A stretch of DNA of 49,226 nucleotides, taken from a virus. Where the stretch lies: positions 1-49,226 of the IMG/VR virus record IMGVR_UViG_3300042451_001219. One strand, given 5' to 3'. The notes beneath the pieces are model-generated. The model made no database searches. It was not told where the DNA came from and worked only from the letters and a program-made list of their open reading frames with translations. A program made the translations under genes and the position numbers. Shown here one piece after another: positions 1 to 49,226 of this stretch (position 1 is its first letter; the number at the start of each line of letters is the position of its first letter).

Positions 1-293
1 TTCTCCAAGAAATCGTGATTACCCGGTATGATTACAACCTTACCAAAACGAGTTAACTCTTTTAAAAACCAACTCGTTAATAATAATTGTTCATTTGAGA
101 TATTAATTTTTTGATGTGCGATATCACCCGCAACAACAATTCTAATTTCGTTATGCGATATATTTTCATCTGCCCATTCTAAGAATTTTACACTTAATTC
201 GTCCAACAGTTTTTGAAACTGTTCTTTATACAAATCATGCATTTGAATTGTACGAATATGTAAGTCGGCTATGTGTATTATTTTCTTTACCAT
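1..293 (-). CDS. Mre11/SbcD-like metallophosphoesterase (T4 gp47-like), N-terminal part
   Basis: Translated by hand from the minus strand; the gene starts at ATG 293 and runs off the left edge, so only about 97 residues are visible. Three calcineurin-type phosphoesterase motifs appear in order: the Asp-x-His motif in HIADLHIR near the N-terminus, VVAGDIAH about 50 residues later, and IIPGNHDF near the edge. In Mre11, SbcD and T4 gp47 these bind the two catalytic metal ions. The family forms the nuclease half of a complex with an SMC-like ATPase (SbcC/Rad50/gp46) that resects DNA ends for recombination. Its ATG overlaps the TAA stop of the upstream nuclease gene by one base (TAATG), which implies translational coupling. 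The gp46-like partner would be expected just outside the window. Sure of the fold; the exact role is inferred from context. Confidence 0.85.
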   Translation of the reverse strand, partial: MVKKIIHIADLHIRTIQMHDLYKEQFQKLLDELSVKFLEWADENISHNEIRIVVAGDIAHQKINISNEQLLLTSWFLKELTRFGKVVIIPGNHDFLE

Positions 294-1147
294 TATTTCG
301 TGTATTTTGTGATGTCAATTCTCATAATCATTGAGTTAATATCTGCAGGTACTTTATACTCAACAAATGTTGCATCATCTTTAAGAAGAACCACGACACC
401 GCCTAGTGATTTTATTCCTTCATATTTTGTTCCTTGTAACATTTTTAATAACAATCTTGCATATAATGGAAGTTGCAAATAATAATGACCTAAAGCATTG
501 TCATGATAATTTTGGAATGGTGGGTACATTTTACCTGTATACGACTGAACTTCAAAATTTTTTGGTTGGTTAGTTTTCCAATCGGTCAAAACAAAACCAA
601 AATCGGTTTTTTCTTTATTCATCATTAACCACACTTTATCTGGTTGACCTGTATACCCTAATTCGTTATCTCCTGAAATAATTTCAGTATCCAAAAGAAT
701 AGCACCCCTTTCTTCCATTAAGTTTAGAAAATCTCTACCTGCGGTAATCATATTATCACCTTTGGTTATTTGTGAATCATCACAATTAAAAATTGGTTGC
801 CTAACTTCTTTGTAGTTACCATATTTTGCAATCGTTTCGTTCTCTAAAATAAAATGAACTCTACTGCCCATGTTTGTTGAGTAATCGCCGGCTGCTCTCC
901 ATTCTGATAATAATTGTTGTTGTTTCGATCTATCACCCTTAGACATTTCTAATGCTTTTGCTGGAGCATCGAATTGTTTATGGAACTTCTTGAGAACTTT
1001 TGAAACAGACGGAAAATCCGATCTAATGTTTCCTTCTAAATCCTTCATGAAATAGATGTGTTTCTCTTCAACGAAAGTTAATGCTAATTCTTGCCTTCTT
1101 TTTTCTAATAGGTCTCTGATTTCTAACGAGATTTCTTGTAAATTCAT
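293..1147 (-). CDS. PD-(D/E)XK nuclease, RecB/Cas4-like
   Basis: The 284-aa product has the ordered signature of RecB-type PD-(D/E)XK nucleases: GSRVHFILE at about residues 94-102, Glu155, GQPD ending at Asp170, DWK at 189-191 (Asp-x-Lys catalytic pair), and a QLPLY box (Gln225, Tyr229) matching the Q-x3-Y motif of RecB, AddB and Cas4 enzymes. These residues bind metal and cut DNA, usually in end processing. No iron-sulfur cysteine cluster is visible; the only Cys is at 122. It sits two bases after the primase stop and overlaps the Mre11-like gene by one base, so it belongs to the replication/recombination operon. The specific substrate cannot be told from sequence. Confidence 0.85.
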   Translation of the reverse strand: MNLQEISLEIRDLLEKRRQELALTFVEEKHIYFMKDLEGNIRSDFPSVSKVLKKFHKQFDAPAKALEMSKGDRSKQQQLLSEWRAAGDYSTNMGSRVHFILENETIAKYGNYKEVRQPIFNCDDSQITKGDNMITAGRDFLNLMEERGAILLDTEIISGDNELGYTGQPDKVWLMMNKEKTDFGFVLTDWKTNQPKNFEVQSYTGKMYPPFQNYHDNALGHYYLQLPLYARLLLKMLQGTKYEGIKSLGGVVVLLKDDATFVEYKVPADINSMIMRIDITKYTK

Positions 1148-1149
1148 TT

Positions 1150-2088
1150 TTAATATAATTGAAATGGTTGATAATTTTCTAAATTTCCTTGTAAATCGGC
1201 AATGTCGCTATCGTCAGGTAATCTAACAATCCATACTTTACCAAAAAGGTTTCCTCCGTTTAATTTGTCATAAATTCTTTGTGCGTCATTCCACGCATCT
1301 CCATCTAATAGTACAACAACTTTCTTTGCATTTTCATATACTTTGGTAAAAACATAATCACTCATAACTTTACCTAATAATGGTATTGAGTTTGGTACAA
1401 ATATGCTGTCAAATGCCCCTTCAACAATATAAATTGTCTCTTCCCAGTTAAGTAAATGTTCGTTGAATATGATAATTTCTTTTCTAACGTCTGGGTTTTT
1501 ATATTTTAATTTTGTTTTGGATAAATAGGATCTAGCAATGAAGTAATTTAATTTCATGTCTGAATCATAAGATGGTATTATAATTCTATTCGCAAAAAGA
1601 CCATCGTATGCAAAACCGATATTATATCTTACTATCATTTCGTCGGTAACATTTCTACTTTTTAGATAATTTGCCGCTTGTCTATAATAGTGTGTTAGTT
1701 TTAGCCCTGCGCTTACATTGTTTAATGAAATAAACTCCTTAGGTAATCTAGCAACCTTGGTTACTTTCCTAAATTCTTCTACTTCATCTGGTCTTAATAA
1801 TTCGTATTTCTTTAAATGCCTTTGGGTTCCATATTTTTTAATAAGTTTATAAATGTTTCCATGGGTGTTATTAGTTTCACCGCATGCCCAACATTTATAC
1901 ACCCCAAAACGATAGTTTACTTCTAGATTACCCTTACCGTCACCTTCGTCTAAACCCTTTAAATCATATGAACATACTGGACAATCAAAAGATATTTGAC
2001 ACTTATAGTCATTGTGCATGTGTGGCTCTCCTAGGATTTCTTCTAGGATTTCAATGATAGGTAAATAATCTAACTCGGTTTGAGGCAT
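1150..2088 (-). CDS. DNA primase, zinc-finger plus TOPRIM (T4 gp61-like)
   Basis: The 312-aa product starts at the internal ATG at 2088. A longer frame to 2163 exists, but its first 25 codons read straight through a terminator hairpin. The N-terminus has a four-cysteine zinc ribbon (CPVC at 36-39, CWAC at 66-69), as in CHC2-type primases that recognise template DNA. A TOPRIM domain follows, with the catalytic Glu in VEGAFDS (Glu223) and the Asp-x-Asp pair in LLDGDA (Asp262, Asp264). The protein should lay RNA primers at the fork together with the DnaB-like helicase encoded at 30226-31599. It has the size and layout of T4 gp61. A strong hairpin lies 37-60 bases ahead of the ATG, so expression may depend on read-through. 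Confidence 0.88.
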   Translation of the reverse strand: MPQTELDYLPIIEILEEILGEPHMHNDYKCQISFDCPVCSYDLKGLDEGDGKGNLEVNYRFGVYKCWACGETNNTHGNIYKLIKKYGTQRHLKKYELLRPDEVEEFRKVTKVARLPKEFISLNNVSAGLKLTHYYRQAANYLKSRNVTDEMIVRYNIGFAYDGLFANRIIIPSYDSDMKLNYFIARSYLSKTKLKYKNPDVRKEIIIFNEHLLNWEETIYIVEGAFDSIFVPNSIPLLGKVMSDYVFTKVYENAKKVVVLLDGDAWNDAQRIYDKLNGGNLFGKVWIVRLPDDSDIADLQGNLENYQPFQLY

Positions 2089-2115
2089 GAGATTAATATA
2101 CAAAAAAAATATGTT

Positions 2116-2148
2116 AAAAAAAAATCCCCCGGACACCACCCCGGGGGA
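2116..2148 (-). terminator. Rho-independent terminator between ruvC-like and primase genes
   Basis: On the minus strand a stem CCCCCGG / CCGGGGG (extended by one A-T pair), with an eight-base loop, is followed by A and nine T residues. This is a textbook intrinsic terminator. It lies about 90 bases past the RuvC-like stop and just before the primase ATG, so it may act as an attenuator limiting primase expression. Confidence 0.88.
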
Positions 2149-2236
2149 ACACCAACTAAACATGTATTACTACATGCTCCGTCTTAAGTATAAATATAAC
2201 ACAAAAAAAGCGTTAAAAAAAATCGTATTGCCGAAT
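2149..2236. other. Short intergenic stretch between ruvC-like stop and terminator
   Basis: The stretch is AT-rich and non-coding. It holds a palindrome-like CATGTA ttac TACATG (2161-2176) and a TATAAATA on the plus strand (2189-2196). No plausible gene reads off that strand. The palindrome could be a regulatory site for the primase, but nothing in the sequence proves it. Confidence 0.35.
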
Positions 2237-2836
2237 TTATTCTGCTTTCAACATGTTGATATATCCAATGACAGCCGTTGCTGCATCTGACATGTCATAA
2301 CATTCCTTTTTTAGTTGACCTGTTTTACCGTATAACCATTTTACCTCAGGGCAGACAGCGTTTACGTGTTCCCAGATAACGTGTTTTTTGTCAATATCTT
2401 TGGGATAACCTCCGAATAAAACATTTTTACCTTTGTCGTTTGGGTTGACTAAATCAGGAAAAGCGAATTTCCTAGCATTATATGTTGATATGAATGTTGG
2501 GACAAGGCCTAAAACATCGTAAACCGCCTTACAGATCATTGTATTGTATCGTAATAATGTACCAACAGTATAAATGTTGTTTGAATTTAACAGTGGCTCT
2601 TCGATTACAACCTTTAAAATACCTAAATCTCTATATTTTTCTAATTGTGCTTTAAAAGCATCTGCTTTTTTAATAAGTTCTTCTAACTTATCTTCTGGCT
2701 GTGGTTTGATTTTAGGTGAGAAATGTGTTAATTCTAATAATTTCTTACCAGTTAGGTCAAATAATGCCCAACCAATAGTTTTAGTAGAAATGTCTAGACC
2801 TAAAATCTTAGATTTGTTTTTTAATTTTGTCTCCAT
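2237..2836 (-). CDS. ruvC: RuvC-like Holliday-junction resolvase
   Basis: The 199-aa product has an RNase-H-like fold signature of RuvC: ILGLDISTKTIGWAL at the N-terminus (catalytic Asp15), VVIEEPL at about 76-81 (Glu79 or Glu80), and a C-terminal DMSDAATAV with acidic residues at 181 and 184. This acidic set binds two Mg ions to cut four-way junctions. In T4 the resolvase is the unrelated gp49; RuvC-type enzymes serve that role in many other phages, resolving recombination branches before DNA packaging. It follows the 703-aa tail gene by 38 bases and is followed by a strong terminator. The leader before ATG 2836 is A/T only, without a Shine-Dalgarno sequence. Confidence 0.82.
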   Translation of the reverse strand: METKLKNKSKILGLDISTKTIGWALFDLTGKKLLELTHFSPKIKPQPEDKLEELIKKADAFKAQLEKYRDLGILKVVIEEPLLNSNNIYTVGTLLRYNTMICKAVYDVLGLVPTFISTYNARKFAFPDLVNPNDKGKNVLFGGYPKDIDKKHVIWEHVNAVCPEVKWLYGKTGQLKKECYDMSDAATAVIGYINMLKAE

Positions 2837-2874
2837 AAAACAAGAATAAAATTAAAAAATATATTTGTAAAGTG

Positions 2875-4986
2875 TTAAAAATCAATTTTAACTGCAAAAA
2901 CTTGAGTACCTGATCTAAGAACCGGTTTAGCCGCTTTTGACATGGCTAAAACATATTTGTTTTCATCCAATAAAGCAACTTCAGTTATTCTTTTTGGTGA
3001 CCCGGTGATAAACGTCGGATTTTGAGTTTCGGTAAATTGAGTGCTTGGTAAGTTAACCATAAAAGTCATTACCTCAAGATCTGTTGCTCTTGTTAACTTA
3101 ATACTACCTGCAAATGGTTGACTATCACCGAATTGTGGTAATGTTGATCCGCTAACTGTTAAATCTGGTTGATTGCCAATTAAAAAATCTGTTGTTGATG
3201 TGTTGGTACCGATAGAATACAATGTACCGTCGTCATCAAACATTGTTTTACTTATTACAAATTGTTTATCACACAAATTTGTGGGATTAATCAAATTCCC
3301 AACAGTGTGGTTTGGTATTTGATCTGTAATGTCAATTTTAACCCAACCATCTGTTTCCGGTTGGGTAGTTGTTCCGGACACTATTTGCACTAACGCACTA
3401 AATTTATTTGCTCTAAACCCTATTGTGCTGCCAGATAAACTAGCGTTATTGGTCATGAATGTAAAATCATCAGTTTTAAACTTTAATGAAATGTTACAAC
3501 TTGTTGATCCTGTAACTTTACTGTAGTAGTTACAATGAAGACCACTTAATGCTGTATCACCAGTATATTCTAGAACATATGTTATATATGCCGTTTCACC
3601 TGTTATAATAATTGGGTCGTCCCCTATAGCACATGGTAAGTCAACTGGCACTGAACTAACTCTTGGTGCTGGTAATGTATATCTTCTATTTGCTTTATAT
3701 TCTAATGCAGCAATAATTTCTTGATCATCAAACACTACGATTTTCTTACCTGTGAATACTTTACCAACTTTATTACCTTGTTCATCTAACAAATATCTAA
3801 ACACCACGTTATTTGTGTTAGGTTTATCGTTTTTAGATGATGTGACATAATAATTTGTGTCACCCATATAGAACACGGCACCTATTGTTGTTCCAGTATT
3901 CCTATGATACATTAAGAATGGAATGTAAACTTCAAAACTTTCAATATCCTCAATATCTTCACCTGCTATATAATCATCATATTTAAAAAACCTCTCAGGA
4001 TCGTTAATGGAATCACCTAATTCGGAAAAATGAATAATTGCTATTACTTTTGTTTCCTCTGGAGTTAATTCAATTTCTTCACCAAATGAGTTTAAATAAC
4101 TTGTTGGATAACTTATTGTTCCGCCTGTGAAATTTGTAAATCTTTGTCCAGAACTTGATGTATATCCAAGATATTCTTTTGTTGATGCGTATTGTGATCC
4201 TGTATATCCTGTTAGTGTTTCATTTAAATCGTCTAAACCTGCTGGTTTTTCTGTCCAAACAAATTCCATTCTCCACGGATCATGGGCATCTGCTGGATCT
4301 ACTTGTTTTGGTGAACAAACTGGAGCAACTATCGATTCCACACCATATTCAACACCGCAGTTATGGCATATTACTTGTGCATAACCAGAAAGTGTTGTGA
4401 AATTTGGCATAACTCTATCTAAAGTTATTTCGTTGCCATCTATTGAAATAATTTTATAAACTAAACTAGTTGAGTTTTCTGTTAATGTTGGTATATCGTT
4501 AACGGTTCTATTATTAAAAAGAACAGTAATATATTCACAGTCATTATATGTTTCGCCAGTTAAAACAGTTAAAACATTTGTTCCGTCGACTCTCGATAAA
4601 TTAATTTCTTGTACTTCACAATTTATTGTTGTACCGGTACACGCTTCTGAATCATATTCATGATAATCAGAAACAAATCCCGCTGGACCCATTACATTCT
4701 TAATTGTTTCAAGAGTGTTTTGTCTAACAGGGTTGCCATAGGTTAATGATTCTGTAGGTGTTAATTTATATGGATATTTAACTTGTGCATCTTTATCAAA
4801 TGGAGCCAAAACTTTTTGGTGGGGTTTTGTTCCTTGTCCTGTGAAACCTGTAAAATTATAATCAAATTCAGAATCCCCTACTTGAAAATAACTTATAACA
4901 AAGTTACCTTCAGCAATTGACTTTCTACCTTTTTGGGTTAATCTTGCTGTTAAAAATTCTGAATTATTGCTGTTTAAGAAACTCAT
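2875..4986 (-). CDS. Large tail/fibre-associated structural protein (703 aa), family unknown
   Basis: No enzyme motif is visible. The N-terminus (residues 1-45, including LTARLTQKGRKSIAEG) looks like a short docking segment of the kind that begins many phage structural proteins. The body is rich in Thr, Gly, Asn and Tyr with repeated FTG/YTG/TGY turns, typical of beta-rich virion proteins. The C-terminal 50 residues (ITEVALLDENKYVLAMSK) resemble the start of tail-collar/fibre domains in which a conserved strand reports on the object being built. It is the last gene of the tail block and follows the modular fibre genes, so a role in the tail tip or fibres is inferred. No Thr-Pro stalk is present. 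A TATAAATA/TATTTATA box sits five bases ahead of the ATG. Confidence 0.6.
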   Translation of the reverse strand: MSFLNSNNSEFLTARLTQKGRKSIAEGNFVISYFQVGDSEFDYNFTGFTGQGTKPHQKVLAPFDKDAQVKYPYKLTPTESLTYGNPVRQNTLETIKNVMGPAGFVSDYHEYDSEACTGTTINCEVQEINLSRVDGTNVLTVLTGETYNDCEYITVLFNNRTVNDIPTLTENSTSLVYKIISIDGNEITLDRVMPNFTTLSGYAQVICHNCGVEYGVESIVAPVCSPKQVDPADAHDPWRMEFVWTEKPAGLDDLNETLTGYTGSQYASTKEYLGYTSSSGQRFTNFTGGTISYPTSYLNSFGEEIELTPEETKVIAIIHFSELGDSINDPERFFKYDDYIAGEDIEDIESFEVYIPFLMYHRNTGTTIGAVFYMGDTNYYVTSSKNDKPNTNNVVFRYLLDEQGNKVGKVFTGKKIVVFDDQEIIAALEYKANRRYTLPAPRVSSVPVDLPCAIGDDPIIITGETAYITYVLEYTGDTALSGLHCNYYSKVTGSTSCNISLKFKTDDFTFMTNNASLSGSTIGFRANKFSALVQIVSGTTTQPETDGWVKIDITDQIPNHTVGNLINPTNLCDKQFVISKTMFDDDGTLYSIGTNTSTTDFLIGNQPDLTVSGSTLPQFGDSQPFAGSIKLTRATDLEVMTFMVNLPSTQFTETQNPTFITGSPKRITEVALLDENKYVLAMSKAAKPVLRSGTQVFAVKIDF

Positions 4987-4990
4987 ATAT

Positions 4991-4998
4991 TATAAATA
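4991..4998 (-). promoter_or_regulatory. Putative TATTTAT promoter box before the 703-aa gene
   Basis: The coding strand reads AATATTTATAATAT directly before the ATG at 4986. This is one of eight similar boxes found before tail-region genes. The spacing is so short that any transcript would be nearly leaderless. Confidence 0.4.
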
Positions 4999-5015
4999 TT
5001 ATTTTTTAATTTTTA

Positions 5016-6986
5016 TTACGTTGATCCTGCTATATATGTGTCTACTGTTATTGTTCCAACCTTAATATCTAACGTATCCGCATAAGTTGATCCACCAGTA
5101 CAAATAAGATTATCACCAAATATTAACGTTACCGAAAATGTTACTGTACTTCCTGTTACAGTTAATGATTGCCAACTTCCTCCGTTCACCCTATACTCAA
5201 CAGCACCGTTAGGTGTTACTGGATTATTGCTTGAATCTCTAAATGTCAACTCCATTTGAGTTGAGGTAGATTCCGTGTAATATTGATTCGCAGGGCTTTG
5301 GCATTCACCTCCAGTATTTGTAAATGAGGATGGTGCAAAAACAATATTATTAACATTAACATCTCCTCCTCCGTTATTTCCATTACAATCACATCCTGTA
5401 TCAATTATTGTGAAACCTAAATCATTGTAAACTGCGGAAGTAAATTGGTCTGCTTGTGTTACAAGGAAACATACAATAGTTCCAAGAATATTTACTGAAA
5501 TTGTATTTCCACTTACCACTGTTGGTGCTGTGTCCGACCATATTGTAACACTGCCTGTAGTGTCACATCTTTCACCTGTTATCATATACTTTTGAACTAC
5601 ACCATCACATGCATTACAATTAGTATAACCACTAAATGTTGGTGGGAATGTTGTTGGTCCGGCATCGCTAATTTGATATCCAGTTATTCCTTCAGTTTCA
5701 GGATCTTCTATAACAAACTGTGGACCTAAATTTGCGTTTAATGTCATGCATATACGTTCACCTGTTGCTGTTCCACCGCTATACATTTGTATTCCGTAAG
5801 CATTACCTAAAGTAAATCCACCTAATAATGAATATGCTATTACATTTTCTTCTGTATCACATGTAACACCACTGTAACCCGTTATTGTAAATCCGGTAAA
5901 TGGTGGTGAACAACTACTACATGCGTCCCAACCGATTCCAACAGGTGTCTGTTCGTCTAAATTGACAGTCCACCCTGTAACATACTCTGTTTCAACACTT
6001 ACAACTGCTAAACACTGACCACTAATACTAAAAACAGTTTCTTCAGTAATTTCAGTAGAACTTCTCGCTATTATTGTACTAACATAACTGCCTCCAAATC
6101 CGCAGGCATCTAATGGATTTGATACATAGTATGACGTAACTGCAGGGTTTTGCATTGATAATGTTGCAATGTTTGCTAAAGTATCACAACCTGGTATTTG
6201 GATTGGTGGGCTGAATCCTGTAATAGTAGATGCTGTATAACTATACCTCATGTCCGCACAATCACCCATCGCGTAATAATAGTATGTTGGTTCAATACCT
6301 ACACAATCTTGACATGTACCTGATTGAGTAGCACTGTTTCCGCTGCTATGGTATATTTGTCTATATTTTCCATTATATGATAACCAAAAAGTTCCAGTAC
6401 CAATTGATGTAAAATAACTACTAGTATATGTTGTTGCGGTACAAAAATCTGCGCTATCCATTACAACTTGTATATCGGTACCAGAATTACATGCTAAATT
6501 TCCAAGTGGTTCCGATGCTCCATGATATTTCACTGTGATCGTTACTTCTATTGGCGCTTCCGATGTTGGTGTTGGCGATAAGGTTAATGTTGGCGTAATA
6601 GATTGAGTAATAGTTAATGTTGGTGTTAATGTTGGTGTTAATGTTGGTGTAAGCGTTGGTGTTAATGATGCGGTTGGTGTAATAGTTTGGGTTGGTGTTA
6701 ATGTAAATGTAGGTGTTAATGTAAATGTAGGTGTTAAGGTAGGTGTTGGTGTAGGGTATTCAACTTTAAATATTTGGTCATCGCAACCATTACAAGTTAT
6801 TTTAACATAAATAAATGGTAATCCATCGTCTAACCCTTCAAGGTTGCAGGTATTGCCAGTCACGCCATTGCAAACTGTTAATCCAGTTGCTGAATCGGCG
6901 GTTAATCCGGTATAAACATACTGAGGAAAATTTGATTGGGTATGTCCGGTATCTATTTTAAAATCTATTATTACTCCTTTACTCAT
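5016..6986 (-). CDS. Modular fibre-like protein with Thr-Pro stalk and Cys-rich head (656 aa)
   Basis: Three parts are visible. Residues 1-75 form a small beta-rich domain with Cys pairs (CNGVTGNTC, then CNGC). Residues of about 76-141 are a Thr-Pro stalk built from TPTLTPT/TPTQTIT units. Residues 142-656 form a long Thr/Gly/Ser-rich region with many cysteines, often as CxxC (CQDC, CSSC, CNAC) and CDCNG. The CxxC pairs suggest disulfide staples or metal sites, but no known fold could be named. The layout (docking domain, stalk, large head) and the neighbouring relatives at 7019-10027 point to a host-binding fibre or adhesin. That function is inferred. It lies 32 bases downstream of the 728-aa gene. 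Confidence 0.65.
   Translation of the reverse strand: MSKGVIIDFKIDTGHTQSNFPQYVYTGLTADSATGLTVCNGVTGNTCNLEGLDDGLPFIYVKITCNGCDDQIFKVEYPTPTPTLTPTFTLTPTFTLTPTQTITPTASLTPTLTPTLTPTLTPTLTITQSITPTLTLSPTPTSEAPIEVTITVKYHGASEPLGNLACNSGTDIQVVMDSADFCTATTYTSSYFTSIGTGTFWLSYNGKYRQIYHSSGNSATQSGTCQDCVGIEPTYYYYAMGDCADMRYSYTASTITGFSPPIQIPGCDTLANIATLSMQNPAVTSYYVSNPLDACGFGGSYVSTIIARSSTEITEETVFSISGQCLAVVSVETEYVTGWTVNLDEQTPVGIGWDACSSCSPPFTGFTITGYSGVTCDTEENVIAYSLLGGFTLGNAYGIQMYSGGTATGERICMTLNANLGPQFVIEDPETEGITGYQISDAGPTTFPPTFSGYTNCNACDGVVQKYMITGERCDTTGSVTIWSDTAPTVVSGNTISVNILGTIVCFLVTQADQFTSAVYNDLGFTIIDTGCDCNGNNGGGDVNVNNIVFAPSSFTNTGGECQSPANQYYTESTSTQMELTFRDSSNNPVTPNGAVEYRVNGGSWQSLTVTGSTVTFSVTLIFGDNLICTGGSTYADTLDIKVGTITVDTYIAGST
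6563..6762 (-). repeat. Thr-Pro stalk repeat in the 656-aa protein
   Basis: The DNA encodes about 66 residues of TPTxT units. On the plus strand this shows as degenerate GTTGGTGTTAATGTT-type repeats with a 12-18 base period. Unit lengths are multiples of three, so gain or loss keeps the frame. Confidence 0.85.
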
Positions 6987-6995
6987 TTTATAAAA

Positions 6996-7003
6996 TATAA
7001 ATT
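6996..7003 (-). promoter_or_regulatory. Putative TATTTAT-like box before the 656-aa gene
   Basis: The coding strand reads AATTTATATTTTATAAA before ATG 6986. This is a one-base variant of the box seen before other tail genes, nine bases from the start codon. Confidence 0.3.
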
Positions 7004-7018
7004 TTTGTTTTTCATCAT

Positions 7019-9205
7019 TTAACAGGTTCCATCTGTTGCTTCAATTAAAACATTTTGATCTGTTGCTACAACTGAAGCAGTAAAATTGTAACTATTTGAA
7101 CCAGTTAAAGTATTAATACAAGTAACATTTGAATCACTATCTGTAAATGTTATGCGCTGACCAGCCGTTGAACAACCATAATAAACAATCACATCATAGG
7201 TACCTATTTGTGTTGTTGCTAGATTTACTCCGTTTCCAGTTGTACTTGGCATTGTACCACCAACAACTGTTGACTCCACTCCGTTAACATAAACTCCAGT
7301 TATTTCAATATCCAATGAACCATTGGTTATATCAATATTTGCTTCAGTTATTGGTGTTGGGGTAGGAGTACCAGTAGGTGTTATTGTTTGAGTTGGTGTG
7401 ATAGTTTGGGTCGGAGTTATAGTTTGAGTTGGGGTTAGTGTTAATGTTGGGGTTATAGTTTGAGTTGGGGTTATAGTTTGTGTTGGAGTTGGTCCTGAAC
7501 AAACACTACTTTGTACTAAATCTATTCCAGTTAATGTAAATGGTGTTGGTCTTGCACAAATTGAATTTCCATCAGGAACGTTTTCAGCAAAATGATTTGT
7601 ACCATCACAATCCACCCAATCACCATTCCAATTAACACCCGATGAGTTAGTATAAAAATAACAAATAGTTGTTATGGTTTCAGTTTGAGTTGGGGTTAGT
7701 GTTAATGTTGGTGTTATAGTTTGAGTTGGGGTTATAGTTTGAGTTGGTGTTATAGTTTGAGTTGGGGTTAGTGTTAATGTTGGTGTTATTGTTAATGTTG
7801 GTGTTATAGTTTGAGTTGGTGTTAGTGTTAATGTTGGTGTTATTGTTAATGTTGGTGTTATAGTTTGAGTTGGTGTTAGTGTTAATGTTGGTGTTGGTGT
7901 TAATTCAGGACAATACAATACTTTCCAACAACTATTATCACACTGAGCGTACTCGTACCCACTAGGACATGTGTATCCGGATGATAAATAATTTCCATTA
8001 ACATCTTTAATTACTGGTATTACTTCACCTATAAAATCTGCCGATGTGAATATAATGTTAAGGTCATTTAATTCATCTGCCGATTGTAATTCTATTAAAT
8101 TATTTTGATATATCTCACAACCAAATCCTGCAGGATTAGTTTCGTTACCAATTAAATTATACCCATATAACCCAATAATATGATCACCAGGATTTAATGT
8201 AATTGGGTAAACATGCCATTCTCTAAATTTTGCGAGTTCATTTAAACCTGAATTTGCATATGTGTCTAATATTGTTAGTCCATCAATTTCTAATCTAAAT
8301 TCATTATCTGCACCAATACCAATATAATATTCACCACCTATTATTCCTGTTAGACAGAAATTAAACCCTATCCAAGTATCCAATGGATAATCAATAGGAT
8401 CTGCAGTATCAATATTTGCCCAAATACCTGTTCTATTTAAAGGACCATTACCTGGATTTGCAAGATTAAAACCCGTTGTGTTTCTCCAAACATTAAAAGT
8501 GTTTAAATGTATTTGTTCGGTTCCAGTTCCGTTTATATTCCAACCAGATTGGTAAACTGTTGTACCACTAGTACTATATTCAAAATATTTTCTCTCATAT
8601 GCAATATATGGGTTTATTGGTGCTGTCGATGATGTAACATCGGTAGATGTACATACACCGTAACCTATTGGTGTCCATGTATAACCGGTCGGACAATCAA
8701 TACAAGGAATAACGTTAGTAGGTGTTAATGTTGGTGTAGGTGTTGGTGTCTCCCCACTTGGTGGAGGTATAATAGGTGTCGCGGTTATTGTAACCGTTGG
8801 GGTTGGCGTAATAGTTGGTGTAGGTGTAATAGTTGGTGTAGGTGTAATAGTTTGGGTTGGTGTAACTGTTGGAGTAGGTGTTGTTGTTAATGCAGGTGTT
8901 GATCCACAATTTAATTTAACCATTCTTACCTGATACCCTCCTTGTTTTTTTTCAGGATCGCCGCAGCACGATAAATCATCTATTGGTGTTGAGTGTCCAT
9001 CACAATGTTCAACAAACACAAATAACGCGTCAGATGGTCCATTGTATTGCATAGCAAAGGTGTACCCAGTTGTAGTATTAATTGTGGCATTAGAAAAAAA
9101 CACAGAATCTGAAAAATACATTGTTGTCCCAGTATAAATTTTATACGTAGCACAAGGTGTTGTACTTCCTGTTATGTTTGATATGGTTATATTATATAAT
9201 GCCAT
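7019..9205 (-). CDS. Modular fibre-like protein with three Thr-Pro stalks and a beta-sandwich module (728 aa)
   Basis: The order of parts is: an N-terminal Ig-like domain of about 100 residues (MALYNITISNITGS); stalk 1 (about 104-165); a module from CPTGYTW to about residue 430 that includes YYIGIGADNE, an FREWHVYPITL strand and an FGCEIYQNNL strand; stalk 2 (about 433-509); a small Cys-containing domain; stalk 3 (about 570-618); and a C-terminal beta domain of about 110 residues. The central module looks like a jelly-roll/PA14-type carbohydrate-binding sandwich and matches a segment of the 2364-aa protein strand for strand. The product is probably a receptor-binding fibre; the sugar-binding role is inferred. 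The stop is 32 bases before the next gene, and the ATG follows the 272-aa gene's stop by three bases. Confidence 0.65.
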   Translation of the reverse strand: MALYNITISNITGSTTPCATYKIYTGTTMYFSDSVFFSNATINTTTGYTFAMQYNGPSDALFVFVEHCDGHSTPIDDLSCCGDPEKKQGGYQVRMVKLNCGSTPALTTTPTPTVTPTQTITPTPTITPTPTITPTPTVTITATPIIPPPSGETPTPTPTLTPTNVIPCIDCPTGYTWTPIGYGVCTSTDVTSSTAPINPYIAYERKYFEYSTSGTTVYQSGWNINGTGTEQIHLNTFNVWRNTTGFNLANPGNGPLNRTGIWANIDTADPIDYPLDTWIGFNFCLTGIIGGEYYIGIGADNEFRLEIDGLTILDTYANSGLNELAKFREWHVYPITLNPGDHIIGLYGYNLIGNETNPAGFGCEIYQNNLIELQSADELNDLNIIFTSADFIGEVIPVIKDVNGNYLSSGYTCPSGYEYAQCDNSCWKVLYCPELTPTPTLTLTPTQTITPTLTITPTLTLTPTQTITPTLTITPTLTLTPTQTITPTQTITPTQTITPTLTLTPTQTETITTICYFYTNSSGVNWNGDWVDCDGTNHFAENVPDGNSICARPTPFTLTGIDLVQSSVCSGPTPTQTITPTQTITPTLTLTPTQTITPTQTITPTQTITPTGTPTPTPITEANIDITNGSLDIEITGVYVNGVESTVVGGTMPSTTGNGVNLATTQIGTYDVIVYYGCSTAGQRITFTDSDSNVTCINTLTGSNSYNFTASVVATDQNVLIEATDGTC
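7353..7493 (-). repeat. Thr-Pro stalk 3 of the 728-aa protein
   Basis: Near-perfect 18-base units encode TPTQTI. On the plus strand they read GTTGGGGTTATAGTTTGA-like with a few silent changes. Confidence 0.85.
7677..7905 (-). repeat. Thr-Pro stalk 2 of the 728-aa protein, with 54-bp tandem duplication
   Basis: Within the 18-base periodic array, the 54-base block at 7761-7814 is repeated at 7815-7868 with a single difference (GGGG versus GGTG near the start). The first half of a third copy follows. Such near-identity, against a background of silent drift, marks a recent in-frame duplication. Confidence 0.85.
8715..8893 (-). repeat. Thr-Pro stalk 1 of the 728-aa protein
   Basis: [15 protein letters not shown]-like units are interrupted by an IIPPPSGE segment. 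The repeats are open in a second frame (giving N/T/Y-rich peptide), which is only a shadow of the codon pattern. Confidence 0.8.
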
Positions 9206-9208
9206 TTA

Positions 9209-10027
9209 TTATGGGTAATTTACATCTAATGTAACATTTAACGTTATTACACCCGTTAAATTTATTGTTGGGGTTAGGGTAAATGAAGAAACCAAAGTAG
9301 CAAATTGTGACGCTGTTGCGGATCTATTTATGCCACTTCCGGTAGGCCCGTTAGCCGTAACGCTAACGGTATATGTTCTAGATATTTCTGCGTTAATAAT
9401 TGCTATCGATATTGTTTGGGCTTCCGTTGTACCCGTTAATATATCAAGCATTAGACCTTCAGGAGTAATTGGCGTTAGGTAATCCAATAAACCAGGTATT
9501 AATACCTCATTAATTGTTCCAGTAGTTCCATTAATTGAATTAGTAACATTAATAGCCAACATTAATGGTGTACTTGTTGGTGTAGGTGTTGGTGGCGCAC
9601 TAGTTTCGGTTGGTGTAGGTGTTGGCGTAGGTGTTGGTTGAACTACAGCCGTACTAGTTACTGTTGGGGTTGGTGTTACGGTAAGTGTCGGTGTTAGTGT
9701 TTCAGTTGGGGTAACAGTAAGTGTTGGTGTGATTGTCGGTGTTGGTGTTGTTACACATTGTGCTGACAGATCAAAGTCGATCGTGTCATAACAAGGAAAC
9801 GCTTTACTATCGTGTATATATATGTTTTCAATAATATATCTATTCGTAACGGAATCTGTTAATTTTATGAAATACTGTGTATCAAATTCAAAAGAATGAG
9901 CAATAATAACCGTTGGTGTCGATCCAGAATAACTTACATTCGTAAACGTTCCATAGGGTGACGTTGAGTACCCTAAAGTGAACGGATTCGGACAAGTTAT
10001 GTTAGTTAATCTAAGCGATATAGCCAT
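9209..10027 (-). CDS. Small modular fibre-like protein with Thr-Pro stalk (272 aa)
   Basis: Residues 1-91 form an Ig/FnIII-like beta domain (MAISLRLTNITCPNPF, YFIKLTDSVTNRYI) that resembles the N-terminal domain of the neighbouring 728-aa protein in length, in strand pattern and in ending with a Cys just before the stalk. Residues of about 92-154 are a Thr-Pro stalk. Residues 155-272 are a compact C-terminal beta domain without enzyme motifs. It is the shortest of the stalk proteins and shows the basic plan docking domain, stalk, tip. It is the first gene of the run of three small fibre genes and is followed three bases later by the 728-aa gene. A TATTTAT box lies six bases before the ATG. 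Function as a fibre or fibre subunit is inferred. Confidence 0.6.
   Translation of the reverse strand: MAISLRLTNITCPNPFTLGYSTSPYGTFTNVSYSGSTPTVIIAHSFEFDTQYFIKLTDSVTNRYIIENIYIHDSKAFPCYDTIDFDLSAQCVTTPTPTITPTLTVTPTETLTPTLTVTPTPTVTSTAVVQPTPTPTPTPTETSAPPTPTPTSTPLMLAINVTNSINGTTGTINEVLIPGLLDYLTPITPEGLMLDILTGTTEAQTISIAIINAEISRTYTVSVTANGPTGSGINRSATASQFATLVSSFTLTPTINLTGVITLNVTLDVNYP
9566..9751 (-). repeat. Thr-Pro stalk repeat in the 272-aa protein
   Basis: The DNA encodes about 62 residues of [15 protein letters not shown]-type units with an alternating PTPTPTPT part. It has the same codon pattern as the stalks in the three neighbouring genes. Confidence 0.85.
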
Positions 10028-10033
10028 ATTAAC

Positions 10034-10040
10034 ATAAATA
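10034..10040 (-). promoter_or_regulatory. Putative TATTTAT promoter box before the 272-aa gene
   Basis: The coding strand reads CGATATTTATGTTAAT followed by ATG at 10027. The box is six bases from the start codon and lies in the 49-base gap after the giant 2364-aa gene. Confidence 0.4.
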
Positions 10041-10076
10041 TCGAATCTATTTTTTTATATGTAAATAGTAAAAAAA

Positions 10077-13000
10077 TTATGGTGGGGTGCATCCTGAACC
10101 ATATGCTACTGTACCAGGAACATATGATTGGGAACCATAAGACGTTGGGGTTATTGTGTCGATATACGCATTATTAATTATTTCCAAACTTACATATGAA
10201 CCAACGTTACCAGAAACATATGCGGTACCGCTACTTATCACTAAACTGCTTTCAATATGTGTACCGAAATCACCATCAATAACAAAATTTACTGTTATAT
10301 CTGTGGAAACGTTCACAGAACTGTATAATGTCATTGTTACTTGATTGCTTCCTGTAAACTCAGCACAACCGGTAATATTTACTTGAGTTCCTGCAGGATC
10401 ACAAGGTGTACAAGATTGATCTGTTTCATACGCTTCACAACCATATCCACAGTTTTGATAGAAAGGTGTGACTGTAGGTGTAACTGTATATGTAGGTGTT
10501 ATAGTTAATGTCGGAGTTATCGTTTGAGTTGGTGTTAACGTAATAGTTGGAGTAATAGTTTGAGTTGGCGTAATTGATTGGGTTATAGTAACGGTTGGTG
10601 TTGGGGTTATTGTTTGAGTTGGGGTTATTGTTAATGTCGGAGTTATAGTTTGTGTTGGTGTAATAGATTGGGTTATAGTAACGGTTGGTGTTGGGGTTGG
10701 TGTTGTTCCGCAATTAACGTATTCAATTTTTTTACAAACTGGGCTGCTTGGGTTTGATAAATCTAAACTATAGGTTGCTGGACAACTGTAGTTGCTACAG
10801 AATTGTTCTCCGGCGAGTGGTCCTCCAGGTAAGTAATCACCAGTAGTGAACACTTTGGTTACCATTGTATTATTTGTTGCAGAAGTAAGTTGTGATAATG
10901 TGTTATCATAAATTTCAGCAACAAATGAACCAACGCTACTTCTATTCCAGTTTTCTATTTCAATAATATTTGGTCCTGCTTGTAAAACCACAGGATATAT
11001 GTGATAGAATCTGAAGTTATCTACTGGTTGGTTGTCTGGTTGATTAACTAATGTAACAGAATTTAATTTAATTGTAATATCGTTGTCTCCCGCAACACCA
11101 ATGTAATATGTTTTAGTTGTTGCCAATGTAAATGTTGCACAGAAACTAACATAATTTGGATAGGCAAACGATGATGGTCCAGGCCAGTTTACATTACCGG
11201 AAACCCAAACATTATTATTATTCATAACACTAGCCCAATATCCTTCAACAGATGTTGTGCTAGAACCATCAAATGCGTTTGTGAATCCGGAGAACGCCAA
11301 ATTACCGCTTATAGTGAAACCTGAAGCGTTATAATCGTTTACATTGTAAATTTTAACACCGTATTGTCCGTACGATGCGTTATCACCACCATCGCCAACA
11401 TATAAATTAGCAATAGTTGTTGGGCTAGTGGTTAAAACCCTATAACAACTATTACCATCAGATGTTAATGTAAATCCGGCAGGACAATCACAAGTTGGTG
11501 TTATTGTTGGTGTTAATGTATATGTGGGTGTTAGCGTAAATGTTGGTGTAATTGTTTGTGTTGGTGTTATAGTTTGAGTTGGTGTTAATGTTATTGTTTC
11601 AGTAACAGTAGGTGTAATAGTTTGAGTTGGTGTGATTGATTGGGTGATAGTAACAGTAGGTGTAATAGTTTGAGTTGGTGTTATAGTTTGAGTTGGTGTT
11701 ATAGTTTGAGTTGGTGTAATGGTTGGTGTGATTGTATATGTTGGTGTAATAGATTGAGTAATTGTTAACGTTGGTGTGATTGTATATGTAGGTGTTATAG
11801 TTAATGTCGGAGTTATAGTTTGTGTTGGTGTTATAGTTGGGGTAATGCTATATGTTGGAGTAATTGTATATGTTGGTGTAATAGTTAATGTCGGTGTGAT
11901 TGTTGGTGTGATTGTATATGTAGGTGTTAAAGTTAATGTCGGAGTTATCGTTTGAGTTGGTGTAATAGATTGAGTAATAGTAACAGTAGGTGTAACTGTC
12001 GGAGTGATACTATATGTTGGAGTTATAGTATATGTTGGTGTAATTGTAAATGTTGGCGTTAATGTTTCGGTTGGTGTGATTGTTGGTGTAATTGTGTATG
12101 TTGGTGTTAATGTTTCGGTTGGTGTAATAGATTGAGTAATAGTTAACGTTGGTGTTAATGTTGGTGTAAGTGTTGGTGTCTCGGTTGATGTTGGTGTTGA
12201 TGTGATTGTATATGTTGGTGTTAATGTTTCAGTCGGTGTAATGGTTGGGGTTATACTATATGTTGGAGTTATAGTGTATGTTGGAGTTATAGTGTATGTT
12301 GGGGTTAACGTTTCTGTCGGTGTGATTGTTGGTGTGATTGTATATGTAGGTGTAATAGTTTGAGTCGGTGTAATAGATTGTGTAACCGTTAACGTTGGTG
12401 TTAATGTTTCTGTTGGAGTAAATGTAGGTGTTAGTGTTTCAGTTGGTGTTATGGTTAATGTTGGAGTAATAGTTGGTGTAATGCTATACGTCGGTGTAAT
12501 TGTATATGTTGGCGTTATGGTTAATGTTGGGGTAATAGTTGGTGTTATACTATATGTTGGAGTTATAGTGTATGTTGGGGTTATAGATTGAGTAGGTGTA
12601 ATAGTAAGTGTTGGTGTTATAGTAAGTGTCGGTGTTAGTGTTTCAGTTGGGGTAACAGTAAGTGTTGGTGTTATAGATTGTGTTGGAGTAATAGTAAGTG
12701 TCGGTGTTATAGATTGCGTTGGGGTTATTGTAAATGTAGGTGTTAATGTTAGCGTTGGTGTTAATGTTTCGGTTGGTGTAATAGATTGTGTTGGAGTAAT
12801 AGTAAGTGTCGGTGTTATAGATTGGGTAGGTGTAATAGTAAGTGTTGGTGTTATAGATTGGGTAGGTGTAATAGTAAGTGTTGGTGTTATAGATTGAGTA
12901 ACAGTTAACGTTGGCGTTAATGTTTCGGTTGGTGTAATAGATTGGGTAGGTGTAATAGTAAAGGTTGGCGTTATTGTTGGTGTGATAGTTGGCGTCGGTG

Positions 13001-16000
13001 TAGGTGTGGCATTGCTATGGTGTGTACCGCAAGTGACAACTGGCGTGTTGTTACATACACCACCAGAATGTATTCTAGGATTATAATCATTTATACATGG
13101 TCCAAATGAATGATATTGTTCTAAATTAAAATCTAGGTTTTTAAATTTATTTTGCGTAAACGATAATAATAATTGAGAATTAGTATTTCCGTTAAATAAA
13201 ACAACGTCGCCAGATCCATCAAAATTTATATGGTAAAATATACTTCTAGAACAGTAATCTAAATCAACTGTTTCAACTTCGATTGGAAATCCTATTTGAT
13301 TTAAAAGATAATCACCATGTTGTTTAAAATATGACTCATCAACATCGCAACAAGGTTCCATTGGTGGTTCTGGTTTAATAATTAAATTCTCTGGGAATTC
13401 ACTAATAAATTTACCATCTCTGTAAACTCTTAATTCTGTTGTCGGTAAAACTTCAAACTCATTATTGATTAAATGTTTTTTAATTGAACCTAAGCAATCA
13501 ATATTTGTAATTTCAATTAATTTATAATCAAACCCAAAAGAGTAACCACTTATTGGGACATTTCTAAAATCTGTTGTAGGGAATGGACAATCTAAAAATT
13601 CCGCAGACAACAAATGATCACCATTATTTACATTTTCAATTAATGTTTCATTAATTGCTCCAGACGATATTGCGGCTTGAACATCTAACCATGTATTAAC
13701 GTTGATAGTATTTCCAGTGGCTTTTAGCACAAAAGTTCCTTTCTTTATGCCGTAATCAAAGGTTGGTCGATATTGTATTTTTGGCGTAATAGTAAATCCT
13801 GTGTAGTTATCACAATATGTTACACCAGATATTACGGAAACAACATTTCCGGAACCATCTATTGACGAAATTTCAAATAATTGTGTGTGGCTACGACCAG
13901 ATGTTGACAATGGGTATGGGTCATGTTCAATTTTTATATCTAAACCCTCAATTTTTAACTTTTGTTCGCAGTTTGCGGCATCGGTTATGATTAAGTCGAT
14001 CGGGTTATTGTTGATATCCCCATCTTCGTACACATCTTTAATTATAAAAACACATGGATCAGAAATAGATCTTTGAATTTCTATTGGACTTATTCCGTCA
14101 TTGTAATTTTCATCACAATCATAGAAAATGTTCACTCCCCAGATATCATCTTCGTTTCCTGTTGCCCCGCTTATGTTAATATAAACATCACTTTTTAATT
14201 TACAAATTTCTTCTCCTGATTCAAAAACATCACATGGTGCTGTTACGTGTACTTCTAATTCACACGTTGGTGGCGTGTAGATATAATCAGCCAAGAAAAA
14301 GAAGTCAATATAATCTTTTATTGTGCAATCACTGTAACCGTTTTTATAAGAGTAAAATTTAATTTTTTCAATTCCATCAACATCGGTAAAAATTTCATAA
14401 GAAATCATTGGTGTGTATCCGGTGCATGTTGAACCAGATGTTACAGCACTATATGGTTCATATGTTGGAATACAACCTTCAGTATATCCAGTGTATGTTG
14501 TGTTAATCTCATCAACCAAATCGGCTAATGCGTTTTTCCATTGGGTTTTTATTGCTGTTATGTCTGGATTTATCCAATCTTTATATTCACATATTAATGG
14601 TACATATGTTGATGATGTTGTTAGATCAGTACATGTTGCGCCAGGAGTAAATGTGTCAAATAAAGTATCACCAAACAAATCAACAGTTGTTGTTCCGGTA
14701 TATTCAATACCGTCAATATCAATAACTAAAGAATATGTTATTCCACTAAATTTAATTAACCCTCTTAAGTTTTCTTCACCGCCTAGAATGGTTTCTAAAT
14801 CCTCTTCAATTGTTGTTTCAAAATCTGGATATAAATTATCTACGAACTCAGTTGGTTGGCAAGGGAATCTGTATGGGTACTTTGGTCTACCTAAAATATT
14901 ATTTTCAATTAAATTACCACCTAACCATAACGTTGTTGCTGGAATTATCTGATCTAATATGTTTGTCCAATACGGACTCATCACATCAACAAAGTTGTAC
15001 ACATCAATGAAATCATATGATGTAAATCCTGGGTGTGAATAATATTCTCTAAAAATTTCCTCTAATACAATATAATTTTTCTTGTATTTTATTGTATGAG
15101 AATTTTTTATTTGTTCACTTAATAGGTCTTGAGTAAATTGTGCGTATGTAACACCTGTTTGTATTGGTAGTGTTCCAAATGTTAATTCTAAGTTTTGTGA
15201 TTTTTTCCAAATATCATAATCAACGGCTTTTGCTGTTGACACAAATACATTTATATTTTTTCTATTTAATACTAATCTTGCGGTGTCTAAATCATCAACA
15301 ACTTGTCCTTTAACATTATCAATGGCATTTCTTAAATCATAACCATAATCAAGACCAGGAATAGTTCTGTATATGTCATAATAATCTTCACCATATGTGA
15401 ATGATTTTGATTTTGTTACTAATGTTTTTGTTCTCCCACTTGTAATTGAATTTTGAGTATCCAATATATCGTGCGCTCTATGATCTAATGTTTGTTCATA
15501 CCATCCGGCACCCATTTGGAAAAATATGTTATCTTGGTTTGTTGTTGGGGCGGAGGGTAAACCTGTTGCTTCATCAACCGGGAAATCTGTTCTTTCGTTA
15601 AAAGCATCATCACCAACAAGTTCATTAATATCGTATTTAAATGTGTCAGGATTAAATGATAATGTTTTTGTGATTTTACCACCTTGTATAACTTCATTAA
15701 TGTCACTTTCAATTCTACCAGTTGGTAAACTTGATGTAACATTATAAACAAACTCGTCAACTTTAATCATTGGATCTGGTGCGCCGATGAATTTTAAGAA
15801 AAACTCTAAACTACTTCTAGTTCCTTTTGATTTGTATATGTGAGCAAGGTTTACTAAAATTCTTCTATAGAACTCAATTTCTGCGTCAACCAAAGTTTTA
15901 CCTATTGGCACACCTTGGTATGTTTGTCCACCTAAATTATATAATTGTTCTTCTAGTGTTTTTTGATCGAATAAATTAACCGTATTTAGACCTAATGTAT

Positions 16001-17171
16001 TTGCTAGGTTTTTTAAAAAAACATCTGGTAAGTTGTTGATTGTGTCATAACTTACATTACGCATATATGCAATATTGTCAATATATTTTTTTACCCTATC
16101 AAAACTTTGACCATATAGTTGAAAGATTTTGTTCGTCTTCTGATCTTCTGTATCAAATTCAAAAAGTTGTGGTGCGGTTAAGAATCTAACAATTAAATTA
16201 GATTTATAATCATCAATTTCAATTGCCAACGAATTAACAGTATCAATATATGATTCAAAATCAACACCAACTATTTTTATATTCCAACCGTCTTTAGATA
16301 TTGGCCATATAGCATATTCTGTAACAATTTCAGTTTTTCCGCCACCTAAAGTGTCTTTAGGGACCTGAAAACCTGCTTTATATTTTGGATATGTTTCTCT
16401 ATTTAATAGTGTTTGTTCTAAATCATCTAATCCTATATAAAATTCCTCAACAACACCATTATTAGGTCTAACAATGTATGAACCCGTGTATGTTGTTGTA
16501 GTGAATGGTTTACCTGTAACTTTTAATGTTATTTGGTTATTAGCATCCGGTTCACTGTATGAAACAATTTGATATGTTTTGTCATTTACATCTAAAACAT
16601 ATTTTTTATAAGAAGAATAAAATTTTCTTATTTGGTTATCCGTGTCATTTTCTTTATTTACTACGGGAGCAATAAATAAAATATCTAATGGATTATAAAT
16701 AATAGACGTTTGTAGCGTAAAAGTTGTTCTATCTGTTAAAACGTCATATGAAATATTTTCTGCAGAATATATTGAGGATGCGATTGGTGACGTTGGGTCA
16801 ACCATGAAAACCGCTGGGAAATTTTTTATAATTCTACCAGTGGAAATAGCAAATCTTTCTCTTAAAGAACCAAATAAAGATTTACTAGCATCGTTTTTAG
16901 AATCATTAAACTTAATTGGTCTTTTTTCTCCTGTAGATTGAGTTACGGTAGTTGGAGAATCTGTTTCAATTTTTAAATCATCTAAAGTTAAAAAATTAGA
17001 AAAAGGCGCTGTCTTAAATGACTTAGCATCTTTTTGTGGGATCACTTTATCAACGGCAAATACACTATTAGTCAGTTGACTAGTTCCATCGGTAATTTGA
17101 CTTCCGATTAAACTATCTGAAAACGTTTCATTCCCCGATGCCGCCTGACTTGGTACTTTCCTTTTTGCCAT
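10077..17171 (-). CDS. Giant baseplate-fibre fusion (2364 aa): tail-protein-I/gp7-like region plus Thr-Pro stalk and beta-sandwich modules
   Basis: This is the largest gene of the window. Residues of about 300-480 include [20 protein letters not shown] and KFIGAPDP, the KGT-x(n)-L-x-G pattern seen in tail protein I and gp7-type baseplate wedge proteins. The first 900 or so residues are therefore read as baseplate. Residues 900-1388 are Cys/Thr-rich beta domains. Residues 1389-1893 are an uninterrupted Thr-Pro stalk of 505 residues. A beta-sandwich module follows ([37 protein letters not shown]), which is the counterpart of that in the 728-aa protein. Residues of about 2156-2236 form a second stalk, and a C-terminal domain of about 128 residues ends the protein. 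A single chain may thus anchor in the baseplate and extend a fibre. Its ATG overlaps the upstream stop by one base. Confidence 0.7.
10464..10706 (-). repeat. Second Thr-Pro stalk of the 2364-aa protein
   Basis: About 81 codons of TPTQTITPT and ITQSITPT units. The block between about 10560 and 10706 contains two copies of a longer mixed unit ending in a [11 protein letters not shown] peptide. Confidence 0.85.
11493..13007 (-). repeat. Main Thr-Pro stalk (505 codons) of the 2364-aa protein, with exact 36-bp tandem copies
   Basis: The array is built from six-residue (18-base) units of the form ITPTxT, where x is Q, L, E, Y, F or V, with ITQSITPT and ITPTITPT variants. It has no non-repeat break. 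Two perfect 36-base copies lie at 12821-12856 and 12857-12892. Most other units differ by silent changes, so old and recent duplications coexist. Frame is kept whatever the copy number. Confidence 0.92.
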
Positions 17172-18076
17172 TATTGTGTGATATCATCAAAGTTTAAGGT
17201 CTCATCTATATTAGTTCTTTCTTCGCGAACCTCATATAATGTCTCATTAAATTCGTCTTTAACTTCGTAAAGGTTGAATTGTTTGTAAATATTATTATTG
17301 TCACCATAAACAGTGTATATACCACTAGAAAGCGCTTTAGTTTGATTACCATATAATGCGTGAGCAAGAGTTGATGCATCATGTTCAACCATTTCTATTT
17401 CAACTGTTGTTGGATTGAAAAATGTATTCGTTAAAATAATTGCTTGTGTCGGTTTACCGATAAAAGGTATGCTATTTGGTCTATTTGAAGGTGCAGATGA
17501 CGGGGTTAATGTTAAAAACACCAAGTTAGTCGTTGTATCAGTATATCTATACCTAATTGACTTCTGTGAAGAATTTGATAAGTTAGATGTTATTGGTTCA
17601 CAATAAAAAGACGATGTAACTAATCTATAGAAATTAGGTACTTTTCTGTTATTATCGTCAATATATTCAATTCTGTAACCAACAAGTCCTTGTGGTATAA
17701 ATTTGTTTCTATCATCAGGTGCCACGTCATTTAAGTCAATAACTAACCCCCTAACAGAAGGTAATGCTGCCAAAATCCCACAATCAGTAATTGTTGCTCT
17801 GATTTGTTTTGGACGAATGTGTAACGTATATACGCCCAAATCCGTAAAATCTTCCGCTAACAACTTTAAATTGTACATTCCTCCCAATATTTCAGTACCA
17901 TTTAAACCTCCGGTATTGCTATTGTGAAATACTGGCGTTAAAATATCTGTAGAAGTTAACTTTTTTAATATTGGAGTGGAATCTGTTGACCTATTTTCCA
18001 CATAGTGGTACAGTATTTCAACATCTTCTGGTGAAACGTCTGCTGGTCTAATTATTCCGTATGAACCTACTGCCAT
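17171..18076 (-). CDS. Tail/baseplate structural protein (301 aa), unrecognised
   Basis: No known motif could be assigned. The protein is hydrophilic and beta-rich, starts [18 protein letters not shown] and contains [14 protein letters not shown] and a [14 protein letters not shown] segment. Its C-terminus is acidic and charged. It is coupled to the giant baseplate-fibre gene by a one-base TAATG overlap and follows the PKD-domain protein by 24 bases, so it is most likely a partner in the baseplate or a fibre connector. That role is inferred purely from position. A TATTTAT box is found 11 bases ahead of its start. Confidence 0.5.
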
Positions 18077-18087
18077 GTCTTTTAATG

Positions 18088-18094
18088 ATAAATA
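18088..18094 (-). promoter_or_regulatory. Putative TATTTAT promoter box before the 301-aa gene
   Basis: The coding strand reads AATTATATTTATCATT, 11 bases ahead of ATG 18076. The TATATTT part fits the TAnnTTT core of the Bacteroidota -7 element. Confidence 0.4.
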
Positions 18095-18100
18095 TAATTT

Positions 18101-19213
18101 TTATTGTTTTCTAACTTTAAAATACCCATTTCCGTACACATCTAATTCACCAAGATTGTCAATTTCGCCAAGTCGTAAATTATATTCGGTTACACCTTGT
18201 TTGCCTCTCTCAACAAAAACATCAGAATATATTATAGGATCGGTGATAAAACCTAGAAAATGTTCATTTCTGGTAAGCATCGTGTTGATTACAAATTCAG
18301 GGTCATAATTTGATGTGTTACCTGTAATTAATGTGGTTCCATCGGATAAATCCAGATAAGACAGGTTATCCAATGTGTATCCACTATATGTGTAAGTTTC
18401 ACCATCCATGGTGGTTGTACCCGTAGTTACACCTGAATAAGTGTTTGTTGAACCGTATAATCTTAATTCATCAACTCTACTTGTGCCAATTGCTGTAAAC
18501 ATTGTTGTGCCGGTGTATCCGGTCGTATTGCTGTCATAATCGTTAACGTAATCTTGTGTTACACCAGTTATAGATGTATATGGAACGTTAAATGTTAGTG
18601 TACCTAATGGGTTTGATCCGGTATAACCAGAAGTTAAAGGAATATGAACAATTTTTTGAACATTTTCAACCGACCATGGACTATCCATAGTAAGTTTAAT
18701 TATTTTTTCTCCGGTTGTGGTGTAGGTGTGTGAAACATTTGATAATAAAGTAACGCCAGATATTGATCCGTCGCCCCAATCAACCGTGAAGTTGGCGTCG
18801 ACAAGTTTTTTTAATCTATTTGTACTCCCTGTGTTATAAACCGTGATTGTGTTGCTTGATCCAGCATAAGTAAAATTACATAGTTGTTCAACTTGTTCAA
18901 TTTCTCCATCAAATTCCACCATAACACCCATTTCGTCTAAATCAACCTCTAAAAATAACGGTAATTGATTATCACCATACGCTTGTGGTTTAGTTATATT
19001 AGACCAAGTTGTTCCGCTCCATTTATAATAACCTTCCGAAAAACTACCGGTATTTGTGTTATAGATAACATCACCTTGGTTTGGACCAATATATACGCTC
19101 CCGGACCAAGGAACTAGAGAACCGTCTCTATCATACCAATTCTGACTATTCAATGACACTAATGAGCCACTAACAATATTTTCACGTAATATTTCAAATT
19201 TCTTAGTTCTCAT
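18101..19213 (-). CDS. Tail protein with PKD-like Ig domain (370 aa)
   Basis: Residues of about 130-190 carry a PKD-type signature: NFTVDWGDGS, then SHTYTTTGEKIIKLT. The WGDGS turn and the HTY strand are hallmarks of PKD domains, Ig-like folds common in surface proteins and occasionally in phage tails. The rest is Thr/Gly/Ser-rich, with TGYTG-type turns and a charged C-terminus. It lies between two other tail genes, with a one-base TAATG overlap to the upstream gene and 24 bases to the next. A decoration or fibre-contact role within the baseplate periphery is inferred. Confidence 0.62.
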   Translation of the reverse strand: MRTKKFEILRENIVSGSLVSLNSQNWYDRDGSLVPWSGSVYIGPNQGDVIYNTNTGSFSEGYYKWSGTTWSNITKPQAYGDNQLPLFLEVDLDEMGVMVEFDGEIEQVEQLCNFTYAGSSNTITVYNTGSTNRLKKLVDANFTVDWGDGSISGVTLLSNVSHTYTTTGEKIIKLTMDSPWSVENVQKIVHIPLTSGYTGSNPLGTLTFNVPYTSITGVTQDYVNDYDSNTTGYTGTTMFTAIGTSRVDELRLYGSTNTYSGVTTGTTTMDGETYTYSGYTLDNLSYLDLSDGTTLITGNTSNYDPEFVINTMLTRNEHFLGFITDPIIYSDVFVERGKQGVTEYNLRLGEIDNLGELDVYGNGYFKVRKQ

Positions 19214-19977
19214 TATGTTCTGATTTCATAAAAGTTTATGGGTGTATTCTTAAAACCCTTCCTGCTACCAACAGAACCGTTGTATTGTTTAACAATATAT
19301 GAATGATTTGTTTGGTCTATCGTGATTTGATAATATAGATCATTTTTATCGATAAATGAAGTCGCCGACACATCTTTATTTACAAAAGGAATTACTGAAC
19401 CGTCTTCCGCATTAAAAAACCTAGCACTCATATAGAAAGTTGTACCACTGTATACGCTACTATCTTGAAACCAGAAAAAATACATATTTTCTGTGTTACT
19501 ATAATTGTTACCAGTAAAAACTGGTACACGAATAAAATCATTCAAATCACTTAAAAAAACTTTTTGACCTAATGGTAATGATAAAGTTTTAGCGTATATC
19601 AATTTTTGATTTTCTCTAAACGGTGTTGTGAAAAATTCTAACCTAAAAAAACTTTTTACCGTTTGTTTTAACATTAATGCGTTCTCTTTTGGAGATAAAC
19701 CAACTAGGTTATAGTCAAGACCTTTAATGTAACTACCAACTTCATCTAAAAAATAAAAATAAAACCAAATATCACATTGGGAAATTCCAGAAGTAATACC
19801 CGTATATGGTTCATGTATGTATCTTGTTGTTTCATAATTATCAACAGGATTTATGATTGTTCTAAGTGCCTTGTCTTCAAACTCTTGAAAATTCTCATGC
19901 CACCCAAGATTTGTTTTAAAATCTTGTTCGCCAGAAATGTTTAAATTGATATCAGATGTTGTTGTTAATATTTTCAT
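19213..19977 (-). CDS. Tail-associated protein (254 aa), unrecognised
   Basis: The start is taken at ATG 19977, which forms a TAATG overlap with the upstream gene; an in-frame TTG two codons earlier is less likely. The sequence is rich in aromatic and acidic residues (CDIWFYFYFLDEVGSYIKG) with a beta-strand pattern throughout, and no catalytic motif is seen. It is bracketed by coupled tail genes on both sides, so its product is expected in equal amounts in the baseplate. Function is unknown. Confidence 0.55.
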   Translation of the reverse strand: MKILTTTSDINLNISGEQDFKTNLGWHENFQEFEDKALRTIINPVDNYETTRYIHEPYTGITSGISQCDIWFYFYFLDEVGSYIKGLDYNLVGLSPKENALMLKQTVKSFFRLEFFTTPFRENQKLIYAKTLSLPLGQKVFLSDLNDFIRVPVFTGNNYSNTENMYFFWFQDSSVYSGTTFYMSARFFNAEDGSVIPFVNKDVSATSFIDKNDLYYQITIDQTNHSYIVKQYNGSVGSRKGFKNTPINFYEIRT

Positions 19978-21728
19978 TAGCAATTTGTGTTTTTCTTTCC
20001 AAATTCCCTTATTCCGTCTGATTTATTTAAAAATGCATATTCATTTCTTAAATAAAAATTAATATCTGACATCACATAATGTTGACCATTTACAAATGGA
20101 AAATCAGTTCCAAATCCAAGATCATCAACATAACCGTGATCATATATATCTCTCCATCTCCATGTTTTTGTTTTTTCGTAAAATTCAGCATTGTCTGGGA
20201 GATTATAAATATTTTTAGTATCTGAACTTTCAATGTAAGGCGATTCTTGTCTTAACTTTATTTTATAATGTGGTTGATAATATAATCCTAATTTATTTGA
20301 GGTATTAACATTCGTATAATAAGCAGAATCGTTTTGATTAAAATCAAAAATATTAACTGGGTTAGTTATCTTATGTAACGCTTCACTAATAACCCTTTCT
20401 TTCATGTTAACGTGATCGTATTCAACGAACGCGCCTGTTAATACTGTTCCTGTTGGTAGGGTGTTTCCACTAGTAAATGTAATTCCACTTACATTCCAAG
20501 AGGTTCCGCTAATAGTTGTTTCATTAGCAGTAGTTCCGCTATAATGATTATCTACCCAAGAATTATGTAGGTGAAATTTATAACCAACTTTTGGTGGGTA
20601 TTCAAAATAACCAGAACCATTTCTAAAAATTGTTGTTAAATAAATCTCGTTTGGTGTGTAATCCAAGTTGTTTGTTATTCCGGTTAAAACAAATGGTTCC
20701 CTAAAATCAAATATCACAGATTCCATTCTGTTTCTTTCAACTAAAACATCATTTTCACCAACACTATTTTCAAATAATAATTTTTTTTCATCTTCAAATA
20801 TTGGACTCTCAAAACCCGCCTTATCCATAATATAAGCATCAACTTCAGTTAATGTTTTATGTTTATGAACATAGTATGAACAAGTGGTACCTGTAACATC
20901 TTCTTTATCTAAACATCTTTTAATTAATACAACACCATTTAATGTTCTACCACTAAGTTCAGTTTTATTAATATTTAATACGTATTTTTCTGAATCATAT
21001 ATTTCATCTCCAACTCTCATTATTGAATAAGCCGTTGTATTATATTGTGATGCGCCACTTATAAGAATAAATTCATTTTCGCTAATTCCATGCGGAACTG
21101 GTGTTGTTAACTTGTAATATGTGCCCTCATCTGAGACCCTAGTTGGGATTCCATGTTTTGCCTTTGTTCCAACTGGTGTTTGTGTTCCTCCTGTTAGTGT
21201 GTATGCAATATAATGTTCTGGATCACTATCATGTACATATGATAAATAAAAATTCCAATTAAAATATGGTGCTTCCATTATTGATATGTCTATGTGTCCA
21301 CCGGTTCCGATCGTACTTACTCCAGACGAATCGTAGGTACCCATAGTTGATCCTGTGCTAACTGTTGGTACCGATATTACTTCGCGTTGTAAGTCGCGTC
21401 TAAGAAAAGCGAATTCATTATAAGGTAAAAATCCTTGATTATCTCCTGATGCACCATCACCATTTAAGTATAATGTTTTTGTAAGATCACTATAACCAGT
21501 TGATCCTGAATATAAGTTTCTGAAAATCATTTTTAATTTTCCATAAATCTTATATTTTTTACTTTCATTTCTTTCATCATTATATAATTGATCAATATCT
21601 AAAAGTATGTTACGATCACCTTCACGTAATAACTCTTCTGAAGATTCTAAACCTATTTTGGTTTGTATGTCTTTTTCTGGTGCCTTTGCGTACTCTTTAT
21701 TTGGTAATATGATTTGTTTCTTTTCCAT
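19977..21728 (-). CDS. Tail/baseplate structural protein (583 aa), unrecognised
   Basis: No family was recognised. The N-terminal 70 residues are charged and helical (LPNKEYAKAPEKDIQTK, then KKYKIYGKLKMIF). The remainder is beta-rich with Gly/Ser/Thr turns such as GSTGYS and GTGGHIDIS. It ends with a Cys. TAATG overlaps exist with both neighbours, so it is translated in series with the 1325-aa and 254-aa proteins. The size, composition and position after the gp6-like wedge gene suggest a structural piece of the baseplate. Confidence 0.55.
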   Translation of the reverse strand: MEKKQIILPNKEYAKAPEKDIQTKIGLESSEELLREGDRNILLDIDQLYNDERNESKKYKIYGKLKMIFRNLYSGSTGYSDLTKTLYLNGDGASGDNQGFLPYNEFAFLRRDLQREVISVPTVSTGSTMGTYDSSGVSTIGTGGHIDISIMEAPYFNWNFYLSYVHDSDPEHYIAYTLTGGTQTPVGTKAKHGIPTRVSDEGTYYKLTTPVPHGISENEFILISGASQYNTTAYSIMRVGDEIYDSEKYVLNINKTELSGRTLNGVVLIKRCLDKEDVTGTTCSYYVHKHKTLTEVDAYIMDKAGFESPIFEDEKKLLFENSVGENDVLVERNRMESVIFDFREPFVLTGITNNLDYTPNEIYLTTIFRNGSGYFEYPPKVGYKFHLHNSWVDNHYSGTTANETTISGTSWNVSGITFTSGNTLPTGTVLTGAFVEYDHVNMKERVISEALHKITNPVNIFDFNQNDSAYYTNVNTSNKLGLYYQPHYKIKLRQESPYIESSDTKNIYNLPDNAEFYEKTKTWRWRDIYDHGYVDDLGFGTDFPFVNGQHYVMSDINFYLRNEYAFLNKSDGIREFGKKNTNC

Positions 21729-24700
21729 TATTCTGCTGATGGGAATGCTCCTTTTGGACCAAACATTTGTACAAATTTATCAAGCCCGGTTTTACCTGCT
21801 TTCAATCCAAAATAGAACATGAACGGTGTTGACAAAATTTGTTTTGTTCCGCTATAATAATCTTGTGTCTTTCTAATTATAAAATCATCCGTGTAGTCCC
21901 ATGGTTGTGAATTCCAAGTTCCGGCGTGACTATATCTTGTATACAGCGTGCCAGTAATTGGGCTAACTGTACTACCACTTGTTACTGCTAAAACAGTAAA
22001 TCCTGGATATTCGCTATCATAATCATGATAACCAACAGGGAATATGTTACCATCAATTACAGCATCAAATTCAACATCATTAGTTGCGTTACCAGTATTA
22101 ACTGTTAATCCACTAAAATCATATGTCATAGGTAATAACAAATACCTATCGGATGAATCGTCTGAACTATTGTTTAAATTATATGCATATGTCATACCTT
22201 GTAATGGTTGTACCTGAACTTGTGTGTAATCCCAAGATTGATTATCTGAGGTGGCTTCATTTGTCCCACCAAAACCAGTCCCTTTTTTATCCCAAAGAAA
22301 GAATGGAACCTTTTGTGAAGATTCCGTTAATCTTCCTTGAATATATGTAACTCCGTCATTTGCTAAATGCGTTGGTTCATTTAAGCACGCTCTAACTCTT
22401 TCACCGTCTTCATCGAATTCAAACGTAACGGGTAACGCTCCCCAATATCCATTTGGTTTGAATACTTGTGGATATATATCTGGGTCTAATACCTGGTATG
22501 AGTAGCCAAGATATTTTGGACTTTGTAAATCAAATTCTTGAATACCTGCTTCATTATTTATTGAAATCAATTGTGTAATATCACCATCAAAAACCTTGTT
22601 TGTAAACTTAAAGCCAGTGTTATCGAAAAAATCTTTTATGTCAAAGGTATTGTTACTCACATCCATTCTATAGTTTATTGCTAAACCTAATAATTCTCCG
22701 AATGATTGAAATGATGTTGGCCCAATTGATCTAGACACTGAACAGTTTGGATCTAATGTTGAGTCAACACATATTTCTTTTATAAATTCATCTCTAGGAC
22801 CTAAATCAACTAATGTTGTTGGTCTTCCTAATGTTCTACCATAAATTCCTTTAGATACCCCCCAATTACTCTCATTGGTATAAATTGCTGACCTATAATA
22901 ATACTTGTCTTGTGGTCCAACATATCTTATCACATCTTCACAATACTTTCCTTTTCTTCCTTTGAATTGGAAAAAATATAGAGAACCAGATAACCAGTTA
23001 TCAATAAATGAATAATTTACAATTCCCCCACAAAACAATTTACTAACTCTTTTTCTTCTTCTATATTCTTTTAGGTATTCATAAAGTTGAATGTTATCCT
23101 GGGTGGCGGGAATAAAATAAAAGACACCATTACTAAATTCACTTTCGCCACTAGGTGTTATTGATGTAAAATTTGTTCCTCTATATTCTTTTACTAAAGG
23201 TTCATTCCTATTTGAAATATTTGTAGACGTGATGTCTGGTTGGTACACATATGATACTGTCCTTCCTGAACCAATATAATAATATCTGACAATACCTTCG
23301 TCATATGGTGTATCATATAGTTGGCAGCCGCTTTCTAATAATGTATCAATGCTTGGCGGTACCGAGTTTAGGTCAACAATAAAAACTGTATATAAAGTGT
23401 TTTCGGAAAATGAGTTTGTTGAATCTTTTAGAAACAACGATGTGCCGTCTGTTGATATTAAATTATCTGTACCATCCAATTCTATAACTGCACTAGTAGA
23501 TCCTGACACAATTAAACCATAATCGTTTTGTCTACTAATAAAATCAGCGTTATTAATAATCGCCGTAGACGTTCCTCCGGTACATGGTTGTTGTGTATAA
23601 TTTGTTATATTAAGCAGTAAGTTAGAACTATCATCACTACTAAATTCAACATAACCAACTTGTGGGTCAACAAACGTAAAAACAATATCCATTGAATTAG
23701 TTGTAATACCTGTTTTGTAAAACGAATTACTAGGTACCGTTCCTGGGTCGGTATAGTTATAATCAATTAATTGAGTGTAACCACCTAAACCATTATCAAT
23801 ATAAACTCTAACCTCTGGATGCATTGTTCCTAAATTATGTACAGCACCGCTCCAAGAATAATTTGATGTTCCCGGGTATATTGAAGCAGAGTTATAATCA
23901 ACCCTCTCTGTACCACTTATTGAACCTTGTATTTGTCCTTGTCCAACCACACAATAATCTTTAGAACTAGAGCCGGCAATAGATGTACCATAATCATTTT
24001 CACCATTACATTCTTCGCATTCAGGGTAAGTTATTAAATATAATTGCCTTTGTCCTGCCGATTGTAATGTGTATGCAAACTTTCTAACAGATCTGGCTAA
24101 AAATCTAATTGGTCTAAAATCAACAGCGTCAGCAAAATCATGAAAAACAATTGCCAATGTATTGAATAGCGTTAATGTTACTAGATTGATTAAATGTTCA
24201 AAAAATAAAAGCACATCTGCAATTAATAATGAAAATGTAAAATTTCTTATCCCAAAATTAACTGGTGGGGTTACGACATTGTCTGAACAATCTTCTTCTT
24301 CAGAAGGAACAATTTCTTTTATCCCGACATATCTGTCATTACTAAAAGTGTTGCCTTTAAAATAAGAATTTTGAAAAGATGATACTGTGTAAACTTTACC
24401 GTACGTTAACCTGTAAAAATAATCTCTAGGGTAGTATTGACCAAAATCATTATATAATATCCCTCGATTTGAATCTGATGAAACCGCTAAAGTTGGATAC
24501 TCCTTCCAATTAGTTGAAAATGTGTATGATTGATCTATTTGTGTTGAATATTCTCTAATGTTTGGTACTATATATGATGCAACTTTTCTTGTTCTTTCTT
24601 TTCCTTCATCACCTAGGTTGAATCTAAAACGATAACAAGCGGATGTTGGTATCCCTTTGTTTGAATCATTTGTTATTTCGTTTTCTCCAAATTCGTTTGT

Positions 24701-25705
24701 AAAAACATAATCCATGTTCATGGGTACAGAAAAAACAAATCCACCGTCTTCTGGAATATCTTCATTTAAATCGTATTCTTCTAAAACGGGTCTACTGTCA
24801 ACATCTTTTTCTGTGGTAAATCTAATCGCCTCGATAGTTCCGGTGCTTGTTGTTAAATCACACTTCCTACCCATCTTTCTTCTTGGTTGACAATTTTTGT
24901 TAATCGAATTTTTAGATGTGTCGGTATATGTTCCGCCAATTAAAAATGCTTTTGGTTCAACTTTGACTCCCTGATTTGATAAATCGAAATCCGTTCTTGT
25001 TATACCTAATTCACATAAATCGATGTTACCCCAAAACGGAACAACGTCAATTGTTTTATCGAATGAAACAATTTGTGGAAGTGAATCTATGTCTTGGCTG
25101 GACTTAAATGAGTGTGTGTTTTTAAAACTATCAACACCGAACCCATTTCTAATAAAATCATATGGCCTAAGTGAGAAACATCCCATGTCAGATAAGTCAA
25201 CGTCAACGTGTATTGTTTGTTCACCTAATGGAACCCCCCAAATCATGAAATCTCCAGAACTATTTGTTTTTACAGTGTATTTGTAGTATTTTTCATACAC
25301 TTCTAAGTATTCTTCCCTAGTTAAAATATCTTTTTGATCTGGGAATGTACCGGTTGGCTCGTGTCCACCATGTTGCTTTCTAGATGGTAATAAATTATAC
25401 CTATAACCACTATCATTCTTGTCTTGTGTGCTTTTAAAAGGATATAATGCGGATATTACTGGATCATCTTCATCCTCCTGTTTTAGTGGGATAAAAATAG
25501 AAACCCTAGCATTTGGAACACCAAAACCGTTGTTTACTGAAACTCTACCACAAACAACACCATAATCAGCACACAATGAGGTATAAACATCATATTGTGT
25601 GAATTTTAACGATAATATCTCTAATAAATCGAATTTCTGTTCTAGATTTACCGTTACGGTCTTGTCTTTACCAATATTTGTTAAAATTCTATGTTTTTGG
25701 TTCAT
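21728..25705 (-). CDS. Very large tail protein with carboxypeptidase-regulatory-like domain and hydrophobic segment (1325 aa)
   Basis: Residues of about 50-175 resemble a carboxypeptidase-regulatory-like Ig fold: VCGRVSVNNGFGVPNARVSI, then later VKTNSSGDFMIWGVPLG and TIHVDVDLSD. Around residues 480-525 lies a long hydrophobic stretch (FTFSLLIADVLLFF, then LVTLTLFNTLAIVF) that could form two helices. A basic segment and a CEEC motif come next. The C-terminal half is Tyr/Gly/Asp-rich beta structure. It follows the gp6-like gene by 57 bases and is coupled by TAATG to the 583-aa gene. It could be a baseplate-periphery or membrane-touching protein; nothing more precise can be claimed. Confidence 0.6.
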   Translation of the reverse strand: MNQKHRILTNIGKDKTVTVNLEQKFDLLEILSLKFTQYDVYTSLCADYGVVCGRVSVNNGFGVPNARVSIFIPLKQEDEDDPVISALYPFKSTQDKNDSGYRYNLLPSRKQHGGHEPTGTFPDQKDILTREEYLEVYEKYYKYTVKTNSSGDFMIWGVPLGEQTIHVDVDLSDMGCFSLRPYDFIRNGFGVDSFKNTHSFKSSQDIDSLPQIVSFDKTIDVVPFWGNIDLCELGITRTDFDLSNQGVKVEPKAFLIGGTYTDTSKNSINKNCQPRRKMGRKCDLTTSTGTIEAIRFTTEKDVDSRPVLEEYDLNEDIPEDGGFVFSVPMNMDYVFTNEFGENEITNDSNKGIPTSACYRFRFNLGDEGKERTRKVASYIVPNIREYSTQIDQSYTFSTNWKEYPTLAVSSDSNRGILYNDFGQYYPRDYFYRLTYGKVYTVSSFQNSYFKGNTFSNDRYVGIKEIVPSEEEDCSDNVVTPPVNFGIRNFTFSLLIADVLLFFEHLINLVTLTLFNTLAIVFHDFADAVDFRPIRFLARSVRKFAYTLQSAGQRQLYLITYPECEECNGENDYGTSIAGSSSKDYCVVGQGQIQGSISGTERVDYNSASIYPGTSNYSWSGAVHNLGTMHPEVRVYIDNGLGGYTQLIDYNYTDPGTVPSNSFYKTGITTNSMDIVFTFVDPQVGYVEFSSDDSSNLLLNITNYTQQPCTGGTSTAIINNADFISRQNDYGLIVSGSTSAVIELDGTDNLISTDGTSLFLKDSTNSFSENTLYTVFIVDLNSVPPSIDTLLESGCQLYDTPYDEGIVRYYYIGSGRTVSYVYQPDITSTNISNRNEPLVKEYRGTNFTSITPSGESEFSNGVFYFIPATQDNIQLYEYLKEYRRRKRVSKLFCGGIVNYSFIDNWLSGSLYFFQFKGRKGKYCEDVIRYVGPQDKYYYRSAIYTNESNWGVSKGIYGRTLGRPTTLVDLGPRDEFIKEICVDSTLDPNCSVSRSIGPTSFQSFGELLGLAINYRMDVSNNTFDIKDFFDNTGFKFTNKVFDGDITQLISINNEAGIQEFDLQSPKYLGYSYQVLDPDIYPQVFKPNGYWGALPVTFEFDEDGERVRACLNEPTHLANDGVTYIQGRLTESSQKVPFFLWDKKGTGFGGTNEATSDNQSWDYTQVQVQPLQGMTYAYNLNNSSDDSSDRYLLLPMTYDFSGLTVNTGNATNDVEFDAVIDGNIFPVGYHDYDSEYPGFTVLAVTSGSTVSPITGTLYTRYSHAGTWNSQPWDYTDDFIIRKTQDYYSGTKQILSTPFMFYFGLKAGKTGLDKFVQMFGPKGAFPSAE

Positions 25706-25710
25706 ACTAA

Positions 25711-25718
25711 TATAAATA
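25711..25718 (-). promoter_or_regulatory. Putative TATTTATA promoter box before the 1325-aa gene
   Basis: The coding strand reads TTTCTATTTATATTAGT and then ATG 25705. The box is within six bases of the start and sits in a 57-base gap. Confidence 0.42.
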
Positions 25719-25762
25719 GAAACTCGCCGAATTTCTAAAGGAGAATATACACAAAAATTATC

Positions 25763-27595
25763 TTAGTATGTAGTGGAACCCAGAGTTTTAACTCTTATTT
25801 TGATATCTTTATTTGGGAATCTTATTTGAAAGATTTGATTGGCTTTCATATATACAGTCATATCGCTCTGAAGTATCTCCTTTGTCGCGGTGTTTTTGTA
25901 TTGTTGTGCAACTTCAGATGTTGAATATTCACCACCTGTCTTACCAAAAACTCTTACATCTACAACTTGAACTATTCCAGATACATCTGTTATCGCTTTT
26001 TTTAATTCACCAACGAAAAGTGGATCACCCATCTTTCTTTTTTCAACTAAAAAATAGTCGGTAATGGTGCTAACTGAATCTTTTACAATTTCTGATTGGT
26101 TTTGATTCTTGTCCACAATTAAATCAACTTCTAAACCTAAATCAATAACCTCACCACTAACAATATCTAGGTAATCATTAATCATTCTAAATTCTGATAG
26201 ATAATTCAATATATTGGTTCTTAGTGTATTAGAAACTGTATCAATTAAGTTACCGCTCTCGTCGTATGAAAGAAGTTTGATTCTGACTTTATTGTCTTCT
26301 TCCATTACATTAACCTTTGCTGGCGCACCGTAGGTTGATGGCATGTTTTCAATTAATGATTTATAATCGTTTAATGTTACCGCTCTGTTTTGAGCAGAAA
26401 AATTATACGCAATCATGTTTCTTAATTCTTCTATAGTTGGTTGATCTGCGCCGCCAACCGCTGGGGTTATATTTGTAACTTGTAATGATTGTTGAACCTG
26501 GTTATTAACTGTTGATTGTGGTCCAGTTAGAATAAATTCAACATTCTCAACTGTGTTTATAATGCCAATACCTAAATTAGTTGACTTACCACCACCAACT
26601 CTATATTTGACAAAAAGGGTTGTGTTTGACTTAGGTATATTACCTAATGAAAGGTTGTTTAAGTACGTTCCTAAAGTAACTTTTAAATTTCCAGTAACAT
26701 AGTTATCTAAATTATCTAATGGATCAACATTACCTGAACCAAATGTCATTGACAAATATCCTTCGGGTGTATATTCTGAAATAAATTTATTTGAAACTTT
26801 AAGGTATGTTCCAGCACTAAAGTTTTTTCTATCTGAAACTGATGTTGGGTCTTTAATAAAAACTTTATCTTGAACTAATGATTTTACTTCATACCACTTG
26901 TTATCAGAATTTATAAATTCACTAGCATTAGGGTTTGCACCAAATGATGTACCTTCTTTATGGATAACAGAGGTAATACCTAGTATATTTTTTTCTGGTA
27001 AATAAAATTTTAAGAACGGCTTCTGGTCTCTAGTTGAAACAGATCTTCTAAAGATTCTTGTAACTCCGTTAACTACCGCTTCTCTTTTTGTAATTGTATA
27101 TGAAAGAAGTTTATTATTTGCGTCAAAATTTGGTATTTTTAATCTATTTGGTTCTCCTCTATTGTTAAATGGGTTAGAAAAGTCAATATCTTCAATTGTT
27201 TCAAATACTTGCCCACCGCCAGAAACTTGTGCACCCGATCTTAATATACCTTCGTATCTATCATCATCTTTATCACCTCTAACCGGAACATTAATACTGA
27301 AATCACATAACGCTACTGATGGTCTTAAACCAGGAACTCTAATTCCGTATGTTTTAGCAATATGAAATAAAGATTGTCTCTGTTGAGCAAAATCTAACAT
27401 TGTTTCTTGCCATACTCTATCAATATGATAATGTAAGTTATCCGCAACAGCGGCATTCAAATCTAACGATACAGAAAAAATTGAAGCGTCATTAGTATTT
27501 TGAATAATCTCAGGATAATAATCTTTTGTTAGATTAACTAACTCTTCTCTTATTCCTGCAAAGTCCCTGTTGGTGTATGATATTTTTTTACTCAT
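25763..27595 (-). CDS. Baseplate wedge protein, gp6/J-like
   Basis: The 610-aa product has the baseplate J pattern. Its N-terminus, with SYTNRDFAGIREELV and NDASIFSVSLDLNAAVADNL, matches the start of T4 gp6-type wedge proteins. Around residue 385 is GGADQPTIEELRNM, followed by AVTLNDYKSLIENMPSTYG, the most conserved J-family region. A C-terminal domain has GDPLFVGELKKAI. The family forms the ring of wedges around the central hub in contractile tails. It directly follows the gp25-like gene with a one-base gap, as gp25 and gp6 relatives do in many contractile-tail clusters. Confident identification. Confidence 0.88.
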   Translation of the reverse strand: MSKKISYTNRDFAGIREELVNLTKDYYPEIIQNTNDASIFSVSLDLNAAVADNLHYHIDRVWQETMLDFAQQRQSLFHIAKTYGIRVPGLRPSVALCDFSINVPVRGDKDDDRYEGILRSGAQVSGGGQVFETIEDIDFSNPFNNRGEPNRLKIPNFDANNKLLSYTITKREAVVNGVTRIFRRSVSTRDQKPFLKFYLPEKNILGITSVIHKEGTSFGANPNASEFINSDNKWYEVKSLVQDKVFIKDPTSVSDRKNFSAGTYLKVSNKFISEYTPEGYLSMTFGSGNVDPLDNLDNYVTGNLKVTLGTYLNNLSLGNIPKSNTTLFVKYRVGGGKSTNLGIGIINTVENVEFILTGPQSTVNNQVQQSLQVTNITPAVGGADQPTIEELRNMIAYNFSAQNRAVTLNDYKSLIENMPSTYGAPAKVNVMEEDNKVRIKLLSYDESGNLIDTVSNTLRTNILNYLSEFRMINDYLDIVSGEVIDLGLEVDLIVDKNQNQSEIVKDSVSTITDYFLVEKRKMGDPLFVGELKKAITDVSGIVQVVDVRVFGKTGGEYSTSEVAQQYKNTATKEILQSDMTVYMKANQIFQIRFPNKDIKIRVKTLGSTTY

Positions 27596-27596
27596 T

Positions 27597-28049
27597 TTAT
27601 ATATTGATAATTACAAAATCGCTAGTTCCAAATGTCCCATTATTAACTGTATAATCTATTCTAACTTTAGCCGTATATGGTTTAGTTGATGCGCTAGATG
27701 CTCTAAATAATCTTGTGTCCTCGTCTTCGCTAATACTTGTTCCTGTCTCAGGATCTTCTTCAGCATTAACAACCTTTATTGAGTTAATGTCTAACTTAGG
27801 GATATACTTTTTTACTGAGTCCCTAATTTCATCTTCAATGTGTGAAAATGTAACGACGTCATTTTGATCAAAAATATATTCATATAATCTAGTTCCAAAG
27901 TCAGGTAAAAAATATCTAGTACCTTTCTTGGTTAATAATAAATGTATTAGATTGGCCCTAACCTCTTCGTCTTGAGTTCTGGTCATTCTAACATAATCAC
28001 CCATTAAACTATCCCTAAATGGGAAATCAACGCCATATGATGTAGCCAT
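27597..28049 (-). CDS. Baseplate wedge protein, gp25/W-like
   Basis: The 150-aa product fits the gp25-like family in length and motif. A helix ending in LLTKKGTRYFLPDFGTRLY carries the conserved R-x-x-x-P-x-F-G-x-x-L turn, followed by a helical segment (HIEDEIRDSVKKYIPKL) and C-terminal strands with a variable insert. In contractile tails this protein joins the wedges to the sheath. It is the first gene of tail block B, after a terminator and a TATTTAT box that fit a transcription start here. Confidence 0.88.
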   Translation of the reverse strand: MATSYGVDFPFRDSLMGDYVRMTRTQDEEVRANLIHLLLTKKGTRYFLPDFGTRLYEYIFDQNDVVTFSHIEDEIRDSVKKYIPKLDINSIKVVNAEEDPETGTSISEDEDTRLFRASSASTKPYTAKVRIDYTVNNGTFGTSDFVIINI

Positions 28050-28053
28050 ACAA

Positions 28054-28060
28054 ATAAATA
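28054..28060 (-). promoter_or_regulatory. Putative TATTTAT promoter box before the gp25-like gene
   Basis: The coding strand reads CATTATATTTATTTGT before ATG 28049, four bases from the start. It lies just after the terminator of the reductase gene, which makes a promoter here biologically needed. Confidence 0.48.
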
Positions 28061-28083
28061 TAATGAATGATAAAATGGTATTA

Positions 28084-28112
28084 AATAAAAAATCCGAACA
28101 AATGTCCGGATT
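28084..28112 (-). terminator. Rho-independent terminator after the reductase gene
   Basis: On the minus strand a nine-pair stem (AATCCGGAC / GTTCGGATT, one G-T pair) with a four-base loop is followed by TTTTATTTAA. It separates the replication block from tail block B. Confidence 0.82.
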
Positions 28113-28193
28113 AGTGATTAGGGGTTTAACTCCAGTATAACCTAATCTAAGATGCTCAAGGCGTAACTTGACGTTAGGGAGTCATCTGTATCT
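28113..28193 (-). other. Structured 3' untranslated region of the reductase gene
   Basis: This short non-coding stretch holds three nested or adjacent inverted repeats: GATTAGG at 28116-28122 with CCTAATC at 28141-28147; AGATG at 28150-28154 with CATCT at 28183-28187; and TCAAG at 28156-28160 with CTTGA at 28167-28171. It is more structured than other gaps. No tRNA features were found. Confidence 0.4.
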
Positions 28194-30104
28194 TTACTTG
28201 ATTGGGCACGCTCCTGTCGCACAATCTTGTAGTTCCATGTCGTCTTCTTTTATCTCAACAGATGTAATTGGTATTGTTTTACTAACCATTGCATCATATT
28301 CATCTTTATTAATTGTCTCATATGGTGCTTGATCAAAACCGTGGCCATGATATAAAAGGAAAGAAACGGTTTTCATTTCATGTCTAAAATGATCTTTAAG
28401 ATATTGTTTAATGTCTTCCAAATCTTCTTTTCTATAATAAACCGTACAACTAACTGAGTTATCTGACCACTCTGATTGCATTCTTCTTACCATATCCATT
28501 TGTACTCTCCAGTCATAATCGGCCGCAACCGGGGTTGTTTCTGGTAGTTTACATGGGAAAGAAATAACCATTGTTGATTTGTCTTCAGTACCATCAAATT
28601 TTCTTTGATACTCAATTGGATATCCGTGTTTTCTACAAACATCAACCAAAGGAGAATGAGACGAAATTCTAACCCTTCTAATATAGTAAGGTCCTGCAGG
28701 ATTTGGGTGAACGCCCGGGGTAACACCCGCAAGTAAACTTAATGTTCCACTAGGTTTAACCGTAGTTAATTTAATACTCTTAGGGAAACCGTGTTCGCCT
28801 GAATACCATTCATCATAGTTTCTTAACCAAACGTATGCGTCTTTTAACCAACTTCTTTGTTCTTCTGTTGCTTGTAAAATACCGGTCATTCCGATACCCA
28901 TTCTCATGTTTTTGTTTACAATATCTTCAGTTTCTTTTAATGAACAATGAAGGGCTAATGAATGTTTATTCATCCTATAAGCATATGTTATTGCTTCTAG
29001 TAATTCATCATAAGATTCGATATTTGGTAAGTAAACTTCAGCCAAACAACATGTTTCAAAGTTAACTAAAGATTGCTCTGCACACGGGTTAAAACCTTCA
29101 ACATCTGGGTCAGGGTACTGTGTTTCACCTGTTCTACCAACCGTTCTAGATAATTCCAAATTAATCAAGCCATATGGTTCACCCTGGTTATAGGTTTCCC
29201 AAAATTCATTAGGTAAATCATCCATATTTTCTGGTGCTACAACTGAGTTGTTACTCATTGCTCTCCAGTTAGGGATTTGGCCTAAATCCCATCTTTTTGA
29301 TTTAAGAAATTCTAAATCATCATAATCTCCAATAGCAATTTGTGCTGAACGACGAACGTTACCTGCAACCACCACCGATCCAATGATATTCATGATATCT
29401 AAACAATCAACTGGTTTTAATTTTTTATTTGCTCTAGAATTTAAAATTCTATGGATTTCACCGATACCCCAACATAAATCTTCCGGCCCAGATGCTGTTC
29501 CACCAAATCCTTTGATTGGAGCACCTTTAGAGCGAATACAAATCGTAGAGTAAGTAAACCCTTGTCCGCTATAGAAGTGCGCTTTAAGGACCTTCCCAAG
29601 CAATTTAACCCATCCTTCTCTAGTGTCTGGTACAATGTAGTCAGCATCCCCAGTATCCTTTCTTTCAATCTTAATTTTACCCTTTAATTTAGGTAATTGA
29701 TACACATTGTGTTTTTGGATATTGTATCCTACTCCACTACCTAGCATTAGCATTTCAAAACACCATGTAAATGGTCTAATTGGGTTGTTAACAACAACAA
29801 AAGCACAGTTTTGTAATGAGGGTAAACCTAATTTATCAACTGTTTTTGTACCCAATTGCCACATAAAACGACCTGCAGTTGAGAACTTAAGTTTCATTCT
29901 TAGTTCTGCATATCTTTTTTTCTCTTCTTCAGTAAAACCAACTTTTAATTGTTTTTCTGATGAATCCAATTCTCTTTGGATTACCTGCCAAAACTCCTCT
30001 GTTTTGGAATTTTGATCCTCTTCTTTAATTCTTCTAGCGTACGTTCTCTTAAATGTAATGTAGCCAATCTCCCCCCAGGGGACTTCAATTTCTTTAAAAT
30101 CCAT
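28194..30104 (-). CDS. nrdJ: Adenosylcobalamin-dependent (class II) ribonucleoside-triphosphate reductase
   Basis: The 636-aa product keeps the whole cysteine layout of monomeric class II reductases. Cys100 (LQNCAFV) and Cys352 (ETCC) form the active-site pair, Cys341 in NPCAE with Glu343 is the thiyl-radical site, and Cys628/Cys633 form the C-terminal CxxxxC shuttle. The spacing of 11 residues from radical Cys to second Cys, and of five in the tail pair, is that known from Lactobacillus leichmannii RTPR (Cys408/419 and 731/736). The protein is about 100 residues shorter than that enzyme. It makes dNTPs from NTPs using vitamin B12, without oxygen or a second subunit, feeding phage replication. 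The gene is last in the replication block and is followed by a terminator. Confidence 0.9.
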   Translation of the reverse strand: MDFKEIEVPWGEIGYITFKRTYARRIKEEDQNSKTEEFWQVIQRELDSSEKQLKVGFTEEEKKRYAELRMKLKFSTAGRFMWQLGTKTVDKLGLPSLQNCAFVVVNNPIRPFTWCFEMLMLGSGVGYNIQKHNVYQLPKLKGKIKIERKDTGDADYIVPDTREGWVKLLGKVLKAHFYSGQGFTYSTICIRSKGAPIKGFGGTASGPEDLCWGIGEIHRILNSRANKKLKPVDCLDIMNIIGSVVVAGNVRRSAQIAIGDYDDLEFLKSKRWDLGQIPNWRAMSNNSVVAPENMDDLPNEFWETYNQGEPYGLINLELSRTVGRTGETQYPDPDVEGFNPCAEQSLVNFETCCLAEVYLPNIESYDELLEAITYAYRMNKHSLALHCSLKETEDIVNKNMRMGIGMTGILQATEEQRSWLKDAYVWLRNYDEWYSGEHGFPKSIKLTTVKPSGTLSLLAGVTPGVHPNPAGPYYIRRVRISSHSPLVDVCRKHGYPIEYQRKFDGTEDKSTMVISFPCKLPETTPVAADYDWRVQMDMVRRMQSEWSDNSVSCTVYYRKEDLEDIKQYLKDHFRHEMKTVSFLLYHGHGFDQAPYETINKDEYDAMVSKTIPITSVEIKEDDMELQDCATGACPIK

Positions 30105-30225
30105 GTGTTCTTTTTTTTATCGTTTTAGTAATTATGTCCTCTGATTTCAGCGCTGTTTTTCGAAAGAGGTAAAAATAAATAGCATATATATTTGTGAAAA
30201 TCCTAGGATAAAAAATAATTTTTTT
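30105..30225 (-). promoter_or_regulatory. Leader region of the reductase gene, possible promoter and stem-loop
   Basis: This 121-base gap holds a TATTTAT on the coding strand (30175-30181), a perfect 10-base palindrome ATCCTAGGAT (30200-30209), an 8-base palindrome CAGCGCTG (30148-30155) and an outer CCTCT/AGAGG pair (30138-30142 with 30165-30169). It could carry a promoter and a 5' UTR stem-loop for the reductase. It is too short for, and lacks the conserved boxes of, a cobalamin riboswitch. Confidence 0.4.
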
Positions 30226-31599
30226 TTATACTTTTTTCCCTTCTTTTCTGTCCATTACATGTCTAACTCTTTGTATGTTTTTTTCAACCTTATCTTCTTC
30301 AAAACCTAACAATGTTGTGGTCTTATCTGTGTTAATTGTTAAGTATTCGTTGTTAAAATGACAGTTTCCAAATATCACACCATCTCTACCAATTCTTGAC
30401 TTTAATAGTGTTAAAGTAGCAAGATTGTGTTCCTTTTGTTCTAGTGTTTTACCAACAGATATGACAACGTGTCCGATTTGTGCTTTTTTAATTGATCCGC
30501 CCATTTGATCCGTTGTAACAACTTCGGACGATATTGATTCTCTATTACCTTGTGTTGCTGTCCATATTGCAATATCAAATTCCGATGTCATGGCTTCTAA
30601 TTGTCTCATAATAGAACCTTCACCTTTCCATTCTTCACCATATGATGCTCTTTCTGGTGATACACAATCAATATAATCTAAAGTTAAAACATCTATTTTA
30701 AAACCATCAGCAATCATTTTTCTCAACTTGGATTTTATTTCACTCATAGTAACAGAGTCACTAGGTAGTTTTAATAATTTAAGGTGTCCTTTTGATTCGC
30801 TTTGTGCTTTAATAACTAATTGCTCAACTGTTTCCGCGTCATCTGCTTGGTTATTTGCGGATATGCCAGACCAAATTGTAAAATGTTTTCTCTTGATGTT
30901 GTTAATGTTATCTTCAAAAAATATTTGAACAACATTCTTACCGTTTTTATGTGCCTCATTTGCAATTTTAGTAAGTAGAGTTGTTTTACCAGTACCAGTT
31001 GGTGCTAATATAACACCCAATTCACCTCTACCTAATCCGCCGTCAAGTAAATTGTCGATTCCGTTAATACCTGTCGGTATTGGATGTCTATTATCTTTTT
31101 CTAATGCTGATTTAATATCTTCAAAAACATCTTTTGCATCATTACCGGTTACACCTACTTGTAGGGCTTTTTGTATGATACCTTCAATTAATTTATATTG
31201 TTCAAAAGCGCCTTCGGTATTTATTGCCTCAATTTCTTTAATCGCCTTTTTTAATACTTGTTGTTTACAAAAATTAAGCGCTTGGTTTTGATAGTGTAGA
31301 TGATCGTGTAATTCGTGATTTTGGATATTACCGATAGTATCAATAATAACTTTGTTACTACCTTCTTTTGTTTCTTCACCTAATACTCTTGTTCTTAATG
31401 CTTCATATGACGGAATAGTTGTAAACTGCGTATGCATTTCTTTAATATATTGCATAACAGTTCTAAAATAACCACCATCAAAATAATGACTATCAATCAC
31501 ATCTACAATTGATTCGCCAAATTTTTTATCTTCAATTATTGTTTTTAATAGTGATAGTTGGAAACTCTGACCTAGATACCCAAAATTTTTTTCTTTCAT
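30226..31599 (-). CDS. Replicative DNA helicase, DnaB/gp41-like
   Basis: The 457-aa product has a helical N-terminal part and a RecA-type motor. Its Walker A is LAPTGTGKTT (about residues 198-207) and its Walker B is VLTLDYIDCV (about 303-312), with a later IWTATQGNRES sensor strand and an LLKSRIGRDG arginine-finger region. The length is close to T4 gp41. As a hexamer it should unwind the fork and recruit the primase encoded at 1150-2088. It lies 32 bases after the unknown 147-aa gene and shares its operon with UvsX and SSB. Confidence 0.9.
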   Translation of the reverse strand: MKEKNFGYLGQSFQLSLLKTIIEDKKFGESIVDVIDSHYFDGGYFRTVMQYIKEMHTQFTTIPSYEALRTRVLGEETKEGSNKVIIDTIGNIQNHELHDHLHYQNQALNFCKQQVLKKAIKEIEAINTEGAFEQYKLIEGIIQKALQVGVTGNDAKDVFEDIKSALEKDNRHPIPTGINGIDNLLDGGLGRGELGVILAPTGTGKTTLLTKIANEAHKNGKNVVQIFFEDNINNIKRKHFTIWSGISANNQADDAETVEQLVIKAQSESKGHLKLLKLPSDSVTMSEIKSKLRKMIADGFKIDVLTLDYIDCVSPERASYGEEWKGEGSIMRQLEAMTSEFDIAIWTATQGNRESISSEVVTTDQMGGSIKKAQIGHVVISVGKTLEQKEHNLATLTLLKSRIGRDGVIFGNCHFNNEYLTINTDKTTTLLGFEEDKVEKNIQRVRHVMDRKEGKKV

Positions 31600-31631
31600 G
31601 TTTATTGTTGTTTCGAAAATTACCTAATATT

Positions 31632-32075
31632 TTATAGTTCATACTGAAGATAAGTTGTTTCCAACTCATCTCTTGACATAGTTTCAGTCAGATCCGCCAA
31701 AATTCTTCTAAGTTTTGGTCTAATGTCGACAGAATATCTCACTTTTGGGTGAAACACACTAGCCAAGAATATTCTTTCAATAAATACATCATCGTTTTGT
31801 TTGATTTGAAGTAAAAAATATTGTTCTTCATTTGATGCCTGTTCTTCCACATTTGGTGAATTCAAAATATAGTTTTGATTTTCAACCAGATAATTGGAAC
31901 TTTTTATTTTAAGATCTTGACCAATTTCTTCACAAATTTCTTTTACCAAATAGTGAAGGTCCAAAGATCGTCTACTTTGAGGGTTATAATCCCTTACGTT
32001 GAAAAAACGTTGACAAATAATGTTATTGTCCAGTGTGAGTAAAAATTCAAATTTGTTTTGTTCTTGAATGTTCAT
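31632..32075 (-). CDS. Unknown 147-aa protein in the replication operon
   Basis: No family is recognised. The sequence is hydrophilic with two similar halves: a strand such as KFEFLLTLDNNIICQRFFNV early and EQYFLLQIKQNDDVFIERIF later, each followed by an arginine-rich or basic helix (NPQSRRSLD; HPKVRYSVD). This suggests an internal duplication. It is packed between the 5' nuclease (four-base gap) and the helicase, so a replication-accessory role such as helicase loading or processivity is possible, but this is only inference from position. No membrane segment or metal motif is present. Confidence 0.5.
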   Translation of the reverse strand: MNIQEQNKFEFLLTLDNNIICQRFFNVRDYNPQSRRSLDLHYLVKEICEEIGQDLKIKSSNYLVENQNYILNSPNVEEQASNEEQYFLLQIKQNDDVFIERIFLASVFHPKVRYSVDIRPKLRRILADLTETMSRDELETTYLQYEL

Positions 32076-32079
32076 TTGT

Positions 32080-33093
32080 TTAGATTTTAAATTTAATTAT
32101 TTTTTTATTTTTTTCCTTTCTTGTTAATCTTAAAAAAGGATTAAGGAAATTTATCCAGGCGTCCTCTTGTTTTGGTAAGGCGGTAAACATTCCGTCCTCC
32201 ATCATCATTTTCATTGTGTTTTTATAGGATCTACCTTCAGGATCTAATGTTTCGTTTATTAATAAGTTAATTTGTTCTTTCGCTAGGTCGGTTAATATTG
32301 GTTCCGTTAAATCAACAACCTTTTCGTTAATCTCAAAAAACTCATCACCAAATACACCTAATTTGGTTACACCGGTCAATAAGTTTTGTATAGATTTGTT
32401 GTGTTTATCTTGTTCAAATAACACATTAAATTGTTCTCTAACCTCACTTAATGTTAATTGCCTAGTTTTCATCTCTGGGAAATAGTTAACCAATCTTTTT
32501 ATTCCCATACCTTTAATTCCGTGGATATTATCCGAAGGGTCCCCACATAAAATTTTAACTAATTTAACGTTTTCAATAAGGATTGTCTCGTGATCATATT
32601 CAATATTATCTCCTGCGCTATATAACTTACTATGTGATGGATTGTATAATTGTGTATCTTTAGAAACTAATTGTGCTAAATCTCTGTCAGATGAAAATAT
32701 TACTTTTTTTTCTTTTGGGGAATTTTGTACGTAGTGTGCAATGCAATCATCAGATTCACATCCAATATATTCGCCTTGCCTAACATATAACTCTTCTAGA
32801 TATTGTTTAATCCTTACTCTCTGATAATCATATGAACTTTCCGCTTCATCTGTCCATTTATCTGATCTTCTATTTTCTTTATATAGGTGATATATTTTTC
32901 TGCGAGAAAGGGCACTGTCTTCTCCGTCCCAAAATACACAGATCTTGTCTAAATGGTACGTCTCAAATGATCTTCTAAGAGTATTGAGAAAATGATATAT
33001 TCCTCCAAAGTGTTTGCCTTTATAAAAGTAGTTCTTAACACCAAAGAAACCAATCGTAAGTAAATTGTCTCCATCAACAAGTAATACGGACAT
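32080..33093 (-). CDS. FEN/PIN-type 5'-3' exonuclease (T4 RNase H-like)
   Basis: The 337-aa product has the acidic metal-binding ladder of flap endonucleases: LLVDGDN at the N-terminus, FWDGEDS, GCESDDCIA and FSSDRDLAQL. A helix-three-turn-helix follows with GDPSDNIHGIKGMG, which grips double-stranded DNA. In T4 the equivalent enzyme removes RNA primers from lagging-strand fragments. It sits 18 bases after uvsX and four bases before the 147-aa gene. The C-terminus is lysine-rich (TRKEKNKKII). Confident on family; primer removal is inferred from the replication context. Confidence 0.87.
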   Translation of the reverse strand: MSVLLVDGDNLLTIGFFGVKNYFYKGKHFGGIYHFLNTLRRSFETYHLDKICVFWDGEDSALSRRKIYHLYKENRRSDKWTDEAESSYDYQRVRIKQYLEELYVRQGEYIGCESDDCIAHYVQNSPKEKKVIFSSDRDLAQLVSKDTQLYNPSHSKLYSAGDNIEYDHETILIENVKLVKILCGDPSDNIHGIKGMGIKRLVNYFPEMKTRQLTLSEVREQFNVLFEQDKHNKSIQNLLTGVTKLGVFGDEFFEINEKVVDLTEPILTDLAKEQINLLINETLDPEGRSYKNTMKMMMEDGMFTALPKQEDAWINFLNPFLRLTRKEKNKKIIKFKI

Positions 33094-33111
33094 TAAAAAA
33101 TTAAATTATTA

Positions 33112-34086
33112 TTATTCATCATCTGTTACTACTTCTACTCCTGTGTCAGCAACATTAACACCTAGTTTTTCACTAATATAAGAACCTGCGTCTCTTTTGT
33201 ATTCTTCAATTGACTTCTTTTCTTCGCTTTCCGTTTTTGCACCCATAAATCCATGTGCTGTAACCATGATTCTACCATCTTCGTAACCTAAACCATTAAC
33301 GTGGTTTTTCATGATAGAAATTTTAGTTCTAGTTGCAATCTTAACTTTTCTTCCGTCTTTTTGAATTGCTATCTTTGTTGTTCCAGCATTTTTTTCATTA
33401 CCAAAACGGAATACTAATGTTGAGTTTAACCAGATTGCTTCACCACCTTTTGCTTTAATTTTTGGTTGACCGTATGGATTATCTGGTAATTCAACCCAAG
33501 GTTGGTTAACGATAACTAAAGTGTTCGTATATTTTTTATCTGTTCTGCGAGAACCAGAAATTCTTTGGTTTAATCCTTGACCAATTTTGTCTGATAAAAT
33601 TCTAGCATTGTGTTGTGCACCACCCTTACCTTCGTAAGTCATTTTACAAGGCACCGATCCAACTGAATCCCAAAGGAAAAGTAAATCATATGGTAAGTCG
33701 CCTTTTTCTTGCGCATCTAATAATTCATTGATATAATCTGTGATTTGTTCAATGTATTCAAAATCACTATTAAATAAATAAAAATCTTCTGAACGATCAA
33801 ACCCCATTAACTCAGCATGTTCCCAATTCCATTTTTGTTCTGTAATAATAAGAACTGGTAAAATTCCTTTCTTTTGGGCATCAACTGCCGATTTAACTAG
33901 GGCTGTTGTCTTGCCTGTGTCTGAGTGGCCAAGAAGCATATTTAAATGTCCAATAGCCGGACCTGGAATACCACTGGCATCTAAGAATGCATCACCTAAA
34001 TCAAGAAATCTTTCTGGTTTATATTCTGCCTCTTTAGAGAACTTTTTTCTTATTGATTCAAAACTATTTTTTTTAATCGCTGCCAT
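33112..34086 (-). CDS. uvsX: UvsX/RecA-like recombinase
   Basis: The start is set at ATG 34086. A longer frame begins at a TTG (34140), but those 18 codons lie inside a terminator hairpin and its T-run. The 324-aa product has a Walker A GHSDTGKTT, a Walker B-like LLFLWDSVGSVP, the RISGSRRTDKKYTN loop region and an LVIVNQPW segment, in RecA order. It should form filaments on single-stranded DNA and drive strand exchange for recombination-dependent replication, competing with SSB encoded just upstream. The C-terminus is acidic. The leader before the ATG is a run of A residues. Confidence 0.9.
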   Translation of the reverse strand: MAAIKKNSFESIRKKFSKEAEYKPERFLDLGDAFLDASGIPGPAIGHLNMLLGHSDTGKTTALVKSAVDAQKKGILPVLIITEQKWNWEHAELMGFDRSEDFYLFNSDFEYIEQITDYINELLDAQEKGDLPYDLLFLWDSVGSVPCKMTYEGKGGAQHNARILSDKIGQGLNQRISGSRRTDKKYTNTLVIVNQPWVELPDNPYGQPKIKAKGGEAIWLNSTLVFRFGNEKNAGTTKIAIQKDGRKVKIATRTKISIMKNHVNGLGYEDGRIMVTAHGFMGAKTESEEKKSIEEYKRDAGSYISEKLGVNVADTGVEVVTDDE

Positions 34087-34098
34087 ATATTTTTTTTT

Positions 34099-34148
34099 AA
34101 AAAGAGGGTCCCCTGTCTCCCTTTTATGTAAATTTGACAAGGGCCCTC
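34099..34148 (-). terminator. Terminator/attenuator between SSB and UvsX genes
   Basis: A long imperfect stem pairs 34104-34116 (GAGGGTCCCCTGT) with 34137-34148 (ACAAGGGCCCTC). The pairing is five, one bulge, three, one mismatch, three. On the minus strand it is followed by TTTTT. It lies 11 bases after the SSB stop and just ahead of the uvsX ATG, so it probably lets SSB be made in excess over UvsX. Confidence 0.75.
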
Positions 34149-34158
34149 AACATTTTAA

Positions 34159-34995
34159 TTAGAACGGTAGATCTTCGTCTACATCATCTTCGCTTTGTGG
34201 GTCCATTGTTGGTACGATTGGCGCAAACTCTGTTTGTGCTTCTTCACCATAACTCCATTTTTTAGTATCTGAATTCCATTTCGGAGTATAACCTTTTGCA
34301 ACACCTTCTAAGTATTCTTCTGGTTTTTTAGAATAAACGTCAGCCCATGTTAATGGATCGTTTACCCATTCACTCGCTTTTTCAGCATCAGTATGTAATG
34401 ATGATTTATCATCAGGAATAATTGATGTGATGTTAGTGTATTCACCACCATTTGGTTTTTTAGTTAAACTAAGTGAAATAATTAAATCACGACCATCTGA
34501 TTCATCCATTATGTTACCTTTTAAATTAATAACAGAATAAATTTTGTCGAAAACACCATCACCCTTAGAGTTGTATTTAAATCTCCAGAATTTAACGCCG
34601 TCCTGTTCGTTATCACGGTCAATTACCTTAACGATAAAGAATTTTTTAGGGTTATAATTCTTAGCCAATTCTTTGTCTGATTCCAAACCAGTACTTCTAA
34701 GTGTTTGATTTACTTCGTTTAATGGGGATCTTTTACCTTCATTTTTTCCTGGATCATATAACTTAACCCATTTTCCGTCAACTTGAATTTCGTGGAACCA
34801 AACCTCTTTAAATGGTGAACTTCCGTCCTTCATTGGTAGGATTCTAATTCTTCTTTGACCTGATGTTTGCCCTTTAGTTAAGATTGGGGCAAAATACTTC
34901 TTTAATCTTTCTTCCGATGTTACCTTATTAACCGGTAACGATGATTGTTTGTTTTTTTCGTACTGCGATAATACCGCGGCTAAACTGTCTGACAT
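34159..34995 (-). CDS. Single-stranded DNA-binding protein, gp32-like
   Basis: The 278-aa product starts MSDSLAAVLSQYEKN and has a basic region (SGQRRIRILPMKDGS) entering an OB-like core with KFFIVKVIDRDNEQDG and FWRFKYNSKGDGVFDKI, in the order of T4 gp32. It ends with an acidic tail, DVDEDLPF, like the partner-binding tips of SSBs. It contains no cysteine at all, so the structural zinc site of T4 gp32 is missing. Place and order (SSB, UvsX, nuclease, helicase) fit a fork and recombination role. A terminator follows, and another precedes the gene, giving it its own transcript. Confidence 0.85.
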   Translation of the reverse strand: MSDSLAAVLSQYEKNKQSSLPVNKVTSEERLKKYFAPILTKGQTSGQRRIRILPMKDGSSPFKEVWFHEIQVDGKWVKLYDPGKNEGKRSPLNEVNQTLRSTGLESDKELAKNYNPKKFFIVKVIDRDNEQDGVKFWRFKYNSKGDGVFDKIYSVINLKGNIMDESDGRDLIISLSLTKKPNGGEYTNITSIIPDDKSSLHTDAEKASEWVNDPLTWADVYSKKPEEYLEGVAKGYTPKWNSDTKKWSYGEEAQTEFAPIVPTMDPQSEDDVDEDLPF

Positions 34996-35041
34996 AACTG
35001 TAGTTTTTAATTAATAAATTTGTTAGATAACTAATATACAT

Positions 35042-35070
35042 AAAAAAACCCGAATTAAAAAATCCGGGTT
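35042..35070 (-). terminator. Rho-independent terminator before the SSB gene
   Basis: On the minus strand AACCCGGA / TTCGGGTT (one G-T pair) with an eight-base T/A loop is followed by seven T. It ends the transcript of the small-gene cluster at 35095-36308. Confidence 0.85.
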
Positions 35071-35094
35071 AATTATTTTTAAAAGTATTTTTAT

Positions 35095-35469
35095 TTATTC
35101 TAATGTTAATAAATAAGCCAATTTGTTAACTTCGCCTAACATTTCATCTCTAATATTAAGTAAATCAGTGTCTTTTGATGAATCTAATTCATTTGTTAAA
35201 TCAATCAAATAAGTTTTAATTTCTTGTAAAAAAGATACGATATCCAATTCTTTTAAATTTGTCAATGAAATGGTTTTATCTTCTTCCATTAACATAAATC
35301 TACCTTGTTTACCCATTGCTGTTTCAACATAGGTGTCAATTAGGTCGTCTAATGCTGAATAAATGCCTCCAAATGCGTTATGTCTTGCATAACCCTTAGT
35401 TTGCCAATGTAAGATTCTAAATTGGACTTGTTTTTCAATTAAAAATTTTACGTTAGAACTCAATTTCAT
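35095..35469 (-). CDS. Small Dps/ferritin-like helical protein (about 124 aa)
   Basis: The start is placed at ATG 35469, leaving a 17-base overlap with the upstream gene; a start at 35502 is possible but overlaps 50 bases. The protein is almost all helix and contains FRILHWQTKGYARHNAFGG, then YSALDDLIDTYVETAMG. The LHW-x(n)-H-x(n)-D pattern recalls Dps/ferritin-like proteins and, from memory, a phage family of unknown function (DUF5856). Metal binding is uncertain because the usual Dps ligands are not all clear. Its role in the phage is unknown. It may pack with DNA or protect it, but this is speculation from fold resemblance only. Confidence 0.6.
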   Translation of the reverse strand: MKLSSNVKFLIEKQVQFRILHWQTKGYARHNAFGGIYSALDDLIDTYVETAMGKQGRFMLMEEDKTISLTNLKELDIVSFLQEIKTYLIDLTNELDSSKDTDLLNIRDEMLGEVNKLAYLLTLE

Positions 35470-36106
35470 CTTCTTCTGGGTTAAATGTTTTTGCGATTTC
35501 ATCTTTTGAGTAACTCTCGATATCGCCCTTAGTTAATACATATTCGTTTTTACCTGACTGTCTCATTTCTTGTTGTTTTACAGTAAAGAAGTCATTTGGT
35601 TTTTGGTTGAATGGGTAAGAATCCAAAGATCTCATCTCAAGTTTTTCAACTGGGGTTTCTGGTTTCATTGCTTCAACCTTACTTCCCAACTCGTCAATTT
35701 TAATTAACACTTGATCCATTTGTGCTAATTTACCTTCTAGATCAGAAAGTTTACTAAATGCGTCATCCATTTTTTGTAAAACAGCATCTTGTTCGCCTTT
35801 AGTTGCTTCCATATCACTTTTGATGTTTTTAGTCATATTAACTAACTCTGTAACATCAATCTCTTCTGTGTCTGACTCTGCTCCATCAGCAGGTGCAGGT
35901 GCTTGATCTCCAGAAGGGTCTAGATCGGGTACTGGTGCATCAGCAGGTCCAGGTGTAGGCGCAGTTGCGTCTAATGCTGTGTCACCTTCTGGTGCAGCGG
36001 GTGCTGGAGCGGGTGCTCCTGGTAATTCTTGCTCATTTAGATTGCTAGCATTCTTATTGATGCTTCTAAATCTTTGAACTTCTTCAAGTAGTTTTTTCTC
36101 TAACAT
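35453..36106 (-). CDS. Pro/Ala-rich coiled-coil protein (217 aa), unrecognised
   Basis: It has a helical N-terminus (MLEKKLLEEVQRFRSINKN), then a disordered Pro/Ala/Asp linker (about residues 28-80, APAPAPAAPEGD style), then a long coiled coil (about 85-145, with heptad-like LSDLEGKLAQMDQVLIKI), and a C-terminal segment of about 70 residues ending in acidic EEDEIEF. The layout suggests a scaffolding, tether or internal virion protein. It follows the 65-aa gene by four bases and overlaps the Dps-like gene. Its codons in the linker are richer in G and C than the rest of the window because of Pro/Ala. Confidence 0.55.
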   Translation of the reverse strand: MLEKKLLEEVQRFRSINKNASNLNEQELPGAPAPAPAAPEGDTALDATAPTPGPADAPVPDLDPSGDQAPAPADGAESDTEEIDVTELVNMTKNIKSDMEATKGEQDAVLQKMDDAFSKLSDLEGKLAQMDQVLIKIDELGSKVEAMKPETPVEKLEMRSLDSYPFNQKPNDFFTVKQQEMRQSGKNEYVLTKGDIESYSKDEIAKTFNPEEDEIEF

Positions 36107-36110
36107 GGTT

Positions 36111-36308
36111 TTAATCTTGTAATAATTGTCTACCGTCTTCGGTAATATATTTTTTATTTATTCTTTCCACAATACCATCTTTTGACTTAATAGTATAGCA
36201 TTCACCTGTTTGCATATCACAAACTTCTTGTTCTTTACCATCTTCAGTTACATTTTTAATAACTTTAGGGTTTAAAAACTGGTCTAGCGATTTGTTTAAA
36301 TTGCTCAT
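36111..36308 (-). CDS. Small protein with CxxxxxxC pair (65 aa), unrecognised
   Basis: The protein is compact and charged, with DQFLNPKVIKNV near the start, a CDMQTGEC loop that places two Cys seven apart, and KKYITEDGRQLLQD at the end. The sequence looks like a two- or three-stranded hairpin domain. It is the first gene of the small cluster after the hub gene and has its own TATTTATA box 16 bases upstream. No function can be assigned. Confidence 0.5.
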   Translation of the reverse strand: MSNLNKSLDQFLNPKVIKNVTEDGKEQEVCDMQTGECYTIKSKDGIVERINKKYITEDGRQLLQD

Positions 36309-36323
36309 TGTTATTGTTTTTTA

Positions 36324-36331
36324 TATAAATA
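36324..36331 (-). promoter_or_regulatory. Putative TATTTATA promoter box before the 65-aa gene
   Basis: The coding strand reads GTGGATATTTATATAAAAAA, 15 bases before ATG 36308, in a 45-base gap. This is the longest spacing among the boxes and the most compatible with a short leader. Confidence 0.45.
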
Positions 36332-36353
36332 TCCACAAAAGATATTAATTTCA

Positions 36354-39300
36354 TTATAATGGCCTAAAATAGATAACTTGACCCGGTGAAACATTAAGTG
36401 CGTCCATTAATTGTCTTGACATGGCCATCCCATATGTGGTTGCTGGGGCACCATTATGTATCGGTCCGTCATATTTGTTACTTGATGGGTTAATGTTTGA
36501 TTGTAAAATCAACGGGTTTGCTTTTTTACCATCTGTTCCCGAATTTTTACCCATACCTGGATTGTAGAACTGCATTTTAGACGTTGCTAGTGTGGATGCA
36601 CTAACTTTAGAGAAATCAAACTTAGTTGAATAGTACATATTTGTATATTCTCTAACTTGTGCCCATGTTATTACTTTATTTGTTTGTGATTTTGTAATAA
36701 CCGTCATTTCGTTTGTATCATTCGGTGAGTAATCTGAACCACCCATTCTACAAACCCTAGTTCTTAACCACTGCTCGCCATCAATTTCTACTTTTTGTAT
36801 GTATTTTTCTCCGTTTTGTCCGTTATATGGTATACCTAAAGAGAATCCGCTCTCTTCTAAAACCTTTTCACCAGCATACACTTTAGGCCCAAGATCATAT
36901 TCAAAAGTTAACCCATTTTTTGTCTTAATTGTTTGTGATGTTGTAGTTTTTGGGTTGATCTCTTGTTTCTTTTTAATTGCTGAACTCAATATTTTGTCAA
37001 ATAATGGTCTATAAGCACTAACAAAACTATCTTTTATGTTTGGTAAACTATCTTGTGGTATCCTACCACCCTTAAATTTAGTTTCAATATAATTTGGTTT
37101 AATCGTATGTGTAACCTCAGTGATTAAATAAGAACCTTCAAACATTGGTATGTTATTTAAATAAAAATACATTGTTGGTTGTATCATCGCATTACCCATT
37201 GCAACTACTTCACAAGAGTATGCATAAGTTCTATAAACATCAAACAAATTAACATCTACCTGATAAACATTGGAACCAGTTGCTGATCTACCTAAGTTTT
37301 CATATGCGGCAAAGGTTGCACTTGTTGGTGTCTTAGAACTTTGATCTAATGATATACTTTTAAAAATATTTTGTGCCTGGTCTCCAAAGTTAACTTCGAA
37401 AGCAACGACCCTATTTGATTTACTAAAATCAGTATTTGTAAAAACTTCCTGGGTTAATAACAAAGGATTCTTGTTTGTGTTTCTAATATCCGCACCATCG
37501 TTTTTATATTTGGATAACTTACCTTTTGAATCAACATCTGACATCTTAAGATATTTTGATGATGGTCCAATATATTGTAATATCATTTTAGGAGATGCTT
37601 CCTGATAGTCGACTTCTAAAAATGTTCCAAATAAGTTTCTAGCAACCGTGCTTGACGGCGTTATTCTTTTTTTATCAGTAAAATTAGTTCCATAAAAATT
37701 AACGTACGCCGGTAATGGTCTAAAGTCAATGTTATCACCTTGAATTAACATAGAAATTACACTATATAAACTTGCTTTTGCGTTTTTAGGTTCAGCAAGA
37801 TTTTTTAATCTATCTAAACTAAGATAAAGGTCGTTACCAATATCTTTATTTGCTCTATCAATAAATAAAAATTCCTCTAATAGATTTCTTTGTCCTATTG
37901 AGTTTCCAGCAACCCATTTATCATTAAATTCTTTAAAGAAATTATAGGTCTCAACTTTAACAGTTTTATCCATATTGTAACCACCAAATACTGTCATTTT
38001 TGTTGGGGTATCTAGAGAAAATTTAGAAACCTTATTCATCAAATTAGTAAAAAACACCTGATATCTTTGTTCTTGTGGTGTGATTATATTTGTTTTTAAA
38101 TATTGTTTAAAAGACGCGTTTGATGCTGTAAATCCACTATTAGAGTATAATTCATTTGTAACATATCCCGCATAAATTCTAGCCATTTCTCTGTGTAGAT
38201 AAATGTTATCTGAATTTAATTCAATATTATTTGTTGTGAAATAATCTAAATAATGTAAATCCATATCCTCTCCGATATACAATTTAATTAAATTTAAACT
38301 ATTTCCACTTATTTGTGTGGAATTAAATTCCCCGTCTGAATAATTTTTATTTAATCCAGCGACACCGTATAATGTATAGTTATCTAATTGTTTAGGGTTA
38401 CCAATTGTCACCTTAACAAGATTCTTATTGTCTAATATTTTTTTAGTGATACTTTTAAGGTTATTGTATTGAACTCTACCTATTGACTTAATATCTAAAG
38501 AAGTAACATCGGATTTATTTACTGTTGAAATATCTTTTAGTAAATCTTGAAAAGAATTATAATTATAACTGTTTGTTGTTAAAACACTATCTGTGTCTAA
38601 TTTTAATGTTGAGAATTCTAAAAACATTGTTTCAAACTCATCCAGAATTTGTGGGTTAAATGTTGCAATCAAATCAATTACTTTTCTTTTTGTTTTTTCA
38701 ATAGAATATGTACCAACAAAAGAACCTGGTGTAGAACCAGACACTGATTTAAAATTTTCAGCATATGTTGGTAGTGTATTTCCACTATATACTGGGAAGA
38801 ATTGATTTTCTTCTAGTGCCCAAGAAACTTTAAAAGAATCTTGCTCAATTTTTTTATAATTGGAGATTATTTCCCCAATTCTATCTGATTGATAATTTCC
38901 AAAAGAAGGTAAAACAGTGTATTTTGTATCTGAACTAACTAGTTTACTATTATCAACAATAAAACTCATCGTAAATCCGTGATCAACGTTTGGTTCTAGT
39001 TTTAATATTTTTAAAATACCATCGCTCGTTGCGCCGGAAAAACTTGATGCCATTATTGCACTATTCAAGGTTAGTGTACCAGTTTTTTCACTTCCAGATA
39101 TTACACCTGGATTAAAAAATACATGTCCATTAACTACCTGATAATAAATGTTTTGATATAATGGATAAACACCAACAGTGTGGCCAGATGGTGTTGGCAT
39201 TCCTCCGCCATCATCATATGATGTATAGAAAGTTGAACCACTTGGTTGTGTTGTATATCCACCATAAGTAAATGTTGTTCCAGAACTATTATCGTAAAAT

Positions 39301-42161
39301 AAAGAAGTGTTTATTGGAGTTGTTAATCCAGATATAATATCAACACCGTTTAATAGGTATTTTTTATATCTATGGTATATTGAACCCCACTTTAAAATTA
39401 AGTGATACGGTATAAAATGTGATGAACCAATTTCCCTAAAAAGAGATGACATTAATATTTTAGTGTCACCATTAAAAACAACACTATCATCTAAATCCTT
39501 AAACGGTAATGAATTTAAAAATAAATAAGCAGACCCAGCATATCTGCCAACATCTCCTCCTTTAAAAAAATCATTATATATTTGTTTATGAAAATATGAT
39601 GTATTAATAATATTTCTACTAGTTCCAGATAATCCTATTTTTTGTAAAAAAAATGTGTCCGAAACACCTTCTTTAATCCATAAACCAGGATCTGGTTTTG
39701 TGCTAATAAAAGAACTGTTTTCATTTAAACTTAAAATATTTTTAAAATTAAAATCATTTCTGGTTAATTTATCAGCGTTTGGTCTACCTAGGTATTTTAA
39801 ATATGTTTTAGTGTTAAACGGATATATTGATAACCTATAATCAGCAACATCGTATTCTGCTAAATTTTTATTTAAGTCATCGTACCCTTCACTACCGAAT
39901 GTTGTTTTAGTTAACTTAGAATATTCTTCAATTGAGAAATCTCTATCAACAACTTCTTTTATGTAATCTATTGTTGGTAATTTATCGGCGTAATATGGGT
40001 ATCTTTCAAATGGTGAATAATTGTATAATATATTATCATATGATATCTTTCCGGATTGGGTGTACTCATTATAAATCGGGCCTTTTAATCCCTGTTTAAT
40101 ATCAGAATCATTTTGTAACGCACTAGATAACGTTTCAAATTCTTTCGCTGCTAAATTTTGTATTGCTTTTGTTGAAAACGAATCAAAAGATGTTGTGTAA
40201 AAAACTCTTTCACTCATTTCAAATAATAAACTGTTTAATGCTTTATTTGTATATGGTGTTGTACCAAGTAAATTTAATATTGTTGATAAATTATTTGTTG
40301 TTCTGGATTCTGGATCATTAGCAAAAATATAATTAACTTTACTAATATCAATTTCATTTTGAGTTAATGGATCAATTCTCTTTGTTGCGACCGCTTCATA
40401 AAGTTCAATAAACTCAATTTCGGGCCATAAATTTGGGTCGTTTGCTTTTATTAATTTAGCGATTTGTTTATCTCCTGGATACAAGATTGTTGATGTGTTA
40501 TCATTAATTTGTTTCTTAATTTGGGGCCAAGGGTACAATCCTTCCGATTTATTATCTACAACACCTTGTTTAGTTAATAAACTCTGTCTTTCTTTAGCAT
40601 TTTGTATCGCTCTAAAATGTACATCTTTCATTAATCTAATGTAAGTGTCAGCATTCGCTAAGATAACTGCAAATATATTTCTAATTGTTGGTTTAAACCC
40701 TATCCCAATATCACTATCATTCTGAATGATTTCATTCATTTTTGTTTCTAACGTGGTTTCTAATTCGTTTCTTTGTTTTACGAATTCATCTTGTATTGAA
40801 TCGATATCATCTTTTAATTTATCAAAAGCAATATTTATTTTTCCACCTTCTGGCGAATAATACACCATGACGTCTGAAACCTTGTCGAATGATATTTTAT
40901 TTAATTTAATATCTTTATCCTTAATTAAATTCTTATTTAATTTTTCACCAAACGCTTCATTGTTATATGCTTGGGTTTTATAATCATTAATTATTTTTTG
41001 TAATGCTGTTCCGGTGTTTCCTGTGATGCTACTTAAACTAGGAAACCCCCCTTTTTTATCTTCTTCACTAGCGGCCTTTGCTAATGGATAATAAGCAACA
41101 CCATCATTATTTAATTCTTCTGGCTTATTAAGGTTTAAGTAACTAGACCCCCAAGCAGATATTCCTCGTTCAAATGATGTTAACATACTTTCATACGCCT
41201 TAACGGAACCTAACACTCTAAAATCTACTTTGTTTTCAAATATCTTTGACTCTAATAATCTTTCCGCTGATTCAGCGGTCATTATTAGATCTTTAAGGGT
41301 TTTTACCGGAAAATCTTGGGGTATTAATTTCTTTTGTTTATAAGAATCATATACGGATTTTAAAATAGAATAACCTTTTGTTGTTTTAGATATCTTTTTT
41401 TCTACATAACCCGTTTTAGTATTTTCTTTGTAATTATCCGAATGCTCCACCATGTACATGTATGGTGCACTTAACATATTTTGTAATAATATATCATTTA
41501 AATATGCAAACGTTGAGCCAACAAATCTTGTTGTGATTTCAAAGTTACCTGTATTAGCATTAAATGAACTTTTAAAATCAACCATATGTAGGCGATATCT
41601 AATCGCTTTACCATAATATCCTTTTACTGTTAAATAAAATATTGGCCAAGGGAAATGGAAAAATGCTTGGTATGGGGAATTATCGGGGGATTCAAAAAGT
41701 GTTTTACCTCTAACATCAATGAAATTGATCGCTACTTCAGGTATCGCATTTGCTCCTTTAGTTACAATATTAATACTTTCAAAACCAAATGATTGACCAC
41801 TAGGATCATGATTTAACGTGTTACCACTTAATATGTTACCGTCCTTATCTTTCGCATCTGAACCAACAAAGGTCTCGGTCCAGGTTGTATCATATTCATT
41901 ACCACTATTATTTCTAAGAAAATTTAAACTACCTCCAGCAATAGAAACTAACGTATTTTTATCTCCTTCTGAAAATAAAACACTCCTTGGTATTAAGTCC
42001 GCTTCAAGATTTACATACATTACAAGATTTTCATGTTCAATCATTCTAGATGAAAGTTGTCCGTCATTGTCAACAACAGTACCTGGATCGATGAATATTA
42101 AATTTTGTTGGTCAACCCTAACGTGTATATTTTCGTTAGTGCTTATCTTGTTATTCGCCAT
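36354..42161 (-). CDS. Giant baseplate hub-like protein (1935 aa)
   Basis: Two regions resemble the gp27/late-control-protein-D hub fold. Around residues 160-235, PIFYLTVKGYYGKAIRYRL and a TGNFEITTRFVGSTFAYL stretch fit the first hub barrel. Around 1647-1700, GNAMIQPTMYFYLNNIPMF and GSYLITEVTHTIKPNY fit the second. Between them lie more than 1300 residues of inserted Ser/Thr/Asn-rich domains, so the protein is several times the usual hub size. The last 90 residues (ATTYGMAMSRQLMDALNV, then GQVIYF) look vaguely like a double-psi barrel. No lysozyme motif was found. It overlaps the LysM-like gene by 11 bases. Confidence 0.65.
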   Translation of the reverse strand: MANNKISTNENIHVRVDQQNLIFIDPGTVVDNDGQLSSRMIEHENLVMYVNLEADLIPRSVLFSEGDKNTLVSIAGGSLNFLRNNSGNEYDTTWTETFVGSDAKDKDGNILSGNTLNHDPSGQSFGFESINIVTKGANAIPEVAINFIDVRGKTLFESPDNSPYQAFFHFPWPIFYLTVKGYYGKAIRYRLHMVDFKSSFNANTGNFEITTRFVGSTFAYLNDILLQNMLSAPYMYMVEHSDNYKENTKTGYVEKKISKTTKGYSILKSVYDSYKQKKLIPQDFPVKTLKDLIMTAESAERLLESKIFENKVDFRVLGSVKAYESMLTSFERGISAWGSSYLNLNKPEELNNDGVAYYPLAKAASEEDKKGGFPSLSSITGNTGTALQKIINDYKTQAYNNEAFGEKLNKNLIKDKDIKLNKISFDKVSDVMVYYSPEGGKINIAFDKLKDDIDSIQDEFVKQRNELETTLETKMNEIIQNDSDIGIGFKPTIRNIFAVILANADTYIRLMKDVHFRAIQNAKERQSLLTKQGVVDNKSEGLYPWPQIKKQINDNTSTILYPGDKQIAKLIKANDPNLWPEIEFIELYEAVATKRIDPLTQNEIDISKVNYIFANDPESRTTNNLSTILNLLGTTPYTNKALNSLLFEMSERVFYTTSFDSFSTKAIQNLAAKEFETLSSALQNDSDIKQGLKGPIYNEYTQSGKISYDNILYNYSPFERYPYYADKLPTIDYIKEVVDRDFSIEEYSKLTKTTFGSEGYDDLNKNLAEYDVADYRLSIYPFNTKTYLKYLGRPNADKLTRNDFNFKNILSLNENSSFISTKPDPGLWIKEGVSDTFFLQKIGLSGTSRNIINTSYFHKQIYNDFFKGGDVGRYAGSAYLFLNSLPFKDLDDSVVFNGDTKILMSSLFREIGSSHFIPYHLILKWGSIYHRYKKYLLNGVDIISGLTTPINTSLFYDNSSGTTFTYGGYTTQPSGSTFYTSYDDGGGMPTPSGHTVGVYPLYQNIYYQVVNGHVFFNPGVISGSEKTGTLTLNSAIMASSFSGATSDGILKILKLEPNVDHGFTMSFIVDNSKLVSSDTKYTVLPSFGNYQSDRIGEIISNYKKIEQDSFKVSWALEENQFFPVYSGNTLPTYAENFKSVSGSTPGSFVGTYSIEKTKRKVIDLIATFNPQILDEFETMFLEFSTLKLDTDSVLTTNSYNYNSFQDLLKDISTVNKSDVTSLDIKSIGRVQYNNLKSITKKILDNKNLVKVTIGNPKQLDNYTLYGVAGLNKNYSDGEFNSTQISGNSLNLIKLYIGEDMDLHYLDYFTTNNIELNSDNIYLHREMARIYAGYVTNELYSNSGFTASNASFKQYLKTNIITPQEQRYQVFFTNLMNKVSKFSLDTPTKMTVFGGYNMDKTVKVETYNFFKEFNDKWVAGNSIGQRNLLEEFLFIDRANKDIGNDLYLSLDRLKNLAEPKNAKASLYSVISMLIQGDNIDFRPLPAYVNFYGTNFTDKKRITPSSTVARNLFGTFLEVDYQEASPKMILQYIGPSSKYLKMSDVDSKGKLSKYKNDGADIRNTNKNPLLLTQEVFTNTDFSKSNRVVAFEVNFGDQAQNIFKSISLDQSSKTPTSATFAAYENLGRSATGSNVYQVDVNLFDVYRTYAYSCEVVAMGNAMIQPTMYFYLNNIPMFEGSYLITEVTHTIKPNYIETKFKGGRIPQDSLPNIKDSFVSAYRPLFDKILSSAIKKKQEINPKTTTSQTIKTKNGLTFEYDLGPKVYAGEKVLEESGFSLGIPYNGQNGEKYIQKVEIDGEQWLRTRVCRMGGSDYSPNDTNEMTVITKSQTNKVITWAQVREYTNMYYSTKFDFSKVSASTLATSKMQFYNPGMGKNSGTDGKKANPLILQSNINPSSNKYDGPIHNGAPATTYGMAMSRQLMDALNVSPGQVIYFRPL

Positions 42162-42471
42162 AATATAGTTTATACAATTCTACCGCTCTTTTATAATCTT
42201 GTAAAGTGTTAATAAGAGGAAACGGTATTCTTAGTGTTGAATTATCGGGTATTTCAAATTCGATTGAACCTAAACTTGGGTTTGCTAATAAGATTACCCA
42301 ACCGAATAATGGCGTATTATAATTGTCTTGTGATATTTTATCTAACCTGTCTTTTCCTTTTTTGTATTGAATAAACTTGTCGGTACCTTTTAGTGGTATC
42401 TCGACACCGGGAACAATCTTATGCTCCTCGTCATCAATAAAAAACTGATATCTATTGAAATATGAGTTCAT
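42151..42471 (-). CDS. Baseplate LysM-like protein, gp53/gpX-like
   Basis: The 106-aa product has a LysM/tail-protein-X shape: GKDRLDKISQDNYNTPLFGW, then ILLANPSLGS and an LRIPFPL end. In T4 gp53 this fold clamps baseplate parts. The stop of the preceding 1616-aa gene overlaps its ATG (ATGA), and it overlaps the hub gene by 11 bases, so all three are translated in series. This is the usual gene order of hub clusters. The acidic/aromatic N-terminus is an add-on. Confidence 0.78.
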   Translation of the reverse strand: MNSYFNRYQFFIDDEEHKIVPGVEIPLKGTDKFIQYKKGKDRLDKISQDNYNTPLFGWVILLANPSLGSIEFEIPDNSTLRIPFPLINTLQDYKRAVELYKLYYGE

Positions 42472-45400
42472 CGATAATAATTTAATTTAGTGTTGTCACT
42501 TTTATCTCCAGAATCATGTATCTTTTTAAGGTTTGTTTTTTCAGCGCCGCTTAACGTGTAATCAACAGTACCAAAAACAACTGATTTAGTATTTTTTAAA
42601 TTCGGAATAGAATACCTTATTTTCTTTTCTTTTGTTTTGATAAGTATTTTATCTATTCTTTTGGTGATCTTATGTATAATTTGTTTTGTAAAGAATTTTT
42701 CATCTGATGAATCAACGTATATTTTTTCAATTTCAGTAACTTTATCTTTTAAGATCGTACCCATTAAATCTGTGAAAACACTATCAGTAAACATAAGGTT
42801 AGATAGTTGAGCAAAATTTATCGTGGTGTCTAGCCCGTTTGTAAATGATTCTGGATTTTCTTTTTTAATAAATTCAATTGTCTTTTTATATTTATCATAA
42901 AAATCTGCAGGCACAAAACTGTTTAATTGTAAACCAATAGCATCGTTTTTATTTAATTTACCATCTTTTCCATTTGTACTTAAAACAAAATTTAATCTAT
43001 CTATGGCGTCAATTATTTTATTTCTACCACTTTCAATACCTTCTAATTTTTCTCCTTCTAGGTCTGTGATAAATTGATCTATTCTTGATAATATATATGG
43101 TTTTAATAAATCATCTGACCTTTTTAATTTATAATCAGCCAAGAAAGAATCAAAACCAAAAAATGTACTAATACTTGTAAATGAATTTACCTTACGTTTT
43201 AATGCATCATTAAAATCTTTAACCAACTTGGTAAAGGTTTTGTTTTTATCATATAAACCAATTAATTCTATTTGCGTTGTTGTTGTCATTGAATCATAAA
43301 CATCAACTTTATTTTTAGTTCTGTATAAAGGTGAGAAAAATACCGGTAGGATTAATTCACCATATTTAACCAATAATTCATTATATCTTGTTTTGGTTGA
43401 ATCAAAGTACGCTTTTGTTAAATCATTAATATTGGTATCTTTTTTAACTAAGTAAGTATCGTAATCAATGTTTAATGTACTTCCACTTTGTGCTGTTGTA
43501 CCAATATACTTACCATCAATTGGTTTTTCTGGCGATTGACTCACTTCTGGTTTTTTAGCGCCATTTTCTGGTGCCTTTAATATTTTTTCTAATTCTGATA
43601 TGTTAAACTCAGTTCTATCTTCTGTCGCTGTTGATCTATGATCGTAAACTTCCGTGTTGCCATAGAAATTGAAACTTAATGCGTTTTGTAATTTAGCAAC
43701 TGGTTCTTTTAAACCTTGTCCACCAATAAAAGATACTTGCATTTGTACTGTTGCAATCATTGGTTGTATACCAATACCTTCTGGATTTAAATCTAAAAGA
43801 CCCTCTTCGTAAGATATATTAATATCTCTTATAATAATTTTAGAATGGAAAAAGTCACCAATTCTGATAATACAAATTGGTGGTGGTCCAAATGTAGTAT
43901 TTCTGGCATCTAAATTGTTTGCGTCGGCAATACCTTTAATTGGTATTGTGTCTCCTGGTCTTAAACACTGTTGTAAAAATGTTAATCTTGAGTTTAATCC
44001 TTCTGGTGTCATTGAATGGAACGCTGGATGAAAATATCTTAATTTTTCTCTTAATGAATTATAAGCCAAAGGAGAAGAATCTTCTAATATTTTAAAATAA
44101 TGACATTCTGAAAGAATCTTCATTATTATAAATTTTAACGCATCTAAAGGTGGCTTTTTTGGTACGGTTGTTTTTTCATAATCAATAGCAATAGTATCTG
44201 GATATACTTCTTCTAACGTAGGATCAATATTAGGATCTAAGTTCGTATCACCTCCCGGAGTAACATTACTAGTGCCATCTGCTGGTTCGTTTGTTTTATA
44301 ATTTAACTTAACACTTGTATGTCTACACAAGAAAGTTATCGGTGCGGCATATTTTAAACCTTTTGTGTCATAAAAAGTAACTCCGTGACAATCTAACCCA
44401 TTACCACAATCACTTGCTGTTGCGTTTTCCCCTAACATAGTAAAACTTATTACAACATTGCCTTTAACATCTTCAGGATAACCTAAACTTTGATATGAAA
44501 ATGTTAATTCTTCCTTAACTTGTTTTTGTGCTATTGCTTGTGCTTGTGTTGTTTTCCATTTTATTGTTGGTGCAGTATTATTTTTAGATATTGTTTTTAA
44601 AACATACTGTGCAACACTATGTGCTCTTCTAAACGATAATAAAATATTATAATTTTCGTCAGCAACAAATGATGTTGACGATTGGATTTCTAATTTTACT
44701 TCAGATGCTTTTTTTGCTTCAACATCTGTTTTAATTGTTTGGGTAACACCTGTTAACTTAGCGTAGTTTGTATCTAATTTAGTAAAACCATCGTTAAGTT
44801 TATTCATTGTGGTTCCCGTTTCAGAAGCAGTAATTGTTTCTTTTCCGAATAATGCTTTTCTATCCGCTTTTTTCTTGTTTGAGTCCGGTAAAGACGTAAT
44901 ACTTGCAATACCTGATATTAAGTAGTTAACATATTCTGTTTTCTTTCCAACGTAATATGAATATTGTTGAGAGTAGTCGTTTGTTGCGTATTGAGTATTT
45001 TGTGGGAATGGGTGGTCATTCGCAAAATATAAATCACCTTCAAATGATTTATCTGTTGATGTTGGGTTACCTGGTCCAACATTACTGCCACCTAACTGAG
45101 GGTCACCATTTTGTGTTAAATTGTTTGGGTTTGATGTTACAGTTTCTCCTGCCGTTCTAGTAAATTTTAATCTAGCAAAATCATCTGACGTTTTACCGTC
45201 TCGATAATATGATAGGTAGTCCATTATTATTTCAATTTCACTAGAATCCAATTCTCTATATCTTCTAATTAAATCATAAAAATCTAACTGTTCGCATCCA
45301 GCAAAAAAAGCATTTATATAATTATCGGCTTCAGCATCCGACATTCCTTCGAATGATTTTTTAACTAAAAGATTTAAAACACTAGGATGGTCAACAATAA

Positions 45401-47318
45401 CTTTAAATGATACTGATCCACTTCTTTCTGCGTTTTGATATGTATAAATTGGTTCTGTTCTACCGATAAATTTAGTTGTTTCCCATTGTGCACTATTGTT
45501 TTCAGAAAATTTAAGATCGTATGGTGGAAACCACATTACCCTACCACCATTTGGTCCTCTTTCACAAAATGGTAAATCTTGAACTTGAAAACCTTTTTTG
45601 TTTGATGTTTTCCATGCTAAGTTTTCAAGTGAGAACATATATTTTTTTGCTTGCCCATTAATAATATTTGTTGACCCAGCAAAAGCATCTTTACCACCTT
45701 TTTGTCCGTTAGACATCGGGGCAATATTTAAATTCCACGGTTTATCTAAAACACTGTCATTGAATTTTCTAATTAATCCAGTTCTCTTCATTGTGTCAGA
45801 CATATTCAAGTATGAACGATCTTTTGTCCAAACACGACAATATTCAACACCGCTTTCTTCACCTGAGAATTTATCAATATATTTAATTGCTGAACCCCTG
45901 GATAACATTTGTTCACCTTCTCTAAAAACTCTACTTGTTTGATCAATAACATTCGCGACGTGTGTTTTTGCTTCACCCCCATCGCTAGGCATACTATCTA
46001 ATATTCTTTGTGTTTCACCTAAAATAGAATCGTCTCTAAATTTTTTTGATGTTGACACACTTTCTTCAAATCTAGATTTTTCTTGTTTCCATTCAACATT
46101 ATGAACACCTAATATTTTTTTGTTTGAATTTTTACTAACCCATGCTAATGGTCCACCTATTTGACCTCCTTCACTTATATTTTTTTCATTATGAAATAAT
46201 TTTGTTTGTACTGGATCAAAAAGTAAACTTAAGTAATAACTACTTTTAGTTTTTCTACCATTACCATCACTGGTTGTAAATATAACATCATCACCTCTAT
46301 CATCTCCAATATATGCGTTCCCGTTCGGTGCTTCAATGCCGAGTAATCTTTTAACTCCTTTTGCTATTTGGTTAGGAAAGTTAAATAATTTTGAAGATTG
46401 TTGTGATCTTGCTGTTGAAGTGTAATCTGGTTTATATTTTGAGAATGATAAATTATCATACAATGTTTGTAATTGACCTTGACTAGAATATTCAATTAAT
46501 AGATCAGATGGTTTTCTAGATTTTTTGGGTCTTCTTTCTATTCCAATCAATGAACCTAAAACGCCCGTAATATCTTGCAATAATCTACCTGCACCTGTTC
46601 TTGCTTCTGGTCTATAATTAATAGGATTTGCGGGATTACTTAAATAATCTCCAGGTATTTCTGACCATGGAAATTCCACACCTGCAACTGTTTGTACAAA
46701 ATCAATTGCTTTACCTGGTAAACTTTTCGCAACAGTAATTTTATAATTTTTTTCAATTAAAGGTTCTCTACCAGTTATTAAATTAATTGCAGTATTTGTA
46801 TTACCATTTAACGCGTCAATTAATTTAACTCTACCAACTGTTGCAGAATATAAGTTTTGTGTAATTCTAGCAAAAACGGGTCCGTCTTTCTCAACTTTTA
46901 TATAATTCGATGCAAATTTTGCTAGTTCTGATTCTGAATCGTAATTCGATGTTGCTAACACGCCAACTAATGTTCTATTATCTAGCGGTTGAAAATATGG
47001 ATATAAACTAAGATTCGCTCTCCTTGGTAATACTTCTAAATTTTCTTTGACGAAGAATTCCTCTGGTTTAAACGTGTTACTTGTTTGTGTTTTTATTAAA
47101 CTATTAACTAATGTGAATTTATCACTACTAGTTACATCGCCAAGATCTTTATTTGCGTATTCTTGTAGGGTATTAACGCTATAGTTCGAGGATGTCGCTG
47201 TTTGTGGACCATTAGGTACATTTAATGTTTTTGACAATAAAAAGTCCCTAAATCCCTTTTTTGCGTTAGGTATACCCCTACCGTCTCTACTAGAATCAAA
47301 ATCTAAATTACTTGGCAT
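42468..47318 (-). CDS. Giant baseplate/tube-initiator-like protein with OmpA-like segment (1616 aa)
   Basis: Around residues 590-640, VMWFPPYDLKFSENN, FIGRTEPIYTYQNAERSG and FKVIVDHPSVLN resemble the strand-rich core of tail-tube initiator or tube-cap proteins. Around 873-1005, NYNILLSFRRAHSVAQYVL fits the N-x(2)-LS-x(2)-RA-x(2)-V-x(2)-YL helix of OmpA-like peptidoglycan-binding domains. The C-terminal 500 residues are Lys/Asp-rich and largely helical. It lies between the tape-measure-like protein and the LysM/hub genes, which fits a cap-to-baseplate adaptor. The size is unusual for this role. Confidence 0.55.
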   Translation of the reverse strand: MPSNLDFDSSRDGRGIPNAKKGFRDFLLSKTLNVPNGPQTATSSNYSVNTLQEYANKDLGDVTSSDKFTLVNSLIKTQTSNTFKPEEFFVKENLEVLPRRANLSLYPYFQPLDNRTLVGVLATSNYDSESELAKFASNYIKVEKDGPVFARITQNLYSATVGRVKLIDALNGNTNTAINLITGREPLIEKNYKITVAKSLPGKAIDFVQTVAGVEFPWSEIPGDYLSNPANPINYRPEARTGAGRLLQDITGVLGSLIGIERRPKKSRKPSDLLIEYSSQGQLQTLYDNLSFSKYKPDYTSTARSQQSSKLFNFPNQIAKGVKRLLGIEAPNGNAYIGDDRGDDVIFTTSDGNGRKTKSSYYLSLLFDPVQTKLFHNEKNISEGGQIGGPLAWVSKNSNKKILGVHNVEWKQEKSRFEESVSTSKKFRDDSILGETQRILDSMPSDGGEAKTHVANVIDQTSRVFREGEQMLSRGSAIKYIDKFSGEESGVEYCRVWTKDRSYLNMSDTMKRTGLIRKFNDSVLDKPWNLNIAPMSNGQKGGKDAFAGSTNIINGQAKKYMFSLENLAWKTSNKKGFQVQDLPFCERGPNGGRVMWFPPYDLKFSENNSAQWETTKFIGRTEPIYTYQNAERSGSVSFKVIVDHPSVLNLLVKKSFEGMSDAEADNYINAFFAGCEQLDFYDLIRRYRELDSSEIEIIMDYLSYYRDGKTSDDFARLKFTRTAGETVTSNPNNLTQNGDPQLGGSNVGPGNPTSTDKSFEGDLYFANDHPFPQNTQYATNDYSQQYSYYVGKKTEYVNYLISGIASITSLPDSNKKKADRKALFGKETITASETGTTMNKLNDGFTKLDTNYAKLTGVTQTIKTDVEAKKASEVKLEIQSSTSFVADENYNILLSFRRAHSVAQYVLKTISKNNTAPTIKWKTTQAQAIAQKQVKEELTFSYQSLGYPEDVKGNVVISFTMLGENATASDCGNGLDCHGVTFYDTKGLKYAAPITFLCRHTSVKLNYKTNEPADGTSNVTPGGDTNLDPNIDPTLEEVYPDTIAIDYEKTTVPKKPPLDALKFIIMKILSECHYFKILEDSSPLAYNSLREKLRYFHPAFHSMTPEGLNSRLTFLQQCLRPGDTIPIKGIADANNLDARNTTFGPPPICIIRIGDFFHSKIIIRDINISYEEGLLDLNPEGIGIQPMIATVQMQVSFIGGQGLKEPVAKLQNALSFNFYGNTEVYDHRSTATEDRTEFNISELEKILKAPENGAKKPEVSQSPEKPIDGKYIGTTAQSGSTLNIDYDTYLVKKDTNINDLTKAYFDSTKTRYNELLVKYGELILPVFFSPLYRTKNKVDVYDSMTTTTQIELIGLYDKNKTFTKLVKDFNDALKRKVNSFTSISTFFGFDSFLADYKLKRSDDLLKPYILSRIDQFITDLEGEKLEGIESGRNKIIDAIDRLNFVLSTNGKDGKLNKNDAIGLQLNSFVPADFYDKYKKTIEFIKKENPESFTNGLDTTINFAQLSNLMFTDSVFTDLMGTILKDKVTEIEKIYVDSSDEKFFTKQIIHKITKRIDKILIKTKEKKIRYSIPNLKNTKSVVFGTVDYTLSGAEKTNLKKIHDSGDKSDNTKLNYYR

Positions 47319-47332
47319 CTATTCTTTATACA

Positions 47333-47339
47333 ATAAATA
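47333..47339 (-). promoter_or_regulatory. Putative TATTTAT promoter box before the 1616-aa gene
   Basis: The coding strand reads ATATCTATTTATTGTATAAAG, 14 bases ahead of ATG 47318 in a 51-base gap. Confidence 0.4.
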
Positions 47340-47349
47340 GATATTTTTT

Positions 47350-47371
47350 AAAAATCAATGAATAATTGATT
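47350..47371 (-). terminator. Weak hairpin after the tape-measure-like gene
   Basis: AATCAAT / ATTGATT with a five-base loop overlaps the stop codon and is followed by TTT. The stem is AT-rich, so termination is doubtful. Confidence 0.3.
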
Positions 47372-49226
47372 ATGTTGTAACAATATCCTCTTGTTGTGAT
47401 CCGTAACTGATTTTAGCAAATGCGTCGTTTACATCTTTTGCTACGGCTGGATTCTCTCTCATTGCTTTAACAAACCCAGCAACGCCATTATCGGAAGCAT
47501 GATGATAAACATCAACCCTTGCGGTATTGTTTCTAACATTTAAAGCAGGGTTTGGTAGTTCGGTTTTAGATGTTGCACCAAACAAATTAGATAAATCAAG
47601 ACCACTTATTCCTGAGGCCTTTATTTTTTTCATTAACTCCTTACTTTTATTTTGAATATCACCAAAATCAATACCAAAACCATCTGGACCCATCATTTCT
47701 TGTAAAAACTCCCCAGCACTCTTACGTATGTCCATAAGGTCATTAGATCTACCAGGACCATATGATCGCAATGTTTTTTCAGCCCCTTGAACAAGGGTTC
47801 TTGCTGGTCCTGTATTTTTAAATACGTAATTTTGTAACCCCAATTGAATTGCGGTAATAGTGTTTAACATTTTTGTTGTGGTATTCATTTGTTCCATTGC
47901 AATTTCTTCTGTACTCATGCTTACAACGCTTTCTTGCATTTTTTGGATTTTTTCGATTTGAGTACCTGTTAAATTACCTAGTTCAACAAAGGATTCTTTA
48001 AGTCCAAGTTCTTCCATCATAGATTTAGGTACCTCTATACCAATCTTACCACCTTTCATCTGTGACATGTTTGAAACAAATTCCTTTTGTTCTGGGCTAA
48101 AATTACTAAACATATCTAATTCACCCATTGCTTGTAACTTAGCGGCTCCTTTTGTTGCTGCGTTTGTTACTTCATTCAAACTAACACCATATGCATCAGC
48201 CATTGCTTTTGCTCTTCTTAAATTAATACCTGTAACCTCAAATCTTTTCTGTCCTTCATTATAAACCGCTAAAGATGCGCTTGCTTTTATGAATGCGTCT
48301 TGTAATCCTTCAACGTTATTGGTTGAATCATATAATGCTCTCATTGGGTCACCTAAGTCACCAAATGCACCACCTAATACTTGTAATTTTGCCGTTAACT
48401 CAAGTGCGCCTTCTGGGTCAAAAACCTTTTCTGCAATTTTGAATGTTGTTTCCATACTAATTTTAAGTGACTGCGCTTGTTGAACCATTCTACTTAAACC
48501 TTCTATACCATTTTTAAATCCATACTGATTTAATTTTTCTAAATTAGCCATTACGGTTTTAGTGGTATCTTTAGCGTTTAAACCAAGAGAAGCACTTCTT
48601 TTACCTATTTTTTCAATGTCGTCAGCCGCATCTGCTAAACCAATGCCAACATTTCTAAAATTTTCAACATTTTCCATAATAGCAGTTGAACTTTCGGTAA
48701 ACGCTTTTCCAACTGTTACGGCATTACCCAATGTTTCCTGACTATAGGTAATCATTCTACCTTGTGCTTGGAACATAGATTCAGCACCTCTTAAAAAATC
48801 TTGAACACTTACACCCATTTGTTGAGCCAGGGGTAAAACGTCGCGCATTTCTACTCTCATGTGTCTGGCGACATCACCAACAAACATCGAGTTTTGGTTA
48901 ATCATTTTGATGATCTTATCATCAATTTCATTCATATCAACCATCATTTGACCAACACTCGCTTTTAATTCTTTCTTTAAACTTGCTAAAATTGCTCCTG
49001 CGCTAAAATCTGTTAATCCTTGTGTTAACTCTTGGATAATCGGGGCGATTCTTTCTTTACCTAATCTAAACGCCTCACCTTCATATCTATCATATAAACT
49101 CCCTAGGGCCTTACCTATTGTGGTAGATATTACAGTACCACCAGTAGCACTAGTACTACCAGTACCAGTTGCTGCAGCACTCGCAGCCGCGGCTTTTAAA
49201 CCTTTGTTAATTTCTTTTTCAAGGTC
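47370..49226 (-). CDS. Tail tape-measure-like protein, C-terminal part (5' end outside window)
   Basis: The frame is open to the right edge, so the true start is off-window; at least 618 residues are visible. The first visible stretch is Ala/Gly/Thr-rich (about residues 10-35) and includes TGGTVISTTIGKAL. A long helical body follows (MRVEMRDVLPLAQQM; KRSASLGLNAKDTTK; ISMETTFKIAEKVF) with regular Ala/Leu spacing, as in tape-measure proteins of myophages. Two turns (LQVLGGAFGDLGDP; LGLKESFVELGNLTG) recur in such proteins. Its position directly before baseplate genes is the normal site of a tape measure. The length sets tail length in known phages, but it cannot be estimated here. Confidence 0.68.
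   Translation of the reverse strand, partial: DLEKEINKGLKAAAASAAATGTGSTSATGGTVISTTIGKALGSLYDRYEGEAFRLGKERIAPIIQELTQGLTDFSAGAILASLKKELKASVGQMMVDMNEIDDKIIKMINQNSMFVGDVARHMRVEMRDVLPLAQQMGVSVQDFLRGAESMFQAQGRMITYSQETLGNAVTVGKAFTESSTAIMENVENFRNVGIGLADAADDIEKIGKRSASLGLNAKDTTKTVMANLEKLNQYGFKNGIEGLSRMVQQAQSLKISMETTFKIAEKVFDPEGALELTAKLQVLGGAFGDLGDPMRALYDSTNNVEGLQDAFIKASASLAVYNEGQKRFEVTGINLRRAKAMADAYGVSLNEVTNAATKGAAKLQAMGELDMFSNFSPEQKEFVSNMSQMKGGKIGIEVPKSMMEELGLKESFVELGNLTGTQIEKIQKMQESVVSMSTEEIAMEQMNTTTKMLNTITAIQLGLQNYVFKNTGPARTLVQGAEKTLRSYGPGRSNDLMDIRKSAGEFLQEMMGPDGFGIDFGDIQNKSKELMKKIKASGISGLDLSNLFGATSKTELPNPALNVRNNTARVDVYHHASDNGVAGFVKAMRENPAVAKDVNDAFAKISYGSQQEDIVTT

Follow-up and report, generated by a model that had tools for sequence, protein, structure and literature searches.

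Architecture and genomic setting of the fibre gene cluster

The window analysed here is a 49,226-base IMG/VR virus record from an uncultured tailed bacterial virus. It contains four adjoining fibre ORFs, all on the minus strand (as are all features for which coordinates are given below), which in order of transcription encode polypeptides of 2364, 272, 728 and 656 aa. Each is built from a slot-specific N-terminal head (in the 2364-aa gene, a long body), followed by a Thr-Pro stalk and one or more tip domains. The initial annotation had noted at least seven Thr-Pro arrays in these four adjacent genes, and exactly seven were found.

The 2364-aa fibre/body gene (10077..17171) was resolved, based on its ORF and architecture, into a conserved body, a stalk, tip D3, a second stalk and tip D9. 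The body (aa 1–1384, family D1, 13020..17171) is common to at least 122 IMG/VR stretches. A weak match to TIGR02242 ('phage tail protein domain') was obtained for 4 of 20 D1 body members, and a local comparison revealed similarity of body aa 293–474 to a large ORF that, in LR756508, immediately follows the gp25/gp6 homologues (E 1e-6) and, weaker still, to a large ORF behind gp6 in Microcystis phage Mel-JY01. The D1 body is probably anchored at the tail or baseplate. With the window sequence as query, no homologue of the body was identified in the cultured-phage collection at the thresholds used; searching PDB sequences with a profile of the body gave nothing credible, and the 2364-aa protein had weak EGF-like matches only in Pfam. 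The main Thr-X/Thr-Pro stalk (517 aa, 11478..13028) leads to tip D3 (255 aa, 10713..11477), which has a distant paralogue in the 728-aa gene and a homologue (69–72%) in another fibre gene of the related locus L026. The second stalk (85 aa, 10458..10712) precedes the terminal tip D9 (10077..10457), a family carried on a different head, D2, in L006 and L008.

The 272-aa gene (9209..10027) comprises head D4 (9764–10027), a stalk of 69 aa (9557–9763) and tip D28 (9209–9556); its homologue in L012 terminates within the stalk. In the proximal part of the 728-aa gene (7019..9205), head D15 (8912–9205) is followed by a stalk of 72 aa (8696–8911) and a D3 tip (7916–8695), and the distal part consists of a stalk of 80 aa (7676–7915), D29 (7502–7675), a stalk of 56 aa (7334–7501) and tip D16 (7019–7333). 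The 656-aa gene (5016..6986) contains head D10 (6768–6986), a stalk of 62 aa (6582–6767) and the tips D6a (6303–6581) and D6b (5016–6302). Pfam contained no family for the 272-, 728- and 656-aa proteins, nor for any tip of the window, and the D6b and D3 tips had no homologues among cultured phages at the thresholds used.

Upstream of the fibre cluster are genes encoding gp6/J-like and gp25-like baseplate wedge proteins (25763..28049; PF04865, PF04965, phrog_219, phrog_261). A 703-aa gene that carries no stalk (g703, 2875..4986) follows the last fibre gene in relatives and was used as the backbone yardstick. At the place matching the fibre cluster, Flavobacterium phage immuto has annotated tail fibre and tail spike genes. 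As in modular adhesins, the N-terminal parts encoded by the four-gene cluster are kept while the distal domains vary, and baseplate/tail genes adjoin it. The best-supported reading is that the four genes encode baseplate-attached predicted adhesins.

Sequence composition of the Thr-Pro stalks

The arrays gave Tandem Repeats Finder scores of up to 621, far above chance. They consist of Thr alternating with another residue, with successive Pro residues spaced 6, 4 and 2 residues apart in 95, 28 and 25 of 168 cases, respectively; Gly accounts for 6 of 941 residues. Pro-Pro spacing was even in 161 of the 168 cases in the window and in 4253 of 4490 among 252 distinct arrays of relatives. The repeat unit is therefore the Thr-X pair, 6 bp in length. 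The 12–18 base units described initially, in multiples of three, correspond to real spacings of 12 and 18 bp (TPTx and TPTxTx), but the true step is the 6-bp Thr-X pair.

The common codon pattern of the arrays, also part of the initial annotation, is likewise real, but is not evidence for exchange, as the arrays use Thr and Pro codons just as the rest of the genome does. For most pairs of arrays, the longest exact DNA matches were no longer than those in synonymous shuffles, and the codon pattern was rejected as a sign of recent exchange for most arrays. Exact stretches common to stalk DNAs measured 17–50 bp. The longest, a 50-bp block, is located at 12622–12671 in the stalk of the 2364-aa gene and at 9681–9730 in that of the 272-aa gene; none of 400 synonymous shuffles reached 50 bp (largest 32 bp, p about 0.002). 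Before correction for 21 pairs, a 36-bp exact match shared by the main and second stalks of the 2364-aa gene had a p of 0.005 and two further 35-bp matches between arrays had p values of 0.02–0.03. In this lineage, a transfer of stalk DNA between the 2364- and 272-aa genes is reasonably well indicated by the 50-bp block.

Stalk length varies in frame among close relatives

The cluster was compared with more than 100 IMG/VR loci, all of them environmental contigs, probably from short-read assemblies, in which repeats are prone to mis-assembly. Across 14,400 bp, the window and L083 showed no substitutions, and their sole difference was the lack in L083 of 54 bp in the second stalk of the 728-aa gene; this polymorphic unit lies within a 75-bp exact direct repeat (7767..7895). 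A single contig (L003/L082) differed from the window by six substitutions in 14.9 kb and, in the main stalk, by an exact tandem duplication of 108 bp (12673..12824), with the gap placed at window position 12824. The exact repeat at this site is 152 bp long in L003, and of these the window repeats 44 bp. The length of the main stalk also differs in L004 and L012. L002 differed from the window by one substitution in 15.2 kb.

In seven alignments of close relatives, 13 indels were found in 11.7 kb of stalk versus 5 in 64.3 kb outside, a ratio of 14 (binomial p 1e-7, an approximate value owing to partial sequence overlap among the pairs). When L012 was added, the gaps in stalks numbered 50, of which 48 were multiples of 6 bp and all were multiples of 3 bp. 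The proposal that stalks are length-adjustable with the frame kept is thus borne out by length alleles in otherwise identical contigs and by the divisibility of every gap by three; the frame-switching length changes of a phase-variable contingency locus were not seen among these 50 gaps. Stalk variation is not constant or universal across near-identical pairs, as stalks were identical within the groups L026/L027/L028/L073, L059/L060, L049/L050, L005/L012 and L095/L096.

Low-complexity stalks that co-occur in a sample could collapse, expand or be misjoined during assembly, producing false length alleles and false tip swaps. The exact stretches shared by stalk DNAs and the position of the 54-bp change inside an exact repeat would both favour such errors, and a hypervariable Pro-Thr-Asp repeat locus of a Gracilibacterium was mis-assembled at first (PMC6851277). 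Against this, an exact duplication such as the 108 bp in L003 would, by reasoning, not be expected from a single-copy template. Together with the recurrent arrangements described below, this makes assembly artefact an unlikely explanation.

Exchange of tip domains at stalk junctions

Cutting the proteins at their stalks yielded 404 segments, with 46 families of more than one member. The order of heads along the cluster was largely kept across lineages (D1-D2-D4-D10/D7/D32), that of tips was not: depending on the phage, head D4 bears D6, D17, D27, D28, D38 or an unassigned tip. A single origin of all heads was rejected, since only three pairings between heads (D2-D32, D32-D7 and a short D10-D15 match) were suggestive.

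The clearest exchange was found between L006 and L008, which share 98.6% nucleotide identity over 14.5 kb and a body that is 99.7% identical at the amino acid level. Their tips are unrelated (D21 versus D35, a VWA-bearing domain; 27%), and in the next gene the head is 53% and the tip 95% identical. DNA homology stops inside one stalk (stalk A; 15955 in L006, 15916 in L008) and resumes inside the stalk of the following gene (stalk B; 17273 and 17275), so that the exchanged cassette comprises distal stalk, tip A, intergenic region, head B and proximal stalk. As in metaviromic islands, near-identical cores here flank non-homologous recognition regions. L088 has the L006 arrangement (100% over 9.35 kb) and L101 that of L008 (99.3% over 7.7 kb), with matching junctions; the assembly of each arrangement in two separate records speaks against chance chimeras. 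In addition, both flanks return to the same genome, and an artefact would need two coordinated false joins.

Insertions within stalks were also observed. L020 and L068 are 93–94% identical and differ by about 2.6 kb inserted within a stalk of L068. The counterpart of a single gene, D22~D31, is here a pair of genes, D22~D6-like and D11~...~D31; a second record of this insertion was sought and only its own contig was recovered. In L004, which is about 97% identical to the window over most of the 2364-aa gene, the second stalk is interrupted by the 74-aa domain D13, which other phages, a 335-kb contig among them, carry with PT-rich stalks on either side. L026 and L056 differ by an insertion of D3 in a stalk.

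Tips are shared laterally among more distant lineages as well. L012 retains the heads of all four window genes (74–90%) and g703 (89%). Its homologue of the 656-aa gene carries other tips, the last of which is 53% identical to the final tip of the 728-aa gene of the window. The D6b tip is 75–79% identical in L052 and L095, though g703 there is 46–56% identical, and it is missing from L012 and L006-type relatives. Sharing at this level is independent of any one junction, a further point against assembly errors. The left partner of D6b is head D10 in the window, D4 in L095, L099 and L100, D7 in L074 and a 1257-aa body in L098.

There were 61 tip pairs that shared 45% identity or more and had different left neighbours. 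In 50 of them homology started within 15 aa of a stalk in both members, in 59 it did so in at least one member, and in 48 it ended within the same distance of a stalk in both members. Since the segments had been cut at stalks, alignments could not extend beyond them, and these figures show that whole domains rather than fragments were moved. Joints away from stalks also exist: D6b directly follows D6a in the window, and D3 follows a head with no stalk between them in L008.

Alternatively, the stalks might be purely structural spacers, for example Thr-rich and possibly glycosylated rods, with the differences in architecture stemming from ancient vertical divergence and domain loss. The kept order of heads and the 54 tip-sharing pairs that retain the same left neighbour are compatible with this. 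However, the tip was more alike than the backbone in 18 of 63 pairs with different left neighbours (by more than 10 points in 11) versus 1 of 54 with the same neighbour, and a 99.7% identical body with unrelated tips, as in L006 and L008, cannot be the product of ancient divergence. We consider this explanation very improbable. The initial annotation had proposed stalks as joints for the movement of distal domains, to be checked in related genomes for reassortment with junctions inside stalks. Relatives were indeed found to have acquired, lost, swapped or relocated tips, with homology breaking off at stalks or within them; both invariant stalk length and a fixed domain order are contradicted.

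Recombination genes and the origin of the junctions

The window encodes a UvsX-like recombinase (33112..34140; phrog_97, E 1.2e-12), a gp32-like single-strand binding protein (34159..34995; PF08804, E 9.4e-13) and a RuvC-like Holliday junction resolvase (2237..2836; phrog_159, E 4.7e-6), in agreement with the earlier statement that this phage encodes UvsX and other recombination enzymes. Of 11 related records, 9 contained a member of the UvsX family, two of these being recognised through weaker matches to another region; the search also matches all cellular controls via RecA and hence indicates family rather than specificity. As to variation by a diversity-generating retroelement, no match to the reverse transcriptase family PF00078 was obtained in the window record and 10 related records, all of which are or may be fragments.

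We infer that UvsX-type homologous recombination makes the stalk joints. It would act between similar stalk DNAs, both within a genome and between co-infecting phages, and the two-residue register and low complexity of the stalks would allow nearly any crossover within them to be tolerated. Alternatively, stalk length might change by replication slippage and tips be moved by ordinary illegitimate or flanking-homology recombination followed by selection, the stalks being permissive linkers rather than recombination substrates. For most pairs of different window stalks, codon bias accounts for the amount of exact DNA shared, and a duplication inside a stalk can be explained by slippage as readily as by recombination. 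The 50-bp block common to stalks of two genes and the location of both ends of the L006/L008 cassette in stalks of two adjacent genes argue against mere linkers. The 6-bp register of gaps is predicted by repeat alignment, although for length changes slippage predicts the same. We regard slippage with permissive linkers as a serious alternative, but a somewhat doubtful one.

Putative function of the tips and likely hosts

In relatives, tips matched VWA (PF00092, above the cut-off), SprB repeats and cadherin in Pfam, domains otherwise known from cellular adhesins, and these matches argue for adhesion. The tips may recognise host surface structures. AlphaFold modelled the 656-aa protein with a pLDDT of 41.5 and the 728-aa protein with one of 41.8; confidence was thus low, and D6a (about 147–228) and the D3 region were the only usable parts. 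The D3 fold in this low-confidence model weakly resembled CBM6, PA14 and lectin domains (Foldseek/VIA), a carbohydrate-binding-like similarity that also points to adhesion; a fold identification was rejected, as the best Foldseek E value (9e-4) and best Z (7.8) were under the identifying level.

Bacteroidota hosts are plausible because of the SprB repeats and the matches of the baseplate genes to Flavobacterium phages. An archaeal host, raised by one fragment in an archaeal MAG contig in a search of cellular genome contigs, was rejected, the fragment probably being a binning contaminant.

Proposed mechanism and relation to known systems

The comparisons support the interpretation first offered for this locus. 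We consider it likely that the four genes encode baseplate adhesin fibres of a T4-like-replicating myophage lineage, in which stalks change in frame and tips are exchanged at stalk joints by UvsX-type recombination, with the tips binding the host. Each fibre combines a position-specific head or body with a stalk and one or more compact tips. The comparisons show Thr-X units being added to and removed from stalks without loss of frame. They also show tips that have been swapped, inserted, lost or transferred from one fibre gene or phage lineage to another, the junctions lying in stalks or at their edges. According to this model, the tips would bind host surface structures, so that shuffling would alter the adsorption range. 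There is about an even chance that this constitutes a standing system in natural populations, in which stalk crossovers continually give rise to length variants, shift [tip A - head B] cassettes within a pool of adhesive domains common to distantly related phages and create new fibre genes when a cassette enters a stalk.

Collagen-like (Gly-X-Y) repeats occur in phage tail fibres. Like these, the stalks are repetitive, extended, of variable length and bear distal domains, but they consist of (Thr-X)n with Pro instead of Gly-X-Y. Hypervariable segments of the gp38 adhesins are reportedly separated by glycine-rich motifs. In both gp38 and the fibres described here, a modular determinant of host specificity is made up of variable recognition segments interspersed with conserved low-complexity motifs. 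However, the arrays here are rich in Thr and Pro rather than glycine, the stalks are much longer and spread over four genes, whole domains and even gene boundaries move, and no gp38 family match was found in Pfam. The gp38 adhesins of T-even phages are described as modular with repetitive joints in work (Trojet et al. 2011) cited in PMC7230728. In metaviromic islands and other modules of the flexible phage pan-genome, near-identical cores carry host-recognition genes that differ by recombination (PMC3909814; PMC7468147); the units there are genes or C-terminal regions, whereas the joints here are repetitive in-gene stalks and tips cross between fibre genes. The Gracilibacterium repeat, located in an extracellular protein, resembles the stalks in its Pro-Thr content, its hypervariable composition and length and its surface-type protein, but belongs to a cellular gene with 9-base units, and the part of PMC6851277 available describes no tip exchange.

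No direct precedent for Thr-Pro phage stalks was found in the open-access literature searched. As far as that literature shows, Thr-Pro stalk joints over several neighbouring fibre genes, cassettes with stalks at both ends and gene splitting by insertion are new. These observations bear on the open question of how phages come to recognise new hosts while keeping their long fibre proteins intact. The design seen in these natural sequences combines slot-specific anchors, a stalk register that would tolerate crossovers and interchangeable putative adhesive tips. It provides defined junctions and length alleles and, for an uncultured but widespread lineage, a guide to where domains begin and end. 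If the standing recombination system holds true, stalk changes would outpace point mutation in the fibre genes.

Tip domains and gene integrity in related loci

A 1207-aa tip of family D5, carried on a phage fibre gene of the related locus L020 (17364-20984), combined SprB repeats (E 2.8e-32) with cadherin domains (E 6.8e-18), and tips of this type were found behind three head families (D2, D4 and D22) as well as behind D1, the conserved N-terminal body of the 2364-aa gene. Tip D35 (L008:15953-16714) contained a VWA domain (PF00092). Tip D14 (L026:17377-18036), without any Pfam match, showed, on inspection by eye, a DxSGSM motif similar to that of D35.

The L012 homologue of the 272-aa gene (18680-19057; 125 aa) ended within its own stalk, a fibre lacking its tip and possibly a decayed or a receiver gene. 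Compared with near-identical L034, the distal part of the body gene in L025 (9462-10310) was out of frame through a 91-bp gap, indicating either an assembly error or a broken gene. A body gene fragment (L108:1-348) was located on contig JAPLYA010000030.1 of a Pacearchaeota MAG, probably a phage contig assigned to the wrong bin.

Flanking genes and linker chemistry

The last ~105 residues of the stalk-less 703-aa protein (2875-4986, minus strand) were similar to several fibre-like proteins of Microcystis phage Mel-JY01 and Flavobacterium phage immuto (E 2e-5 to 8e-5) and perhaps form a common anchor or trimerisation domain. Upstream of the cluster, a 370-aa gene (18101-19213) weakly matched the PKD domain PF18911 (E 2.3e-4, under the cut-off).

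D16, one of the tip families of the 728-aa gene, was also present in another phage (L091:4354-6324), preceded there by poly-Thr linkers (TTTTTSTTT) instead of the Thr-Pro of the window, so that linker chemistry is itself variable.
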